Assembly: GCA_018821305.1 (NCBI GenBank)
Contig: JAHJMN010000002.1
Coordinates: 1 to 64,000 of the forward strand
Direction: 5' to 3'
DNA: 64,000 nt
DNA from: Myxococcota bacterium
GTDB taxonomy: Bacteria; Myxococcota_A; Polyangia; HGW-17
The position numbers were made by a program, and so were the translations under genes. Shown in pieces: positions 1-64,000 of the stretch. The first letter of the stretch is position 1, and every line of letters starts with the position of its first letter. The notes under the pieces were generated by a model. That model saw nothing but the letters and a program-made list of their open reading frames with translations. It searched no databases and was not told where the DNA came from.

Positions 1-22
1 AATGAAGGCCTTGAAATTATTG

Positions 23-94
23 TAGTGTTCTGAATAGCATGTTTTCGTAAACATGCTCAATTTTAACAAAAATTGAATTTCAGGACACGAACTA
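23..94. repeat. GTCCTG/CAGGAC hairpin repeat, copy a
   Basis: This intergenic element is bounded by TAGTGTTCTGAA on the left and TTCAGGACACGAACTA on the right, which are imperfect inverted repeats. Inside are two further hairpins: AGCATGTTT/AAACATGCT with a TCGT loop (36-57) and TCAATTTT/AAAATTGA with an AACA loop. Related copies lie at 46541, 46804, 46887, 49302 and 58454, with a shortened one at 29334 sharing TTCTGAATAGCAT. The layout (outer stem plus inner hairpins) suggests a folded RNA or a mobile palindromic repeat. The role is unknown. Confidence 0.6.
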
Positions 95-153
95 ACTACT
101 GTCTTAAAATTATTAAAGGTAATTTCCGGGTAGGAACAGAGCAGAAGAGGAAA

Positions 154-837
154 ATGACAGAGGAAAATAAAAATTCAAATACAGTCCAAAAAGCAAGTAC
201 TTCCATTCAGGAAAAAAAGGCCGGTATTGTTCTCGATATAATAAAAGCTATCATGAACAATACCTGGGGAATGAGGATCAGCCTCGGAGTACTTGGCGTA
301 TTATTATTTTTGATGGGATATATTATTGGAAACTGGGGAACGTCACATCTTGAATCTGAAATCCGATCCCGGGAATCCGATGTAAAGCAATGTAAGACTC
401 AACAAAAGGATCTTAAAACTTCCCTGGAAAAATCTGAACAGGAACGAAATGCTCTTCGGGCGAAATTATCTGAAAGCAAAGAAAAGATTAATTTTATCAA
501 GCAGCGTGAAAAAATTAGAAAACCTCTTAGCACCGCTCTGTATAGTTGGAAGAACAAAGATGCAAAGGATACAGTGGAAAAAGTATATGCTGCTCTTATT
601 AATTTGAAATCTGAATCCAGAAATTCTATTGGTCTCTCCAAATATTTCTATACAACAACAATAAAAAGACTCAATCTTGTAGTCACCCTTATAAACACGA
701 AGTGTGCTTCTGAGGAAAATAAGAACACCGAAAAAACTCAGCACCCAACGGATACTGAATGGTCTCAGGAATGCATTAACAAAATAACAGGTATTCTCTC
801 GTCAGCATTGGATATCCTGCCTCCACCAAAGGATTGA
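154..837 (+). CDS. Membrane-anchored coiled-coil protein, function unknown
   Basis: This 227-aa protein has a charged N-terminus, one transmembrane segment at about residues 42-60 and a long Lys/Glu/Gln-rich coiled-coil region at about 65-125. A Cys-containing C-terminal half follows with no domain I recognise. The start was set at the ATG at 154, preceded by AGAGG, rather than the TTG at 73, which would add 27 residues running back into the upstream hairpin repeat. It ends 2 nt before the ATG of the large TPR gene, so the two are probably co-transcribed. The topology suggests an inner-membrane scaffold partner of that TPR protein, but this is inference only. Confidence 0.7.
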   Translation: MTEENKNSNTVQKASTSIQEKKAGIVLDIIKAIMNNTWGMRISLGVLGVLLFLMGYIIGNWGTSHLESEIRSRESDVKQCKTQQKDLKTSLEKSEQERNALRAKLSESKEKINFIKQREKIRKPLSTALYSWKNKDAKDTVEKVYAALINLKSESRNSIGLSKYFYTTTIKRLNLVVTLINTKCASEENKNTEKTQHPTDTEWSQECINKITGILSSALDILPPPKD

Positions 838-839
838 TA

Positions 840-3800
840 ATGAAAAATCTTTTGTTGTTTTTCATGGTTTTTTCAATATTTTCAAGTCCTGTTCAGGCCT
901 GGAAAGTAAAAAGAAACGAATTTAATCCGGCGATGATAGCTCGCTATAAGGGCATGCTCTCATCTTCCCCGGATGATGCCTTTGCTTTTCGTAAACTGGT
1001 CTCTCTGTATCAAACATACAGTACTCTTGACAGGCTTATTTTAGAATATCAGGCTGCCATTAAATCAAATCCCAAAGATTACAGTTTCAATGTCGTTTTA
1101 GGTAGACTTTATATGAGTATCGATAGATTTGATGATGCTCTTAAAAATCTGGAGTCCGCTGCAAAATTGGATGATAAACGATATGAAGCTTTTAAGAATA
1201 TTGGTACTGTTTACGTCAAAAAGCGGAATTATCTGGAGGGAAAAAAATATCTGGATAAAGCACTGGTTCGTGTAAAAGGAAAAATCATAAAGAAACGTCT
1301 ATTGAAAGAGCTTGTCAGACTTACAGTCATGGGCGGCGATATAAAAAATGGAATTATTTATTTTGACAAACTACTTAAAATTTCTCCTGATTTCCATACC
1401 AGGTGGGAATTTGCTGGTTTACTGAATCAAGGACTTCACTTTGATAAAGCTATGTCTCAGTATGAAATACTTCTCAAAGCTTCCTCCGGTGATTCACGGA
1501 GAAAAGTAGAAGTATTAAAAGCCATGGGAGACACCTTTGAGCGAAAAGGGGAAGATCTTCAAGCCGTTAAAACCTATTGGAAAGCAATGGCTTTAACTGC
1601 TCAGGGTCATTGGGTTCGTCGAGAACTGATAAACCGTCTGGTAAGTATTTATCGTAGAAGAGATGAGCTTCATCTCCTTTTAGATGATTTTAAAAAACGT
1701 TGGGGCAGGCCATCAGGATTCCAATACTCTATTATGGGAAAGATAATGGGAGAAATTGGAAAGTTTGATATGGCTGTAAGTTATTATCGTCGAGCAATTC
1801 GCTCTGAATCATCAAATGTTGATTACAGGCAGGAATTAATAGGTTTACTGGAAAAAAGTGGAGCTTCCCCCGGTGTAATTATTGCCGAACAGGAAGCTCT
1901 TGCTCGCAGCGCTCCTGATCAATTAAAATTTACAATCGAACTTGCTCGAAGGTATCAGAAGGCAGGCAATCTTAAAAAAGCTCTTTCAATAATAGAAAAT
2001 CTTCAGAATAGAAACTCTACAGATGCTGGGCTCTATCTGGCACTTGCAGATCTTTATTCTCAGTGGAATAAACCCGATAAAGCCATTAAAATGTACGAAA
2101 AACTCGTAGTTCTCGAGCCTCTTGATTATGAACACTACATTAATCTGGGCCAACAGTATTGGGGCAGAGGAAAACGTACGAAAGCTCTGGAAGTTTGGAA
2201 TCGTATTCTCAAAGGAAATATGTTTCCGAAAAAAGAAGAAGCCTACTATGTACTTGCGGGAGTTTTTCTTGAAATTGGGCAACTGAATGAAGCATGGTCT
2301 AATATTAAAAAAGCTTGTGATGCTGACATGGACAACACAAAGTTTCTTATTTTAAGGGCTCAGATTCAAACAAAGCAGCGCAAACCCAAAGAAGCCCTGA
2401 AAACGTGGGAGAAAGCTCTTAAAATCGCATCTAAACAGAATGATTTCGTAACGATCAAGAAAATAAGAAAACAACTGCTTGTTCTATGGAAAGAACTTGG
2501 AATACTGGAAAAAGAACTCAGAGCCAGACTCAGAATCTGGAAACCGGCAGATATTTCAAATGGAATGTTTCTCGCAGAGGGCTTCTCAATTCTTGGAAAT
2601 ATCCGCGAAGCAGAAAGAATTCTTCTGCTTATGAGAAAAGCTCAAGGTGCTTTAAGTGAGCCTCTGCTTGGGCTTATTTCTCTTTATGAATCTGCAGGAA
2701 ATTACAAAAAACTCGTCCCTCTTTTGGAAGAGGCAATCCGCCTGATTCCTCATAGAGCAAGAGAATTCTATGAGTACCTATCCAATACATGGCTCGTTTT
2801 AGGTGATGACAACAAAGCAAAAAATTATCTTCGTTTAGCCATGGAAAAAGGGGCAAAAGATTCAAAGTCATGGGCAAAAGCAGCGGAACTGGCGGTGAAA
2901 CTCGAAGATTATCGTGGAGCTATAAAAGCCTACACCGAAGCAATCAGACTTGATCCTTATGAAATGGATTACTATTTTTCTCTAGCAAGTTTATATCTAC
3001 AAATGGGTGAAATTGAAAACTCCACACGTATTTACTATCAAATTATTTCAAAATCTTCTGAAGATGAAATAGTTGAAAAAGCAGCAAAATCTGCCATGGA
3101 TTTAGATGAGTTAACAGGAAATCTGGGTAGACTTGAGAAAATTTTGCATCCCATGTCTTTTGTATATTCTCACAGAGCAGTATTTGGGAAAATGCTCATG
3201 GAGGTTTATAAGCGATATGTGCCGTGGCTTAATAACCAGAAAAGACAGGCTTTATCAGAAAAAGATCGAACTTTTTATGAAAAAGAACTTAATAGATTAA
3301 AAACAAGAGCGCTCAAACCTCTACTTGAATCACTTACCGTTGAAGAGTCCCTCGCAGAAAAGGAATCTGCTCGCGCTATCCTTGCAAAACTCGGAAATCC
3401 CAACTCCGCTATTCCAATTATCAGACTTGCAAAACGAATGTTTGAACAAACTCAGATCCGATCACTGAGTAAAAAATCCAGTGGTTTTGGTCTGGGGGAA
3501 TTGGCATTTATTCGAAAGTCCCTTAGTATGGCTATTCGATTCAAAAATAAGGATATTTTACCTGAACTTCGTTTTTTTCTTAATCAGGAAAAAGATACTG
3601 CTTTGCAGATTATTTCTTTGAGAGGAATGATTTTATGTAATGCTCCACCAAATGATTTTTTGAAATTTCTAAATAAAAACGCTCCTGTTTATCATGGAAT
3701 TGTTGCTTGTTCGGTGCTCAGCAGAGATAAAAATCATCATAAGAAAGTCACTGAACTCATAAAAGATCCGGAAACACCCGCAGAAATGAGAGCCGGATGT

Positions 3801-4904
3801 ATGAAAACCTGGGTAAATTATGGAAATCAGGATCAAAATGCTGATATTCTTTATAATATTTCTATAAAAGATTCCGCCCTTGATGTCAGAAAAGCTGCGG
3901 GTTTTATCCTTGGAATGAGTGGAAGCAAAAAATATACTGATTACATTATTCGAGGCTATATCTCTTCAAGTGTAGCCCAAAAAAGGCTCTGGTTGGGTGG
4001 ACTTTTAGTCTCACTTGGAATACTTAATAATAACTCTGGCAAACAGCGTATTGAGCTTAAAATAAAGTCAAGTGATACAGCTCAATCTGAAACAATTAAA
4101 TTACTGGATTCTGATCCGGAAATTCGCGATCATGTGAACCCGGATGCTTTTTCTGATATTTCCGGAGTAATTCAAAATGTATCAATTGATGTACTTTCTT
4201 CACCTCCTGAACCTCTGCAGTGTAAAAACCTTGAGTTACTTGTTAAAAAATTAACTGCTGCGATTTCAATTCAAAATCGTTCTGACAAAAAAATGAGTGT
4301 ATTAAAAATCTGGAATAATCGTGGACAAATTGATGGACTTCAGAATTTCTGCAAAAATTCTGAGAATACCGGTAGAACACTCTGGAAATCTCTTTCCAAA
4401 TCTTTTGACTCATGGCTTATAAATGGAAACACTACACTTAGATATCTCATAAGAAAAATGCAGATCGTCTCCGGAAATTACACTCTTGATAATATTATTA
4501 AAAATGAAAAAGATCGTACAGTTCTTCTGAGAATTTTTGAATTCCTCATAATGCACAGTTTTCCTGTCAAATTAGGAAATATAAATGAAAACACCCTTGA
4601 TAGTAACTTAAAGTTTTATATTGTGTCATTAAAGATACAAAAGTTTTTTAACCGAACCTATCTAGAAAAACTCATCTTTGATCCAGATCCGGTCATTAAC
4701 AGAATTGCTTTTGAAGCAATGGTCTCAAGAAAATATTTTGATCATAAACTTATTTTAAATATTTTAAATCGGGGGGGATTAAGCCTGGCTGTTCTAACTT
4801 TAAAATATTTAGATAACTATCCTTCTGTGCGTATTAATATACTCTCTCAGGTAAAAACCTATCGTCTTGAACTACTCATGAAACTCGCTGCATCAAATAA
4901 CTAG
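840..4904 (+). CDS. Large exported TPR-repeat protein with a HEAT-like C-terminal part
   Basis: This 1354-aa protein starts at the ATG at 840, with AAAGGA upstream. An N-terminal signal peptide ends around SPVQA-W, so it is likely periplasmic or surface-exposed. Residues about 40-780 form many tetratricopeptide repeats, with recurring patterns such as A-x-x-x-Y-x-x-A-I-x-x-x-P. Beyond about 850 the repeats become HEAT-like helical pairs (AMVSRKYF, VRKAAGFILG). Such solenoids bind other proteins; no catalytic motif was seen. The UAG stop is the first bases of the MITE-like element at 4901, so the original C-terminus may have been altered by its insertion. The family role is unknown to me. Confidence 0.8.
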   Translation: MKNLLLFFMVFSIFSSPVQAWKVKRNEFNPAMIARYKGMLSSSPDDAFAFRKLVSLYQTYSTLDRLILEYQAAIKSNPKDYSFNVVLGRLYMSIDRFDDALKNLESAAKLDDKRYEAFKNIGTVYVKKRNYLEGKKYLDKALVRVKGKIIKKRLLKELVRLTVMGGDIKNGIIYFDKLLKISPDFHTRWEFAGLLNQGLHFDKAMSQYEILLKASSGDSRRKVEVLKAMGDTFERKGEDLQAVKTYWKAMALTAQGHWVRRELINRLVSIYRRRDELHLLLDDFKKRWGRPSGFQYSIMGKIMGEIGKFDMAVSYYRRAIRSESSNVDYRQELIGLLEKSGASPGVIIAEQEALARSAPDQLKFTIELARRYQKAGNLKKALSIIENLQNRNSTDAGLYLALADLYSQWNKPDKAIKMYEKLVVLEPLDYEHYINLGQQYWGRGKRTKALEVWNRILKGNMFPKKEEAYYVLAGVFLEIGQLNEAWSNIKKACDADMDNTKFLILRAQIQTKQRKPKEALKTWEKALKIASKQNDFVTIKKIRKQLLVLWKELGILEKELRARLRIWKPADISNGMFLAEGFSILGNIREAERILLLMRKAQGALSEPLLGLISLYESAGNYKKLVPLLEEAIRLIPHRAREFYEYLSNTWLVLGDDNKAKNYLRLAMEKGAKDSKSWAKAAELAVKLEDYRGAIKAYTEAIRLDPYEMDYYFSLASLYLQMGEIENSTRIYYQIISKSSEDEIVEKAAKSAMDLDELTGNLGRLEKILHPMSFVYSHRAVFGKMLMEVYKRYVPWLNNQKRQALSEKDRTFYEKELNRLKTRALKPLLESLTVEESLAEKESARAILAKLGNPNSAIPIIRLAKRMFEQTQIRSLSKKSSGFGLGELAFIRKSLSMAIRFKNKDILPELRFFLNQEKDTALQIISLRGMILCNAPPNDFLKFLNKNAPVYHGIVACSVLSRDKNHHKKVTELIKDPETPAEMRAGCMKTWVNYGNQDQNADILYNISIKDSALDVRKAAGFILGMSGSKKYTDYIIRGYISSSVAQKRLWLGGLLVSLGILNNNSGKQRIELKIKSSDTAQSETIKLLDSDPEIRDHVNPDAFSDISGVIQNVSIDVLSSPPEPLQCKNLELLVKKLTAAISIQNRSDKKMSVLKIWNNRGQIDGLQNFCKNSENTGRTLWKSLSKSFDSWLINGNTTLRYLIRKMQIVSGNYTLDNIIKNEKDRTVLLRIFEFLIMHSFPVKLGNINENTLDSNLKFYIVSLKIQKFFNRTYLEKLIFDPDPVINRIAFEAMVSRKYFDHKLILNILNRGGLSLAVLTLKYLDNYPSVRINILSQVKTYRLELLMKLAASNN

Positions 4905-5147
4905 ACCGCTTCATGAGTAAAAACATCGAAATCTAAAAAGTGAATATTTGCTTCAAGTTTTTGTAATTTTACATTGATATTAGATATTTATGACCTGAGT
5001 CTGTTACCTGTTTGCCTGACTACCTATCTACCTGTTAAAAATTGCAGACAAACAGGTAATCAGCAGCAGGAACAGGAAAACAGGGGGATCATTCCTGAAG
5101 CATTTTTTTAAACGAGTCACAATAGTATTACTCAGCAAGCGGTCTAG
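4901..5147. mobile_element. MITE-like element, copy A (full length)
   Basis: This 247-bp non-coding element is bounded by CTAGACCGCTTCATGAGTAA and TTACTCAGCAAGCGGTCTAG, which are near-perfect terminal inverted repeats. The reverse complement of 46294-46517 aligns along almost the whole length. Shared blocks include GTGAATATTTGCTTCAAG, TTTTACATTGATATTAGAT and GAGTCACAAT. Copy A carries about 25 extra bases near 5000-5040. The interior has short variants of ACAGGTAA/CAGGAACAGG. It has no ORF and there is no transposase in the window, consistent with a non-autonomous element. It fills most of the gap between the TPR gene and the convergent gene at 5208; the remaining 60 bp show nothing clear. 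Confidence 0.75.
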
Positions 5148-5207
5148 TTTATGGGTGGTTACTTCGAAGGTAAGCGTTTTTAAGCGATCAGAATTTTCAG
5201 GTTGGAA

Positions 5208-8200
5208 TTATTTTTCAGGGAGAGCGGATATTGGTGTAGTAATTGAATTAGCGGTTCTCTTATTAAAAGATTGTCTAACTTCATAGACAAAATTTTCTAG
5301 AGCATCTTTATCCAGAGGTTCACCGTTGAGATTGAAAGTTATTGAGGGGATACGTTGTTTTTCACTGGCAACAAAATACATAGCTTCCGATATTTTGTTA
5401 GGCATACATTCAAGGGGTCCAACACTCACAACTCCATCGATTTCACCTTTTTCAAACTCAAATACAGGACCACCAAATGTCAGTATTGCCTCTCCGACGA
5501 GTTTGTTTCTAAGCCAGGGAGATGCTCCTTTCCATGCGTCTGATGGTCGCAATCTATGATTCCATTTCATCTTTTTCGAAGCGGATTCAAAAAGCCGTTT
5601 TATTATAGCTTCCTGGACAAATCCTGAAATAGTTCTGGCGAAAGGACCTTCAACATCAGCGAATCTTCCATGATTAATCTCTAAAGCATTAATTTCATTT
5701 GTATATTCCAGCCATTCATATATTGGAGCAAGTTTGGGACTGAAACCATATTTTTCTAACTTATCTATAATAAAATCGTTTGAATATGGATCCATTCGTA
5801 CATATATCTCGCCCACAACACTTATTCTAGGTACTTGAATTGGTTTTGCTGCTGATATAAATTCCTCTGCTGCATCGGAAAGTAATTTTCTGAATCCAAA
5901 CATTGAACCCATTACTTCCATAAGAGCGGAAGGTAAGGATGGAACTGGAGCGGATGCAAGTCTGATAAGCTCTTTGCGATACTTTTCATAAATTCTGTTC
6001 GCTTCTCCCTGATTCTTTTCTTTCACCCTGACCTGACATAATATATCATACAATAGATCTGATGTGACAAAGGAAGCCAATATTCTTACAGCTAATCCTT
6101 TTGGAATTCCGGTAAAATAATCACTGTCAGGCTGAGATATTACCTGAACTCGATCACCCAGCCCCAGATTGTGAATGACCATCTTATGGAAAGTGTTATA
6201 CATACCAAAGCGGCATGGCCCATTTGCCGTGGGCATAAAGAATGAAAAAGTATCCTCAGGCGGGGCTTCAGAAACCCGCTTAAGTAGTGAACCCAAAGTA
6301 ACCGTTGCAGGAAGGCATTCTTTTCCCGAAGAATGACGACGGCCTATTTCCAACGCTGTGTGATCTGGCATATCAAGAGATTCAGCCTTAATTCCAGCAC
6401 TCCTGAGGCATGCGGCTGCAACTTCTGCCCCCTCACCCATACGCGGAATCAGAACGATGTCTCCACGTGCTTTGGCATCCATCAGTGAAGGCGTCTTTTT
6501 TTCAATAATTCGAAATTGATTACGAAGAATTTTTTCAGAACGTTTAGATTTCAAGTCGTTTTTTACAGTATGTAAAAATGCTTCCAGGCGTGTACGGGTC
6601 CCAGCATCTCCACTATGCCCATCGGTTTCAATAGTTGCATGTGGCTTACCCTCGAGGATAAAATCGGCAAAATGAAGATTAAAACTATCGGGTCCGCAAC
6701 TGTAGTTGCTGCAAAAAACGCTGTATAAACCATTGGTACGCCTTATTTCATGGGCAGCCCGTAAATTTACTTGACTATACCCCCAATACACAGTGTCAAA
6801 TACAGGAACGTCTTTTTTCCAGGTGAAAGCATCCACAGGTATTGCAACCGCTCCAAGTTGGCGGAGTAAACCAGGAACATTAGAATTAAGCACATCATTA
6901 TAAATAGTGTATGCTCTTCCAAGGACGATAACAGGTATTACATTATTTTCTAAAGCCCAGTTAATTGTATTATTACCGTAGTTCTTTATTTCGGTTATAA
7001 AATGATATTGTGTCTCAAGTGCTTTTTTATAGGCACTATTTATAATATCGCCATCATAAATACCAAGGTCCCAAGCAAGATCTGTGATACTTCGTAAAAA
7101 CAGCTTACTCTCAAGGTTTTGAGGTCCCATATCTATTACAGTTCTAATAAATATTGTCTCTGGAAATCTCCTGCTGAATAGCGATGTATAAATATCTGAG
7201 CTCGCTTGACTTAACGGACATACTGTTGAGGAAGATTCTTCATCTGAGCGTTCAATATCCCTGATCATTGGCAGGAAAATTAAATCCGGAATAGTTTCCA
7301 GCATTGAAATTGTAACCCCACCATAAATTTGCATGGGGGCGCAGTAGGGAACAGGATTTTCTTCAATTCCCCTCTTCAGATCCTTTGATGTACCTTCCGA
7401 AGGAGTAAAAATATTAAATCCTAACTCGTTTAAGTATACACTGAAAAAAGGATACAGGCCTTTCAGCGCGAACTCATCGGTTATTGCAATTGTCCTGGCA
7501 TCAGAAATTTTTTTAAGATTATCTTTCATATTACTCAGGTATTCTTTGCGATACCTGAATGGATCCGGAGCCATATCCGGTAATGAATTTGAATTATTGC
7601 CTCCATTATCATAAAGGGAGCATTGACCTCCCCAGATAAACTTTTTTGTTTCCCCAGCAACTTCAACCTGAAGTCTATCAATTCGACAATGATTCCCCGA
7701 ACCACCGCATCCTTTTGTAGATTTACATACAAAAGTATCTCTTGAAACTAACTTAGAGCCAAGAAAATCATCTATGCTTTCAATTTCAAAACTGTCGGAA
7801 ATGTTATCTTTAGCGAGAAGGCTAATTCCAAGAGCACCTACTAAGCCGGGAGATGGTGGAATAATTACCATGCACCCTGTTTTCCTTGCGGTTGCAGCAG
7901 CAAGAGCCATGGATGAATAGGGCATTCCCTGGCAGAAAATTTTCTTTCCGATTGTTCTAGATCCTTTAACCCTGTTAAGATAGTTACTAACTACACTATC
8001 GTAAATACCTGATATTATATTTTTATTATCAATACCTTCACTTATGGCCTGATCAATAACTTCAGCCATAAAAACACTACAGTGCTGCCCGAGACTAATT
8101 CCTTTGTTCGCGGAAAGAGCTATTTCACTTAATTCGTTTATATTATTTATTCCAGCAAAACGGTGACCCTGCTCTTCTATAAAGGACCCGGTACCTGCGC

Positions 8201-9527
8201 TACAGGCTTCATTCATTGCACTATCAATCACTTCACCATTACTTAATCTGATATATTTTGCATCCTGGCCACCAATTTCAAATATCGTATCTACTTCCGG
8301 ATCAAAGAAAACAGCTCCCCGGGCATGGGCCGCTATTTCATTCATCACATAAACACTGCAAGGATTAAAGCAGGCTTTCAGCATGGATCCGGCAATTTCA
8401 CGCCCACTACCAGTAACCCCAAAGCCTGCAATCTTGAAAGTTTTATTACTTCGCTCCTTAAATGTGCCAAGAATCTCCCTTACTGCCTCTACGGGGTTTC
8501 CATTTGTCTTTGTGTAGTATTCAAAGACTACATCACCAGATCTATTAATACCAACTCCCTTAGATCCAGTCGAACCCATATCAAGTCCAATAAAAACTGG
8601 ATCTGAAAAATCTGACGTAGCTTTTACTGGAGGTTTAAAATCCACAAGGTTAAGAGCATTTTCAAGTGATGGAATTTCTGAGAATGTAGTCGTATTGCTT
8701 TCTGGTGTAAATATGTTTTCTATATTTAAAGGATAATCTATAACTATATCCGAAGCTTCCAGAGCAGCCCCCATTGCCTCAAAATAAATATAATTATCGT
8801 CAGAAGGGATATTTACTCCCAGTTTATGATGTAGACAGAAATTTTCTATATGTTTTCTAATACGTTTAGAACTCGCTACTTGTCCACTTAGCCAAATATC
8901 CCCCGGGACAAGGGCAGGTTTAATCAGGACCTCAACATTTTCAGCAACAGCATCAAAGAGACCAGCTAGAATTTTTCGCTTTGAAATTCCCTTATTGGCC
9001 AGATGTGTCATATCAGTTTTAAGTATAACAGGACACCTGCCGCTTAGAGGAGAAGGATTGTTTTCATCAATTGCCAAATCATCTGCGGTTTTTACATCCA
9101 GATTAAAACGACCAGTTAACTGTCTGAGAAAGTTACCTGTGCCCTGACTACAACGTCCATTCTCCCTGTAAATTTGGTTTTCAGATCCTCTCATTTCCAG
9201 AACTGAAAAACCATGAGCTCCAATATTCACAATAGTAGCGTTTTCTACATCAGGATTATAATAAGTAAAACCAGCAGATAATGCCCTTGGAATTGGAATT
9301 GATGGACATTGAAGTATTCCTGCCATTCTTCCCGTTGCACAAACAGCATTAATAGAATCCCAATCCAAAGTTGAAAAAAAGATCTTCAGTGTTTCTGCTA
9401 TATTTTTATTATGTTCTAAAACTGTACGACTAGTACAATTAATTTGATAATCGTTTTTCTCCAGTATAACTATTTTTACACTTTCAGAACCAATATCAAG
9501 ACCTATATACTTGTTATTATTAACCAT
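5208..9527 (-). CDS. Fused acyl-CoA dehydratase activase-related protein (two BadF/BadG ATPase domains + DUF2229/HgdB-like)
   Basis: This 1439-aa protein has two ASKHA ATPase domains of the 2-hydroxyacyl-CoA dehydratase activator family followed by a dehydratase-like region. Domain 1 (about 1-270) starts YIGLDIGSESVK and has cluster-type cysteines in RCSQGTG and RCPVILKTD. Domain 2 (about 310-570) starts FIGLDMGSTGSKG and has EIGGQDAK, ACSAGTGSF and HCSVFMAEV. The rest (600-1439) carries the hallmarks of the DUF2229/COG3580/COG3581 part: KGCGGSGNHC, VPYCAPMQ, CGPDSFN, TDGHSGDAGTRTRLEAF and NGPCRFGMYN. The length is typical for the fused family. Domain 1 lacks the DxGGQD motif (NIGAHG instead). 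The start is supported by AAGGGAG upstream. The physiological substrate is unknown; ATP-driven low-potential electron transfer is the likely chemistry. Confidence 0.85.
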   Translation of the reverse strand: MVNNNKYIGLDIGSESVKIVILEKNDYQINCTSRTVLEHNKNIAETLKIFFSTLDWDSINAVCATGRMAGILQCPSIPIPRALSAGFTYYNPDVENATIVNIGAHGFSVLEMRGSENQIYRENGRCSQGTGNFLRQLTGRFNLDVKTADDLAIDENNPSPLSGRCPVILKTDMTHLANKGISKRKILAGLFDAVAENVEVLIKPALVPGDIWLSGQVASSKRIRKHIENFCLHHKLGVNIPSDDNYIYFEAMGAALEASDIVIDYPLNIENIFTPESNTTTFSEIPSLENALNLVDFKPPVKATSDFSDPVFIGLDMGSTGSKGVGINRSGDVVFEYYTKTNGNPVEAVREILGTFKERSNKTFKIAGFGVTGSGREIAGSMLKACFNPCSVYVMNEIAAHARGAVFFDPEVDTIFEIGGQDAKYIRLSNGEVIDSAMNEACSAGTGSFIEEQGHRFAGINNINELSEIALSANKGISLGQHCSVFMAEVIDQAISEGIDNKNIISGIYDSVVSNYLNRVKGSRTIGKKIFCQGMPYSSMALAAATARKTGCMVIIPPSPGLVGALGISLLAKDNISDSFEIESIDDFLGSKLVSRDTFVCKSTKGCGGSGNHCRIDRLQVEVAGETKKFIWGGQCSLYDNGGNNSNSLPDMAPDPFRYRKEYLSNMKDNLKKISDARTIAITDEFALKGLYPFFSVYLNELGFNIFTPSEGTSKDLKRGIEENPVPYCAPMQIYGGVTISMLETIPDLIFLPMIRDIERSDEESSSTVCPLSQASSDIYTSLFSRRFPETIFIRTVIDMGPQNLESKLFLRSITDLAWDLGIYDGDIINSAYKKALETQYHFITEIKNYGNNTINWALENNVIPVIVLGRAYTIYNDVLNSNVPGLLRQLGAVAIPVDAFTWKKDVPVFDTVYWGYSQVNLRAAHEIRRTNGLYSVFCSNYSCGPDSFNLHFADFILEGKPHATIETDGHSGDAGTRTRLEAFLHTVKNDLKSKRSEKILRNQFRIIEKKTPSLMDAKARGDIVLIPRMGEGAEVAAACLRSAGIKAESLDMPDHTALEIGRRHSSGKECLPATVTLGSLLKRVSEAPPEDTFSFFMPTANGPCRFGMYNTFHKMVIHNLGLGDRVQVISQPDSDYFTGIPKGLAVRILASFVTSDLLYDILCQVRVKEKNQGEANRIYEKYRKELIRLASAPVPSLPSALMEVMGSMFGFRKLLSDAAEEFISAAKPIQVPRISVVGEIYVRMDPYSNDFIIDKLEKYGFSPKLAPIYEWLEYTNEINALEINHGRFADVEGPFARTISGFVQEAIIKRLFESASKKMKWNHRLRPSDAWKGASPWLRNKLVGEAILTFGGPVFEFEKGEIDGVVSVGPLECMPNKISEAMYFVASEKQRIPSITFNLNGEPLDKDALENFVYEVRQSFNKRTANSITTPISALPEK

Positions 9528-9798
9528 TTATAACTCCCTTGATTTATAAAGTCAATACAAATTCCACTAGACTGATATATCATTAATTTACTCACTAAAG
9601 TCAATATAAAAATTGTACTCCTGATAACTTTTTTAAATCTACGATTATATTTTTTTACTTCAATTATATCCCATTGAACATACTTCATTGTTATTGTTAA
9701 ATATAATAGTATTGATATAGGAAACGAATCAGATTTATAATATAAATATATCGCGTCTATATATAAGATTGAGTCTTAAAAAAATATATATACAGGAC

Positions 9799-9826
9799 TT
9801 GACAGTCCATTAATGAGAATTAGAAT
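9799..9826 (+). promoter_or_regulatory. Sigma-70-type promoter of the thioredoxin gene
   Basis: TTGACA (9799-9804), a 16-nt spacer and TAGAAT (9821-9826) form a near-consensus promoter about 48 nt before the thioredoxin start. A GGAGG ribosome-binding site lies 7-8 nt before the ATG. The rest of the 347-bp gap (9528-9798) between the divergent giant activase gene and thioredoxin is extremely AT-rich; I saw no other conserved structure in it. Confidence 0.6.
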
Positions 9827-9874
9827 TTGCCAAATTGATGTTATCGGTTTCAACATTCCGGTTGGAGGTTCAAC

Positions 9875-10192
9875 ATGGCAAATAACGTTACAGATGCAAA
9901 TTTCGACAAAGAAGTTCTAAACTCAGATATTCCAGTATTGGTTGATTTCTGGGCTCCCTGGTGTGCTCCCTGCCGGATGGTGGGACCTGTCATTGAGGGA
10001 CTTGGTAAAGATTATGAAGGACGAGTTAAGGTTGTAAAACTGGATGTTCAGGATAATCAGAGAGTAGCTATGAAATACGGTATTAGAAGTATTCCAACGG
10101 TAACTCTTTTTAAAGATGGAAAAGCCCTCGGTTCTCTTATTGGTGCCCGTTCAAAAGGTGATTATGAAAAACTGATCGCCAAGGCATTCTGA
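9875..10192 (+). CDS. trxA: Thioredoxin
   Basis: This 105-aa cytoplasmic protein has the classical active site DFWAPWCAPCRMVGP (redox pair WCAPC) and the cis-proline segment RSIPTVTLFKDGK. It matches the usual thioredoxin length. It reduces disulfides in client proteins using electrons from thioredoxin reductase; no reductase gene is nearby. It has its own strong promoter and a GGAGG ribosome-binding site. The 75-nt gap to the SctL-like gene leaves read-through possible. Confidence 0.95.
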   Translation: MANNVTDANFDKEVLNSDIPVLVDFWAPWCAPCRMVGPVIEGLGKDYEGRVKVVKLDVQDNQRVAMKYGIRSIPTVTLFKDGKALGSLIGARSKGDYEKLIAKAF

Positions 10193-10267
10193 CCTTACGA
10201 TATTATAAAAAACCTTTAAATACTCATGATTTAATGGTAAAACCTTCTTATAAAGGAGTGTATTACC

Positions 10268-10840
10268 ATGATCGAAAATCATGAATTATCTATTAGAAGC
10301 TGGCCTTCAGTCTGGTCAGCAGATAACACCAGATTTTATCTTGAACTGAAAGAATTTGAAAATACTTTACAGTCCCGGTTAATAGAACTGGAGCAAAAGG
10401 AAAAATCCATTTATCAGGATGGGTTTAAAGCTGGCTATCAGGATGGAAAAAAGTCTCAGATTAAAGACTTTTCCGCCGTTTACTCCGAATTTCTAAGAAA
10501 TTTTGAAGGCCAACTTAAGGAAGAACTTCCACAACTGGTATCACAGATCATTAAGAAAATAGTATCCATTGAACTATACAGCAATAGTTCAACAGTCTTG
10601 TCGGTAATAGAACAAATTGCACGAAAGTTTACCATTGAAAGACCAGTTAAAATAATCATTACAGGGCCTTTAAAAGATAAAGTTAACCCTGAATATTTCA
10701 ACAGTTTGTTTCCTGGTGGGTGCAGTGTCGAGTATTTACCTGAAGGGGCAGAAACAACAATTACCCTGGAAACAATGGGACAAAAGATTCAATTTTCACC
10801 TGAATTTATTGCTGGTGAAGTAAGAGAGTTACTTGAATAA
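10268..10840 (+). CDS. FliH/SctL-like stator of a type III ATPase
   Basis: This 190-aa protein has a long N-terminal helix (about 20-75) with DGFKAGYQDGKKSQ, resembling the GxxxG-like helix of FliH/YscL. A C-terminal alpha/beta domain follows (RPVKIIITGPLKDKV, FSPEFIAGEVRELLE). FliH/SctL family proteins bind the N-terminus of the FliI/SctN ATPase and couple it to a secretion apparatus, like the peripheral stalk of an F/V-ATPase. The assignment rests mainly on a 1-nt stop/start overlap (TAATG) with the ATPase gene plus helix pattern and length. AAAGGAG lies upstream of the ATG. No other secretion gene is in the window. Confidence 0.65.
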   Translation: MIENHELSIRSWPSVWSADNTRFYLELKEFENTLQSRLIELEQKEKSIYQDGFKAGYQDGKKSQIKDFSAVYSEFLRNFEGQLKEELPQLVSQIIKKIVSIELYSNSSTVLSVIEQIARKFTIERPVKIIITGPLKDKVNPEYFNSLFPGGCSVEYLPEGAETTITLETMGQKIQFSPEFIAGEVRELLE

Positions 10841-12135
10841 TGTCTTTATTTAAAAATATAAATACTGATAGTATTGAAGGTATCAAAATTTCGGGAAAAC
10901 TCACTGGGATTTCATACCCATTGATCAAGGCAGTACTTGAAGGTGCCGGAGTAGGTGAAACTGTCAGACTTACCGACGGAAAACGAATAATTACTGGAGA
11001 AGTAACCGGTTTTGAAGATGAAACTGTAAGCATTTTCCCCTTTGAAAGTATGGATGGACTCAATTCTTCCTGGAAAGTTGAAAGAACGGGGCGCAGTTTT
11101 ACAATAAAAGTGTCTGAACATCTGGTCGGTCGTATTCTGGATGGATTAGGAAAACCTTTAGATGGCAAAGAGTTACCTCCTGATTCCATCGAAATGAGCA
11201 TCTCAGGTTCCTTTTTATCTCCTTTGGAGAGAAAACGAATAGATACACCCTTTTTTACTGGAATAAAGGCTATTGACTGCTTTTTAACAATGGGAAAGGG
11301 TCAGCGAATCGGGTTATTTGCTGGAAGTGGCGTTGGAAAATCAACGCTTATGGGCACATTAGCAAAACATGCTCAAAGCGACATCAATGTAGTATGTCTT
11401 GTTGGTGAACGAGGTAGAGAAGTTATCGATTTTATTGAAGAAAGCCTTGGTGCGGAAGGACTTAAAAAATCAATTATAATCGTATCTACCTCTGACACAC
11501 CATCCATAATTCGATGGAAAGCGCCTTTAACGGCTACTACAATTGCAGAATATTTCAGAGACAAGGGTCTGGATGTTCTGCTAATGATGGACAGTGTTAC
11601 AAGATTTGCAAGAGCTGGACGTGAACTTGGTCTCAGCCTTGGAGAAACGCCTTTAAGACGAGGCTATCCGGCATCGGTATTTGCTACTATGCCATCACTT
11701 CTTGAGAGAGCAGGCAATACCGAAAACGGCAGTATTACTGCTATTTATACAGTCCTTGTTGAAGGCGGCGATATGGACGAGCCCGTAGCCGATGAAGTTC
11801 GAGGTATCTTAGATGGCCACATTGTTCTCAAAAGAGAACTCGCCTCTGAAGGTCTTTATCCTGCAATTGATATTTCACAAAGTGTATCCAGGATTATGAA
11901 CTCTGTTACTGATGTTCCCCATAGAAGAGCTGCTTCAGAGCTTAAAAAGTATTACTCCCTGTATCTTCAGAATATCGATCTTGTTAGAGCCGGTGCTTAT
12001 AAAAAAGGAGCCGATCGGGATGTTGATATAGCGCTTGAAATAATAAGCGAATTAAAAAAATTAATTCATTCTTCAGTATCCTCAGATCCTGATCTGCTTA
12101 CAACTGAAATGAGACAAATCCTTGATAAACTATAA
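10840..12135 (+). CDS. FliI/SctN-type type III secretion ATPase
   Basis: This 431-aa ATPase is of the F1-beta-like family that powers flagellar or non-flagellar type III export. It shows the P-loop GLFAGSGVGKSTLMG (about 160-175), the family motif GERGREVIDFIEE, Walker B VLLMMDSVTRFARAGRE and the conserved GETPLRRGYPASVF and VEGGDMDEPVADEVRGILDGH. The C-terminal helical domain is complete, and length is normal for FliI/SctN (430-450). It begins within the stop codon of the SctL-like stator gene. Whether it is flagellar or injectisome-type cannot be told here. The nearby phosphatase and FGE-like genes favour a Myxococcota-type non-flagellar system, as inference. Confidence 0.9.
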   Translation: MSLFKNINTDSIEGIKISGKLTGISYPLIKAVLEGAGVGETVRLTDGKRIITGEVTGFEDETVSIFPFESMDGLNSSWKVERTGRSFTIKVSEHLVGRILDGLGKPLDGKELPPDSIEMSISGSFLSPLERKRIDTPFFTGIKAIDCFLTMGKGQRIGLFAGSGVGKSTLMGTLAKHAQSDINVVCLVGERGREVIDFIEESLGAEGLKKSIIIVSTSDTPSIIRWKAPLTATTIAEYFRDKGLDVLLMMDSVTRFARAGRELGLSLGETPLRRGYPASVFATMPSLLERAGNTENGSITAIYTVLVEGGDMDEPVADEVRGILDGHIVLKRELASEGLYPAIDISQSVSRIMNSVTDVPHRRAASELKKYYSLYLQNIDLVRAGAYKKGADRDVDIALEIISELKKLIHSSVSSDPDLLTTEMRQILDKL

Positions 12136-12153
12136 CATTGATGAAATTCTAAC

Positions 12154-12224
12154 CTTGACCGCTTCCTTAGTAATACGATAGTGACTCATGTTAAAAAAAA
12201 GCTTCAGGAAAGAGCCTATCACCT
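12154..12224. mobile_element. MITE-like element, end fragment C
   Basis: The stretch GACCGCTTCCTTAGTAATACGATAGTGACTC...GCTTCAGGAA aligns with the first about 70 bp of copy B (ACCGCTTCCTGAGTAATAAAATTGTGACTC...GGTTCAGGAA) and then stops matching. It is a solo end or truncated remnant, between two convergent genes. A 91-codon plus-strand reading frame across it is not supported as a gene. Confidence 0.6.
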
Positions 12225-12242
12225 TCCGCTGAGCGAAATTGC

Positions 12243-13745
12243 TTACTTTTCAGCGCATTTTGAAGGTAATTTAATGGTTAAAAGAACATTTTTTCCGGAT
12301 ACAATAGTTGAAAAAGATGATTCCGATAGAAAGGCTGATAAATATGTCATTGCATTTGTCAGACATGCCCGGGCATCAGTTTCCGAAGCAAATCTGGCTG
12401 CATTTTGTAGGATAATCCGATTCTTTTGTACGAAAACTCTGGATGCAATAACCTGAGGAAGTATTCCACCCAAAACCGGGTTGATAATTGTATTCTGAGG
12501 AGGGATAAGATCTGGAATTCTTGAATAGAATATAATCAGATCATTAGTGTGGCTGAGAGGATTATAATTAACCAGATTAAGCATTTTACCAAACTCACCG
12601 GATGGTGCAGAATCTGCAAGCGAACTTTTAACGGGTTTTTTACCAGAAACAACCTTCCACTGATTATTTTCTAAAGCCATGACTCTAATCATCTTACTAG
12701 TCCAACTTTTTTTATTAAAGGTTGATTCAATAACGCATTCTCCATGGGTTTTACAAGAAACTGAGTTTAATTTAAGTTGATTTATAAAAGTAATAAATAA
12801 ACCGGGATAACAGTTTTCTTCCAGTTCCGAATTAATATATAAATAGGAATCAGATGAAAGATCTATCTGGTTAAAATAAAAAGTATGATCCCATCTTCGC
12901 TCTGACTTGCTGACTTTAATTTCATTGACTGGTGGCGGATTTTCAAGTTCCTTTTCCACAACAGGTGGTGCTTTTTTTTCCCCGGACTTAGAACCTGACA
13001 ACCAGGAAATCCCAAGAGAGATTATAAATAAAATGGGAATCACCCACATAATAGTGTTTTTTAGATATTGCTTTTTGTTTTTCTCGGGGGTTTTACTATA
13101 TTTATAACTATGTAAACGTTTAATATCCTTAATAAAGTTATAAAACTCATTAAGCTCAGTATTTTGTGCCTTATTAAGAAGATGTTGAAATGAATCCTCG
13201 TTGCGATCACCTGAAAACAAGGGAGACATTGAGTTAAAAACGTCAGAAAGGGCTGCAAGGTTTTCCTGATTAGAAATAAATTCTTCTGATAATGTTGGCG
13301 CAAATACCAGAGAAGTATTCCCCGCAGCAGAAAAGTCCTTCAGCAAAAATACATCTTCTGCAGTCAGTTTTTCCATCCTGAAATTGTGTTTTTCCATCAA
13401 AGTAAGGTGAGAAACGCCCGAAGTAAAAGCACTCCAAAGATATTCACAATTAATATTCCTGTATTTCAAATGCATTGCTGGAATTGGTATGTATTGATCC
13501 CTGTTTTGTGAGTGTAGTTCCATATGTGTGTCATATAATGTGGCCTCATCCCAACATGTAACCGATGATAAAATATCTTTAACTTCAGAATATTTTTCAT
13601 ATAAATGACACGAGCCACACAGAATAATCTCTGATTCTGACATACACAAACAGAAAGATCCTTCTCTTCCAGAATTGTCCCATGCTATTTTATTAATAAT
13701 GTGTTTAGTTTCGACGGGCAATCCACAATTACTGCAGAACGTCAT
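12243..13745 (-). CDS. Zinc-ribbon membrane protein with unknown C-terminal domain
   Basis: This 500-aa protein begins with a Cys-rich segment (FCSNCGLP ... FCLCMSESEIILCGSCHLY), which can form one or two zinc ribbons. It is followed by a soluble region to about residue 225, one transmembrane helix (about 231-248, MWVIPILFIISLGISWL) and a Lys/Pro-rich linker. An unrecognised C-terminal domain (about 280-500) would lie outside the inner membrane. The layout resembles signalling or scaffold proteins with a cytosolic zinc ribbon and a periplasmic sensor domain. It is last in a minus-strand operon after PP2C and the FGE-like gene, and its ATG overlaps the upstream stop by 1 nt. Function unknown. 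Confidence 0.7.
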   Translation of the reverse strand: MTFCSNCGLPVETKHIINKIAWDNSGREGSFCLCMSESEIILCGSCHLYEKYSEVKDILSSVTCWDEATLYDTHMELHSQNRDQYIPIPAMHLKYRNINCEYLWSAFTSGVSHLTLMEKHNFRMEKLTAEDVFLLKDFSAAGNTSLVFAPTLSEEFISNQENLAALSDVFNSMSPLFSGDRNEDSFQHLLNKAQNTELNEFYNFIKDIKRLHSYKYSKTPEKNKKQYLKNTIMWVIPILFIISLGISWLSGSKSGEKKAPPVVEKELENPPPVNEIKVSKSERRWDHTFYFNQIDLSSDSYLYINSELEENCYPGLFITFINQLKLNSVSCKTHGECVIESTFNKKSWTSKMIRVMALENNQWKVVSGKKPVKSSLADSAPSGEFGKMLNLVNYNPLSHTNDLIIFYSRIPDLIPPQNTIINPVLGGILPQVIASRVFVQKNRIILQNAARFASETDARACLTNAMTYLSAFLSESSFSTIVSGKNVLLTIKLPSKCAEK

Positions 13746-14644
13746 TATTTATTCCGAACAGGAAAAACGCATCTGAAACCGGTATCCCCGGATTTAAATG
13801 TACTGTCCACAATTCTTCTAAAAGCGGTAAGACCATATACCCACGGATCTTTTGAGCTTCCACCTTTAATAATTACTTTCCCGGTGGGAACAGATCTGAA
13901 GAAGGTGGGACGAACAAATTCAGAAACTCCAGTACCCAAAAACCGTACACCCATTACGCTTGTATCTGAATCTTCACGCTCTTTAATACAAATATTTTTG
14001 CCTTCACATGCTACAGGAATAGATTCTCCCCACGTAAATGCACGAAAATACTCTCCACCAGAAGCGGCGGCTTCAAACTGGTGTTCATCTGGTAACTGGC
14101 CATTAACACGTTTACAAAAATCTGAAGCCTCTTTAAAAGATATATTTGAAACTGGCTTACCATTTTTTCCAAGTTTGCCACTGCGAAATTCATCAACAGA
14201 TACTTCTCTGGACATAATTCGAAAAGATGACAATCTCCCCCATTGTGAGAAATGCAAATCCTTCTTATCAATTTTTATTCCGGCTTTTTTTGCCAACCTG
14301 ACAGCTAGAGGTCTAAGATTTGGAACAAAACCCATGTAATATAAACCAGAAGGAATTGTAATGAGTTTTGATTCAGGAATCAGGGAATATGTGTTTAATT
14401 TAAAAATATTTGCCTGATATATGGGTGGATTTTTAAGAGTTATTTTCAGAGGAAACAGCTTATGAACACATGTATTGACTCTAGAAAGATCTTCTTTTGA
14501 AAAACTGTACTTTGTTTTCTTTAACCTACCGAAGTAAAAAACAATGGACGAACAATCATTTTTTGTAAGAGAATTTCTCCATCCATCAGCGAGAAACTGT
14601 GGGATAGTACTTGGAATCATTAAATAAATGAGAAGAAAAGTCAT
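13745..14644 (-). CDS. FGE-sulfatase (SUMF1)-like domain protein, exported
   Basis: This 299-aa protein has an N-terminal hydrophobic signal (MTFLLIYLMIPSTIPQ). Residues about 95-295 form a formylglycine-generating-enzyme-like fold. Typical features are the ITIPSGLYYMG opening, REVSVDEFR, PVSNISFKEASDFCKRVNGQLPDEHQFEAAA and the closing DTGFRCV. In this family many members are non-catalytic binding modules, often linked to kinases and secretion systems. I could not identify the paired catalytic cysteines of true sulfatase activators, and no sulfatase is nearby. It overlaps the PP2C gene by 4 nt (ATGA) and the zinc-ribbon gene by 1 nt, so the three act as one operon. Confidence 0.7.
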   Translation of the reverse strand: MTFLLIYLMIPSTIPQFLADGWRNSLTKNDCSSIVFYFGRLKKTKYSFSKEDLSRVNTCVHKLFPLKITLKNPPIYQANIFKLNTYSLIPESKLITIPSGLYYMGFVPNLRPLAVRLAKKAGIKIDKKDLHFSQWGRLSSFRIMSREVSVDEFRSGKLGKNGKPVSNISFKEASDFCKRVNGQLPDEHQFEAAASGGEYFRAFTWGESIPVACEGKNICIKEREDSDTSVMGVRFLGTGVSEFVRPTFFRSVPTGKVIIKGGSSKDPWVYGLTAFRRIVDSTFKSGDTGFRCVFPVRNK

Positions 14645-15618
14645 TTTTTTTCAGTAAGTTGGCTTAAATTGAATGAACCAAAAACCTGTGTAGTATCAGC
14701 GGATGAATCGAGTTTCGGCCGAACCATAAGTATATGTGAATCAATCATATTTCGAGGAATTTCAATATATGGTACGTCCATATCCTGATTGGTAATTCCA
14801 AAAAGATTACCTGAAAAACGAGCAATGATAACTGTAACATTATCATTTGCGCCAGCATTGCAAGCAGCTTCTGTAAGCGCGCGGCAAGTATTGATAGGAT
14901 CTTGAGTGGTCTCTGACAAGATCACGGATAATATCTGTTCGGGGGTAAGAGCATCAACGAGCCCATCGCTGCATAAAAGCAAACGATCTCCAGCGGTTAA
15001 TTCAACGGCACTTATGACTGGATCAACTTTTTCTTTCACACCAAGTGCCTGTAAAATCACATGGTTATGTTCAAATTTTCCAGCATTCTCAGGAGTAAGT
15101 TGACCTATTTCTATTAACTTATTCAGCAGAGTTTGATCTTTGGTGACCTGATACATTCGATCACCGCGGATAATGTAGGCACGAGAATCGCCAACTTGAC
15201 CTACAATAAGAATATCATCAATGAGGGTTGCCGCCGTACAAGTAGTACCCATACCGCTTCGTTCGCGATTTTCTCGGGCACTCTGAAGAATGCTGTCATT
15301 GGCAAATCGAATGGATTCCAGCAGATTATGAGCAAGATCTCGCCGCTCCGGTGAGTCGTTGAAGTTAGACATATGATTATAAATCGCTTCAACAGCCATG
15401 AGGCTGGCAACTTCTCCCGCTGCAGCTCCACCCATTCCATCGCATACAACAAACAATGAGCCGAAATCACCAATTCGGTGTTTCCGAACTTCCGGTTTGA
15501 GGGATTTTTCTTTTGTAGAAAGATTTGCTACAAGAAAGTTATCTTCGTTATGATCCCTTACTGTACCAACATCTGTTCTTCCAAAAACTTCTACTTCAAT
15601 AAAACGATCTGCAGGCAT
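14641..15618 (-). CDS. PP2C-type serine/threonine phosphatase
   Basis: This 325-aa cytoplasmic phosphatase of the PrpC/Stp family removes phosphate from Ser/Thr residues using two metal ions. All metal-binding motifs are visible: TVRDHNEDNF, VVCDGMGGAAAGEVAS, GMGTTCTAATL, GQVGDSRAYI, LLCSDGLVDAL and GANDNVTVIIARF. A C-terminal tail of about 70 residues follows the catalytic core. It heads the operon with the FGE-like and zinc-ribbon genes and lies next to the orphan SctL/SctN pair. The Ser/Thr kinase at 46973 is a plausible counterpart in the same genome, though not linked. Confidence 0.92.
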   Translation of the reverse strand: MPADRFIEVEVFGRTDVGTVRDHNEDNFLVANLSTKEKSLKPEVRKHRIGDFGSLFVVCDGMGGAAAGEVASLMAVEAIYNHMSNFNDSPERRDLAHNLLESIRFANDSILQSARENRERSGMGTTCTAATLIDDILIVGQVGDSRAYIIRGDRMYQVTKDQTLLNKLIEIGQLTPENAGKFEHNHVILQALGVKEKVDPVISAVELTAGDRLLLCSDGLVDALTPEQILSVILSETTQDPINTCRALTEAACNAGANDNVTVIIARFSGNLFGITNQDMDVPYIEIPRNMIDSHILMVRPKLDSSADTTQVFGSFNLSQLTEKK

Positions 15619-15817
15619 TTAGATCAGATCCTGTAATCATGTTTTTAATTTTCAGCAATCAAACAATACTCAGAATACTCTTACCTTTATTTTTTTTCAA
15701 TACATAGAAACAATAAATAGCATTTTCTATCTTTTTAAAAGCACAAAAACTCGCAGGTTACTATATTTTAAGGATTTTTTACTTGAATAATAATACATTT
15801 CAAAGATATTGAATCCA

Positions 15818-16702
15818 ATGACAGTTTTTCTTTTATCTTTATTTATCAATTTTTTCAATCCTCCTGCTTTTTCTTGCAAAGGAAATACAAATACAAAAAT
15901 TTCAGAAATCTGGCATTCAGGTGGAATTGATCGCCTGATATCCAATCAAAAAAAATTTTCCCTGACGACCAGACTTGATTTCTGGACTGATTTTTTCATG
16001 GGTACTGGATACAGAGCGGACCCACTTGGAGAAACCGTTCCTCCAGATAATGATCCTTTATGGAACCCCTGTGAAATGGATTGTGAAACATATGTCGAAA
16101 TGGTACTCGCCCTGACTTTTTCACAAAATCACAAAGAAGTAACCCGATGGATGAAGTTTATGAGGTATTATGATGGTGAGACATTATATAATAAAAGATT
16201 TTTCACTATGAACCTGAGTTGGATTCCAGAAAATTTAAAGTTGGGTTATATGTTTAATGTTAACAACAGAATAAGTAAAAAAATTTCCCGAATAGGCAGG
16301 ATAATAATTCCCGAATCCAACTGGAAAACTGAATGGAAAAATCGTCTTTCATTAATGGGTGAAAAAGCGCCACGTGGACTTAGTCTTATAAAATACATTT
16401 CTGTTTCTGAACTTGAAGATAATATTAATAAAATACCGACACCCTCTCTTGCTTTCCTTGTTGGCGCAGTCCAGAGTAACAATCCGTTTCTGATTACCCA
16501 TATGGGATTTATTTTAAAAAATAAAAAAAATCGTCTTGTTTTCAGACATGCTTCTGGAACTGTGGGTAGAAAAAGGGTTGAAGAAAGAGATTTGCGAGAA
16601 TATCTGAAAATGCTTAAAACATATTTTGGCAAAAAAACAAGACGTTACATACTTGGAATGACTATTTACCAGATAACGGAACCTCCGGTATTAAAAAAAT
16701 GA
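15818..16702 (+). CDS. DUF1460-like (NlpC/P60-related) exported protein
   Basis: This 294-aa protein has an N-terminal signal (MTVFLLSLFINFFNPPAFS-C). The Cys right after it could be a weak lipobox. The core shows FWTDFFMGTGYRADPLGE and CEMDCETYVEMVLALTFS, the pattern of DUF1460/N-acetylmuramoyl-alanine-amidase-like proteins, where the Cys is the proposed nucleophile. The histidine in FLITHMGFILKNK is the likely partner. The start was placed at the ATG at 15818 instead of a TTG 9 nt upstream because it gives a clean signal sequence. It overlaps the transglutaminase gene by 4 nt (ATGA). A role in cell-wall peptide turnover is plausible but not shown. Confidence 0.7.
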   Translation: MTVFLLSLFINFFNPPAFSCKGNTNTKISEIWHSGGIDRLISNQKKFSLTTRLDFWTDFFMGTGYRADPLGETVPPDNDPLWNPCEMDCETYVEMVLALTFSQNHKEVTRWMKFMRYYDGETLYNKRFFTMNLSWIPENLKLGYMFNVNNRISKKISRIGRIIIPESNWKTEWKNRLSLMGEKAPRGLSLIKYISVSELEDNINKIPTPSLAFLVGAVQSNNPFLITHMGFILKNKKNRLVFRHASGTVGRKRVEERDLREYLKMLKTYFGKKTRRYILGMTIYQITEPPVLKK

Positions 16703-19700
16703 TTATATTTTTTTTTCAGTTGCTTGCAGCTTTGACCATCTCTGAGGAAGAAAAAACTGCAATTAAAATTTCCAACATGACGAAAAACCATCATATGAGA
16801 GTATGTCTCATAAAAAAAATATCTCCATGGTTTTCATCAAATGGTGAGAAAAAGATTCTCTCTAATTTTTTTAATAGCGTTCCAATCCCACAATACTTTT
16901 ATCGTGAAATTTCAGATATTACAGGACATGATTGGGCCTTAAAAAAATTTAGATTACATACAATTTCCGACTGGGAACTTATAAACTCAGGGAAGGAAAT
17001 GCTTCCTGTTTCCCTCTCAGGAGAACTTGATCTAACTCCTTTCAATTTAAAAAATGGTTGGAAAGCGACAAGAAAAGTTTTTATTAAAAAAGCAACTAGT
17101 CTTTCTTTATTTTTCTTCCCGGAGAATGATCTTGAAGTTGAAATTTCAGGAAAAAGGTTTAAAAGCGCCATCCCTTTCAAACTTGAAGTGAAGTTGTCAT
17201 CCGGGAATCATTTTATTACTGTTACTTCTTATACGCCTGATTCAGTAATAGTTTTAACTGATAATAAATCAGTATTTTCCATACAAGAAAAGAAAGGGAC
17301 TCCTTTCTCAATAGCAACCGCATTAATAAAAACTAGCCCCTATCATAAACACGCTCTATGCAGTTGGAAATTTTGGCGAGACTACAGTAATTTATTGAAA
17401 ATAAAAAGAAAATCTGACTATAATCTCACCTCAGTAAAATCCGTCCGAAAAGAATCTTATTTCTCAAATCTTGAAATCCTTGAATTTTTGGAATCCTGGG
17501 ATTTCTCATTCCGGAAATATCTATTCAATGAACAAATTTTTCCCGACGGAGCAGAGGCAGAGATCTCAAAACTTTTTTATATGGAAAATGCTGGATGGTG
17601 CCTATCTGTACTTAAAAATATAAAAAAAATGAGGCAGAAGTATGGTGATCTTCCAGGAATTTTAATGAATAAAGTCAGACTTGCGGAAAATTGCAATACA
17701 TCTTCTCTGGAGTCTGCCCAAAAACTCGTCTTATTGAAGCCTTTCATTTCTACCAATTGGATAATTTTATCCCGTAGTCTTGCCTGGAACAATTTTGAGA
17801 AAAGAATGGATGTTCTATGGAAAGGATATCAGCATACTGGAAGTTTTTCTCTTCTGATTGAAATGTTGGATATTGAAAAAAACATCCCAGGACTTTTGTC
17901 AAAAAAGACTGGAAAGGGTTTCAAGTACTCAAAACATCTGAAAAAAACTCCTAAAATCCTCACAGAAAAAGGTGTATGTCAAGGAATTGATTGTACGGAA
18001 ACCGATAATATTTTCAGAGATTTCTTACAGTCTCGTAGAAAAACTATTAAAATTCAGAATATTACCGAGTCAACTATTCTAACAGACGAACAGATCATAG
18101 TAATCAGGCCAGATGGTACTGTGTCATATATGCAATATCGTATGGTTTTCAAGGGAAAAGAATATTCTTCCAATTCTGGAGTTCAGTCTGTGAGATATTC
18201 ACCAGCAACACAATTTGTAACTGTTCTGGAAAACCGCATTATCCATAAAAATGGCAAAATCAGCAGTGATCCAGCCAAGCAAACCATGTACGAAGTTCAT
18301 GATGCTGCTTCCAGAATGTTTTATGACATCCGTGAGCTCAATTACAATTTTAATCCTCTGACTTTTGAGGACAAATATGAATTCGCGTATCGAGTTGACG
18401 GACTCGCAGCAGCACACACGCTAGGAAACCTTGGTTTTGGTGGAGTCTATTTATTTCAGGATCATCGGCCAAGAAAACTTAGTGCAATTACTGTTTATTA
18501 CACAGATAAAAACATGAAATTTGCTTCTTCTGTAAAGACTACAGAAACCAAGGGAAAAAAAGGAAGATTTTTTTTCCGCAGATTTGAATTAAAAAATGTT
18601 CCAGGAGTTTCACTTGAAAAAGGAATGCCAGGATGGGGAGAAACCGTATCCTATTTACAATTAGGAACTGCAAAAGATTGGGAAAGTGTTTCCGCAGATT
18701 ATCATCGTTTTATAAAGTCCAAGTACAAGATAACTTCTGCTGTGCGTTCTCTTTCCAGAAATATAGTTGGAGACGCAAAGACCCCTCAAGAAAAGATTGT
18801 ACGTATTCATCGGTGGATTCAACAGAATATAAGATATGTAAGCCTTATGTTTGGACTACATAGTTATCTTCCTTATGGTTTTCAAGAAATTATTCAAAGA
18901 AAATTTGGTGACTGCAAGGATATGACTCTTGTTATGGTTATGCTTCTTAACTCTGCAGGAATTAGAGCATATCCCGCTGCAGTTAGAACCCGAGGTATGG
19001 GTCATTTTCGCTATGATGTGCCTTCGTTGGCTCCGTTCGACCATAGTATAGTATACTTGCCCGATACAAAACAATGGTTGGATACCACCGTAAAAGGCCT
19101 TTTATATCCAGCTCTTCCTGAATGGATTAAAGGAAGAAGCGCAATAATAATCAAACCATCAGGTGGCAATCTTAGTAAAATACCTGAAGATAATTGGACT
19201 CTAAACAAATCATTAATGGAAGTTGAAATTAATCTTAATAAAAAACATCTTTCCGAATTTAAAATCAAAAATACTGTCAGAGGACAGGGAGAAATATGGT
19301 TAAGAGAATCTGTTTTGAAAGGTAGTCTCAGGAAGCAATGGGTTGGATATTTACCTGATTTAAAAATAAAATCTTTTATTTCAGAAAATATGAACACATT
19401 GAATTCTCCATTCAGATACACTCTGCAGGGAAAGTCCGTAAGTTTTTTAAGGAAAGAAAAAGATGGAAGTAAAACCATCGATCTCTCCTTAATGGATGTA
19501 CAAATACTTTCGGCCCTGAAAACATCACCTGGGAGAAAAAACGATCTTCTACTTCGATTTGCAGGTAGCCTGCATAGAAAGATTACTCTCACTTATCCTA
19601 CGGATCTTTGTCCATCGGATAGGGTTCATAATATTAAAATAAAAGGAAATGTTTTTGATTTTAAGTCTGACTATGTGTGGAGCAAAAACAAAATAATCAT

Positions 19701-19842
19701 TGAGAGAGTTATAGTTTTAAAAAAGAGCCGTATTCTAATAAATGAATTACCAACATTTTTAGATTCAATAAACAAAGCCATTATCTACCTTAACAGGAAA
19801 TTTTCATTCCGAAAGTGTTTATCCAAACCGGCTGTGACTTAA
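16699..19842 (+). CDS. DUF3857/transglutaminase-like exported protein
   Basis: This 1047-aa protein has a short hydrophobic N-terminus and a poorly recognisable first 400 residues. A DUF3857-like beta domain follows at about 430-640 (IIVIRPDGTVSYMQYRMVF). A transglutaminase-like papain-fold core lies at about 690-800, with the Cys of FGDCKDMTLVMVMLLN, the His of FDHSIVYLP and the Asp of WLDTTVKG. The C-terminal 250 residues form a further beta-rich domain. DUF3857-transglutaminase proteins are common in Bacteroidota and deltaproteobacteria and of unclear function. The 4-nt overlap with the DUF1460-like gene links two Cys-peptidase-fold proteins, suggesting joint action on peptide or cell-wall substrates. 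Confidence 0.8.
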   Translation: MIIFFFQLLAALTISEEEKTAIKISNMTKNHHMRVCLIKKISPWFSSNGEKKILSNFFNSVPIPQYFYREISDITGHDWALKKFRLHTISDWELINSGKEMLPVSLSGELDLTPFNLKNGWKATRKVFIKKATSLSLFFFPENDLEVEISGKRFKSAIPFKLEVKLSSGNHFITVTSYTPDSVIVLTDNKSVFSIQEKKGTPFSIATALIKTSPYHKHALCSWKFWRDYSNLLKIKRKSDYNLTSVKSVRKESYFSNLEILEFLESWDFSFRKYLFNEQIFPDGAEAEISKLFYMENAGWCLSVLKNIKKMRQKYGDLPGILMNKVRLAENCNTSSLESAQKLVLLKPFISTNWIILSRSLAWNNFEKRMDVLWKGYQHTGSFSLLIEMLDIEKNIPGLLSKKTGKGFKYSKHLKKTPKILTEKGVCQGIDCTETDNIFRDFLQSRRKTIKIQNITESTILTDEQIIVIRPDGTVSYMQYRMVFKGKEYSSNSGVQSVRYSPATQFVTVLENRIIHKNGKISSDPAKQTMYEVHDAASRMFYDIRELNYNFNPLTFEDKYEFAYRVDGLAAAHTLGNLGFGGVYLFQDHRPRKLSAITVYYTDKNMKFASSVKTTETKGKKGRFFFRRFELKNVPGVSLEKGMPGWGETVSYLQLGTAKDWESVSADYHRFIKSKYKITSAVRSLSRNIVGDAKTPQEKIVRIHRWIQQNIRYVSLMFGLHSYLPYGFQEIIQRKFGDCKDMTLVMVMLLNSAGIRAYPAAVRTRGMGHFRYDVPSLAPFDHSIVYLPDTKQWLDTTVKGLLYPALPEWIKGRSAIIIKPSGGNLSKIPEDNWTLNKSLMEVEINLNKKHLSEFKIKNTVRGQGEIWLRESVLKGSLRKQWVGYLPDLKIKSFISENMNTLNSPFRYTLQGKSVSFLRKEKDGSKTIDLSLMDVQILSALKTSPGRKNDLLLRFAGSLHRKITLTYPTDLCPSDRVHNIKIKGNVFDFKSDYVWSKNKIIIERVIVLKKSRILINELPTFLDSINKAIIYLNRKFSFRKCLSKPAVT

Positions 19843-20032
19843 TGTTGATTGGATATAGACGAACATTGCTGGATATTAAAAACATATTGGGAAATACTAT
19901 TTTTTTCTTTTTTAAGTTTGCACAATTTTCAAAATCAATCATGTTGGTGTTGAACCAAAACATTTCAGTCGAGCGGGAAATTTGCGGTAAGCCTGTTTGC
20001 GGATACAATAGTTGGTCAGGAATGCAGGGATT

Positions 20033-20899
20033 ATGAAAAAATTCTTTTTATTTGCAGTATTTATAAGTATTTATACTTTTTCTCCAGTTTGTTCAGCTCA
20101 GGATCTATGGAGTCAAGCATTAGGAGCGAGAGGTCTTGGTCTTGGAGATGGCATAATTGCCACAGGCACAGGAAGTGATGCTTTAGCATCAAATCCAGCT
20201 GGTATGAGCTTAATTAAAAGTTACATTTGGGAAAATTATTATCGATATAATTCATCGACGAATACACATCTGGCCAATACTGCATTTGTTGACTCCTACC
20301 TCAATGAAAGAGTAGCGGCCGGTGCTTACTATACTCATCGTTATGGTCAGCGAGAGATTTATTACAATAATGAATCCAGAGAGGTTAAAGAAAACCTTGC
20401 CAAGGGTGGCGTTGCTATAAGTATCAAATTTACAGATTATTTAGTTTTAGGAGTGAATGGATATTACTACGATTGGGAATTTGGTGAAGAAGGCAAAGAT
20501 GGTTTCAGCATGGATGCTGGAGCTATTATCGCAGTAGGGAAGACTTTTTTCGTGGGTCTCAGTGCTTATGATCTTTTTACTGGTCATTCGGACTCTAATC
20601 CCTGGAGTTTTGGTGCAGCTGGTGGTTTGAAACTCCTGAACGGAAAAATCATTTCTGAAGTGGATGTGATTCTTGAAGGAGAAGATTTGTGGTTCAGAGG
20701 CGGAGCAGAATATTTTGCCACTCAGGGATTTGCAATAAGAGCTGGCGGTGGTTATCGCAAGCGTTTTGAACAGAAATATATAACTTTTGGGGTCGGTTAT
20801 ATAAAACCGAAATCATCCATTGAAGTCGGTTTTCGCAAAGACTTTACTGGTTCTGATGCTGTTTATTTCGGGCTTGATATCCGATTTTTTATTCACTGA
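20033..20899 (+). CDS. Predicted outer-membrane beta-barrel protein (PorV/UPF0164-like)
   Basis: This 288-aa protein has a signal peptide (MKKFFLFAVFISIYTFSPVCSA-Q) and the opening GARGLGLGDGIIATGTGSDALASNPAGMS. That opening is typical of the PorV/FadL-related 'UPF0164' barrel family, in which an NPAG motif follows the first strands. The remainder alternates aromatic and polar residues in beta-strand fashion and ends with an aromatic-rich strand (VYFGLDIRFFIH). The ATG at 20033 was chosen over an upstream TTG because the signal sequence starts there. It lies 7 nt upstream of tmk. The 190 bp before it, after the transglutaminase gene, show no clear structure. Confidence 0.75.
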   Translation: MKKFFLFAVFISIYTFSPVCSAQDLWSQALGARGLGLGDGIIATGTGSDALASNPAGMSLIKSYIWENYYRYNSSTNTHLANTAFVDSYLNERVAAGAYYTHRYGQREIYYNNESREVKENLAKGGVAISIKFTDYLVLGVNGYYYDWEFGEEGKDGFSMDAGAIIAVGKTFFVGLSAYDLFTGHSDSNPWSFGAAGGLKLLNGKIISEVDVILEGEDLWFRGGAEYFATQGFAIRAGGGYRKRFEQKYITFGVGYIKPKSSIEVGFRKDFTGSDAVYFGLDIRFFIH

Positions 20900-20906
20900 G
20901 GAAAAT

Positions 20907-21506
20907 ATGCAGGGAAAATTCATAGCTGTGGAAGGCATAGACGGCAGTGGTACAACTACTTTTATAAACAATGTTAAAATAATTTTGGAAAAGGAGGGGT
21001 ACCGCGTACATGTCACATGTGAACCATCCAGTCATCCTGCAGGAAAATACATTCGTGAAAGATTACAGGATCATAAAAGTGACAATACCATTTTTGCTCT
21101 GTTATTTGCAGCAGATCGGTTGATTCATTATCGAGAAGAGATTGTTCCTGCTCTTAACAATGGATTTATTGTAATTTCCGATCGTTATAAAATTTCTTCC
21201 TTTGCTTATCAAGGGGTTACTGAAGATCTTCAGTGGGTAAAGTTACTGAATTCAAAAGCTCCTGATCCGGATTTAACACTATTTATTGATGTTGATCCGC
21301 AGGAAGGAGATCGTCGAATTACTAAACGTGGTGCGACTAGAGATGTTCTTGAGAATTTAAGTTTTCAAGGGAAGGTTCATCAGTTGTACCTTAATCTGGT
21401 AAAATCTTTTCCTGAAGTAATTACTCTTGATGGAAATGCAGAACCGGATATCCTTGCTAATCAGGGTTATAATTATATTAAACCACTGATTGAGGAAATG
21501 ATCTAA
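20907..21506 (+). CDS. tmk: Thymidylate kinase (dTMP kinase)
   Basis: This 199-aa enzyme phosphorylates dTMP to dTDP with ATP. It has the family opening GKFIAVEGIDGSGTTTF, the dTMP-binding segment VTCEPSSHPAGKYIRE, ISDRYKISSFAYQG and LTLFIDVDPQEGDRRI with a LID region after it. The P-loop reads GSGTTT instead of the usual GxGKT/S, so the phosphate-binding lysine is replaced by threonine. The start was set at the ATG at 20907 with GAGGAAA upstream; a longer frame would overlap the barrel gene by about 80 nt. It is followed by miaA after 55 nt. Confidence 0.88.
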   Translation: MQGKFIAVEGIDGSGTTTFINNVKIILEKEGYRVHVTCEPSSHPAGKYIRERLQDHKSDNTIFALLFAADRLIHYREEIVPALNNGFIVISDRYKISSFAYQGVTEDLQWVKLLNSKAPDPDLTLFIDVDPQEGDRRITKRGATRDVLENLSFQGKVHQLYLNLVKSFPEVITLDGNAEPDILANQGYNYIKPLIEEMI

Positions 21507-21561
21507 TTTAACCGACATAACTGTATTTTCAGGTTATTTACCGGAAGTAAACGGTGAGATT

Positions 21562-22467
21562 TTGCAGCGAAAAGCGGTAATTATTTGCGGTCCCACTGCC
21601 TCAGGAAAAACATCCTCAGCTATTAATATTGCAGTTCAGATTAATGGGGAGATAATAGGAGCTGATTCAGTTCAGATCTATAGATTTCTTGATATCGGAA
21701 GTGCAAAGCCGACAAAAGAGGAAAGACTTCTAGTTCCCCACCATATGATCGATATAGTGAATCCCGATGTCTACTATTCTGCTGGCGATTACTCAATTCA
21801 AAGCCGTAAGATTTTTGAAGAAATTGAGCAAAGAAACCATTTTCCAATTATCTGTGGTGGAACTGGTATGTATATAGACTCTCTTGTGAAAGGTCTTTTT
21901 GAAGGTCCAAGAGCTGATCAGGGTATTCGTAATGACTTAAAATTGCAGGAAGAATCTGATAAAGGATGCCTTCATAGAAGATTGTTGGAAGTTGATCCAC
22001 ATAGCGCATCTCGTATTTCAGAAAATGATATTTTCAGATTAACAAGAGCATTGGAAGTCTTTATTCTTACAAACAAAACCCTCTCGGAACATCACAAAGA
22101 ACATCAGGCATCAGAACCATTTTGCACTACTTTAATATTTGTAATAGATCCACCCAGGGAACTTCTTGAAGCGAGAGTTGAAGCAAGAGTAAACGAAATG
22201 TTAAAGACTGGCTTTATTGATGAAGTAAAGAATCTACTTTCTATGGGATATCCCAAAGATTTAAGATCACTTCAAAGTAAAGGCTATAAAGAAGTTATTG
22301 ATTTTCTTGATGGAAAAATTCATATGGATGAGCTTTCCGCAGCCATAATCCTTAGTCATAAAAAGTATATCAAGCAACAGAGAACCTGGTTCAAGCCAAG
22401 AGGTATACATGTCTCATGCTCTGAAGAAATAGATCTTGAAGAAATCAAACGATTTTTTCAAATATAA
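21562..22467 (+). CDS. miaA: tRNA dimethylallyltransferase
   Basis: This 301-aa enzyme transfers a dimethylallyl group to A37 of tRNAs reading UNN codons. Features are the P-loop IICGPTASGKTS, GADSVQIYRFLDIGSAKPT (catalytic Asp and substrate motif), HHMIDIVNPDVYYSAGDY, ICGGTGMYIDSL and KKYIKQQRTWF. Length is normal. The only plausible start is the TTG at 21562, preceded by GGTGAG: the frame upstream is open to 21502 but has no ATG or GTG. It converges with the DUF4340 gene, 34 nt away; I saw no clear terminator hairpin in that gap. Confidence 0.95.
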   Translation: MQRKAVIICGPTASGKTSSAINIAVQINGEIIGADSVQIYRFLDIGSAKPTKEERLLVPHHMIDIVNPDVYYSAGDYSIQSRKIFEEIEQRNHFPIICGGTGMYIDSLVKGLFEGPRADQGIRNDLKLQEESDKGCLHRRLLEVDPHSASRISENDIFRLTRALEVFILTNKTLSEHHKEHQASEPFCTTLIFVIDPPRELLEARVEARVNEMLKTGFIDEVKNLLSMGYPKDLRSLQSKGYKEVIDFLDGKIHMDELSAAIILSHKKYIKQQRTWFKPRGIHVSCSEEIDLEEIKRFFQI

Positions 22468-22501
22468 CGGCTCGATACCCTGCAATATTTGATCGTGTTT
22501 T

Positions 22502-24541
22502 CTATTGATCATCAATTAGAAAAAACGAAAATGGTTTGTTTATAGGTCTACCCAGATAAATAACTTTTCTCGCTGTATGTTCAATATTAATATAATTTTC
22601 CTCAAATTTCATTCGAATATGAAGTGGAAGGCCTGAAGAAGATTTAATTCTTACTTCAATATCGAACTTTTCAAGTCGACCATATCTTTCTGCTTTGATA
22701 TTATTGAAGTAGTTTTCAATATTTCCTAGATATTTAATCATAACAGCAGATGGAATTATTTTTTTGTTTTTATCAATCAAAGTAAAGTGACTACCAGAAT
22801 TTATATATGAGCGCACCTTGCCGTCTGATTTTCGGATTGAATACTGAGATGCAGATGTAATTTTCCACGTTTTAACGGAGTCTTTCGTCCATGGTTTAGT
22901 TATCCATTCGGAATCAATTGGGTTTACTTGGAAATATTTGCTGTTTATAAAAATATATTGACCTTTATTAAATAATTGCAAGGACACTTTTCGATTATCC
23001 TTGTAGATAATTTCCGTTTTAATTTCAGGTTTGGATATATCTGAGGGCTTTGTTGGAAGATATTTTAACCCCCGGAAGTTCCGGAGTCTTCCCGTATAAT
23101 CAGACAATTCTTTATCCGAAAATGGTAGATCCAGAGGAGATAAAACTGTAATGCGTCCATTTTCCTGCAATCGAAAATGTTCCGTATTTCCAGGAAAAAT
23201 TCTTTTTATTTCTACTGGTTTTTCATCTTCAAGCAGATCTCTTGAAACAAAATCAAACCAATTTCTGGAAAACAGACTAAGTGTTGAAGTCGCTAAAACT
23301 ACACCATAGAAATCACTATTTCTTTTTAAATAAACGTTGTTTTCATGTGTGCAGAAATTAAGTCTCCAGGTAATCAGGCTTCCTGTAAAGATAACCGATT
23401 CTTGGGGCGTACATGGCAAATTATCAACTTTGCTCAGTACAACTGTTTTTTTAAGTGAGGATATCCATTCTTCAATAGTTATAAAATCCCCGGGGTATCG
23501 ACGGTTTTCAGATAAAACATTCCATATTTTCTCTTCAAAATTAAGTTTAAATTCTTTTCCATTAACTAAAAAACTTATAGATGTCCACGCATTAGCAGCC
23601 GGAGCAGCCAATACTGATTTTTCCATGAGCGATGGAAGAGGAACAGAGATTAAATTTATCAATTTTTCTCTTATACATCCTGAAATTGAGTTTTTTCCAG
23701 AAATAAGGACTGTATTTTTTTCTCCTGCAGGACATTTGTTCGACTTGAGATAATAAAGAGCTGTTTCTTTTCCAGAAACTGCTTTCAAAGAAATAATTAT
23801 ATTTCCTTTATCGCCGGAAGGGACTGTAAACTCTGTGAAAGTTATATTTCCAAGCTCCTGAATGAGCTTTCCTGTTTCATCAAGGGAGGCAGTCCATGGT
23901 TTTTTGTGGCCTATTTGCCAGAATCCATCTCTTGACCTGAAAATGGTGTACACCCGATTGCCTCCAGATGTCATTGAGTTTAAAGTTATTTCATTTATAT
24001 CTTTAAGATCCTTGATTGCTCCAAATACTTTATAATTTGCCATTTTTTCAGGAAGTAATCTCAACCAGTTAACATCCATCCCAGAAGCGGAATATATTTT
24101 TTTGCCAGCCCTCAAATAAAGCTTTCTGTTTTTATAAAAAATATCTATATCAGTCTTTGCTTTTTGCGTTTCAATAGTAAGGGTCATATTTGGATTTGAC
24201 AGGTCTTTTTTAACGGGAATTCCGTGAAGACTGTCAAGTTTGATTATAAAATCATTGACTGTAGCACCATCGGCAAAAATTGAATCGTTCATCCACCCTT
24301 TGATCTTCCAATGCTCTCCTGTTTTGAAAACACCCCAGGAGGCATTGTTCATTTTCCACTGGATAGATTTAATATCCTGAGTCCCATGAAATACTTTGGT
24401 TTCTACCGCAGGACCAGTTGTTCTTGAAAAAAGAAGATACAGACCCATTCCACCAGCGAGAAGAAACAGAAAAATTCGAAAAGGAGAAAAAAGAACTTCA
24501 TCACCTCTGAGTGTCGGGGAAAGGGAAATTTTTGGTTTCAT
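22502..24541 (-). CDS. DUF4340-domain membrane protein of a Gld-like ABC system
   Basis: This 679-aa protein has one transmembrane helix at about 20-40 (FRIFLFLLAGGMGLYLLF) and a large extracytoplasmic part. Repeated beta-rich modules of the DUF4340 type (WKMNNASWGVFKTGEHWKIKG...) fill it. DUF4340 proteins are regularly encoded just downstream of GldG-type ABC subunits, as here. The start codon overlaps the permease stop by 4 nt. It is the last gene of the lgt-TPR-ABC operon. The substrate of these transporters is unknown. Confidence 0.75.
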   Translation of the reverse strand: MKPKISLSPTLRGDEVLFSPFRIFLFLLAGGMGLYLLFSRTTGPAVETKVFHGTQDIKSIQWKMNNASWGVFKTGEHWKIKGWMNDSIFADGATVNDFIIKLDSLHGIPVKKDLSNPNMTLTIETQKAKTDIDIFYKNRKLYLRAGKKIYSASGMDVNWLRLLPEKMANYKVFGAIKDLKDINEITLNSMTSGGNRVYTIFRSRDGFWQIGHKKPWTASLDETGKLIQELGNITFTEFTVPSGDKGNIIISLKAVSGKETALYYLKSNKCPAGEKNTVLISGKNSISGCIREKLINLISVPLPSLMEKSVLAAPAANAWTSISFLVNGKEFKLNFEEKIWNVLSENRRYPGDFITIEEWISSLKKTVVLSKVDNLPCTPQESVIFTGSLITWRLNFCTHENNVYLKRNSDFYGVVLATSTLSLFSRNWFDFVSRDLLEDEKPVEIKRIFPGNTEHFRLQENGRITVLSPLDLPFSDKELSDYTGRLRNFRGLKYLPTKPSDISKPEIKTEIIYKDNRKVSLQLFNKGQYIFINSKYFQVNPIDSEWITKPWTKDSVKTWKITSASQYSIRKSDGKVRSYINSGSHFTLIDKNKKIIPSAVMIKYLGNIENYFNNIKAERYGRLEKFDIEVRIKSSSGLPLHIRMKFEENYINIEHTARKVIYLGRPINKPFSFFLIDDQ

Positions 24542-26670
24542 GATTTTCTCCTTCTCCAGGCCATAAAAAGGCCTATAAACACCAGTAAAAGCGGATGAAT
24601 AACCATAGCGAAAAATTGAATTGACCGTATTTCAGTAATTCGCAATGTAAGATGATGATGGCGAATTTTAGAAGGAGAAATCCGATCTTTAGAATTGTCC
24701 TCTGATGCTTGTTTTATAATAAATTCCATAAATGAAGAAGACGCATCAGTTGATTCCCCTTTTTCGTCCAGAAAACTATTCGTCCATACTTTTGAAAAAC
24801 CTACTACCGTAACAAGGCTTTTTGAAGGATTTTGTAGTCTTGCAGCTATGGAAAATTTTGAATACTGATTTTTTTGTGTTCCAGACTTCCAAAGTTTAGC
24901 TTTATCTGAACTGGAAATAAGAGATTCACATTCATTACAAAAAACTGCATGAGGAAGAGTAAGAATCATTCTTTCTCCTGGTAAATCAACGATATTCTCA
25001 AATGATGCGGCCCAGGTAAATCCCGAAGATTTTCCGACGGAATGTTTACGATCGATTATTCCGGCTTCTGAAAAAGAAAAACCAGCTGAATAAAGCCACC
25101 TGAATAAATCGGGAGTATCAGCGTTATTTTCAGGATAAAAATACACCATATGTCCTCCGGAATTTAGCCACTTTGTAAGATTATCCAATTCGCTTTTCAA
25201 AAAATCACGCACAGGAGCCTTAAGTATTACTGATTTACAACGTGCGGGAACTGGTCCAAGCACAGGACCAAGGTTTTCAAAAACAATTCCTCTTCTTTTT
25301 AAGAACAAGCCTAGACGAAAACTTCCGCGAGGAGAAGAATCTTCAAGGGAGTTTTCTCCATGCCCTGATGTAAAGCAGAGTTTTTTTCTAGCTGGATTAA
25401 CAAGAATGGAAATGGCACTGGAAAGCTCAGATTCCAGATTAATTCCGGAAAAACGGATTTTTCCATCTCTAACATCTGCCATAAAAACTGACGAAAGTGG
25501 AATGACTTTAAAGTCTTTTAAATAACTTACAACTATGACACCTTCGGAAAGAGCCATAGCGTCATTTCTGATTCTCTGTAGATCTATACTGAATTTTTTA
25601 GCAAGGTTAAGAACGTTTTCAGAATTTGAAGATATTTCTATACGTTGCCAATCAATCATAGACGTTCTTGACGAGATATTCTGCAGGTTTTTTTCCAGAG
25701 CAGGAATTGGGTGAAAATATAAACTTGACGATGGTGCATTAGCGAAAATATAAATTTTAAGTCGAGAATTCAATGTGGAAATCCTCTGTTTTAAAAGAGG
25801 ATGAATCCCATCAGAACTACGAGTATTATCGTATTTATTTGTTATTATAATAGCGCCTTCTATTAAAATTATCGCAATTAATATAAGAGAAATATAACTG
25901 CCATAATATTTTTTATTTTGATTTTTACCAATCCATATTCCGGCAGCAGTAATTGATACAATTATTATAATAAATAGCGTTGCAAGATTGCTGAAAACAA
26001 TATTTTTTCGAGCAAAGTTTTCCATAAAATCTAAAAAATTAAAACCTGAAAGCCAGTTAAGCCAGGATGAGGAGACGATACCCATGCCTGGATGAAGAAT
26101 TATTTTCAATAACACAAGCATAAACAGAGTCATGAATGTAAACATGGCACTCAGTCTGGTATCTGTTGTAAAAGATGAAAACATTACACCAAGAGCCAGT
26201 CCAGCACATCCTACGGCTATTGCACCCCCATATCCTGAGAGGATAAATGGAAGTTCTGAAGAAAAACTGACGGGAATATAAAGAAAAAGCAGAAGAACCA
26301 GAGGAGTAGTTATAACCCATAAAAATATGAAGGCTAAACATACTGCGAGGTACTTTGCCCATACTGTGACTGACGGTTTTGCAGCTGTCGCAAGCAGTAT
26401 TTCAAGAGTTCCATCTTCACGACTGCGAGAAATTGCACCATGACTGAGTTCAACCACTACAAGAATTAGAAGTGGCCAGAACCAGAAGGGTCCTGCAAAC
26501 CATGGAGCCAGAAGAGGCCCTGGAGGGGACAGAGGATGATGTCGCATGGAAAGGGTAAGGGAAAATATTATACCCTGATAAAAAAGAAAAAGAGCTGCAA
26601 CAAAATAAAAACTTGGGGTTTTAAAAATTATCCCCGTTTCATGTCGGACAAGGCGTAATAAATATTTCAA
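24538..26670 (-). CDS. ABC-2 permease fused to a GldG-like domain
   Basis: This 710-aa protein carries six or so transmembrane helices in residues 1-265, including a permease N-terminus (RHETGIIFKTPSFYF, SREDGTLEILLATAAKP) typical of ABC-2/GldF proteins. A soluble GldG-like domain (about 290-650; KLCFTSGHGENS) follows, and a final transmembrane helix ends in positively charged residues (FIGLFMAWRRRKS). In Bacteroidota GldF and GldG are usually separate; here they are one chain. It overlaps both neighbours by 4 nt. It probably forms the membrane part of an ABC transporter with the ATPase at 26667 and the DUF4340 protein. Confidence 0.8.
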   Translation of the reverse strand: MKYLLRLVRHETGIIFKTPSFYFVAALFLFYQGIIFSLTLSMRHHPLSPPGPLLAPWFAGPFWFWPLLILVVVELSHGAISRSREDGTLEILLATAAKPSVTVWAKYLAVCLAFIFLWVITTPLVLLLFLYIPVSFSSELPFILSGYGGAIAVGCAGLALGVMFSSFTTDTRLSAMFTFMTLFMLVLLKIILHPGMGIVSSSWLNWLSGFNFLDFMENFARKNIVFSNLATLFIIIIVSITAAGIWIGKNQNKKYYGSYISLILIAIILIEGAIIITNKYDNTRSSDGIHPLLKQRISTLNSRLKIYIFANAPSSSLYFHPIPALEKNLQNISSRTSMIDWQRIEISSNSENVLNLAKKFSIDLQRIRNDAMALSEGVIVVSYLKDFKVIPLSSVFMADVRDGKIRFSGINLESELSSAISILVNPARKKLCFTSGHGENSLEDSSPRGSFRLGLFLKRRGIVFENLGPVLGPVPARCKSVILKAPVRDFLKSELDNLTKWLNSGGHMVYFYPENNADTPDLFRWLYSAGFSFSEAGIIDRKHSVGKSSGFTWAASFENIVDLPGERMILTLPHAVFCNECESLISSSDKAKLWKSGTQKNQYSKFSIAARLQNPSKSLVTVVGFSKVWTNSFLDEKGESTDASSSFMEFIIKQASEDNSKDRISPSKIRHHHLTLRITEIRSIQFFAMVIHPLLLVFIGLFMAWRRRKS

Positions 26671-27392
26671 ATTCCATCACTCCTGTTTTGGCGATGAAAA
26701 AAATCTACAAGCGTCGTATTTTCCGGCAAATTTCCAGAAAAAATTATTCTTCCATCCTTAATGTATAAAAAATCTTCTGTAATTCTTTCAAGTTCATCTA
26801 AACCGTGACTGGAGATCAGAATACAACTTTTTTTAGCTGCAGTACGAATTATTTCCCGGAGTGAATCAGTTTGGACAGGGTCAAGTCCACGGCTTGGCTC
26901 ATCCAGAATTATAACTGGAGGCCATCCTAAAAATGTACCCGCGAGACCCGTTCGCTGTTTAAAACCTGAAGACAGTGTTGAAATAAATTTATTTTTTACG
27001 ATTTCCAAATCCATAAGATTTATGATTTCATTAATATTATCATTAGTTGCATTCTTCATGGACGCCATAAATGATATAAATTCTGAAACTCTGAGGTGCC
27101 CGGGAAGAGGGTTTCCTTCCGGCAAGTAACCGATATTATTACGACAGACTTCTGGATTCGGATACATGCTCTTTCCAGTGAGACGCACAACACCTTCATC
27201 GGGCTGCATTACACCGGATAAAATGCGAATTAAAGTAGTTTTCCCTGCGCCATTTTCTCCAATAAGACCTGTAATTTTTCCTGATTTCAACTCAATTGAA
27301 ACATTATTCAGAGCCTTTACAGCACCGTATTTTTTAACGATTTTCTCAGCAGAAAGTATTATTTCTGAGGAATTTTCAATTTTTTCCGCCAT
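26667..27392 (-). CDS. ABC transporter ATPase (GldA-like)
   Basis: This 241-aa ATPase drives the ABC-2/GldG-like permease encoded next. It has Walker A GLIGENGAGKTTLIR, a Q-loop region, the signature LSSGFKQRTGLAGTF (a variant of LSGGQ), Walker B VIILDEPSRGLDP and the H-loop in ISSHGLDE. The length is that of a single-domain importer/exporter ATPase of the CcmA/GldA class. It starts 2 nt after the TPR lipoprotein and overlaps the permease by 4 nt. Confidence 0.92.
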   Translation of the reverse strand: MAEKIENSSEIILSAEKIVKKYGAVKALNNVSIELKSGKITGLIGENGAGKTTLIRILSGVMQPDEGVVRLTGKSMYPNPEVCRNNIGYLPEGNPLPGHLRVSEFISFMASMKNATNDNINEIINLMDLEIVKNKFISTLSSGFKQRTGLAGTFLGWPPVIILDEPSRGLDPVQTDSLREIIRTAAKKSCILISSHGLDELERITEDFLYIKDGRIIFSGNLPENTTLVDFFHRQNRSDGI

Positions 27393-27394
27393 TA

Positions 27395-28249
27395 TTATTT
27401 CTTTCCGTTTTCGTCTGGCTTTGGAACTGGTGTGTCGAGAAGTTTTTTCATTTTTATTTTCAGATTAGGATCTTTTTCAGATTCAAGGGCTTTCGAAAGT
27501 AATTGTTTTCCTTCTGTATGCCTGATAAGGAGCTCAGAAGTCTTTTCCTTTACAAAAGTTGATTTGCTTTCAATAAGTTTTTTCAGCGTTTCCAGAGGCG
27601 GTTTTTCCTCGGGAATTTCGATAAGTATATTCAGGTATTTAACTAACTCCACTGGATCATTTGACGAAATGAGAAGTTTCATAATTTCATCTCGCCCCTT
27701 ATCTAAAGAATTTACCTGTTCTATCAATTCTTTTTGTGTTGCTCCGGTGGCCTTTAAAAGTTCAATAAGATCTATCCTTGCAATGAGCATCTTGGAGTCT
27801 AACTTTAATATTTTATTTAAAAGTTCAATGGCTTGAGGAATCTTACCTGATTCTTTGTATACTATTGCAAGATTATGCATTGGGAAGGGATCCTCTTTAC
27901 GTATCGAAATTACAGAAAGCCAGGCGGCAATAGAATCTTCATATTTTTTTAAATGAAACAGGGCTTCGGCTCTTCCTGCAAATAACTGACTACGACTTTC
28001 AGCACTGAGACTTTTTAATTTTATAAGTTCGTCATATATTTCAATGGCTTTATTAAAATCACCCCTTGCTATTGCATGTTCTGCAGTTTTAAGTTTCAGC
28101 GCAGGGACAAGTCTTTGCCCGGCTTTAAGCCCTTTTTTCTCGTTTTTAATTTTTTCTGGATTTATAGGGTTGGTGTCAATAACAGGAACTTTTTTTTCCT
28201 TTTTTGAACAACTGATGAAGATGATTAAAATGAGGAAAAAGTATTTCAT
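27395..28249 (-). CDS. TPR-containing lipoprotein
   Basis: This 284-aa protein has a lipoprotein signal (MKYFFLILIIFIS-C, Cys at about 14) followed by a Lys-rich linker. At least three TPR units occupy about 50-165 (RGDFNKAIEIYDELIKL, LFHLKKYEDSIAAWLSV, YKESGKIPQAIELLNKIL), then a helical C-terminal part. It is encoded directly after lgt, with a 4-nt overlap, and before the ABC ATPase. That suits a membrane-tethered adaptor of the ABC system. Charge runs (EKKVPV, KPDENGKK) are typical of exported linkers. Confidence 0.8.
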   Translation of the reverse strand: MKYFFLILIIFISCSKKEKKVPVIDTNPINPEKIKNEKKGLKAGQRLVPALKLKTAEHAIARGDFNKAIEIYDELIKLKSLSAESRSQLFAGRAEALFHLKKYEDSIAAWLSVISIRKEDPFPMHNLAIVYKESGKIPQAIELLNKILKLDSKMLIARIDLIELLKATGATQKELIEQVNSLDKGRDEIMKLLISSNDPVELVKYLNILIEIPEEKPPLETLKKLIESKSTFVKEKTSELLIRHTEGKQLLSKALESEKDPNLKIKMKKLLDTPVPKPDENGKK

Positions 28250-29073
28250 GATTGTTCTCCTGCGGAAAGTGACCTATTTCGGAAAAATACAAAAAAACCT
28301 AAAATTGTTATTACAATAGCAACATACTGCCCAGCAGTCAGATGCCAGAAAGTTTTATCCCCTGTACGCACAAAATCCATAGCAAAACGCACTGGACCAT
28401 ACATCATTAAAATAATACTTGTGGTATATCCATTAAAACGATCCCGTTTTCGGGCAACAATATATAATACCGAAACCATTACAAGTGTATATAAAAATTC
28501 GTATAATCCGAGATCATGCCGTCCTGGTAAATTGTGAGGGTTCATTATCTGATCCACATGATTTACAGGCCATTTCACAGAAAACCAACTCGATGTGAAT
28601 ATTCCAGGATGATCATGAGCAAAACTGCAGCCCATTCTACCGAAAATCCATGCATGAACTCCTCCCCACATGAATGTATCTACATAGGGCCAGAGAGGTT
28701 GTTTCCGCCATTTCAGATAAATAACACTTCCCACAAATAATCCTATCAGGCCTCCAAAACTGGACATACCATCCCATACTTTGAGGAGTGCGAGGGGATC
28801 ATTTATCATCTTTTCCGGATAGTAAAAGAAAACAGCAAAAAGATGAGAACCAATAAAAAGGCCTGCGAGTCCTGCAAGAACCATCTCGGATACATATAAC
28901 GGGTTTAGACCTTTTTGCCATCCTCTTCGATTTGTCATGTGGACTCCGAAAATAATCGCAATCCCCACAAGTATGCCAAACATATGAATAACAAAGGGAC
29001 CTATCTGCCATGGCCCCGCTTTCAAGTATGGAAAAATAGGGGATAAGGCTAAGTATATATAACTAACAGGCAT
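28246..29073 (-). CDS. lgt: Prolipoprotein diacylglyceryl transferase
   Basis: This 275-aa inner-membrane enzyme has about seven hydrophobic segments and attaches diacylglycerol from phosphatidylglycerol to the lipobox cysteine of prolipoproteins. The Lgt signature is visible as GRMGCSFAHDHPG, where many Lgts have GRxGNF-N-E. Other family segments are DGMSSFGGLIG, LGLYEFLYTL and GPVRFAMDFVRTGD. It starts the operon that continues with a TPR lipoprotein and ABC genes, so the enzyme is co-expressed with one of its own likely substrates. The variant signature is one I associate with deltaproteobacterial Lgts. Confidence 0.88.
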   Translation of the reverse strand: MPVSYIYLALSPIFPYLKAGPWQIGPFVIHMFGILVGIAIIFGVHMTNRRGWQKGLNPLYVSEMVLAGLAGLFIGSHLFAVFFYYPEKMINDPLALLKVWDGMSSFGGLIGLFVGSVIYLKWRKQPLWPYVDTFMWGGVHAWIFGRMGCSFAHDHPGIFTSSWFSVKWPVNHVDQIMNPHNLPGRHDLGLYEFLYTLVMVSVLYIVARKRDRFNGYTTSIILMMYGPVRFAMDFVRTGDKTFWHLTAGQYVAIVITILGFFVFFRNRSLSAGEQS

Positions 29074-29400
29074 GTTATTCCTTCCATTATCGGCTTCCAG
29101 ATTGCAAATCAGTGAAACCTATTTTTAATATTTCAGGTTCGTTAAAACCATATCCTGCACAGTACGAGATTTACATAGAGTTATCCAGACTGTTTTCGTT
29201 TAAAAGTATCTAAAACCTTTTATAGTATGAGTTAAATTCCATACAATTTTCAAATCTGACACACTCGTATTGAATCGAAAATGGCCCAGTGCCTGTCTGA
29301 AAGAGGTCTTCAGTATTTCTAATGGCCACTTTCGTTCTGAATAGCATTAGAGAATACGAACTATCTATAATTTTCAGGGATTTTTGTCAAAGAAGGAATA
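29074..29400. other. 327-bp intergenic region upstream of lgt
   Basis: No gene was seen. At 29334-29363 lies a shortened copy of the hairpin-repeat family (TTCTGAATAGCAT...ATACGAACTA), matching the left and right ends of copy a with the middle missing. On the minus strand TTGACA (29390-29385) is followed by TATAGA (29369-29364) after 15 nt, or TAGATA after 17 nt. This is a possible promoter for lgt that would give an untranslated leader of about 290 nt. No riboswitch or tRNA pattern was found. Confidence 0.4.
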
Positions 29401-31488
29401 TCACGTAATTTCACGAATAATATCTGTGGCTACCCGAGCTTTTTTGTATGAAAGAGCACCCGTCGGGCAGGCGTCAACGCATTTTCCGCATCCATCACAC
29501 TGGGTCTGGATAAGAAGTTTCTGCATAGGTGGTCTGATAAGTGTTTCAAAACCTCGGTTTACAAAGGCCAGAGCATAACACTTTCGATCGTCCTCACAGA
29601 CGCGAACACAATTTCCACATGTAATGCATTTATGAGACTCTATTAAAATATCAGGATGACTGTCATCAATAAAAACAGATCTTTCGTTATCACCGGCATA
29701 GGTTTTAGAGTCAGATTCGTAAACCTCTGAAAATTTACGAAGTTTACAAGTGTCTGCTGCCCGACACCCACATTTCATACAACGCTCTGTCTCTTCTTTA
29801 ACCTGCTGTTCAGTAAATCCATAACTTACTTCATCAAACGATTTTATTGCCTCAACCGGATCCATATGAGCCACCTTTTGGCGTGGGGCTTCAGTGTACT
29901 TTTCGTATACAGCTTTTTGTATGTTTTGAAGCGGACCCATAGTTACTTCAAAGAGTTTACGATTTCCAGTCACTGCGATTCCATTCAGGTACTGATTAAT
30001 TGAAATTGCAGCCAATCTACCCATACCACTTGCTCTAACAGCAATATCAGGCCCCAGAACTGCATCTCCACCGGAGAAAATACCTTCAATACTAGTCATC
30101 ATTGTTTCATTATTTACGTCAATGGTGCCCCATTTGGAAAGTTTAAGCCCAGATTCCGCTAAAAAATCACCAATTACTTTCTGGCCAATGGCGGCAATAA
30201 CCGAATCAAATTCAACAGTATGTTCACTTCCTTCTTTTGGAACAGGTCTTCGGCGACCACTTGCATCTGGTTCCCCAAGTCCCATTTCAATACACTCAAC
30301 TTGCAATTTACCATTTGAAGGAATAATTTTTACTGGTGCACTGAGATATCTGAATTCGACTCCATCAGCAATAGCCTCTTCAATTTCAAAATCAAAGGCA
30401 GGCATTTCTTCTCGTGTTCGACGATAATAGACCAGAGCCTCAGCTCCACATCGAATTGCCGTGCGGGCTGCATCGATGGCACTGTTACCTCCTCCAACTA
30501 TCATAACTTTCTTTCCAATGGGAGGATTTTCCCCAGCGGAAACTTGACCAAGAAATTCTATAGCACTGAATACACCTGAAGAATCTTCACCTTCAACACG
30601 CATGGGTGTTGCCCCCTGAGCCCCAATTCCAAGGAAAACTGCATCATAGTCTTTTTTTAGTACATCAAGGGATAAATCTTTTCCAAGTGTCCGATTATAA
30701 TTAAATTTAACACCCATTTTTTCAAGTATACTAACTTCAAAATCAATTACATGCCTTGGAAGCCGATACGCAGGAATGCCATATCTAAGCATTCCACCTG
30801 GATGGGGGTGAGAATCAAAAACATCAACATCATGTCCGAGAATTTTTGAAAAATAAGCAACACTTATCCCTGCGGGACCAGCTCCTATTACCGCGATTTT
30901 TTTACCGGTTGGTGACCCACAGTCATGCACATATGGATCGGCTTTTTTCATGTCTTCATCTGCAGCAAAGCGTTTCAGGGACATAATTGAGATCTTTTCT
31001 TCTACAAGAGCTCGACGACATCCGCCCTCGCATGGAGCTGGACAAACTCGACCCAGAGACCCGGGAATAGGCAAACTATCTTTAATAATTCGAATTGCTT
31101 CATCTGCTTCCCCTTTGTTTAACTCATTTATAAAGCCGGGAATATCAACCCCCGTAGGGCATTCAGAATAACAAGGACCGAAACAGTCACCGGTATGATC
31201 AGAAAGCATGAGTTCAAGGGCAGATTTCCGGGCTTTTTTAATTTCTTCAGATTGAGTTTCTACTTCCATGCCTTCGTAGACAGGAGTGGCACATGAAGGA
31301 ACCAGATTTGCTCTACCACCCTTTATTCTAACTACACACATAAAACAGGAGGCAAAAGGGGTCATCTTTTCGATGTAACAGAAAGTCGGAATTTCAATTC
31401 CTGCCTGACGGGCTGCCTGAAGTATTGTAGAACCGGCCGTAGTCTGGACTTTCAAACCATCAATAATAATATTTACTGTGTTATCCAA
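29401..31488 (-). CDS. GltD/NuoG-like hybrid oxidoreductase subunit with ferredoxin domains
   Basis: This 695-aa protein begins with a 2Fe-2S plant-type ferredoxin domain (residues 1-80, PTFCYIEKMTPFASCFMCVV). A GltD-type 4Fe-4S helical domain follows (DCFGPCYSECPTGVDI, RVCPAPCEGGCRR), then a FAD site (KIAVIGAGPAGIS) and an NAD(P) site (KVMIVGGGNSAIDAA). It ends with two 4Fe-4S motifs (CITCGNCVRVC, CDGCGKCVDACPTGAL). It would move electrons between a nicotinamide and iron-sulfur carriers. The upstream NuoF-like and NuoE-like genes, in the same direction, complete a soluble three-subunit complex. Similar sets occur in hydrogenases, formate dehydrogenases and Geobacter-type NADPH oxidoreductases; no catalytic hydrogenase or formate dehydrogenase subunit is here. 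Confidence 0.85.
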   Translation of the reverse strand: MDNTVNIIIDGLKVQTTAGSTILQAARQAGIEIPTFCYIEKMTPFASCFMCVVRIKGGRANLVPSCATPVYEGMEVETQSEEIKKARKSALELMLSDHTGDCFGPCYSECPTGVDIPGFINELNKGEADEAIRIIKDSLPIPGSLGRVCPAPCEGGCRRALVEEKISIMSLKRFAADEDMKKADPYVHDCGSPTGKKIAVIGAGPAGISVAYFSKILGHDVDVFDSHPHPGGMLRYGIPAYRLPRHVIDFEVSILEKMGVKFNYNRTLGKDLSLDVLKKDYDAVFLGIGAQGATPMRVEGEDSSGVFSAIEFLGQVSAGENPPIGKKVMIVGGGNSAIDAARTAIRCGAEALVYYRRTREEMPAFDFEIEEAIADGVEFRYLSAPVKIIPSNGKLQVECIEMGLGEPDASGRRRPVPKEGSEHTVEFDSVIAAIGQKVIGDFLAESGLKLSKWGTIDVNNETMMTSIEGIFSGGDAVLGPDIAVRASGMGRLAAISINQYLNGIAVTGNRKLFEVTMGPLQNIQKAVYEKYTEAPRQKVAHMDPVEAIKSFDEVSYGFTEQQVKEETERCMKCGCRAADTCKLRKFSEVYESDSKTYAGDNERSVFIDDSHPDILIESHKCITCGNCVRVCEDDRKCYALAFVNRGFETLIRPPMQKLLIQTQCDGCGKCVDACPTGALSYKKARVATDIIREIT

Positions 31489-31597
31489 GATTTACCTCCA
31501 ACATTTCTATTCTGTCTGATCCCCAAAACTCTTTCAGAAATCAGACTTATTGGTGCCATGATAATATTTTTTTAATTAAACAAAGCAAGACCAATAA

Positions 31598-33391
31598 TTA
31601 TTTTGTCTCCACTGCAGAAAAACGACACACATCTCTACAGACGCCACATTTAATGCAGATATCCTGAACAATAGTGTATGAACCTGCTTTTCCTCTTTCA
31701 CCTTCAATAGCTTTAACGGGGCAGTTTATGAGGCAGGCATTACAACCTGTGCATTTTTCGGCGTTTATTTCAAAAGTTGTCAGGGCTTTACATACACCAG
31801 CAGGACATCGATGCTCGTTAATGTGAGCTTCATATTCTTGTCTAAAATATTTAATTGTAGTAAGAACAGGATTAGGGGCACTCTGTCCCAATCCGCAAAG
31901 ACTGGTATTTTTTACCTTATAAGACAGATCTTCAAGTAAATCGATATCTGAAGGTTTACCATTTCCTTCACAGATGCGGTTGAGTATTTCCAGCATTCTT
32001 GTGGTGCCTATACGGCAGAAAGTACATTTTCCACAGCTCTCATTTTTCGTAAAATTAAGGAAGAATTTTGCTACATCGACCATACAGGTAGTTTCATCCA
32101 TCACTACCATTCCACCACTACCCATAATCGCGCCAGTACGATTCACTTCATCGTAATCAACTCTGGTATCAAACATATTTGCAGGAATACAGCCCCCGGA
32201 TGGACCCCCCATCTGAACTGCTTTAAGCGCCCTCATTGTAGAGGAACCACCAGCAATATCTTCAAGTATTTCCTTAATCGTGATACCCATGGGAACTTCA
32301 ACAAGTCCACCTCTTTTTATTTTGCCCGCCAGAGCAAAAACTTTGGAACCCTTGCTCTTTTCTGTTCCCACACTCGCAAAAGCAGCTCCTCCATTTATAA
32401 TTATCCATGGAATATTGGCATAAGTTTCCACATTGTTTAGATTTGTCGGATAACTCCACAGACCTTTCTGGGCCGGGAACGGCGGTCTTGGAACAGGCAT
32501 TCCCCGTTTACCTTCAATGGATGCCATGAGAGCTGTTTCCTCACCGCAAACGAAGGCACCAGCACCTTCCTTCACCTTTATGTGAAGTCTTTTTCCTGTT
32601 CCCAGGACATTGTCACCGAGTATGTTTTTCTGAGTGGCTTCAAAAATTGCTTTTTCAAGTCTGGAAACTGCAAGAGGATATTCCGCGCGACAATAAATAT
32701 ACCCATATTCCGCGCCGATGGCTATCGCACAAACTGCCATACCTTCAATAACTGAATGAGGATCGCCTTCCAGTACACTGCGATCCATAAAAGCCCCGGG
32801 ATCTCCCTCATCCGCATTGCAAACTACATACTTTTTCCCGGATATTTCTTTTTTGGCCAGAGACCATTTTAATCCCGTTGGAAAACCTGCTCCACCGCGC
32901 CCTCTGAGACCAGAAACTGTAATTTCATTTATTATCCAGTCACTACCTTCTCTGATTGCTTTCGCAAGCGCTTCGTATCCACCTCTAGCAATATATTCAT
33001 CAATGGATTCTGGATCCATTTCTCCGCAGTTTCTTAAAACAATACGTCTTTGTTTTGAAAGAAATTTTCCTTCAGAGGTTGATGGATCTGTTCCCTTCAT
33101 GAGAAGTTTTTCCATTACTTTTCCACTGGAAAAATGATTATCCCATATTATGGATATTTTCTTTTCGGTGAGATCCCCATAAAGGAAGGACTTGCCTTCA
33201 TTGTCATGGTACTCCACCAGGGGCTCCCGGTGACACATACCATTACATCCAGTAATTCCAAGTTTTATGTTAAGTTGTGGATTTAATTTGATTTTTTCTT
33301 CAAGAAATTTATATATATTTTCAGCTCCGGCAGCTATTCCGCAACTTCCCAGACCAACGATCAATCGAGGGTTATTAATGGTTTCGTTCAT
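31598..33391 (-). CDS. NuoF/HndC-like NADH-binding flavoprotein subunit
   Basis: This 597-aa protein has an N-terminal thioredoxin-like 2Fe-2S domain (GSCGIAAGA ... GCNGMCHREPLVEY). The NuoF core follows, with the FMN/NADH motifs GRGGAGFPTGLKW, CNADEGDPGAFMDR and GAGAFVCGEETALMASIEG, and the 4Fe-4S motif ESCGKCTFCRIGT. A C-terminal pair of 4Fe-4S ferredoxin motifs completes it (CTGCNACLINCPVKAI, CIKCGVCRDVCRFSA). The architecture equals HydB/HndC of electron-bifurcating enzymes. It oxidises or reduces NAD(P)H and passes electrons to the NuoE-like subunit (4-nt overlap upstream) and to the GltD-like subunit (109 nt downstream). Confidence 0.92.
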   Translation of the reverse strand: MNETINNPRLIVGLGSCGIAAGAENIYKFLEEKIKLNPQLNIKLGITGCNGMCHREPLVEYHDNEGKSFLYGDLTEKKISIIWDNHFSSGKVMEKLLMKGTDPSTSEGKFLSKQRRIVLRNCGEMDPESIDEYIARGGYEALAKAIREGSDWIINEITVSGLRGRGGAGFPTGLKWSLAKKEISGKKYVVCNADEGDPGAFMDRSVLEGDPHSVIEGMAVCAIAIGAEYGYIYCRAEYPLAVSRLEKAIFEATQKNILGDNVLGTGKRLHIKVKEGAGAFVCGEETALMASIEGKRGMPVPRPPFPAQKGLWSYPTNLNNVETYANIPWIIINGGAAFASVGTEKSKGSKVFALAGKIKRGGLVEVPMGITIKEILEDIAGGSSTMRALKAVQMGGPSGGCIPANMFDTRVDYDEVNRTGAIMGSGGMVVMDETTCMVDVAKFFLNFTKNESCGKCTFCRIGTTRMLEILNRICEGNGKPSDIDLLEDLSYKVKNTSLCGLGQSAPNPVLTTIKYFRQEYEAHINEHRCPAGVCKALTTFEINAEKCTGCNACLINCPVKAIEGERGKAGSYTIVQDICIKCGVCRDVCRFSAVETK

Positions 33392-33873
33392 TTTTCACCT
33401 CCGGATTTTCCCGTATATCTGTCCATGGTTTCCTGCACTTTTACGGGAGTCAGTTTTCCATGAGTATCTTTTCCAACTAAAACAACTGGTGCAAGACTAC
33501 AACAACCAACACAGGCAACGGATTCAAGAGTATATTTTTTATCCACCGTCGTTTGTCCATTGGAAATTTTCAAATATTCTTCAAGAGTTTGAGTTATCGT
33601 AGCAGCTCCGCCAACATGACATGCTGTCCCATGGCATACTTTTATTATCACTTCACCTACTGGTTCCAGGCGAAATTGACTATAGAAAGTCGCAACACCA
33701 TATAATCGCGATGGTGTAATTTCAGTGATCTGACAAACTCTTTCAAGTGCGCCCATCGGAAGATACCGAAAATGCTCCTGAATCTTTTGAAGGATTGGGA
33801 TTGCCATTTCAGCGCCTTTGCCAGTTTTGTTAATAATTTCATCAACAATGGAAAAATCAAGAGCTTCCAACAT
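33388..33873 (-). CDS. NuoE/HndA-like 2Fe-2S subunit
   Basis: This 161-aa protein is of the 24-kDa NuoE family. An N-terminal helical bundle is followed by a thioredoxin-fold domain with the four 2Fe-2S ligands in CHGTACHVGGA and CVGCCSLAPVVLV. The ATG at 33873 is chosen because AAGGAGA lies 7 nt upstream; the longer frame to 33915 would start at TTG without such a site. It is first in the three-gene operon and overlaps the NuoF-like gene by 4 nt. Confidence 0.92.
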   Translation of the reverse strand: MLEALDFSIVDEIINKTGKGAEMAIPILQKIQEHFRYLPMGALERVCQITEITPSRLYGVATFYSQFRLEPVGEVIIKVCHGTACHVGGAATITQTLEEYLKISNGQTTVDKKYTLESVACVGCCSLAPVVLVGKDTHGKLTPVKVQETMDRYTGKSGGEK

Positions 33874-33948
33874 AACAGATTCTCCTTGCTGTTTTGTGAC
33901 TATCATATCGTGCAAATTATCACAACGTTAAAGTTACAAAATGAAGGC

Positions 33949-33978
33949 TTGACGCAATGGATTTTTTGCATTTATCTT
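33949..33978 (+). promoter_or_regulatory. Predicted promoter of the coiled-coil/AAA+/GHKL cassette
   Basis: TTGACG (33949-33954), an 18-nt spacer and TATCTT (33973-33978) stand 25 nt before the ATG at 34003, with AGGAG at 33991. They lie in the short divergent gap between the NuoE-like gene and the four-gene cassette. Confidence 0.5.
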
Positions 33979-34002
33979 TAATAGCAAATCAGGAGTTAAA
34001 AA

Positions 34003-35076
34003 ATGAGCAATACGGATTCAAAAATAACGGAACTTGAAAGAAAAAATACAGAATATGACGGTCGAAAATATACCAGAGACTCTGTAAATGGGATGGTAAG
34101 CACCTATCGTGAAAGACATACCAATCATGTCAATGACTTGAAAACTCTTAAGGCCGAGCATGAAAAACTCGCCGACGAGATGAACGAAGATCTTGCAAAA
34201 CAACGTACCCTTATGGACGAAATTAAAACTATGACAAGTGGGAAAAAGGGTGGTGTTTCAAGGGGATTTAGAGGAGTCATGGCAAAAATACCTCTCCTTG
34301 GTCGTCCTTTCCGGCATAAACCTTTAGGTGACCTTCTGGAAGAAAGAGTTGAAGCGGCAGACAAGAGAAGCAGGGAAGTTGAAGCATATCTGGTCCGGGT
34401 AGAAGAAGCCATGAAAAACCTTCGTGATGATCAGGAAGTTTTGAGATCTAAACAACTGGAAGCAGCAAAACATAAAAAAGAAACTCTTGCTCTCATTGAT
34501 GAACTTGAACTCAATTTGCGCGAAACTGAAACAAAACTTAGTTCAATTGAAGATCAGAATTCTGAAGAATATCGAGAACTTGCTCTTCAAAAAGGTAAAA
34601 TTGAGACTTTAATCTGGGAGAACGGGCAGAGACTAAGATTATATGATAACGCCCAGGGTCGACTAGAGAGCATTATTCGCATGAATAACAACTTTCTGGA
34701 AATAAGTGTCAATCTGCACTCCAACATGACAATTATAAAAGAAACCGCCGAAATGGTATTGGATGAATTGCGTCAACATGTGAGTGCTATTGCTACACTG
34801 GCACAGGCAGGAGAACTTACTCTGGAACTGACTCAATCTATGGAAAGCCTGAAAGACAACATGAGCCGGGTTTCTCAACTGGCCTCAGAAACATCTCTGT
34901 TTCTTACTAAAAATGTGGAAAATATTACTGATAACATGAGAGTCTATGATCAACAGACTGAAGATCTGGTCGAAGCGAATCTTGCCGCTGAGCGGGCTGA
35001 ACGTAAAGAACAATTGGATCGAATCCTTCTTAAAGCTCGACAAGAGAGGGAAAACCTGGAAGTTGGAAAGAACTGA
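34003..35076 (+). CDS. Long coiled-coil protein, first gene of a four-gene cassette
   Basis: This 357-aa protein has no signal peptide or transmembrane segment and is almost wholly helical. Coiled coil covers about 30-70, 110-215 and 290-355. A short basic Gly/Pro-containing hinge (KKGGVSRGFRG...LLGRPFRHKPLG) sits at about 80-108. The part from 225-330 (ESIIRMNNNFLEIS, ELTLELTQSMESL) has a rhythm reminiscent of TelA-type 'toxic anion resistance' proteins, but I cannot claim homology. It has its own promoter and AGGAG site and is followed after 3 nt by the next gene. Probably a cytoplasmic scaffold for the AAA+ ATPase of the same operon; function unknown. Confidence 0.75.
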   Translation: MSNTDSKITELERKNTEYDGRKYTRDSVNGMVSTYRERHTNHVNDLKTLKAEHEKLADEMNEDLAKQRTLMDEIKTMTSGKKGGVSRGFRGVMAKIPLLGRPFRHKPLGDLLEERVEAADKRSREVEAYLVRVEEAMKNLRDDQEVLRSKQLEAAKHKKETLALIDELELNLRETETKLSSIEDQNSEEYRELALQKGKIETLIWENGQRLRLYDNAQGRLESIIRMNNNFLEISVNLHSNMTIIKETAEMVLDELRQHVSAIATLAQAGELTLELTQSMESLKDNMSRVSQLASETSLFLTKNVENITDNMRVYDQQTEDLVEANLAAERAERKEQLDRILLKARQERENLEVGKN

Positions 35077-35079
35077 TTT

Positions 35080-35994
35080 ATGAAAGCCCTGAAATTAAAC
35101 GGGGAAAATCTCACCAGACACCTGAACAATCTTTCAAACTGCGTTAATATAGGTCTGAGCAACCGATATCCAGATCCAGAAAAACTTTCTAATACTTTAA
35201 AATTATTGACATATCAACTGGAAAGTCCCAAAGGTGTACATTTTGACCCTGTTTCACAGATGCCCACTGAAGCTGAAATAACTCGTCTTTCAAACACAAA
35301 GACAATTATTGAGGAACACTACCACAATCATACCGCACCAGATGTTTGGGAAAATGATAGTTTTATAGACAATTTGAAGTCATTTTCAATAGTAAGTCGA
35401 TTTGATATAAAAACCAAACTTCTAAAAGAGGATGGTGGTTACTGGACTGTAAACATCGTACTGGATAGGTGGGCAATAAACAGGAACGTATACACCCGTT
35501 ACTCACTGGTTATGAAAGTTTCTTTAAATACTTATTATTTTCAAGACATTAATAATGGATGTTTTCCTACTGATAATCTTGTAAATATTGTTTCATCCGC
35601 TTGTCGTTTTGACAGTGAAACCACATTTCTTGCGTTGTGTGGAAATAAAGATTTGAGTGTATATTTCGTTAGTCGGGGAGAAATTGGTCCATATATAACA
35701 AAAGATTTGTCCAATTTATCTACAAAAATTGCAGATTTCGCTCCGTTTTTAATGTTTCCGCTTGATATGTGTAGTCCGGAGATTTCCGGTCGCATCGGCA
35801 ATGACTTTCTTCAAAAACAATTTTTTTCGGATATTTCTGAAGATATGAAACAAATTTTTGAAGAAGAAAGAAAAAGTAGAAAATATGGTACTTTTTGTGA
35901 AACCAGGATTGTTCCGACCACGGATGTAGACTATGTTTTCGAATCTGAGTTCAAAACTGAACATCCAAATGTAATTATTATCAGGAGAATCTAA
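35080..35994 (+). CDS. Unknown cytoplasmic protein of the AAA+/GHKL cassette
   Basis: This 304-aa protein matches no family I recognise. It has no signal sequence or transmembrane helix. The N-terminal 90 residues are helical, and 100-240 looks alpha/beta with many aromatic residues (YWTVNIVLDRWAINRNVYTRYSLVMKV is one strand-rich stretch). A charged helix at about 250-275 follows. It is separated by 3 nt from the coiled-coil gene and by 2 nt from the AAA+ gene, so it must be translated with them. Being tied to an ATPase and a scaffold, it could be an adaptor or substrate-recognition subunit. Confidence 0.7.
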   Translation: MKALKLNGENLTRHLNNLSNCVNIGLSNRYPDPEKLSNTLKLLTYQLESPKGVHFDPVSQMPTEAEITRLSNTKTIIEEHYHNHTAPDVWENDSFIDNLKSFSIVSRFDIKTKLLKEDGGYWTVNIVLDRWAINRNVYTRYSLVMKVSLNTYYFQDINNGCFPTDNLVNIVSSACRFDSETTFLALCGNKDLSVYFVSRGEIGPYITKDLSNLSTKIADFAPFLMFPLDMCSPEISGRIGNDFLQKQFFSDISEDMKQIFEEERKSRKYGTFCETRIVPTTDVDYVFESEFKTEHPNVIIIRRI

Positions 35995-35996
35995 TT

Positions 35997-37595
35997 ATGT
36001 TTTCTCATGAAGTTTTTGAAATTAAAGAAGAATCTTGCGAAGTTATACTTCCAACAATTCGTCATGCTATAATAAAATCCGGAATTGATAAATTTTGTTC
36101 TGAAATTGAAAAAAGTCCCTGGGGAATGGGAAGTCGAACAATCAGGATACTGAATTTATTAGAAAGAACACTTGTCTTATATCACGCTTTGAAAAACAGT
36201 GCCGATTTCTATCTTCATCCAGATAAAAATGACTCCGTATCAATGCTTTATGCTCTAAGTAGCGCATTCAGTTACGCTGGTGAAAAGATGGATGAGATAA
36301 CCTTCCACACTGTGCGTATAAAAAATACTTTTAACCATTCCGAAGTTCAGAGCATTGTAAATAGTAAAAACATCATCGAAATTATACCATCTGATCTTCT
36401 CTCATATATCCGTCGCCAATCAAATTACGATATGGATGATCTTGAAAAATCAATAACAGCCTGGTTTCATCTTATGTGTGTCACTATAAATCGTATAGCT
36501 GAAAATCCTGAAAATCTAGTTTTCTACCGTAAAATAGTTGATTTTCGTGCGGTTTATGAAAATCGCGAATTTGTGCCTTTTGAAAAAATTCGAGAACGAA
36601 AAGTAAATGAGGGCATTACCCTTGATGTAAGTATAGAAAAAATTATTGGTAATAGAGATTATATTGCCACCGGGCTTCGAATGATCCGAGATTTAACAGC
36701 CTGGGATCCAACAGTTGGACGTAATCCTAAAAAGTTTAATCAAGTGCTTTTTGGTTTAGGTCGCCCTGGTTCCGGTAAAACTGTTACTGCAAATGCTCTT
36801 GGTAATCATCTCTTAAAAGCTGCATCCTCAGCTGGACTTAATGCACGCTTTGTAACAATTCGCCGAACAGACTGGGCAAGCAGTTATCAGAATGCCTCTG
36901 CAAAAGCACTTTTAGAACGCTTTGAAAGTCAGATACGCGGTTTTGACGGTATAGTAATGTATTATTGGCCTGATATAGATACTGCTTTTTCATCCAGATC
37001 CAGTGGCGATCTCAGATCAGAAGAAAAGGGTATTTTAGGAACGGCTTTCGGACTTTTTGATGGAACTATTTTACCTTTTAATGGACAGTGGATGCTCGTT
37101 TGCGATGCCAATTATATACAGATGGATGAAGCAACGGTTTCCAGGCTCAGTCAGGAACCTCATACTGTGAAAGGCCCAGAAAACAAAGATGATTTCATTA
37201 GACTTTTCCGTGACATACTCATAGGAAATGACTACAGTCAATGCTTAGAAATAAACGATCTTCAGTGGATAGAAATTGCAGATTTATGCCTCAAGTATGA
37301 CTTATCCGGTCGAGATGCAGCAAATATTTCTCGACGTATTATTTCTTACATAGAAGATTTTGAATGGCCGAAAGATTTTTTTCAATTGGACTTTGCCACA
37401 AGAGTGGAAACAATTATAAAAAACAGGCGAAAAGTCAAACATTCCTATATTATTGATCAAATTAATTCTTTTCGTGAATTCCGAGAACTCGCACGAAATA
37501 GAGAACGCAGTGAAAAAATTTCAAATCTCAAGGAGAATTTTTACCTGGAACTTAAGGCTAGAACTGAGATTTTGGATGAAGATGAAAAATCATAA
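35997..37595 (+). CDS. AAA+ ATPase with a non-canonical Walker B
   Basis: This 532-aa protein has an N-terminal domain (1-220, helical, unknown) and an AAA+ module (about 225-430). The P-loop GLGRPGSGKTVTANALG is at about 254-270. The segment SSYQNASAKALLERFE aligns with the pore-loop region of AAA+ proteins, and LVCDANY may hold the sensor-1 asparagine. The Walker B strand reads GIVMYYWPDIDTAF, lacking the usual Asp-Glu pair right after the hydrophobic run. The helical lid contains SGRDAANISRRI (a sensor-2-like arginine), and a charged coiled-coil tail follows. It probably remodels or unfolds a partner; the target is unknown. It is in an operon with the coiled-coil and unknown genes. Confidence 0.8.
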   Translation: MFSHEVFEIKEESCEVILPTIRHAIIKSGIDKFCSEIEKSPWGMGSRTIRILNLLERTLVLYHALKNSADFYLHPDKNDSVSMLYALSSAFSYAGEKMDEITFHTVRIKNTFNHSEVQSIVNSKNIIEIIPSDLLSYIRRQSNYDMDDLEKSITAWFHLMCVTINRIAENPENLVFYRKIVDFRAVYENREFVPFEKIRERKVNEGITLDVSIEKIIGNRDYIATGLRMIRDLTAWDPTVGRNPKKFNQVLFGLGRPGSGKTVTANALGNHLLKAASSAGLNARFVTIRRTDWASSYQNASAKALLERFESQIRGFDGIVMYYWPDIDTAFSSRSSGDLRSEEKGILGTAFGLFDGTILPFNGQWMLVCDANYIQMDEATVSRLSQEPHTVKGPENKDDFIRLFRDILIGNDYSQCLEINDLQWIEIADLCLKYDLSGRDAANISRRIISYIEDFEWPKDFFQLDFATRVETIIKNRRKVKHSYIIDQINSFREFRELARNRERSEKISNLKENFYLELKARTEILDEDEKS

Positions 37596-37672
37596 TTAAG
37601 TCTATTTTACATGATAGCATAATTTAAATTTCTATACTTATATACAATTTTTTTGCCTGAATAACATTAGAA

Positions 37673-39055
37673 ATGAATACACAAATTGACTGGTTTAACC
37701 TTATATCGTCTAGAACAGATCCTCTGGATCCTGTTGAACAACTAATCTTAAATGCGCTCGAATCAGGAACTCATCGAATTGATATCAATACATCTTTTAT
37801 AAATAATCTTTTTCTTTTTTCAGTTCTCGACTATGGCGATGGAATGACTGAAACTGACATTGAGGATTATCTTCTAACTTTTCCCGGGTCATCTAAAATT
37901 ACGAATCATAAGGGCGTTGGTTTTGCCAAAGTTTTTAGTATCCCATTTATAAATATAATTGTAAGTACAAGAAAATATGGACGATTCATAGAGGCAGTTA
38001 TTGAACCTGATGGTTCTTATTTAATTAAACAAAATCAGAGCAGTCATGATGGGACAAAAATAGTTGTCATAACAGAGGCAAAGACATTTTATTATGATAA
38101 TAAAAAATTATTACTTTTTTTAAGCTCTAAATTCAGTGATTCAAAAATCAAGATCTTTTTTAACAACCAGATTATTAATTCTAACTATGTTTATAACACA
38201 TTTCTACAAAGTTCATATTACTGGAAATTCCTTAAAATCACTCTCACTATCGTTGGAGAGGAAAAATGCGGTGCTGTTTTTTTCCGTGATGGTGTTTTTA
38301 TTGTAAAAACAAACTCTCCTTTCCCATTTCTTGAGATTCGAGTAGATTCTAATGATTCAGAAAAAGACAATATTATTGAAACAATAGAGGAAGTGTTTCA
38401 AACTATTAAATCAGAACTTTTGCCTCAATTTATGGATTTATTTGTATTTAAAATGGCATCCGTAGCTGAAAACAGGCAATTTGCAGCAATTTATAGAGAA
38501 TATTTCTGGTACTTTTTAATTTTTATTAAGTCAGGTTATTTAAATAATATTGCAGATTTACATGTACTTCCGACCATAGATACGGAAAATAAAGCAGTAA
38601 AGACAAGTTTTTCCGGGACTCTGCACTTCAGCCGACATAAAAAAAATTCATTCAACTTGAATTTTCTGACACCAGCAATGATATTGGATTTGCGGAAATC
38701 CTGTGGAATAACTGATGAAATCAATATTATTACTGAAGAAAACTGTAACTTTGATTTATTAATAATGGATTACAGAGATGATTTTCTTCAAGTTTTCCGA
38801 CGAATTTTTAGATCTGAGACGGGTAAAGACTGCCTCGTTGTTTATTCGCAATTCATTGGAGCATCCGGAAAATTCACATGTCTTTTTGAAACGGAAAAAT
38901 CCGGATTTCTTTACGAACTAAAAAGAGGTGTAACTATTAAAAAAATACATCTCAATTATTACAGCGAAACAATAAGAGAATTGAGACGAATATCCAGCCA
39001 TCTTCCGGAATTTTCACAAAAAATTTTAGCAGATTTTATTTCCTGTTATCGTTAG
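37673..39055 (+). CDS. GHKL-type ATPase (MutL/Hsp90/MORC-like N-terminal domain)
   Basis: This 460-aa protein opens with a GHKL ATP-binding fold. The first motif is EQLILNALESG, where MutL has ELVENSLDAG. The D-x-G-x-G motif is intact (LDYGDGMTETDI), and a glycine-rich lid reads HKGVGFAKVFSIPF. The residue aligning with the catalytic glutamate (four before the Asn) is Gln, with Glu one position earlier, so ATP hydrolysis may be weak. The C-terminal 300 residues show no known domain. A 77-nt gap with no clear ribosome-binding site separates it from the AAA+ gene. Its 3' end overlaps the convergent DUF2238-like gene by 20 nt. It probably belongs functionally to the cassette. Confidence 0.75.
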   Translation: MNTQIDWFNLISSRTDPLDPVEQLILNALESGTHRIDINTSFINNLFLFSVLDYGDGMTETDIEDYLLTFPGSSKITNHKGVGFAKVFSIPFINIIVSTRKYGRFIEAVIEPDGSYLIKQNQSSHDGTKIVVITEAKTFYYDNKKLLLFLSSKFSDSKIKIFFNNQIINSNYVYNTFLQSSYYWKFLKITLTIVGEEKCGAVFFRDGVFIVKTNSPFPFLEIRVDSNDSEKDNIIETIEEVFQTIKSELLPQFMDLFVFKMASVAENRQFAAIYREYFWYFLIFIKSGYLNNIADLHVLPTIDTENKAVKTSFSGTLHFSRHKKNSFNLNFLTPAMILDLRKSCGITDEINIITEENCNFDLLIMDYRDDFLQVFRRIFRSETGKDCLVVYSQFIGASGKFTCLFETEKSGFLYELKRGVTIKKIHLNYYSETIRELRRISSHLPEFSQKILADFISCYR

Positions 39056-39656
39056 CAGCCATGGAGCGATCATGTATACGGGACAAGCTGAGCAGGGCTG
39101 TAGTGGCACCAATAAAAGCCAGAAGCATATCCTTCTGAGCATCCCAGATATCTCCCTGAGAACCTAAAAACGCATCAGCACTTGCACCCTGAGAAGAGGC
39201 TGTCCACCACTCAATAAGTTCATAAAATGCACTGAATCCGAGACACATCCATATTATTATTGTAAAAAGCCACTTGCCTGGTCGAATAGGAGATGTCCTT
39301 AAAAGTATTTCTCGAAGCACAAGAGCAGGTACAAAACCCTGAAAAAAGTGTCCTATGCGATCATAGTGATTTCGCTCGAACCCAAACAAATCCTGCATCC
39401 AGTAACCCAGAGGAACTTCTGCATAAGTGTAGATCCCACCAACAGCCAGTATAACGAAATGAATAATAAGCAGTATATAGATAATTTTACTGAACTGAAA
39501 AAATTTGTATGTGAAAACAAGCAAGGGTAGAGCTATCAGAATTGGAGCAACTTCTAAAACCCACGTAAATCTATCTCTAGTAAAAATAAAAGACAGTGTT
39601 AATATAATTAAAGAAAGAATAGTAAAAAGTACTGGAAAACGATTTTTATAGTCCAT
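39036..39656 (-). CDS. DUF2238-like integral membrane protein
   Basis: This 206-aa protein has five to six transmembrane helices. The family-typical block FERNHYDRIGHFFQGFVPALVLREILLR is followed by SAFYELIEWWTASSQGASADAFLGSQGDIWDAQKDM. Those conserved His, Glu and Asp residues characterise the DUF2238/YjdF group, whose function is not known to me. The ATG at 39656 is chosen over a TTG three codons upstream. Its tail overlaps the convergent GHKL gene. Confidence 0.8.
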   Translation of the reverse strand: MDYKNRFPVLFTILSLIILTLSFIFTRDRFTWVLEVAPILIALPLLVFTYKFFQFSKIIYILLIIHFVILAVGGIYTYAEVPLGYWMQDLFGFERNHYDRIGHFFQGFVPALVLREILLRTSPIRPGKWLFTIIIWMCLGFSAFYELIEWWTASSQGASADAFLGSQGDIWDAQKDMLLAFIGATTALLSLSRIHDRSMAANDNRK

Positions 39657-39727
39657 TATTGTCAACTTTATTATTTACTGAAGATTATTTGTTTTTTGAA
39701 GAATTTCATTGAAAATCATAAGACGGT

Positions 39728-42136
39728 TTAGTCTGGAGGAGTATAGGCAGTTACCCAGCGAGTGTAACTGACCACAACTTCATACGGGGGATAATCCATG
39801 GGCTGGGAAACTAAAACAATGCGGTTTGATGAAGCTTTGTAATCAAAACCCATGGTTCGTGATCTCGGAATAGCTTCAAAAGAGGATTCCGTTGGATTTG
39901 CCGGATTTTTTCGTTCAATTGCTACAGCAAGAGAAATGGGAATAGGTGTGTGTTTTAGAATAATCGGGCTTGCGGCACCAGCCATGTCTTCAATCATGAG
40001 ACGCAAAGATGTATTGAAATCCGTCTGGCAGAGAGAAGCCATAATACCCCCGGTAGCTGTAATAAGTTGCTGATATCCGTATGGCGGAGAATATCCGCTG
40101 GAATTTTCCGGATCGTCAGAACAGGCTTCATGATCATCTGTCTGAAGAACATGAAGTCCATATGCAATGACTTCATTATTTTGGGCAAACTGGATGTAAG
40201 GATCTACGAGGGGTCCACACAGCATCGGATCCCAGGCTTCATCGTTTGTGGCCCCATAGCATCGGTAAACGTCGTCACACTGGGAGTGGTTCCACATATC
40301 GGGATATCCCTGGCACTCAATCATTAGTTGAATTCCTTGAGGTGTACCCATAGAAGTACCGCAAGATAAATCAAAACAGCCGGAAAAGTAATGGCAATCA
40401 TTTGCGCCAGGAACATCAGGGCAAAGATCATGCTGGTCAACTTCATTGGCATTTTCGTCAGAAAGAAAAACTACAGCACGAGCAGCTTTGGGCCGGTAAT
40501 AAACATCACTGTCCTGAGTCGGAGGCATATGAGAAGACACGGCATCCTGCATCTGAGACAGACCCATTTCAATATCACCATCGGAAGAATGAGAACCGGC
40601 TGGATCCTGAAGACATTCACGGAAACGTTGTTCATCTCCCGTAACACCACTGGATAACCAGCGATTCCCGGATTCGTTGTTTCCGGTACAGCAGTCTCCA
40701 GGGTTTCCTTCTGTCATATCTACAACACACATACGCCAGTGCAGGTTGTACTGGGCAGCAACATCAAGGAATGTGTTGGATGCGGCGGAAAGTTTAGTCT
40801 GATTATCGGACATGGAGCCGGAAGCGTCAATAACCCAGACGATATCTACGGTACCTTCTTCAGCCATGTACTGTTCACATTCATGTTCGTAAGTATCTGA
40901 ACTTGTTGCAATACAAGCCCCTGATGCACTGTCTGCAAGGTGGAAATTGACTTTTTCTCTGGAATCCCAGTCAGAATAAGATGCAACGCCGCCCATAACT
41001 ACACTCTGGGTGGAATTGATTCGTTGAATCATAAATGAAACAACCAGTTTGGAAGATTCCGTTGTAAATGGACTATTAATATTTCCAACAAAATCCGTCA
41101 ACTGACGATTAAGAAGAGCGGCAATAACACGATTTCTTAGAACTCCTGGATTTGCAGAGGGGCTGATATCAATAGAGGTCACAACATTGACAATTTGCTC
41201 CAGACCGCTATGGGACTGGTTTGCGTTACCGCCTGTAATTACGGTCACCGTCCCAAGGCTTCCGAGAGTTGCCACTATATCCTGAGCCTCAAGATAAAGA
41301 TTATCATTTGTGGGTGTTCTTGAAACAACAAATCCCGCTGAGGCATTATCCGCATCCGTCATATCAAACCCGGCAGCAGCTTCAATTGGCCCTGGATTTG
41401 TTGGATTCATTTCTACATATGACGCCTCAGGCTCCATAGCTATCTGGAACAGATTCAAAGAATGCTCGCGGTACAGTACTTCTTTGCGACCACCCTGCAT
41501 TTCACTTCCTGTATTACAGATAAATGTGCTTTCATTTCCGTCAGTTATACCGTCTCCATCCGTATCTGCAATGTGAGGATCAGTTTCCCCATTTAAACAC
41601 ATAGCGTTAATACAAATTCCTTTGGTAACATGGCAGAAACTTTCAGGATCATCGCAGGTTCCGGTGCAAAGAATGGGATTTTCTTCACATTCTCCCAAAA
41701 GACCATCACCATTACGATCTTCTTCACCATCAATTACCCCATCACCATCGGAATCTCGATCGAGATAGTCCGGTGTCCCGTCAGCGTCTGAATCAACAGG
41801 AACAGTATTTATGTCACTGTCGCCTGCTTCGATCCGATCTGGAACGCCATCATTGTCGGAATCCTGATCTTTATAATCGGGAAAACCGTCCAGATCCGAA
41901 TCAAGATTGCACTTACAGCCTTCATGACCATTTGAAATCCCGTCCCCGTCATCATCCGCAAGGGCGTTACAATCAGGATTTGTTTCCTCGGTACAATCAG
42001 GATTGGAATGATTGTTCACCGCAATATTATTGTTATTATTAGCGTTATTGAAAGTGTTATTAGAAGCACTGTCATCGCATCCTGAAGCCAGGAACATCAT
42101 GAGGGCAAATGAGGATAGAATTTTTTTTACCTGCAT
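39728..42136 (-). CDS. Surface lipoprotein with thrombospondin type-3 repeats and a von Willebrand A domain
   Basis: This 802-aa protein has a lipoprotein signal (lipobox LASGC at about 17-21) and an Asn-rich low-complexity linker (about 27-45). Calcium-binding thrombospondin type-3 repeats run from about 60-205 (DDDGDGISN, DSDNDGVPD, DSDGDGVIDGE, DTDGDGITDGNE). A von Willebrand A domain begins near 430 with the MIDAS motif DASGSMS. Many cysteines suggest disulfides outside the cytoplasm. Such proteins are common on the surface of Myxococcota-like bacteria and may bind ligands or matrix through the metal-ion site. It is single, with 257 bp between it and dnaK. Confidence 0.88.
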   Translation of the reverse strand: MQVKKILSSFALMMFLASGCDDSASNNTFNNANNNNNIAVNNHSNPDCTEETNPDCNALADDDGDGISNGHEGCKCNLDSDLDGFPDYKDQDSDNDGVPDRIEAGDSDINTVPVDSDADGTPDYLDRDSDGDGVIDGEEDRNGDGLLGECEENPILCTGTCDDPESFCHVTKGICINAMCLNGETDPHIADTDGDGITDGNESTFICNTGSEMQGGRKEVLYREHSLNLFQIAMEPEASYVEMNPTNPGPIEAAAGFDMTDADNASAGFVVSRTPTNDNLYLEAQDIVATLGSLGTVTVITGGNANQSHSGLEQIVNVVTSIDISPSANPGVLRNRVIAALLNRQLTDFVGNINSPFTTESSKLVVSFMIQRINSTQSVVMGGVASYSDWDSREKVNFHLADSASGACIATSSDTYEHECEQYMAEEGTVDIVWVIDASGSMSDNQTKLSAASNTFLDVAAQYNLHWRMCVVDMTEGNPGDCCTGNNESGNRWLSSGVTGDEQRFRECLQDPAGSHSSDGDIEMGLSQMQDAVSSHMPPTQDSDVYYRPKAARAVVFLSDENANEVDQHDLCPDVPGANDCHYFSGCFDLSCGTSMGTPQGIQLMIECQGYPDMWNHSQCDDVYRCYGATNDEAWDPMLCGPLVDPYIQFAQNNEVIAYGLHVLQTDDHEACSDDPENSSGYSPPYGYQQLITATGGIMASLCQTDFNTSLRLMIEDMAGAASPIILKHTPIPISLAVAIERKNPANPTESSFEAIPRSRTMGFDYKASSNRIVLVSQPMDYPPYEVVVSYTRWVTAYTPPD

Positions 42137-42280
42137 CAGAAACCTCCGGAATAAAAATCATCAAGCTTTAACTATGACACTGCACGCCTGAAAACGCAGT
42201 GAAAATTATAAGTTTATTTTTTTTACCGCATTTTTAGACAATATCAAAGAAGATAGATTACTTTTTTAATATATTTTTAT

Positions 42281-42345
42281 CTATACCGCTTTCGGAGTAA
42301 TCCGATAGTTTATTTTTATCAAGGAAAAGGCCAGAAAAAGGCCCC
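42281..42345. mobile_element. MITE-like element, possible end fragment D
   Basis: CTATACCGCTTTCGGAGTAATCCGATAGTT resembles the end of copy B (CTATACCGCTTCCTGAGTAATAAAATTGTG) and fragment C, then diverges. A small hairpin GGCC-AGAAAAA-GGCC follows at 42339-42353. It lies in the 257-bp gap downstream of dnaK and upstream of the VWA lipoprotein gene; nothing else was seen there. Confidence 0.4.
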
Positions 42346-42393
42346 TCTGCCGAGATCGTTCAAAATAAGAAATTCCGGGGAAATTGAGGTAAA

Positions 42394-44283
42394 TTACTGT
42401 TCTTCAAATTCTGCGTCGATAACGTCGTCTTTCTTCTTTTCTCCATCGGGAGGAGTAGATCCGGGTGCTCCACCAGCAGGGCCACCAGCAGCTTCGTACA
42501 TGACTTTGCTCATCTTCTGAGCTGCATTATTCAGTTTGTCGAAAGCAGCTTTCAGGACTTCATTATCTTCACTGGAAAGAGCTTCTCTGGCAGCTTTCAT
42601 CTCGTTTTCGACTTCAATTTTCTCCATTGACGGCAATTTGTCGCCACTTTCAGTCATAAGTTTTTCCAGAGAGAAAATGAGACTTTCCAGTTTATTTCTA
42701 TTTTCTATGACTTCTTTACGTTTTTTATCTTCATTTGCGTTAATTTCCGCATCTTTTACCATTTTTTCAATTTCAGCATCACTCAAACCGGAAGAGGCCG
42801 TAATCGTAATATGCTGTTTTCGACCAGTAGCCTTATCCGAAGCACTTACATTCAGAATGCCGTTTGCATCAATATCAAAAGTAACTTCGATCTGAGGAAC
42901 ACCACGAGGCGCTGGTGGAATTCCATCAAGATTGAATTTGCCGAGTGTCCGATTATCCTTCGCCATTGGGCGTTCACCCTGAAGAACATGTACTTCAACT
43001 GATGTCTGAGAATCACTTGCAGTGGAGAAAACTTCGCTCTTTTTAGCCGGAATTGTTGTATTGCGACCAATAAGAACAGTCATTACACCACCAAGTGTTT
43101 CAATTCCAAGACTAAGAGGCGTAACATCCAGAAGAAGTATATCTTTTACTTCTCCGCTCAGAACACCAGCCTGAACTGCAGCTCCCATTGCAACGACTTC
43201 ATCTGGATTTACCCCACGATGAGGTTCTTTTCCAAAAAACTCTTTTACTTTTTTCTGAACCAGCGGAATACGCGTTGATCCACCAACAAGAATTACTTCA
43301 TCAATCTGAGATGTGGATTTTTTTGCATCAGAAAGGGCTTTTTTGCATGGCTCAATGGTTCTTTCAACCATATCAAAAATCAATTGCTCGAATTTTGAAC
43401 GACTGAGTTTAATCTGAAGATGTCTAGGCCCTGAAGCATCCATGGTAAGGAATGGAAGATTGATATCCGTTTCCTGAGTTCCTGAAAGTTCAATCTTTGC
43501 TTTCTCCGCGGCATCTTTAAGTCGCTGAAGAACCATCTTATCTTTTGAAACATCAAGTCCCGTATCTTTTTTAAACTCTTCTAAAAGCCAGTTCATTACA
43601 ATACGATCAATATCATCGCCACCAAGGTGGGTATCTCCATTTGTAGAAATAACTTCAACAACATTCTCTCCTATTTCAAGAATGCTTATATCAAAAGTAC
43701 CTCCACCAAAATCGTAAACCGCAACAATCTGATCCTTGCCTTTATCAAGGCCGTAAGCCAGAGCTGCAGCTGTGGGCTCATTAACTATACGTTTTACATC
43801 CAGTCCGGCAATACGACCTGCGTCCTTTGTAGCTTGACGCTGTGAATCGTTAAAGTAAGCAGGAACAGTTATTACTGCTTCCGTAACTGATTCACCAAGA
43901 AACTCCTCTGCAGCCTTTTTCAGTTTCATGAGGATTCTCGCGCTGATTTCTGGCGGAGCGAGTTCTTTCCCGTTTACATCCACACGAACATCGCCATTTG
44001 AGGCCCGGACGATTTTATATGGTGCATGTGAAATATCACGTCCGGATTCGTCATAACGCATTCCCATAAATCGCTTAATTGAAAACACTGTATTTTCAGG
44101 GTTTGTGATGGCTTGTCTTTTTGCAATTTGACCTACAAGTATTTCACCCTTGTCATCAAAAGCGACGATACTAGGAGTTGTGCGTCCGCCTTCTTCGTTG
44201 GGTATTACTTTAGGTTCGCGTCCTTCCATTATGGATACGCAACTGTTTGTAGTTCCAAGGTCTATTCCAATGATTTTTCCCAT
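42394..44283 (-). CDS. dnaK: Chaperone DnaK (Hsp70)
   Basis: This 629-aa chaperone binds unfolded segments in an ATP-controlled cycle with DnaJ and GrpE, neither of which is in the window. It shows [12 protein letters not shown] at the N-terminus, [41 protein letters not shown], the substrate-binding domain ([15 protein letters not shown]) and the C-terminal DVIDAEFEE tail. The start is the ATG at 44283 with a strong GGAGG site; a frame extending to 44364 would add 27 unrelated residues. No CIRCE element was found upstream. It lies 153 nt downstream of the anti-sigma gene. Confidence 0.97.
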
Positions 44284-44436
44284 AATTTTCCTCCAGCAGA
44301 AAACTGAAAAGTCAAAAACAATCTTTTCTGAGTGTGAAACTAAGCACGGTCTTTTATCAGTCAAGGTTTCAAAGATTTTTTTTGGTTTAAATGGAAGAAT
44401 GAAATTGGTCAGGAGGTAACTGAGATAAAGAGCTTA

Positions 44437-45321
44437 CTAGCGGGACACTATTGATTTCATTAATGAAACAATCACATCTTTTTTCTGATCTGCAATTAAT
44501 GAATATCCGGTACCTTTCCAGGAAAACATTGCAACCATTCGACCACCGGGCGTGGTTGTAATTATTTCATCCATATCAAGTTTATTGAAATGCTCAAGTG
44601 ATTTGATATTTATTATACCTGGCATAATAGCGGGGTTAAACATGAATAAAGTGACTTTATGGCCATTAATGGAATAAAGTATTTTTACAGCATCACTTCC
44701 AGCAAACTGACTCAGTCGACCACCAACAAGATCTCCACCCCATGATGCGAAACGCGGAGGGGCAGTATAAAGACCTGTTTTTCCTCGATACCATTCTGCC
44801 AGTTGCTCTGGATCTGTGCTTTTCTTTTCCACTGGTTCAGGTCTTACATGGGCAACCACTAAATTTTCAACAAGTTGCGGGCTGAAAACATTGCCTTTAA
44901 GTCTTTTGGACCTGACTGTGTATTTCTGATTGCGAAGGGATGGATCCACCATTGGTTGAGAGTTATTCATTGCCATCTGATCCGGGCAACTCGGAGTCGC
45001 TTCAGGGGATTTAACAAGTGAATAAACACCCAAAATTGAGAATGCAATCACACCAAAAGTCGCAGCAAGTTTTAGGCCTGCAAATGCCCACCTGGTCCGT
45101 TTTTCTGATTCAAGCGATCGAAGTATGCGTGATCTTAGAGCAGCAGGAGCTCTCTCCAGCCTGATCACAGAAATTGCATCTTTCAATTGCTTTTCATCTT
45201 CCAGAACCAGAGTACATCTTTGACATGAAGAAAGATGTTCTTCAATCTCAATGCGATCTGCATCGGAAAATTCGTTATCCAGATAAAGTCCGATAAGTTT
45301 TTCAGCTTCTCTACAATTCAT
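44437..45321 (-). CDS. Membrane anti-sigma factor with zinc-binding (ZAS-like) N-terminus
   Basis: This 294-aa protein has an N-terminal anti-sigma domain with the zinc motif HLSSCQRC (H-x3-C-x2-C; N-terminal partner Cys in MNCREAEK). One transmembrane helix lies at about 83-105 (LKLAATFGVIAFSILGVYSLV), and a C-terminal domain of about 180 residues would sit in the periplasm. In this family the zinc domain holds the ECF sigma factor until a signal releases it. It is encoded 10 nt after the sigma-factor gene, the normal arrangement. The C-terminal sensor part (residues about 190-290) is found in deltaproteobacterial anti-sigma factors, but its ligand is unknown. Confidence 0.85.
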   Translation of the reverse strand: MNCREAEKLIGLYLDNEFSDADRIEIEEHLSSCQRCTLVLEDEKQLKDAISVIRLERAPAALRSRILRSLESEKRTRWAFAGLKLAATFGVIAFSILGVYSLVKSPEATPSCPDQMAMNNSQPMVDPSLRNQKYTVRSKRLKGNVFSPQLVENLVVAHVRPEPVEKKSTDPEQLAEWYRGKTGLYTAPPRFASWGGDLVGGRLSQFAGSDAVKILYSINGHKVTLFMFNPAIMPGIINIKSLEHFNKLDMDEIITTTPGGRMVAMFSWKGTGYSLIADQKKDVIVSLMKSIVSR

Positions 45322-45331
45322 GAAACACCAC

Positions 45332-45895
45332 CTAAAGAGGAATAATTACGCCTTTTTCATTTATAGAAACAATTTTTGATGCAATGAGCATTTCTCTTAA
45401 TCTTTTTCGTCCTCGATAAAGCCGGCTCATAACCGTACCAACGGGACAACCAGCAATTTCAGCAATTTCCTGATAGGAGAATTCATGAATATCACTGAGA
45501 ATAACCGGAAGACGAAAATCCAAAGGAAGTTCTTCAAGATATTTTTCCAGTTCGCCTAAATATACTTTTCTTTCCCCGGAGTAATCGTCCTCAACGTTTC
45601 CCCGTACTGGGCGTTCTTCGTCAATGGGGAGATATGTAGCATCACGACGTTTCTTTTCACGGTATGCGTCGTAGAAAACCCTTGTCATGACTCTGAAAAT
45701 CCATGCTTTGAAATTGGTGCCTTCTTCAAAAGTTTCAAAATATTTAAAAGCCTTCAAATAAGTATCCTGGACGAGATCCTGCGCGGCATCAGAATCTCTT
45801 GTAAGTTTGAGAGCTGTACCATAAAGACTATCCATGACCGGAAGGGAAAGCTCTTCAAACTGCCTTGACTTGTCTTTTTTCTTGAAATTAAACAA
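45332..45895 (-). CDS. ECF sigma factor (RpoE-like)
   Basis: This 187-aa sigma-70-family factor of the extracytoplasmic-function group has region 2 (YGTALKLTRDSDAAQDLVQDTYLKAFKYF ... FKAWIFRVMTRVFYDAYR) and region 4 (LPLDFRLPVILSDIHEFSYQEIAEIAGCPVGTVMSRLYRGRKRLRE). Regions 1 and 3 are absent, as expected. The start was set at the TTG at 45895 because GGGAGGAA lies 6-7 nt upstream; an alternative TTG at 45931 adds 12 residues containing that same site. It is co-transcribed with its anti-sigma factor and read divergently from the 59-aa gene at 46069. Confidence 0.9.
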   Translation of the reverse strand: MFNFKKKDKSRQFEELSLPVMDSLYGTALKLTRDSDAAQDLVQDTYLKAFKYFETFEEGTNFKAWIFRVMTRVFYDAYREKKRRDATYLPIDEERPVRGNVEDDYSGERKVYLGELEKYLEELPLDFRLPVILSDIHEFSYQEIAEIAGCPVGTVMSRLYRGRKRLREMLIASKIVSINEKGVIIPL

Positions 45896-46017
45896 CTGAG
45901 TTCCTCCCGGGAAAAATTTTCCCAATGACAAAACTGAAACCTATTTTCCCTGCTATTCTATTCCACATTTTTCAGTTTTTTGTAGATTTACAATCTGAAT
46001 ATCGCTAGATTACCCTC

Positions 46018-46045
46018 TTGAAGGCAATAATGGTCCTATTAAGAT
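46018..46045 (+). promoter_or_regulatory. Possible promoter of the 59-aa gene
   Basis: TTGAAG (46018-46023), a 16-nt spacer and TAAGAT (46040-46045) precede AAAGGAG and the ATG at 46069. It lies in the short divergent region shared with the ECF sigma-factor gene, so co-regulation is possible. Confidence 0.4.
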
Positions 46046-46068
46046 ATTGTTATTAAAGGAGTTTGTTT

Positions 46069-46248
46069 ATGGATATGGATTTTACTCAACTCAAATCAAA
46101 AATTCTTCTTTCAGCTCTTAAAGTAGTAAATGATCCCCGTGTTATGAAAGTAATAAGCCATCCAAAAGTAATGGATGCCCTTACAAAGGGTCTGGCTATT
46201 AAAGACAAAATCGACGCCACAATCAGGATATGGAAAGAAGAAGAATAA
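46069..46248 (+). CDS. Small conserved-looking protein, 59 aa
   Basis: This small helical protein starts MDMDFTQLKSKILLSALK and contains the near-repeat DPRVMKVISHPKVMDALTKG, followed by a charged C-terminus (WKEEE). The ATG at 46069 has AAAGGAG 8 nt upstream. Small proteins with 'DPRVMKLMSNPKVM'-type motifs exist in deltaproteobacteria as far as I recall, with no assigned function. There is no signal peptide. It is divergent from the ECF sigma factor, and after its stop begins a 724-bp repeat-rich spacer. Confidence 0.75.
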   Translation: MDMDFTQLKSKILLSALKVVNDPRVMKVISHPKVMDALTKGLAIKDKIDATIRIWKEEE

Positions 46249-46293
46249 AACTTCAGATAAAAATTCTATAGTAAATCAAATATTTTAAATCCT

Positions 46294-46517
46294 CTATACC
46301 GCTTCCTGAGTAATAAAATTGTGACTCGGTTTAAAGAAATGGTTCAGGAATGAGCCCCCCTGTTTTCCTGTTACTGTTACTGCTACTGATTTCCTGTTTA
46401 TCTAAATTTTTTAACAGGGACATGTTATAAACATCTAATATCAATGTAAAATTAAAAAAACTTGAAGCAAATATTCACTTTTTATATTTCGATCCTTTTA
46501 CTCATGAAGCGGTCTAA
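46294..46517. mobile_element. MITE-like element, copy B (full length, inverted relative to copy A)
   Basis: This 224-bp element runs from CTATACCGCTTCCTGAGTAA to TTACTCATGAAGCGGTCTAA; its ends are imperfect terminal inverted repeats. Its reverse complement matches copy A at 4901-5147 nearly end to end, lacking about 25 bp of A. The interior holds CTGTTACTGTTACTGCTACTG, a tandem 6-bp variation that differs between copies. It has no coding capacity. Confidence 0.75.
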
Positions 46518-46540
46518 TAACGACATTTCCACTTAATTTG

Positions 46541-46593
46541 TTAATGTCCTGTAATAAAGGTTTTTAATTTTTAGTCGATTTTCAGGACATTAA
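46541..46593. repeat. GTCCTG/CAGGAC hairpin repeat, copy b
   Basis: TTAATGTCCTG (46541-46551) and CAGGACATTAA (46583-46593) are perfect 11-bp inverted repeats separated by 31 nt of AT-rich sequence. Confidence 0.7.
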
Positions 46594-46803
46594 TAGAACA
46601 TTCAGGAAGTCAGAAACAGTATCAGAATAAGGATAATCAGGGTCTTGTACCTGAAGGTGCATATGCAACTACTGAATTGAAAGTGATCTTTATGCCACAA
46701 AAACACTTAACTTAAAGGCAAATATCATTACCTTGCCCTATTGTCTGAATCACTGTTTTTCTGTAAATAATTTATAATATTGTATTTATTAATTAATTAT
46801 TTA

Positions 46804-46864
46804 GTTACTGTCCTGAAATACCGGAAATCAAAATTTTTGTCGATTTTTCGCTCAGGACAGTAAC
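46804..46864. repeat. GTCCTG/CAGGAC hairpin repeat, copy c
   Basis: GTTACTGTCCTGA (46804-46816) and TCAGGACAGTAAC (46852-46864) are perfect 13-bp inverted repeats enclosing 35 nt, with an internal AAATC/GATTT-like pairing. Confidence 0.7.
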
Positions 46865-46886
46865 CGCAAGGTGTTGAAAATATTAC

Positions 46887-46947
46887 TAGTGGCCTGTTAG
46901 GATTTTTAATAAAATCCTTCGCGAAGCGAATTACAGGACACGAACTA
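46887..46947. repeat. GTCCTG/CAGGAC hairpin repeat, copy d
   Basis: TAGTGGCCTGTTAGG opens and ACAGGACACGAACTA closes the element. Two inner hairpins are AGGATTTT/AAAATCCT and TTCGC/GCGAA. Nearly the same sequence, in reverse, forms copy f at 58454. It lies 26 nt downstream of the kinase stop codon and could end its transcript. Confidence 0.65.
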
Positions 46948-46972
46948 TTTACTTCAAAAACTCAGTAACCGA

Positions 46973-49189
46973 TTAGCGACCGAAGTATACATAGGCTTTT
47001 TTATTTGGGAGTATTACAAAGGTTTTTTCAGGGGACTTTGTTCCATCACCCCACACAGCATAAATTGAATATGGTTTTTCTCGAGATCTCAATTTTATTG
47101 CTCTGGCTGTTCCTTTAGCTTTACCGTTTATAAAAATCGTACATTTTTCAGAACAGGTTACCTGAGCAATTCCGATACCACCGGCAGGTCCAACCCCCAT
47201 TGGGTTATCGGATTTATCAGGATCTTTATCTGCAGGGTCTGATTTGATGGCATCTTTTTCCGGCTCTTTCATGGCAGGATTAGGAGAAGGAGGTGACGGT
47301 TTTGTTCCAACCGATGTTTTTCCTGTATGTCCAAGTCTGACTGTCACTGAAAGTTTTCGATTATTAACAGGAAATTCAACTTTTTCTTCTCCATATACAC
47401 CGTTTTTTTCAGCACGAATAGTTAACGGTTGATTATAACACATCTCCATTTGTAGATTAAAGATTGGTGTTTTCCGATTGATGGGCTCACCATCAATAAC
47501 AACATCAGCTTCTGAAGGAACAGATTTTATAGTAACTTCAACTTTTCCTTTTGCGCATTTTTCCTTTTTTGCTGCAAGAGGTTTTGTGGTTTTTGTTGAA
47601 GTATCAGAAGATTTTTCATTATCCATTCCTTTTACAAAATAGACAACAGTAAGTCCAATGGCACCAACGACTACAATAAGAACTAGATTAACCAGTGTAT
47701 TAGTAAAAGCTTTTCCGAGGCGCTCAAAAAAGGGACCTATGACTGGCTCTCTTGGTTTTGGAGGAATAGCAGTAAAATCTTTTCTAGCGACTTTCTGCTG
47801 AATTTCCTCTTCTTTTTCCTGAAGTATTTCTTTCTGTTCCACTCGTTGACGTCTTCTTGCAGCTCGTGCTTCAGCAGATGTAGCAACGGTTTGCGAAGAT
47901 TGAGGTGGTTGTGAAAAATCCTTTACTGGTGCAGTAACCGCCGGAGGAGCTGAAAAATCTATGGTTTCAACTCTTGGGGGTGGTGGTAACGCAGAGCCCC
48001 CATACTGTGGAAAACCTGACTGCTGTGGAGCGGATGATCCATATGGCGCTCCAACTTGCTGCGGTGGAGGGTAAGATGATTGGGGAGGCTGAACTCTAAA
48101 GGATCCCGTTGGAGCGGGCGCTGTAGAATATGGGCCTGATGGAGCATTTGCAACCTGAGCAGAACCTATCCTGTAGTTGCCAGTTCTTACTTCAGGCTCA
48201 GGTGAAAGATCTATAAAGTCCCCTGATTTCATTTCAAGATCGTCTACACGGCTTCCACCAGAATAAGGATCTGGAAATAGAGAATTGAGATAATTTGCAA
48301 CAACTTCTGGCGCAATATCGAGACCATCTCTTTTAACTATTGTATCCAAAGCATTACGGAAAGTTCTTGCAGACGGAAAACGTTGATCCCTGTCTGGAGA
48401 CATAGCCTTCATTACTGCTAAATCAAGTCCAAGAGGAAGACCCGGCACAAGTTGACTAATCGGAGTAAAACTGGCCGTTTGAGCCTTAATAATAAGCTCT
48501 GCATCTGAAGCGCCTTTTGAATGAACATCTCCGAGGAGCATTTCATAAAGCATGATGCCAATGGCAAAAATATCGATTCTATGATCAATATGTTTTCCCA
48601 TAGCCTGCTCAGGTGCCATATATCGGAATTTTCCTTTAATAACACCGTTTTGGGTATGATGCATTGATTCAGCAGCTTTAGCTATACCGAAATCAATTAT
48701 TTTAACACCACCATTATAACTAACAATTATATTTTGTGGACTTATATCCCGATGAATAATATTTAAAGGAGTATTAGTAACAGGATCTGTCGCACGATGA
48801 GCAAAATCCAGACCTGTTAAAGCCTGCCTTATAATATAAAGAACAACAGTAAGAGGAATCTTACTGTTCATCTGACGCTCATATCGAGTTATTGTTGAAA
48901 TATCCTTACCATGTATATACTCCATAGCAAGATAGTATGTATCACCCTCTTTATCAAAATCGAAAACCTGACAGATATTCGGATGGACCATATTTGAGAC
49001 AAGTCTGGCCTCATCCTTCAGCATGGCAACCATATCGTTGTCTTCACTCAAATGGGGATGCAAACGTTTTAGTGCGACAACTTTCTCGAATCCAGCAGCA
49101 CCGCGCACTCTAGCGCGAAAGACTTCTGCCATCCCGCCCCGAGCAATTCTTTCAACAAGTTCATATTTTCCGTATTTCTCAGTTATCAT
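46973..49189 (-). CDS. Transmembrane Ser/Thr protein kinase with PEGA-like domain
   Basis: This 738-aa protein has an N-terminal kinase domain (about 5-275) with the Gly-rich loop IARGGMAEVF, the ATP lysine in VALKRLHP, catalytic loop IIHRDISPQNII, metal motif DFGIAKA and APEQ. A Pro/Gln/Ser-rich linker follows (about 340-450), then a basic stretch, one transmembrane helix (about 505-527, NLVLIVVVGAIGLTVVYFV) and an outer part. That part holds PEGA-like segments (VPSEADVVIDGEPINRKTP; CTIFINGKAKGTARA). The ATG at 49189 (MITEKYGKYEL) is preferred to a TTG nine codons upstream. It is a signalling kinase; the PP2C enzyme at 14641 is a possible opponent. Confidence 0.93.
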   Translation of the reverse strand: MITEKYGKYELVERIARGGMAEVFRARVRGAAGFEKVVALKRLHPHLSEDNDMVAMLKDEARLVSNMVHPNICQVFDFDKEGDTYYLAMEYIHGKDISTITRYERQMNSKIPLTVVLYIIRQALTGLDFAHRATDPVTNTPLNIIHRDISPQNIIVSYNGGVKIIDFGIAKAAESMHHTQNGVIKGKFRYMAPEQAMGKHIDHRIDIFAIGIMLYEMLLGDVHSKGASDAELIIKAQTASFTPISQLVPGLPLGLDLAVMKAMSPDRDQRFPSARTFRNALDTIVKRDGLDIAPEVVANYLNSLFPDPYSGGSRVDDLEMKSGDFIDLSPEPEVRTGNYRIGSAQVANAPSGPYSTAPAPTGSFRVQPPQSSYPPPQQVGAPYGSSAPQQSGFPQYGGSALPPPPRVETIDFSAPPAVTAPVKDFSQPPQSSQTVATSAEARAARRRQRVEQKEILQEKEEEIQQKVARKDFTAIPPKPREPVIGPFFERLGKAFTNTLVNLVLIVVVGAIGLTVVYFVKGMDNEKSSDTSTKTTKPLAAKKEKCAKGKVEVTIKSVPSEADVVIDGEPINRKTPIFNLQMEMCYNQPLTIRAEKNGVYGEEKVEFPVNNRKLSVTVRLGHTGKTSVGTKPSPPSPNPAMKEPEKDAIKSDPADKDPDKSDNPMGVGPAGGIGIAQVTCSEKCTIFINGKAKGTARAIKLRSREKPYSIYAVWGDGTKSPEKTFVILPNKKAYVYFGR

Positions 49190-49301
49190 GATCAGATTCA
49201 GGTAAAATCCTGCCAATAAAAGTCTCTACCCGGAAATTCGAAGCACATTTTTCAGCAAATATAAAATCCGGATGGATACCATAAGATGCTGAATTTACTG
49301 A

Positions 49302-49363
49302 TAGTGGCGTGATAGAAATTTAAACAAAATTCTATCCGATGCGAATTTCCGGACGCAATTTAA
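49302..49363. repeat. GTCCTG/CAGGAC hairpin repeat, diverged copy e
   Basis: TAGTGGCGTGATAGAAATTT...AAAATTCTATCCG...TTCCGGACGCAATTTA follows the plan of copy d: outer arms and an inner ATAGAA/TTCTAT hairpin, with mismatches. It lies about 50 nt after the stop of the gene at 49414 and upstream of the kinase gene. Confidence 0.45.
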
Positions 49364-49413
49364 TTACTATCTGATATTTATGAATAAAATTCAACTCATA
49401 AATACGACTTATT

Positions 49414-52968
<3,555 letters not shown>

Positions 52969-54756
52969 ATGAGTGATGTTAAAAAACCTTCCTATACAAA
53001 AAATTCTTATAGAGAAACAACGTTTTCTGCCACACTTGTTGTTTCTAATATAGAAAACACTTATTATATCCACTATGCTGACAACACGGCCAGAAAAATA
53101 TTGAACCTGGGAGATAAACAAAAAATTGAGAGCACTGATCTTCCAGAAGAAATTATCGATTTTTTGATAGGAAATCAACAAAATTCAATTTTTTGCTCAT
53201 CGTCTATTACCGATTACATGTTTAAAGCGGTGAGATGTAATTCTACTGTCACATTTTTTATTTTTAAAGCTTCTGCAGAAGAAAATTTTTGCCCCATTTC
53301 TTATTTCAATTTTTTCCTTGATTCTCTTCCTCTGGCAGTAGCTCATTTTGATTCTGAAGATATTCTGGTATATGGAAACTCTAAATATTACGAGTTTTTT
53401 TCTGATGAGAGAAACGGCAGGGTCTTACTCGAAAATATTTCAAAAAAAACGGATTTTAATTCGAAAGAGATTAGTTTTGAAGGATGGGAGAAAAAGGGAA
53501 CTCGTTTTTTTCATGTTACTGTTATTCCAGAAAAAATCCGACGTGGATATATATGTATATATTCTGACTATACAGAAATTCGAAAAATCAGGGATTATCA
53601 GGAGAAACTCAACATTAAACTGAATGAAACCCAGCGACTTGAAAGCCTTGGAGTTCTTGCAGGCGGTATTGCTCATGATTTCAACAACATGCTAATGGGG
53701 ATTCTTGGAAACATAGGACTTGCGCTTATAGAACTTCCGGCATCTTCATCTGGTCTGGAGTATCTTCACAATATTGAAACTTCTGCGTTGAGACTTGCTG
53801 AACTTACAAAACAACTTATGGCCTATTCTGGAAAAACTCGTTTTCTTATTTCCAGCATAAATATAAACTCACTTGTCAAGGAGATGACTAATCTTCTGGA
53901 TACTGGAAGACCTCCTGATGTTACTGTTAATTATGACCTCTGCCCCGCATTGCCAAATATTTCCGGAGATGCCTCTCAAATACGACAAGTCCTTATGAAC
54001 ATCATTATAAATGCTTTTGAATCCATTAAAACACCCCCTGGAATCATTTCAATAAGCACTGGAATAAGTGAATATTCAGAAGATTTTTTAATGGATACAC
54101 AGGGTTTTGCGGAAATTACTTCCGGAGAATATGTTTTTATTAAAGTGAGAGATACCGGAGAAGGGATGGCTAAAGATACTATAGAAAAGATTTTTGATCC
54201 CTTTTTTACAACAAAGAATAGTGGTAGGGGACTTGGCCTTGGAAGTGCATTAGGTATTGTTAGAAGTCATAAAGGTGTCTTTAAGGTTGAATCAGAACTC
54301 GGGAAAGGTAGTACCTTCACTCTTTTATTTCCACCATCACAGGAACCTGAAAATATTCGGCCACAAATAGATGATATTTCTACATATGCTGGCGATGGTA
54401 TTATCCTAATCATTGATGATGAAGAATGGGTTCGTATCGTTGTTAAAAATACTTTAAGAAAATTTGGATATACTGTTCTAACGGCGTCAGATGGAATGGA
54501 GGGGATCCGGATTTTTGCCACAAATCAAGAAAAAATTCGTCTGGTTTTACTGGATATGATGATGCCAGGCTTGAGTGGACGAGAAACTTTTAATGAACTC
54601 TCCCTTCTTGAGCCTGAAATTCCTGTTTTACTTACAAGCGGCTATTCTGAAGAGGAAGCTTTTAAAAGATTCGGAAAAAATTCAATTGCGGGATTTATTC
54701 AAAAACCATTTACCCCAATCAATCTCGTAAGAGCTATTAAAAATATCCTTGGTTGA
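52969..54756 (+). CDS. Hybrid sensor histidine kinase with C-terminal receiver
   Basis: This 595-aa protein has a PAS-like N-terminal half (about 1-205) without transmembrane helices, so it is cytoplasmic. The phosphoacceptor region follows (LGVLAGGIAHDFNNMLMGILGNI, His at about 236). The HATPase domain has NIIINAFESI, KVRDTGEGMAKD and GRGLGLGSALGIVRSHKG. The C-terminal receiver (about 475-592) shows IILIIDDEEWVR and the phosphorylatable Asp in VLLDMMMPGLSG, then LLTSGYSEE and the FIQKPFTP lysine. No separate response regulator is adjacent. The ATG at 52969 has no good ribosome-binding site, so translation may be weak or leader-dependent. Confidence 0.92.
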   Translation: MSDVKKPSYTKNSYRETTFSATLVVSNIENTYYIHYADNTARKILNLGDKQKIESTDLPEEIIDFLIGNQQNSIFCSSSITDYMFKAVRCNSTVTFFIFKASAEENFCPISYFNFFLDSLPLAVAHFDSEDILVYGNSKYYEFFSDERNGRVLLENISKKTDFNSKEISFEGWEKKGTRFFHVTVIPEKIRRGYICIYSDYTEIRKIRDYQEKLNIKLNETQRLESLGVLAGGIAHDFNNMLMGILGNIGLALIELPASSSGLEYLHNIETSALRLAELTKQLMAYSGKTRFLISSININSLVKEMTNLLDTGRPPDVTVNYDLCPALPNISGDASQIRQVLMNIIINAFESIKTPPGIISISTGISEYSEDFLMDTQGFAEITSGEYVFIKVRDTGEGMAKDTIEKIFDPFFTTKNSGRGLGLGSALGIVRSHKGVFKVESELGKGSTFTLLFPPSQEPENIRPQIDDISTYAGDGIILIIDDEEWVRIVVKNTLRKFGYTVLTASDGMEGIRIFATNQEKIRLVLLDMMMPGLSGRETFNELSLLEPEIPVLLTSGYSEEEAFKRFGKNSIAGFIQKPFTPINLVRAIKNILG

Positions 54757-54787
54757 ATTTTTTGCCAATTCAGACAGTTTGGTTGTT

Positions 54788-55789
54788 ATGAAAAGATATC
54801 ATATTTTAATTTTGTTAATTTGCGGGTGTGCTGGAAATAAAACAGATCATTTTGATGGACGTCGTTACCATAATTATGAAAAAACAGGAGAACGCGGTAA
54901 AGTTCAGGTTATCAAATGGTTCTTTACCCGAGATAAAACACCATGGCCTACAGATATTCCAGAAAATTACGGTCCTGCCCCTGTTTCTCGAGTTTCATCC
55001 GGCAAACTAAAAGTGACTTTTATAAATCACGCTTCGGTACTCGTTCAGGCTGATGGCAAAAATATACTTTTTGATCCCGTCTGGAGTTATCGAGTTTCTC
55101 CCTTAAGTTTTATTGGCCCTGCAAGAGTAAAAAAACCAGGCATCAGATTTAAAGATTTACCTCAAATTGATATTGTTGCTATAAGCCATGATCACTATGA
55201 TCATATGGATTTACCAACGCTTTTGAGATTAAAAGAAAAGTTTGATCCTTTTTTCATCACTTTATCTGGTTGTAAAAAAAGGCTCAAAACACTTAAATCT
55301 AGAAAAATTATTGAACTCGATTGGTGGCAATATAGTAAAATCGGTAAAATGGAAATACATGCCGTTCCTGCCCGACATTCTTCAGGACGCTCCCTGACTG
55401 ACCGAGATACAACTCTATGGGGTGGTTTTGTTATCCTGACATCTAAAGGTCCTGTTTATTTTGCCGGTGATACTGGTTATGGAATTCACTTTCGTATGAT
55501 CCGGAAAAAATTTGGTCCTATGCGTTTTTCAATGCTGCCTATTGGAGCATATAAGCCCAGATGGTTTATGAAACCTGTCCACATGAATCCATCCGACGCC
55601 CTTAACGCACATTTTGTTTTGAAATCATTCCGCTCCATGGCAATTCACTTTGGTACTTTTCCCCTTGCCGATGAAGGAATCAATGAACCCATAAGAGAAA
55701 TGTCTGTACTTCTGAACAGCAACCGTATCAGTCCGACGGTATTTATCATCCCCGTGGAGGGCGTTGCTTTAAATATTCCTCCACTCTAA
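54788..55789 (+). CDS. Metallo-beta-lactamase-fold lipoprotein (UlaG/NAPE-PLD-like)
   Basis: This 333-aa protein starts at the ATG at 54788 and has a lipoprotein-type signal (MKRYHILILLICGC). The metallohydrolase motif is SHDHYDHMDLPTL (H-x-H-x-D-H), with further ligands in VPARHSSGRS, VYFAGDTGYG and AIHFGTF. The NAPE-PLD/COG2220 type of this fold hydrolyses phosphodiesters or lactones; the substrate here is unknown. Membrane anchoring suggests a lipid or envelope substrate. It follows the hybrid kinase by 31 nt, so they may share a transcript. Confidence 0.85.
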   Translation: MKRYHILILLICGCAGNKTDHFDGRRYHNYEKTGERGKVQVIKWFFTRDKTPWPTDIPENYGPAPVSRVSSGKLKVTFINHASVLVQADGKNILFDPVWSYRVSPLSFIGPARVKKPGIRFKDLPQIDIVAISHDHYDHMDLPTLLRLKEKFDPFFITLSGCKKRLKTLKSRKIIELDWWQYSKIGKMEIHAVPARHSSGRSLTDRDTTLWGGFVILTSKGPVYFAGDTGYGIHFRMIRKKFGPMRFSMLPIGAYKPRWFMKPVHMNPSDALNAHFVLKSFRSMAIHFGTFPLADEGINEPIREMSVLLNSNRISPTVFIIPVEGVALNIPPL

Positions 55790-55807
55790 CTCATGTGATC
55801 CCGAAAA

Positions 55808-56842
55808 TCATTCCATATCCCAGAAAAAATCTTTGTTAGTCAATTCTTTTTCAGGCTCTTTAGTACATCCACTTAATATTTCTGTATTATCATATATATA
55901 TTGAAGTTGTTTTTCAAGATCGATAGTTTCTCTTTCCCAATAATCATCATTTCCAAACCAGGAGAATGCGGTTTTGAATGCAGGGTCGCTCCATCTTTTT
56001 GCAACCCAACCACTATAATGAATGTACCTGAGAGCTCTCAATGGTTCCACAAGACTAAACCATTTCTCATCAAATTCACGAAATTGTCTGTATGCATCAA
56101 TAAAAATCCGCCGCTGCCTGATACCCTCCACATCCCTGTCTGAAAAAAGCATCCAGCAATCTTGAACTGCGGGACCCGTAAGAAAATCATCAAAATCCAA
56201 AAAAAACCATCCTTCTGTCCCATTTAAAAGATTTCCGGGATGACAATCGCCATGTATCCGATGGACAGGGATCCCTTCTTTGAGTTTTTTGTAAATATCC
56301 ATGAGTTCATTAGCAGCTGTTGTGTATCGTTTTTCCAGATGAATTGGTAAAAAATTATTCTGAATAATAAAATCCAGTGGATTACTTCCATATGTGCTCT
56401 CATTAAGTTGAATTCTTGCTGAACTTTTTTTAGAAGCGCCAGTATTGTGAATTCTTGCCACATAACGACCTAAAATCTCAAGATCTGTATCGCTGAATTC
56501 TGCACTGGAACGCCCTCCAGTTCTTGGCCATATTGCATAAAATATTCCTTCTATTTCTTTAATAGAAGTATTATCCTGAAATTTAATGGGAGCACATACG
56601 GGTATTTCATTGTCCTGAAGCTCATATAAAAACTCATGTTCTTCAAGAATTTGTTCCTTTGACCAGCGATTTGGACGATAAAACTTCAGGACAAAATGTT
56701 GCCCGTTCTCCATTTTTAGATCGTATACACGGTTTTCATAACTGTTAAGAGTCATACAGTGTCCGGTAGGTTTAAAACCGGCACGTTCTGCAGAAGTAAT
56801 TACGATATCTGGTGTTATTGAATAAAAAAGATCACTTGCCAT
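55808..56842 (-). CDS. srkA: SrkA/RdoA-like Ser/Thr kinase (APH-fold)
   Basis: This 344-aa protein matches the YihE/SrkA family, stress-response kinases of the aminoglycoside-phosphotransferase fold. Visible motifs are LNSYENRVYDL, the Lys in HFVLKFYRPNRW, catalytic HRIHGDCHPGNLL, metal-binding FLDFDDFLTGPAVQD and LRALRYIHYSGWVAKRW. In E. coli the enzyme counters stress-induced death. It overlaps the upstream dehydrogenase gene by 11 nt and converges with the metallohydrolase gene. Confidence 0.88.
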   Translation of the reverse strand: MASDLFYSITPDIVITSAERAGFKPTGHCMTLNSYENRVYDLKMENGQHFVLKFYRPNRWSKEQILEEHEFLYELQDNEIPVCAPIKFQDNTSIKEIEGIFYAIWPRTGGRSSAEFSDTDLEILGRYVARIHNTGASKKSSARIQLNESTYGSNPLDFIIQNNFLPIHLEKRYTTAANELMDIYKKLKEGIPVHRIHGDCHPGNLLNGTEGWFFLDFDDFLTGPAVQDCWMLFSDRDVEGIRQRRIFIDAYRQFREFDEKWFSLVEPLRALRYIHYSGWVAKRWSDPAFKTAFSWFGNDDYWERETIDLEKQLQYIYDNTEILSGCTKEPEKELTNKDFFWDME

Positions 56843-57710
56843 TTAAATCTCTGTTTTGTATAATTTTAATTACGCTAGCAAAATCTTCATCCCCCATATC
56901 AAAGTTCAGTCCTCTTGTGTAAAGATTAAATGTACTTTCAGCGCAGGGAAGAGATACTTTGTTCTGAGACATTTCCAGAGCAAAACCCATATCTTTATGT
57001 ATGTGTTTAAGTGGAAACTGCGGAGGAAATTCCCCAGATTCAAACATTGAGGATTTTAAGGCAAATAGAGCGCATCCAAGAGGGCCTGATAGTATTGTTT
57101 CCATGAATAGAGAATTTTTAATTCCAAATTTCTCACTAAAATTAACAGCTTCCGAAAGAGATGCCATCATATTTCCCAGGAGAAGATTGACTCCCAGTTT
57201 CATCACGCTGCCTCGTCCCGTTTCACCGCAATTAATTATTCTCTTACCCATACTGAGAAGCAGTCTTTCGTGTCTGGAAATAAGATTTGCTGCTCCTCCT
57301 GCTAAAAGGATGAGGGTCCCTTCCGTTGCCGGACCCTTGCTTCCACTAACGGGGCAGTCAATGTATCCGATATTTTTCTCCTCTAATTTTCTCGCTGTTT
57401 CTACAGCATATTCAGGAGTAACTGTCGACATATTTATAATACAATCGACTGATATATTGTTACTTTTAAGAATTCCATCATTTCCGAAAAGTACGTCATC
57501 ACAGGCCTTGGGACCCGTCAGCATAAGAATTATGGTATTGCATGCCTCACCGAGACGTGATGCGTCATTAACAATAACTGCTCCCATTTTTTCAAGTTCA
57601 GAAGTTTTTTCTCTTGTGCGATTATACACCATAAGATCAAAACCAGACTTCAGAACATTCACAGCCATAGCGCTTCCCATTATCCCAGTCCCGGCAAAAC
57701 CTGTTTTCAT
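56832..57710 (-). CDS. NAD(P)-dependent beta-hydroxyacid dehydrogenase (GarR/MmsB/GLYR family)
   Basis: This 292-aa oxidoreductase has the Rossmann motif KTGFAGTGIMGSAMAVNVL with the Asn-Arg pair of YNRTREK, which suggests NADP preference. The substrate motif is DCPVSGSKGPATEGTL, and GRGSVMKLGVNLLLGNMMASLSEA holds the catalytic lysine. Family members reduce succinic semialdehyde, glyoxylate or tartronate semialdehyde, or oxidise 3-hydroxyisobutyrate. The substrate cannot be chosen from sequence alone. It sits between the muramidase-like and SrkA-like genes with short overlaps. Confidence 0.9.
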   Translation of the reverse strand: MKTGFAGTGIMGSAMAVNVLKSGFDLMVYNRTREKTSELEKMGAVIVNDASRLGEACNTIILMLTGPKACDDVLFGNDGILKSNNISVDCIINMSTVTPEYAVETARKLEEKNIGYIDCPVSGSKGPATEGTLILLAGGAANLISRHERLLLSMGKRIINCGETGRGSVMKLGVNLLLGNMMASLSEAVNFSEKFGIKNSLFMETILSGPLGCALFALKSSMFESGEFPPQFPLKHIHKDMGFALEMSQNKVSLPCAESTFNLYTRGLNFDMGDEDFASVIKIIQNRDLNGK

Positions 57711-58396
57711 TGGACTACTCCTCTCGATTTTTTCTGAAAATATTTCATATACCTTAAACCACGATCCACATATGTGGGATCATGGGTCATCACTTTACCA
57801 TTTTTCGGAAATTTACGCCCGGTATTATGATAATGAAAAGCATCACGATAGCTTTTTTTCCGGAGTAAATGCCCGTATTCAGACATTATCCATCGCATTG
57901 AGTTCCGTATGGAGTCATTTCCCGCAAAATCTTCCGGAAGAAGTTTCATGGGTATTGCATTATACCCCATTATTTGAAAGGGGCCCCAACTGGAAGCCAT
58001 ATCTTTTATCTGTTTAAGATCCATTTCTCTCAATTTTTTCGAAGTAATAGACCGATATGAAGCGCCATTTTTACCACGATATTTAATAATTCGCTCATAA
58101 ATATGCTTTTCAAATCTTGGTGGATGTTCTGAACCACTCGTTTCAAGCATTATAAGAGCTAAAAAATAGGCAGAATCTATTTTTTTTAAACCAGCATTTT
58201 CATTTACAGTTTCAAAATATCTTTCATAAACCCTTTCAAGGGCTTTTATCTCAAGGGAGACACTCCCCCCTGAACCGGATAAAACTAGTTTTGCAGAAAT
58301 AACCGCTACCATAAATAAAATTACTATAAACAGCCAATGTCTGGCTTGTGGTTTGAGAGTTTTTCTTAAGGAATAACGTTGGCGTCCCTTTGGCAT
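57707..58396 (-). CDS. Membrane-anchored muramidase-like protein (DUF3380/N-acetylmuramidase-like)
   Basis: This 229-aa protein has a basic N-terminus and one transmembrane helix (about 20-40, WLFIVILFMVAVISAKLVL), placing the rest in the periplasm. The motif pattern ALIMLETSG...FEKHIYERI...SWGPFQIMGYNAI resembles the DUF3380 N-acetylmuramidase family (catalytic Glu in ETSG; SWG-FQIMG block). It would cleave peptidoglycan. The 4-nt overlap with the dehydrogenase gene suggests co-translation. Homology is judged by eye only. Confidence 0.6.
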   Translation of the reverse strand: MPKGRQRYSLRKTLKPQARHWLFIVILFMVAVISAKLVLSGSGGSVSLEIKALERVYERYFETVNENAGLKKIDSAYFLALIMLETSGSEHPPRFEKHIYERIIKYRGKNGASYRSITSKKLREMDLKQIKDMASSWGPFQIMGYNAIPMKLLPEDFAGNDSIRNSMRWIMSEYGHLLRKKSYRDAFHYHNTGRKFPKNGKVMTHDPTYVDRGLRYMKYFQKKSRGVVQ

Positions 58397-58453
58397 CTGA
58401 AATCAATCAAGAAATTAGTTCGTATCTATGGTAATTTTTTTGAATACTTTAAT

Positions 58454-58515
58454 TAGTTCGTATCCTTTAATTCGCTTCGCGAGGAATTTTATTAAAAACT
58501 AATTCAGGACATTAA
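58454..58515. repeat. GTCCTG/CAGGAC hairpin repeat, copy f
   Basis: Read on the minus strand it runs TTAATGTCCTGAATTAG...AATAAAATTCCTCGCGAAGCGAATTAAAGGATACGAACTA, closely matching copy d (46887-46947) in sequence and fold. The TAA stop codon of the beta-CASP gene (58514-58512) is part of the element's TTAATGTCCTG end. Confidence 0.65.
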
Positions 58516-59915
58516 CTGAGGAGATAACTTTTTTTGTATTCTGCAACGGTAGATTTGAACCCCAGTTTGTCAGAGAAATGTTGTTTAAGTGATTCTGAAG
58601 ACGCAGGATCTCCATGATTTATAAAAACTTGTGCCGGTGGGGATTTCATTGAACTTAACCATCTTACAAGTTCGTCTCGGTCTGCATGTCCTGAAAAACC
58701 ACTTATTTTCTCAATATGAGCTTTCACAGGAACATATTCACCAAAAATTCTTACTTCTTCTGGTTTTTCAAGTATCTGACGACCAAGAGTACCAACAGCC
58801 TGATAACCAACAAATAAAATAGTACTTTCTTCTCTGCCTAAATTATTAACAAGATGGTGTTTGATCCGACCTCCAGTACACATTCCACTTCCGGCAATAA
58901 TGATTGAAACACCCTTAATATTATTTATTGCACGACTCTGATCAGCGGAACGACACATGGTTAAACCAGGGAAATCGTATGGAGAATTACCAGCGAGAAT
59001 AAGATCTCTGGTTTCTTCGTCAAACAACTCTGAGTGTTTTTTAAATATTTCCGTTACTGAAACAGCCATGGGACTATCAACAAAAGTCATTAAATGTGGA
59101 ATCCGCCGTTCTTTCAGCAGACCTGTCAGATGATAAAGGATTTCCTGTGTTCTTTCGACAGCAAAACCCGGAATGATAATATTTCCACCCCTTTTTGCCG
59201 TGTCATTTATAACCCGCTCCAATTCATCAGGAATACTTGCAACTGTTCCATGTGTGCGATCTCCATACGTGGATTCAACCACCATAAAATCAGCTTTCTG
59301 AAACTGGTATGGATCGTTAATTATAGGCAAATCCCAACGACCCACGTCACCGGAAAAAACAATGGTTTTTGTTTCCTGTCCGTCTTTGAACTCAATTTCA
59401 ATCATACTACTTCCAAAAATATGTCCTGCTTCAAAGAAAGATGCTCGTATATTATGTGCTACTTCGATTGGTTTTTTGTATGTAACCGGCGTAAAAAGCT
59501 TGATTGTTGCATCCACATCTTCTGCTTCATACAAAGGTTCGTATGGAAATGGACTCAGCCTGCCCTGTTTTTCATGTCGCCTTTTTTTACGCTTTACATC
59601 CTCCAATTGCAAGTGAGCACTATCATAAAGAAGATACTGAACAATCTCCAGAGTTGCAGGCGTACCATAAATACGTCCATGGAATCCATCCTTTACAAGT
59701 TTTGGTAACCGTCCACAGTGATCCAGATGTGCATGGGTGAGTAAAACACTTTTGATGCTTTTTAGATCCTCCACTGGTTTTTCCCAGTTTCTGGATTGAA
59801 GATTGCGCTCCTGATACATTCCACAATCAATCATTACGGATTCAGTGCCATTTTTAAATATGGTACATGACCCTGTTACGTTTCCTGCTGCACCTGCAAA
59901 AAGAATTTCTGCCAT
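58512..59915 (-). CDS. MBL-fold beta-CASP RNA metallo-hydrolase-like protein
   Basis: This 467-aa cytoplasmic protein belongs to the YSH1/CPSF-73-like branch of the metallo-beta-lactamase superfamily. It has AGNVTGSCT, HAHLDHCGRLP (H-x-H-x-D-H), AGHIFGSSMIEIE, FSGDVGRWD and the beta-CASP motifs (VVESTYGDRTH, GTGGRIKHHL-type ASGMCTGGRI segment, SGFSGHADRDELV). The likely activity is RNA endo- or exonucleolytic processing. The start is the ATG at 59915 with GGGAG upstream. It is transcribed after the CooC operon with a 75-nt gap. Confidence 0.9.
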   Translation of the reverse strand: MAEILFAGAAGNVTGSCTIFKNGTESVMIDCGMYQERNLQSRNWEKPVEDLKSIKSVLLTHAHLDHCGRLPKLVKDGFHGRIYGTPATLEIVQYLLYDSAHLQLEDVKRKKRRHEKQGRLSPFPYEPLYEAEDVDATIKLFTPVTYKKPIEVAHNIRASFFEAGHIFGSSMIEIEFKDGQETKTIVFSGDVGRWDLPIINDPYQFQKADFMVVESTYGDRTHGTVASIPDELERVINDTAKRGGNIIIPGFAVERTQEILYHLTGLLKERRIPHLMTFVDSPMAVSVTEIFKKHSELFDEETRDLILAGNSPYDFPGLTMCRSADQSRAINNIKGVSIIIAGSGMCTGGRIKHHLVNNLGREESTILFVGYQAVGTLGRQILEKPEEVRIFGEYVPVKAHIEKISGFSGHADRDELVRWLSSMKSPPAQVFINHGDPASSESLKQHFSDKLGFKSTVAEYKKSYLLS

Positions 59916-59990
59916 TATCAACTCCCGGTTAATGGTTAATACGTTTCTATTTTATCAACGGGATGATCAATTGCAAACAAGTTATCACAA

Positions 59991-60749
59991 TCAGAAAAAA
60001 TTGATTTTTTTAAATATTTTATCAAGTGCGTTCATGGAGATAGATGTATCAGATATTTTTGAGAGAGGTAAACCCATAGAATCACGCGTGGTTACTTCCT
60101 GATCTTGAGGAACTAAACCAATTACTGGCATTTCATTTTCTTTTAGAATATCAACTAGTTCTTCGTCGGGATAATCTACCCTGTTAAAAATAGTTCCGAT
60201 AGTCTCCGGGGGGCTGATAGTGTGGTCTTTAAGTGTTTTTAATGCAAGCAAAGTTGTATTTATTCCTCTTCGGGAATTATCCGTTACAAAAAAAGCCGCA
60301 TTTACCGTTTTCGTCACCTGCCTGTTGATCTGTTCAATACCAGCTTCAGCGTCAATAATGATTATATCAAAACTATCCGCTATCCTGCTTATTGTCTCCC
60401 GCAACAGGTTGTTTACACTACAAAAACACCCGGAAGTCTCCGTTTTTCCCATAACAAGAAGATTTATGGGACCAACGGCAGTAAGAGCAGAAAGAATCAG
60501 GTAGTCAATTATTTCACTGAGTCTGGCGGTTTCATCCTGTTTTGCTATGGATGCCTGACGAATAATCTCCAATCGGGCTTCACCAACTGTTACAAACCTA
60601 TCCGCACCTAGAGCCATTGCACAGCCCGTAGCAGGATCTGCGTCTATGACAAGAGTTTTAAGGCCTTTTTCAACTGCAATTTTTGCAGTTAAGGCAGAAA
60701 GAACTGTTTTCCCGGTTCCGCCTTTTCCCATAAAAGCAAGGGTCTTCAT
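59991..60749 (-). CDS. CooC/MinD-like P-loop ATPase, probable metallocluster maturation factor
   Basis: This 252-aa SIMIBI ATPase has the deviant Walker A MGKGGTGKTVLSA. The segment SGCFCSVNNLLR carries the CxC motif of CooC proteins, and DIIIIDAEAGIEQINR is the Walker B/switch region. CooC inserts nickel into carbon monoxide dehydrogenase; relatives act on other iron-sulfur or nickel enzymes. No CODH gene is in the window, so its client may be the HgdB/BcrC-like protein or a gene beyond the edge. It is last in a five-gene operon and overlaps the preceding gene by 4 nt. Confidence 0.88.
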   Translation of the reverse strand: MKTLAFMGKGGTGKTVLSALTAKIAVEKGLKTLVIDADPATGCAMALGADRFVTVGEARLEIIRQASIAKQDETARLSEIIDYLILSALTAVGPINLLVMGKTETSGCFCSVNNLLRETISRIADSFDIIIIDAEAGIEQINRQVTKTVNAAFFVTDNSRRGINTTLLALKTLKDHTISPPETIGTIFNRVDYPDEELVDILKENEMPVIGLVPQDQEVTTRDSMGLPLSKISDTSISMNALDKIFKKINFF

Positions 60750-61468
60750 ATGTTTCTCCTGTAATCAATTACTTTTCTTACGATTTCACATACATTCTTT
60801 TCATCACAGTCGTCACAATCTGCTTCAGAACAAACGATACCTTCTCTTTCCCAAGTCAATTTGCGATTATTTCCAGATATTATAGAGGCGGACAACTGCA
60901 ATTCAGATAATTTATTGTATAATTCCAAATTATTAATCCCAATAAAAATATCCATACGGTTAATTTCAGGGAAAATGCGTCTATATTCTTCCCTTACAAA
61001 TTGTGCAAAATTATAGGTTGAAAATATATTAGACCGCTCATAATCTATTCGGATCCATAGTTTTCCTGGTAGTCTTCTAATCATAATTCCTTTAAGAGTA
61101 TTTATCATATACATCAGATCCGTAATTTGGGAAAAAACAAGATCCGGTGGAGTTTCCAATTCGAAAGCAACCAAATAAAAAAAATTATCTATCACTGACC
61201 TGCTATCCAATTTATCACATAAATATATATTGTCATTTACAATATTTTTATTTAGAGTCCATAAATTAAAAACCATTGATAATGAACCTGGTTTTCCAAT
61301 TTCAATAGCAGTTTCTTCTGAAAGAACTATACGATAATTATGTTTGTCCGCTCTATGTGCAGCAATAGACTGTGCGGCGATCAGATCCCCGGAAGGAAAA
61401 CACGTAAACTCTTTTTTCAGGTCATTAAGCCTTTCAATAAGAGGATAATGATCATTGATTCCACTCAT
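60746..61468 (-). CDS. Unknown protein with C-terminal four-Cys motif in the activase operon
   Basis: This 240-aa cytoplasmic protein has an alpha/beta look, with EIGKPGSLSMVFNLWTL at about 57-73. A C-terminal Cys cluster VCSEADCDDCDEKNVC (C-x4-C-x2-C-x5-C) could bind an iron-sulfur cluster or zinc. It may correspond to proteins annotated 'carbon monoxide dehydrogenase beta subunit family' that accompany CooC and activases in anaerobes. I could not confirm that. It overlaps the activase gene and the CooC-like gene by 4 nt each, so it belongs to the same functional unit. Confidence 0.6.
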   Translation of the reverse strand: MSGINDHYPLIERLNDLKKEFTCFPSGDLIAAQSIAAHRADKHNYRIVLSEETAIEIGKPGSLSMVFNLWTLNKNIVNDNIYLCDKLDSRSVIDNFFYLVAFELETPPDLVFSQITDLMYMINTLKGIMIRRLPGKLWIRIDYERSNIFSTYNFAQFVREEYRRIFPEINRMDIFIGINNLELYNKLSELQLSASIISGNNRKLTWEREGIVCSEADCDDCDEKNVCEIVRKVIDYRRNI

Positions 61469-62241
61469 TTTTTTTCACTGTCTAATGCCCATAGTGCTGC
61501 GCCAAAGGCTCCAGCGTACATGGGATCTTCTGGATACTCCAATAAAACCATATCCGTCACTGTCCTGAGTTTATTTATAAAATATTTATTTTTAGCCAAC
61601 CCCCCACAAACCATCAGGGGGCCTGATGCGGTTATTCTTTTAAGCATAGTATTAGTTTTTAATGCAATGGACGAAATAATGGATGCGATGATATCCCCCG
61701 GATTTTCCCCGGAATTTAGTTTTCCAATAACTTCACTTTCTGCAAATACCGCACAATTAGAAACCATTTTTGAAACTCTTGTCGAAGAAAAAGCAAGATC
61801 TGAAATATCGGCGACATTTACGCCAATTATTTTTGCTGTAACTTCCAGGAACTTTCCACTTCCGGCCGCACATTTTTCATTATCTGCAATTAGAACAGGG
61901 TTACCACTGGTATCAATTGTTAAAGTATTTACAAAAAGAGCACCTGCGTCAACCACGGATAAAATTTCATTATTGTAATAAAAACATGCTTTTGCTGCAG
62001 CGTGCTCTGGAGTAAGACGAATTTTTGCAGGAGATCGGACCGTTGCCCAACCGGTAATAGCAGTTTTTTTTATTTGAAACCAGGCAATATTCGCTTCTAA
62101 AAGAGCTGCCTGATAAGAAGAAAACAATGTATCTTTGAAATTTCCAGATAAAGGCCTGGAATCCCTGCCGATGATTATTGAATCTTGCACAATGCATGTT
62201 TTTATATTTTTAAATCCTATATCAAACCCGGCTGTTATCAC
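61465..62241 (-). CDS. BadF/BadG/HgdC-type activase subunit with degenerate ATPase motifs
   Basis: This 258-aa member of the activator family of 2-hydroxyacyl-CoA dehydratases/benzoyl-CoA reductases keeps the two cluster cysteines (KCAAGSGKF and NCAVFAESEV) and the adenosine motif VCGGLAKN. However, the phosphate-1 motif reads DIGFKNIK (usual DxGS) and the phosphate-2 motif reads DAGALF (usual DIGGQD). It may therefore bind the 4Fe-4S cluster jointly with the intact partner at 62238 but not hydrolyse ATP itself. The genes overlap by 4 nt. Confidence 0.88.
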   Translation of the reverse strand: MITAGFDIGFKNIKTCIVQDSIIIGRDSRPLSGNFKDTLFSSYQAALLEANIAWFQIKKTAITGWATVRSPAKIRLTPEHAAAKACFYYNNEILSVVDAGALFVNTLTIDTSGNPVLIADNEKCAAGSGKFLEVTAKIIGVNVADISDLAFSSTRVSKMVSNCAVFAESEVIGKLNSGENPGDIIASIISSIALKTNTMLKRITASGPLMVCGGLAKNKYFINKLRTVTDMVLLEYPEDPMYAGAFGAALWALDSEKK

Positions 62242-63020
62242 GAAACAATCTCCTTGTTTCTTGCAAATATAGCGGCACCAATGGCTCCCATAAGTTGTGG
62301 ATCATGATTAAGTTTTGTGAGTTTGAGTTTCAGGATATCCTGAATATCCCTACATACAGCGGGATTTTTTGAAACGCCACCAGAAATACAGATATTATTA
62401 CGCAATTCAAGCTTACCAGCGAGTTGAGCGATTCTCCGGGCTGTTGTAATAGTTATTCCCCGGGCAATCTGTGCCGTTTTTTCTCCGTTAAGTAGATGTT
62501 GCATAACATCAAGTTCCATAAAAATACTGCATTTATTGGAAACAGGGAGCGACTTTGATGATTTCATAGCAATATATCCAAGTTCGGAGACAGACAAACC
62601 AAGAGTCTGAGCCATTATTTCAAGGGAGCGACCTGTTCCTGCTGCACATTTATCATTCATAACAAAATCATCCACAAATCCTCTCTCATCTACGCAAATT
62701 ATTTTACAATCTTGCCCACCTATATCTATTATAGTCCTGATTGTACTATTACTGAAAAATGCACCGGCACCATGGCAAGAGATCTCACTTTTATTTATAT
62801 CAGCAATTATAATTTCATACCGTCCATATCCCGTTGCACAAACACATGAAATATCATGTCTTTTTAAATCTCTTTTTTCCAGAACTGCTGAAAACACTTT
62901 CTCCGCGCTGGCTGATGGGTTTGAAATCCCTGATATTAAAGCAGTTGAAATTATATGATTATTTTTCAACAATACGGCCTTGGATGTATTGGATCCTATA
63001 TCTATACCACAGAAAATCAT
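62238..63020 (-). CDS. BadF/BadG/HgdC-type activase subunit (intact ATPase)
   Basis: This 260-aa archerase-type activase has intact motifs: FCGIDIGSNTSKAVLL, IDIGGQDCK, KCAAGTGRSLEIMAQ, KCSIFMELDVM and ICISGGVSKN. In the family a dimer holds one 4Fe-4S cluster between subunits, and ATP hydrolysis drives an electron at very low potential into the dehydratase or reductase. Here it likely pairs with the degenerate protein at 61465 to serve the HgdB/BcrC-like protein encoded upstream. Four-nt overlaps exist on both sides. Confidence 0.92.
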   Translation of the reverse strand: MIFCGIDIGSNTSKAVLLKNNHIISTALISGISNPSASAEKVFSAVLEKRDLKRHDISCVCATGYGRYEIIIADINKSEISCHGAGAFFSNSTIRTIIDIGGQDCKIICVDERGFVDDFVMNDKCAAGTGRSLEIMAQTLGLSVSELGYIAMKSSKSLPVSNKCSIFMELDVMQHLLNGEKTAQIARGITITTARRIAQLAGKLELRNNICISGGVSKNPAVCRDIQDILKLKLTKLNHDPQLMGAIGAAIFARNKEIVS

Positions 63021-64000
63021 TTCAGATTTTTCACTTTCTCATAAAAAGCCTGGATTCTGGTTCTGATTTGGCTCTTCCCACCGCCATAAAGTTCTCGAGT
63101 CAAAAGTAGAAATGGAGTTTCTTCTTTTCGAAATTCTTGACTCATAATCCATCCTTCTCCTGTCATCATTGAACAAAATTCGAGTTTTTCGATGATTACC
63201 GCGTCAACTTGATATTTTTTTACAGCCTCTTTAATTAGTTCAATTCTTTTTTCCGTATCGTTCATTATTCGTGGGCAAGACGGAGATCTCAAGTATCCTT
63301 CAGCAAGCGCGATAACAGGTTCTTCCTCCATTGAAATATCTCGGTCAAAATAACGAGAGCCAAGACAAATATTATCATAAACTATATTAGCTCCAATATT
63401 TTCTATTATTTCAAAGTGTTCAATTTCTTCAACGCAGTTGCCTGTAACCAGAACTCTCAGATTCTTTTCAATTTGTGGAGCGTTTTTTAGTTCTACTATC
63501 AGTTCATCAAGTTTTTCACAGGCGATATCCGGTGGTAACACAGTTGTTGCAATCATAACCATAAGAAAATCAGTTCCACTAAGTTTAATACCTCTGAAAC
63601 TTGAGACATTCCTCAATAGATTTCTTTTCCTCTGGTACAACTTAATTGAATCACGGATCTTTTGTTCTGAAAGTTTCAGTTTATATATAGACTCTATATG
63701 ATTAATTAGTTTTTGTAGTTCATTGATGTATTGATTCAGTGAGGCATCCGTTTTACTGTGAGGCACAAATAGCAAATAAGTCCATGGAGTCTGAATTTGA
63801 GCATAATTCCAATTATCATAGAGTCTCCGATTATGATCACAACCGTTCATAAAAACTATTCCATCTAAAAACCCATATGCACCGGAAAGACCCTTATCAA
63901 GAACTCTCCTCGGAAATGAACAATTTCCAGTTGAAAAATACATATCACCCCTGGATGTCCCCTCACTTTCCACTGCATTCAGCCTCACTGGAGTAAACCC
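63017..64000 (-). CDS. HgdB/BcrC-like (2-hydroxyacyl-CoA dehydratase/benzoyl-CoA reductase) subunit, 5' end outside the window
   Basis: The 327 residues seen are the C-terminal part; the frame stays open to the window edge (GFTPVRLNAVES precedes the first GTG), so that GTG is not the start. Cluster-type cysteines appear in TGNCSFPRR, MNGCDHNRRLYD and LEFCSMMTG, the positions used by dehydratase, benzoyl-CoA reductase and double-cubane reductase subunits. The segment RDISMEEEPVIALAEGYLRSPSCPR is also family-like. It is the probable acceptor of the two activases encoded next. Substrate unknown. Confidence 0.85.
   Translation of the reverse strand, partial: GFTPVRLNAVESEGTSRGDMYFSTGNCSFPRRVLDKGLSGAYGFLDGIVFMNGCDHNRRLYDNWNYAQIQTPWTYLLFVPHSKTDASLNQYINELQKLINHIESIYKLKLSEQKIRDSIKLYQRKRNLLRNVSSFRGIKLSGTDFLMVMIATTVLPPDIACEKLDELIVELKNAPQIEKNLRVLVTGNCVEEIEHFEIIENIGANIVYDNICLGSRYFDRDISMEEEPVIALAEGYLRSPSCPRIMNDTEKRIELIKEAVKKYQVDAVIIEKLEFCSMMTGEGWIMSQEFRKEETPFLLLTRELYGGGKSQIRTRIQAFYEKVKNLK

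Follow-up and report, generated by a model that had tools for sequence, protein, structure and literature searches.

A conserved four-gene unit joining an Hsp90-like protein and an AAA ATPase to two unnamed protein families in Myxococcota and other bacterial phyla

What kind of unit is formed by four closely spaced genes, two coding for ATPases of known superfamilies and two for proteins without a named family, that stand between a nuoE/nuoF-like operon and a membrane gene in a myxococcotal genome? The genes, here called p1 to p4, lie in a 64,000-nucleotide stretch of a Myxococcota bacterium (assembly GCA_018821305.1, contig JAHJMN010000002.1), referred to below as the window. The four open reading frames and their spacing given in a preliminary description of this DNA were reproduced exactly, with gaps of 3, 2 and 77 nt (p1/p2, p2/p3 and p3/p4) and all four frames intact (Table 1). 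Because homologues at 15-35% identity keep full-length frames and gene order in other phyla, we regard p1 to p4 as real genes. The single promoter that had also been claimed was not confirmed and is an assumption, since promoter-like sites (20 in the region; chance expectation from shuffled sequence, 18.4) and terminator-like sites were both at the level of shuffled sequence. Upstream of p1, Pfam matches revealed a divergent nuoE/nuoF-like operon (33915 and leftwards), and downstream of p4 there is a convergent DUF2238 membrane gene. Elsewhere in the window, a 1439-aa protein (5208-9527, minus strand) and a gene cluster (59991-63988, minus strand) resemble, by sequence reading, 2-hydroxyacyl-CoA dehydratase activators or components.

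Table 1. Genes and sequence features of the four-gene locus (positions in the window)
Feature	Position	Strand	Description
nuoE-like, nuoF-like and 695-aa fusion (2Fe-2S, 4Fe-4S, pyridine-nucleotide oxidoreductase domains)	29401-33915	-	adjoins p1; conserved in the window's family
p1	34003..35076	+	357 aa; charged, Pro-poor, probably long-helical; family without database name
p2	35080..35994	+	304 aa; alpha/beta; confident predicted model, no match in PDB
p3	35997..37595	+	532 aa; single-ring classical AAA ATPase, as predicted
p3 Walker A GRPGSGKT, residues 255-262	36759..36782	+	G255, P257, G258, G260, K261, T262 invariant in 31 homologues
p3 pore-loop region ASSYQNA, residues 294-300	36876..36896	+	conserved aromatic Y297; aligned by hhalign onto FtsH EMFVGVG
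p3 Walker B YYWPDIDT	36960..36983	+	unusual; aligns with FtsH FMDEID
p4	37673..39055	+	460 aa; Hsp90-like GHKL protein; Bergerat fold and Hsp90-like middle region
p4 N-box EQLILNALES	37736..37765	+	Mg-binding Asn27 kept; catalytic Glu position 23 is Gln

To see how widely this arrangement occurs, we scanned one genome per species (84,980 species) with two short peptide patterns, which can miss relatives, and obtained 64 loci from Myxococcota, Elusimicrobiota, Vulcanimicrobiota (Eremiobacterota in record titles), Armatimonadota, Planctomycetota and unnamed bins. Two bins labelled as proteobacteria cluster with other lineages in the p3 tree and may be mislabelled. Gene order, read at the 64 loci by profile search of all ORFs, was p1-p2-p3-p4 in loci of five phyla, and in many of them another GHKL gene of far greater size came next (p4b, ~600-1850 aa by profile search of ORFs). 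The nuoE/nuoF-like synteny is local to the window's family, and no neighbour that might give a functional clue was common to the phyla at these loci. In the window's family p4 stands directly 3' of p3, even in two members in which p2-p3-p4 was relocated and p1 stayed by the nuoE-like gene. The operon is split in several lineages, which indicates that stable co-expression is not universal. Part of the phylum carries a p1-p2-p4a-p4b cluster without p3 (p4a being the intact p4 homologue), and further families carry p4a-p4b as a stand-alone pair; the GHKL pair is thus the widest module, p1-p2 the next, and p3 the most restricted. At one locus (L180, G391:C45) 20 kb contain the p1-p2 pair twice, at separate sites that both have GHKL genes nearby, which represents a duplicated system. 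In an Elusimicrobia bin (L097) the AAA gene is apparently split into two overlapping frames, possibly by a frameshift or sequencing error.

Co-occurrence was examined in 379 genomes of the phylum, with p4 counted at E<1e-50. We found p3 in 14 genomes, p1 in 34, p2 in 52 and p4 in 81, and these sets are nested, with p2 present in 33/34 genomes that have p1 and p4 in 50/52 that have p2. The preliminary description had expected the GHKL gene to accompany the other three, and this held from the side of the AAA gene, as p1, p2 and p4 are present in 14/14 p3 genomes, but not from the side of the GHKL gene, whose relatives occur without the AAA gene in 67/81 genomes; the GHKL module is therefore older or wider than the cassette. 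With relatedness ignored, p1 and p3 occur together in 14 genomes against 1.3 expected (P=1e-16), and the P-values for co-occurrence range from 1e-10 to 1e-38; the p3 set spans four families, and the pattern was repeated in other phyla. Where an AAA locus lacked p1, p1 was found elsewhere in 18/19 genomes tested, usually beside p2, and a genome-wide search detected GHKL relatives in 23/23 genomes tested. AAA-only loci in Nannocystaceae were considered as a counter-example and rejected, because p1 (with p2) and GHKL genes are present elsewhere in those genomes. Even in genomes with a broken-up operon p2 usually remains beside p1. Taken together, these results show that p1 and p2 travel as a pair and that the four genes are a conserved unit, in support of the earlier view of a self-contained unit of several components, AAA+ and GHKL ATPases among them, that matches no described system.

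The two small proteins had been described as lacking known domains, and neither p1 nor p2 matched a Pfam, NCBIfam or PADLOC family. Family alignments (25 p1 members from 5 phyla and 27 p2 members) gave only scattered weak matches: no Pfam match was consistent across the 25 p1 members, where the weak ones were of helical or coiled-coil type, and none extended across the 27 p2 members. The earlier label of coiled-coil scaffold for p1 is plausible from its composition, but the heptad test for a coiled coil was not significant; p1 is probably a long-helical protein, and scaffold or adaptor is the role we propose for it. The predicted structure of p2 was of high confidence (pLDDT 89.5, pTM 0.89), and a Foldseek comparison with PDB structures gave no match below E=0.19, with query-normalised TM-scores <=0.15 among the matches listed. 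On the strength of this model, p2 is a candidate new fold.

Judged from its sequence and predicted structure (AF2, pLDDT 87.4), p3 is a classical AAA protein of the spastin/Vps4/p97 type. It matched PF00004 above cut-off, although the Pfam AAA domain is marginal, and the best Foldseek matches of the model in the PDB were spastin, Vps4, katanin and p97 (E=1.8e-8). The AAA core fold, Walker A, aromatic pore loop and sensor-1 Asn are found in p3 as in spastin/katanin/Vps4, p97 and FtsH. Catalytic residues were placed by profile alignment with the FtsH of the same genome, which put SYQN on the aromatic pore loop; Q298, N299 and S301 are invariant in the homologue alignment, as are Y323, W324, D326, I327 and D328 of the Walker B region. 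In contrast to other classical AAA proteins, p3 has a [P/A]DID Walker B in place of the canonical DEID (Asp to Pro/Ala and Glu to Asp in homologues, with no canonical hhhhDE), a helical N-domain of its own (~200 aa, without assigned family) and the signatures YWPDIDT and RRTDWASSYQNAS; it ends in a long C-terminal helix. No protease or membrane domain was found in p3. Given the non-standard Walker B, ATP turnover by p3 may be slow or gated.

A MutL/MORC kinship had been suggested for p4; this was wrong and was rejected, since scores against Hsp90/HtpG were far better and the best solved relatives of the family are HtpG and other Hsp90s. The Pfam HATPase match of the window protein is sub-threshold. 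The p4 family profile aligned with HtpG at E=2.4e-15 over the ATP-binding (N) and middle domains, up to about profile position 405 of 513 when checked for the C-terminal dimerisation domain of Hsp90/HtpG, and 18/22 family members matched the Pfam SACS (sacsin) domain. In addition to these two likenesses, intact homologues share with Hsp90/HtpG and sacsin the Glu/Asn pair and the Arg. The p4 proteins differ from them in size (~450-600 aa), in an unrelated C-terminal part, in being encoded with p1-p2-p3 and in being usually paired with a giant degenerate copy, and window p4 differs further in having neither the Glu nor the Arg. A canonical HtpG candidate is present elsewhere in the window's genome.

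Window p4 keeps the Bergerat-fold residues N27, D53, G55, G57, G81, G83 and T128 (N-box Asn, DxGxG and GxG). The Glu/Asn pair and a middle-region Arg have been described for Hsp90 and sacsin (PMC9880540). Distant homologues keep the catalytic Glu at the position four residues ahead of the N-box Asn; the window has Gln there, and close relatives have His or Ala; the N-box accordingly reads RELVQN or RELIQN in intact homologues, QLILN in the window, HLVLN in its nearest relative and ALVAN in two others. Within the window's family one member retains the Glu, and one subgroup has lost the N-box near-completely. The middle-domain Arg lies in TLTRDN in intact homologues, and the window segment, IRVDSNDSEKDN, has no Arg. 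These residue losses, read against established Hsp90 enzymology (compare PMC9880540), point to a loss of p4 hydrolysis in the window lineage, and window p4 is probably a hydrolysis-dead clamp that still binds ATP.

Most other lineages have two Hsp90-like proteins, an intact p4a with ELxQN...TLTRDN and a giant degenerate p4b in which both the glycine-rich box and the Asn of the N-box (ELVQAA) are lost; p4b is missing in the window. In other Myxococcota families, lone pairs (L183-L189; genomes G251, G397, G266, G242, G358, G284 and G178) consist of an intact GHKL of ~540-630 aa followed by a giant degenerate one of ~1700-2700 aa (simple ORF calls, some of them a single ORF). Such a lone pair counts by itself as an Hsp90-like pair not described before. 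Furthermore, Plesiocystis pacifica (G059) and Enhygromyxa salina (G060, G077) have 6-7 Hsp90-like GHKL profile matches per genome, which represents a family expansion, although HtpG or MutL may account for some of them.

The preliminary description had recognised no described system with these parts, and we likewise found none in family libraries or open-access papers, so that an existing description is possible outside these sources. Restriction-linked MORC/paraMORC systems resemble the cassette in placing a GHKL ATPase in a multi-gene unit; however, the nearest relatives of p4 are Hsp90s rather than MutL/MORC, and no SF2 helicase, nuclease or methylase, a MORC/paraMORC trait, was a conserved neighbour in the 64 loci. 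MoxR-vWA conflict systems (PMC7159879, eLife 2020) likewise combine an AAA+ chaperone with partner proteins in one unit. The cassette differs in having no vWA, VMAP or effector and in that p3 is predicted to be of the classical AAA rather than the MoxR type; profile searches gave no MoxR or vWA match among the four proteins, and the paper makes no mention of Hsp90 or GHKL. Membership of a tellurite-resistance operon had been named as an alternative, and no TelA/Ter family was found in the window proteins by Pfam, NCBIfam or PADLOC. Two components of the cassette fall in known superfamilies and two in none; in mechanistic terms it would be kin to chaperone machines already described. A bacterial coupling of an Hsp90-like pair to an AAA ring is not known to us, and our searches brought up none.

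The reading we favour, with a probability of about 0.5, is of an undescribed chaperone-type machine for protein remodelling, inherited mostly vertically and present in the window lineage in a reduced form, the cassette. A client would be recruited by the p1-p2 pair, acting as adaptor or scaffold, and clamped by the Hsp90-like protein or pair; the AAA ring of p3, its aromatic pore loop kept, would pull or remodel it. As window p4 is probably non-hydrolysing and p4b is gone, p3 would be the only possible motor in this lineage, and p4 might act as a nucleotide-sensing clamp. The p3 protein is not needed everywhere, given the p1-p2-p4a-p4b clusters without p3 and the lone p4a-p4b pairs. More tentatively, at somewhat less than even odds, the cassette represents a new class of machine with an asymmetric Hsp90-like pair (active p4a and pseudo-ATPase p4b), a p1-p2 adaptor in which p2 is a new fold, and an AAA ring with a non-canonical Walker B; the window lineage would have lost p4b and hydrolysis of the Hsp90 type and retained the rest. 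Non-canonical catalytic residues in both window ATPases mean that a decaying or signalling role could fit as well, and the unusual residues also allow slow or gated activity.

Three other explanations were weighed against this chaperone-type machine. A role in filament or membrane remodelling is conceivable but unlikely; in it, p1 would build helical assemblies capped or adapted by p2, a spastin/Vps4-type p3 would take them apart, and p4 would be the chaperone of their assembly. The structural matches of p3 and the charged, Pro-poor, probably helical p1 would suit such a role, but the spastin/Vps4 matches hold for the whole classical clade, the coiled-coil test of p1 was not significant, and no PspA/Snf7-type Pfam family appeared for p1 members among the matches listed. 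Slightly less probable is that the functional unit is p1-p2-p3 only and that p4 is an incidental, decaying neighbour. This would agree with the 77-nt gap, with catalytic residues missing from most members of the window's family and with GHKL relatives that occur alone; however, p4 has stayed directly behind p3 through relocation, its frame in the window is intact, and other phyla show the same order with an intact GHKL.

We consider it very unlikely that the cassette acts against phages or in another biological conflict, with its AAA+ and GHKL proteins as sensors, even though AAA+ proteins occur in MoxR-vWA (PMC7159879) and GHKL proteins in Shedu/paraMORC (PMC12137116, PMC2292703) conflict systems. 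Searches of PLSDB plasmids, INPHARED phages and IMG/VR turned up no p3 relative, no defence system was found beside the four genes, and no effector domain, whether nuclease, TIR, protease or another, was found in the four proteins, for which PADLOC (library dated 2023) returned weak P-loop scores only (best E=0.0095). The PADLOC match of a kinase at 46973-49216 comes only from the general Ser/Thr kinase domain of that protein. The position by the nuoE-like genes is conserved in the window's family, and the p3 tree largely follows phylum (7 label changes against a minimum of 5 and 18.4 in shuffles), with window p3 grouping with its own family (support 100/100). Distance matrices of p1, p2, p3 and p4 correlate (r 0.71-0.96), in part through shared species history. 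These results suggest that the cassette is mostly vertically inherited, unlike a mobile defence system. Of the remodelling-or-defence role offered earlier, the first half thus stands, in that this kind of unit suggests protein remodelling, and the defence half is unsupported by any PADLOC family, mobile context or neighbouring defence system.

In bacteria, Hsp90 biology is commonly equated with HtpG. Here, two unnamed protein families, one of them without a PDB match, are tied by nested co-occurrence to two ATPases across at least five phyla. The carriers include the culturable Nannocystis, Plesiocystis and Enhygromyxa, which makes the system testable now, and the series from intact to probably dead Hsp90-like proteins in one operon is a natural experiment on the purpose of ATP hydrolysis by Hsp90.
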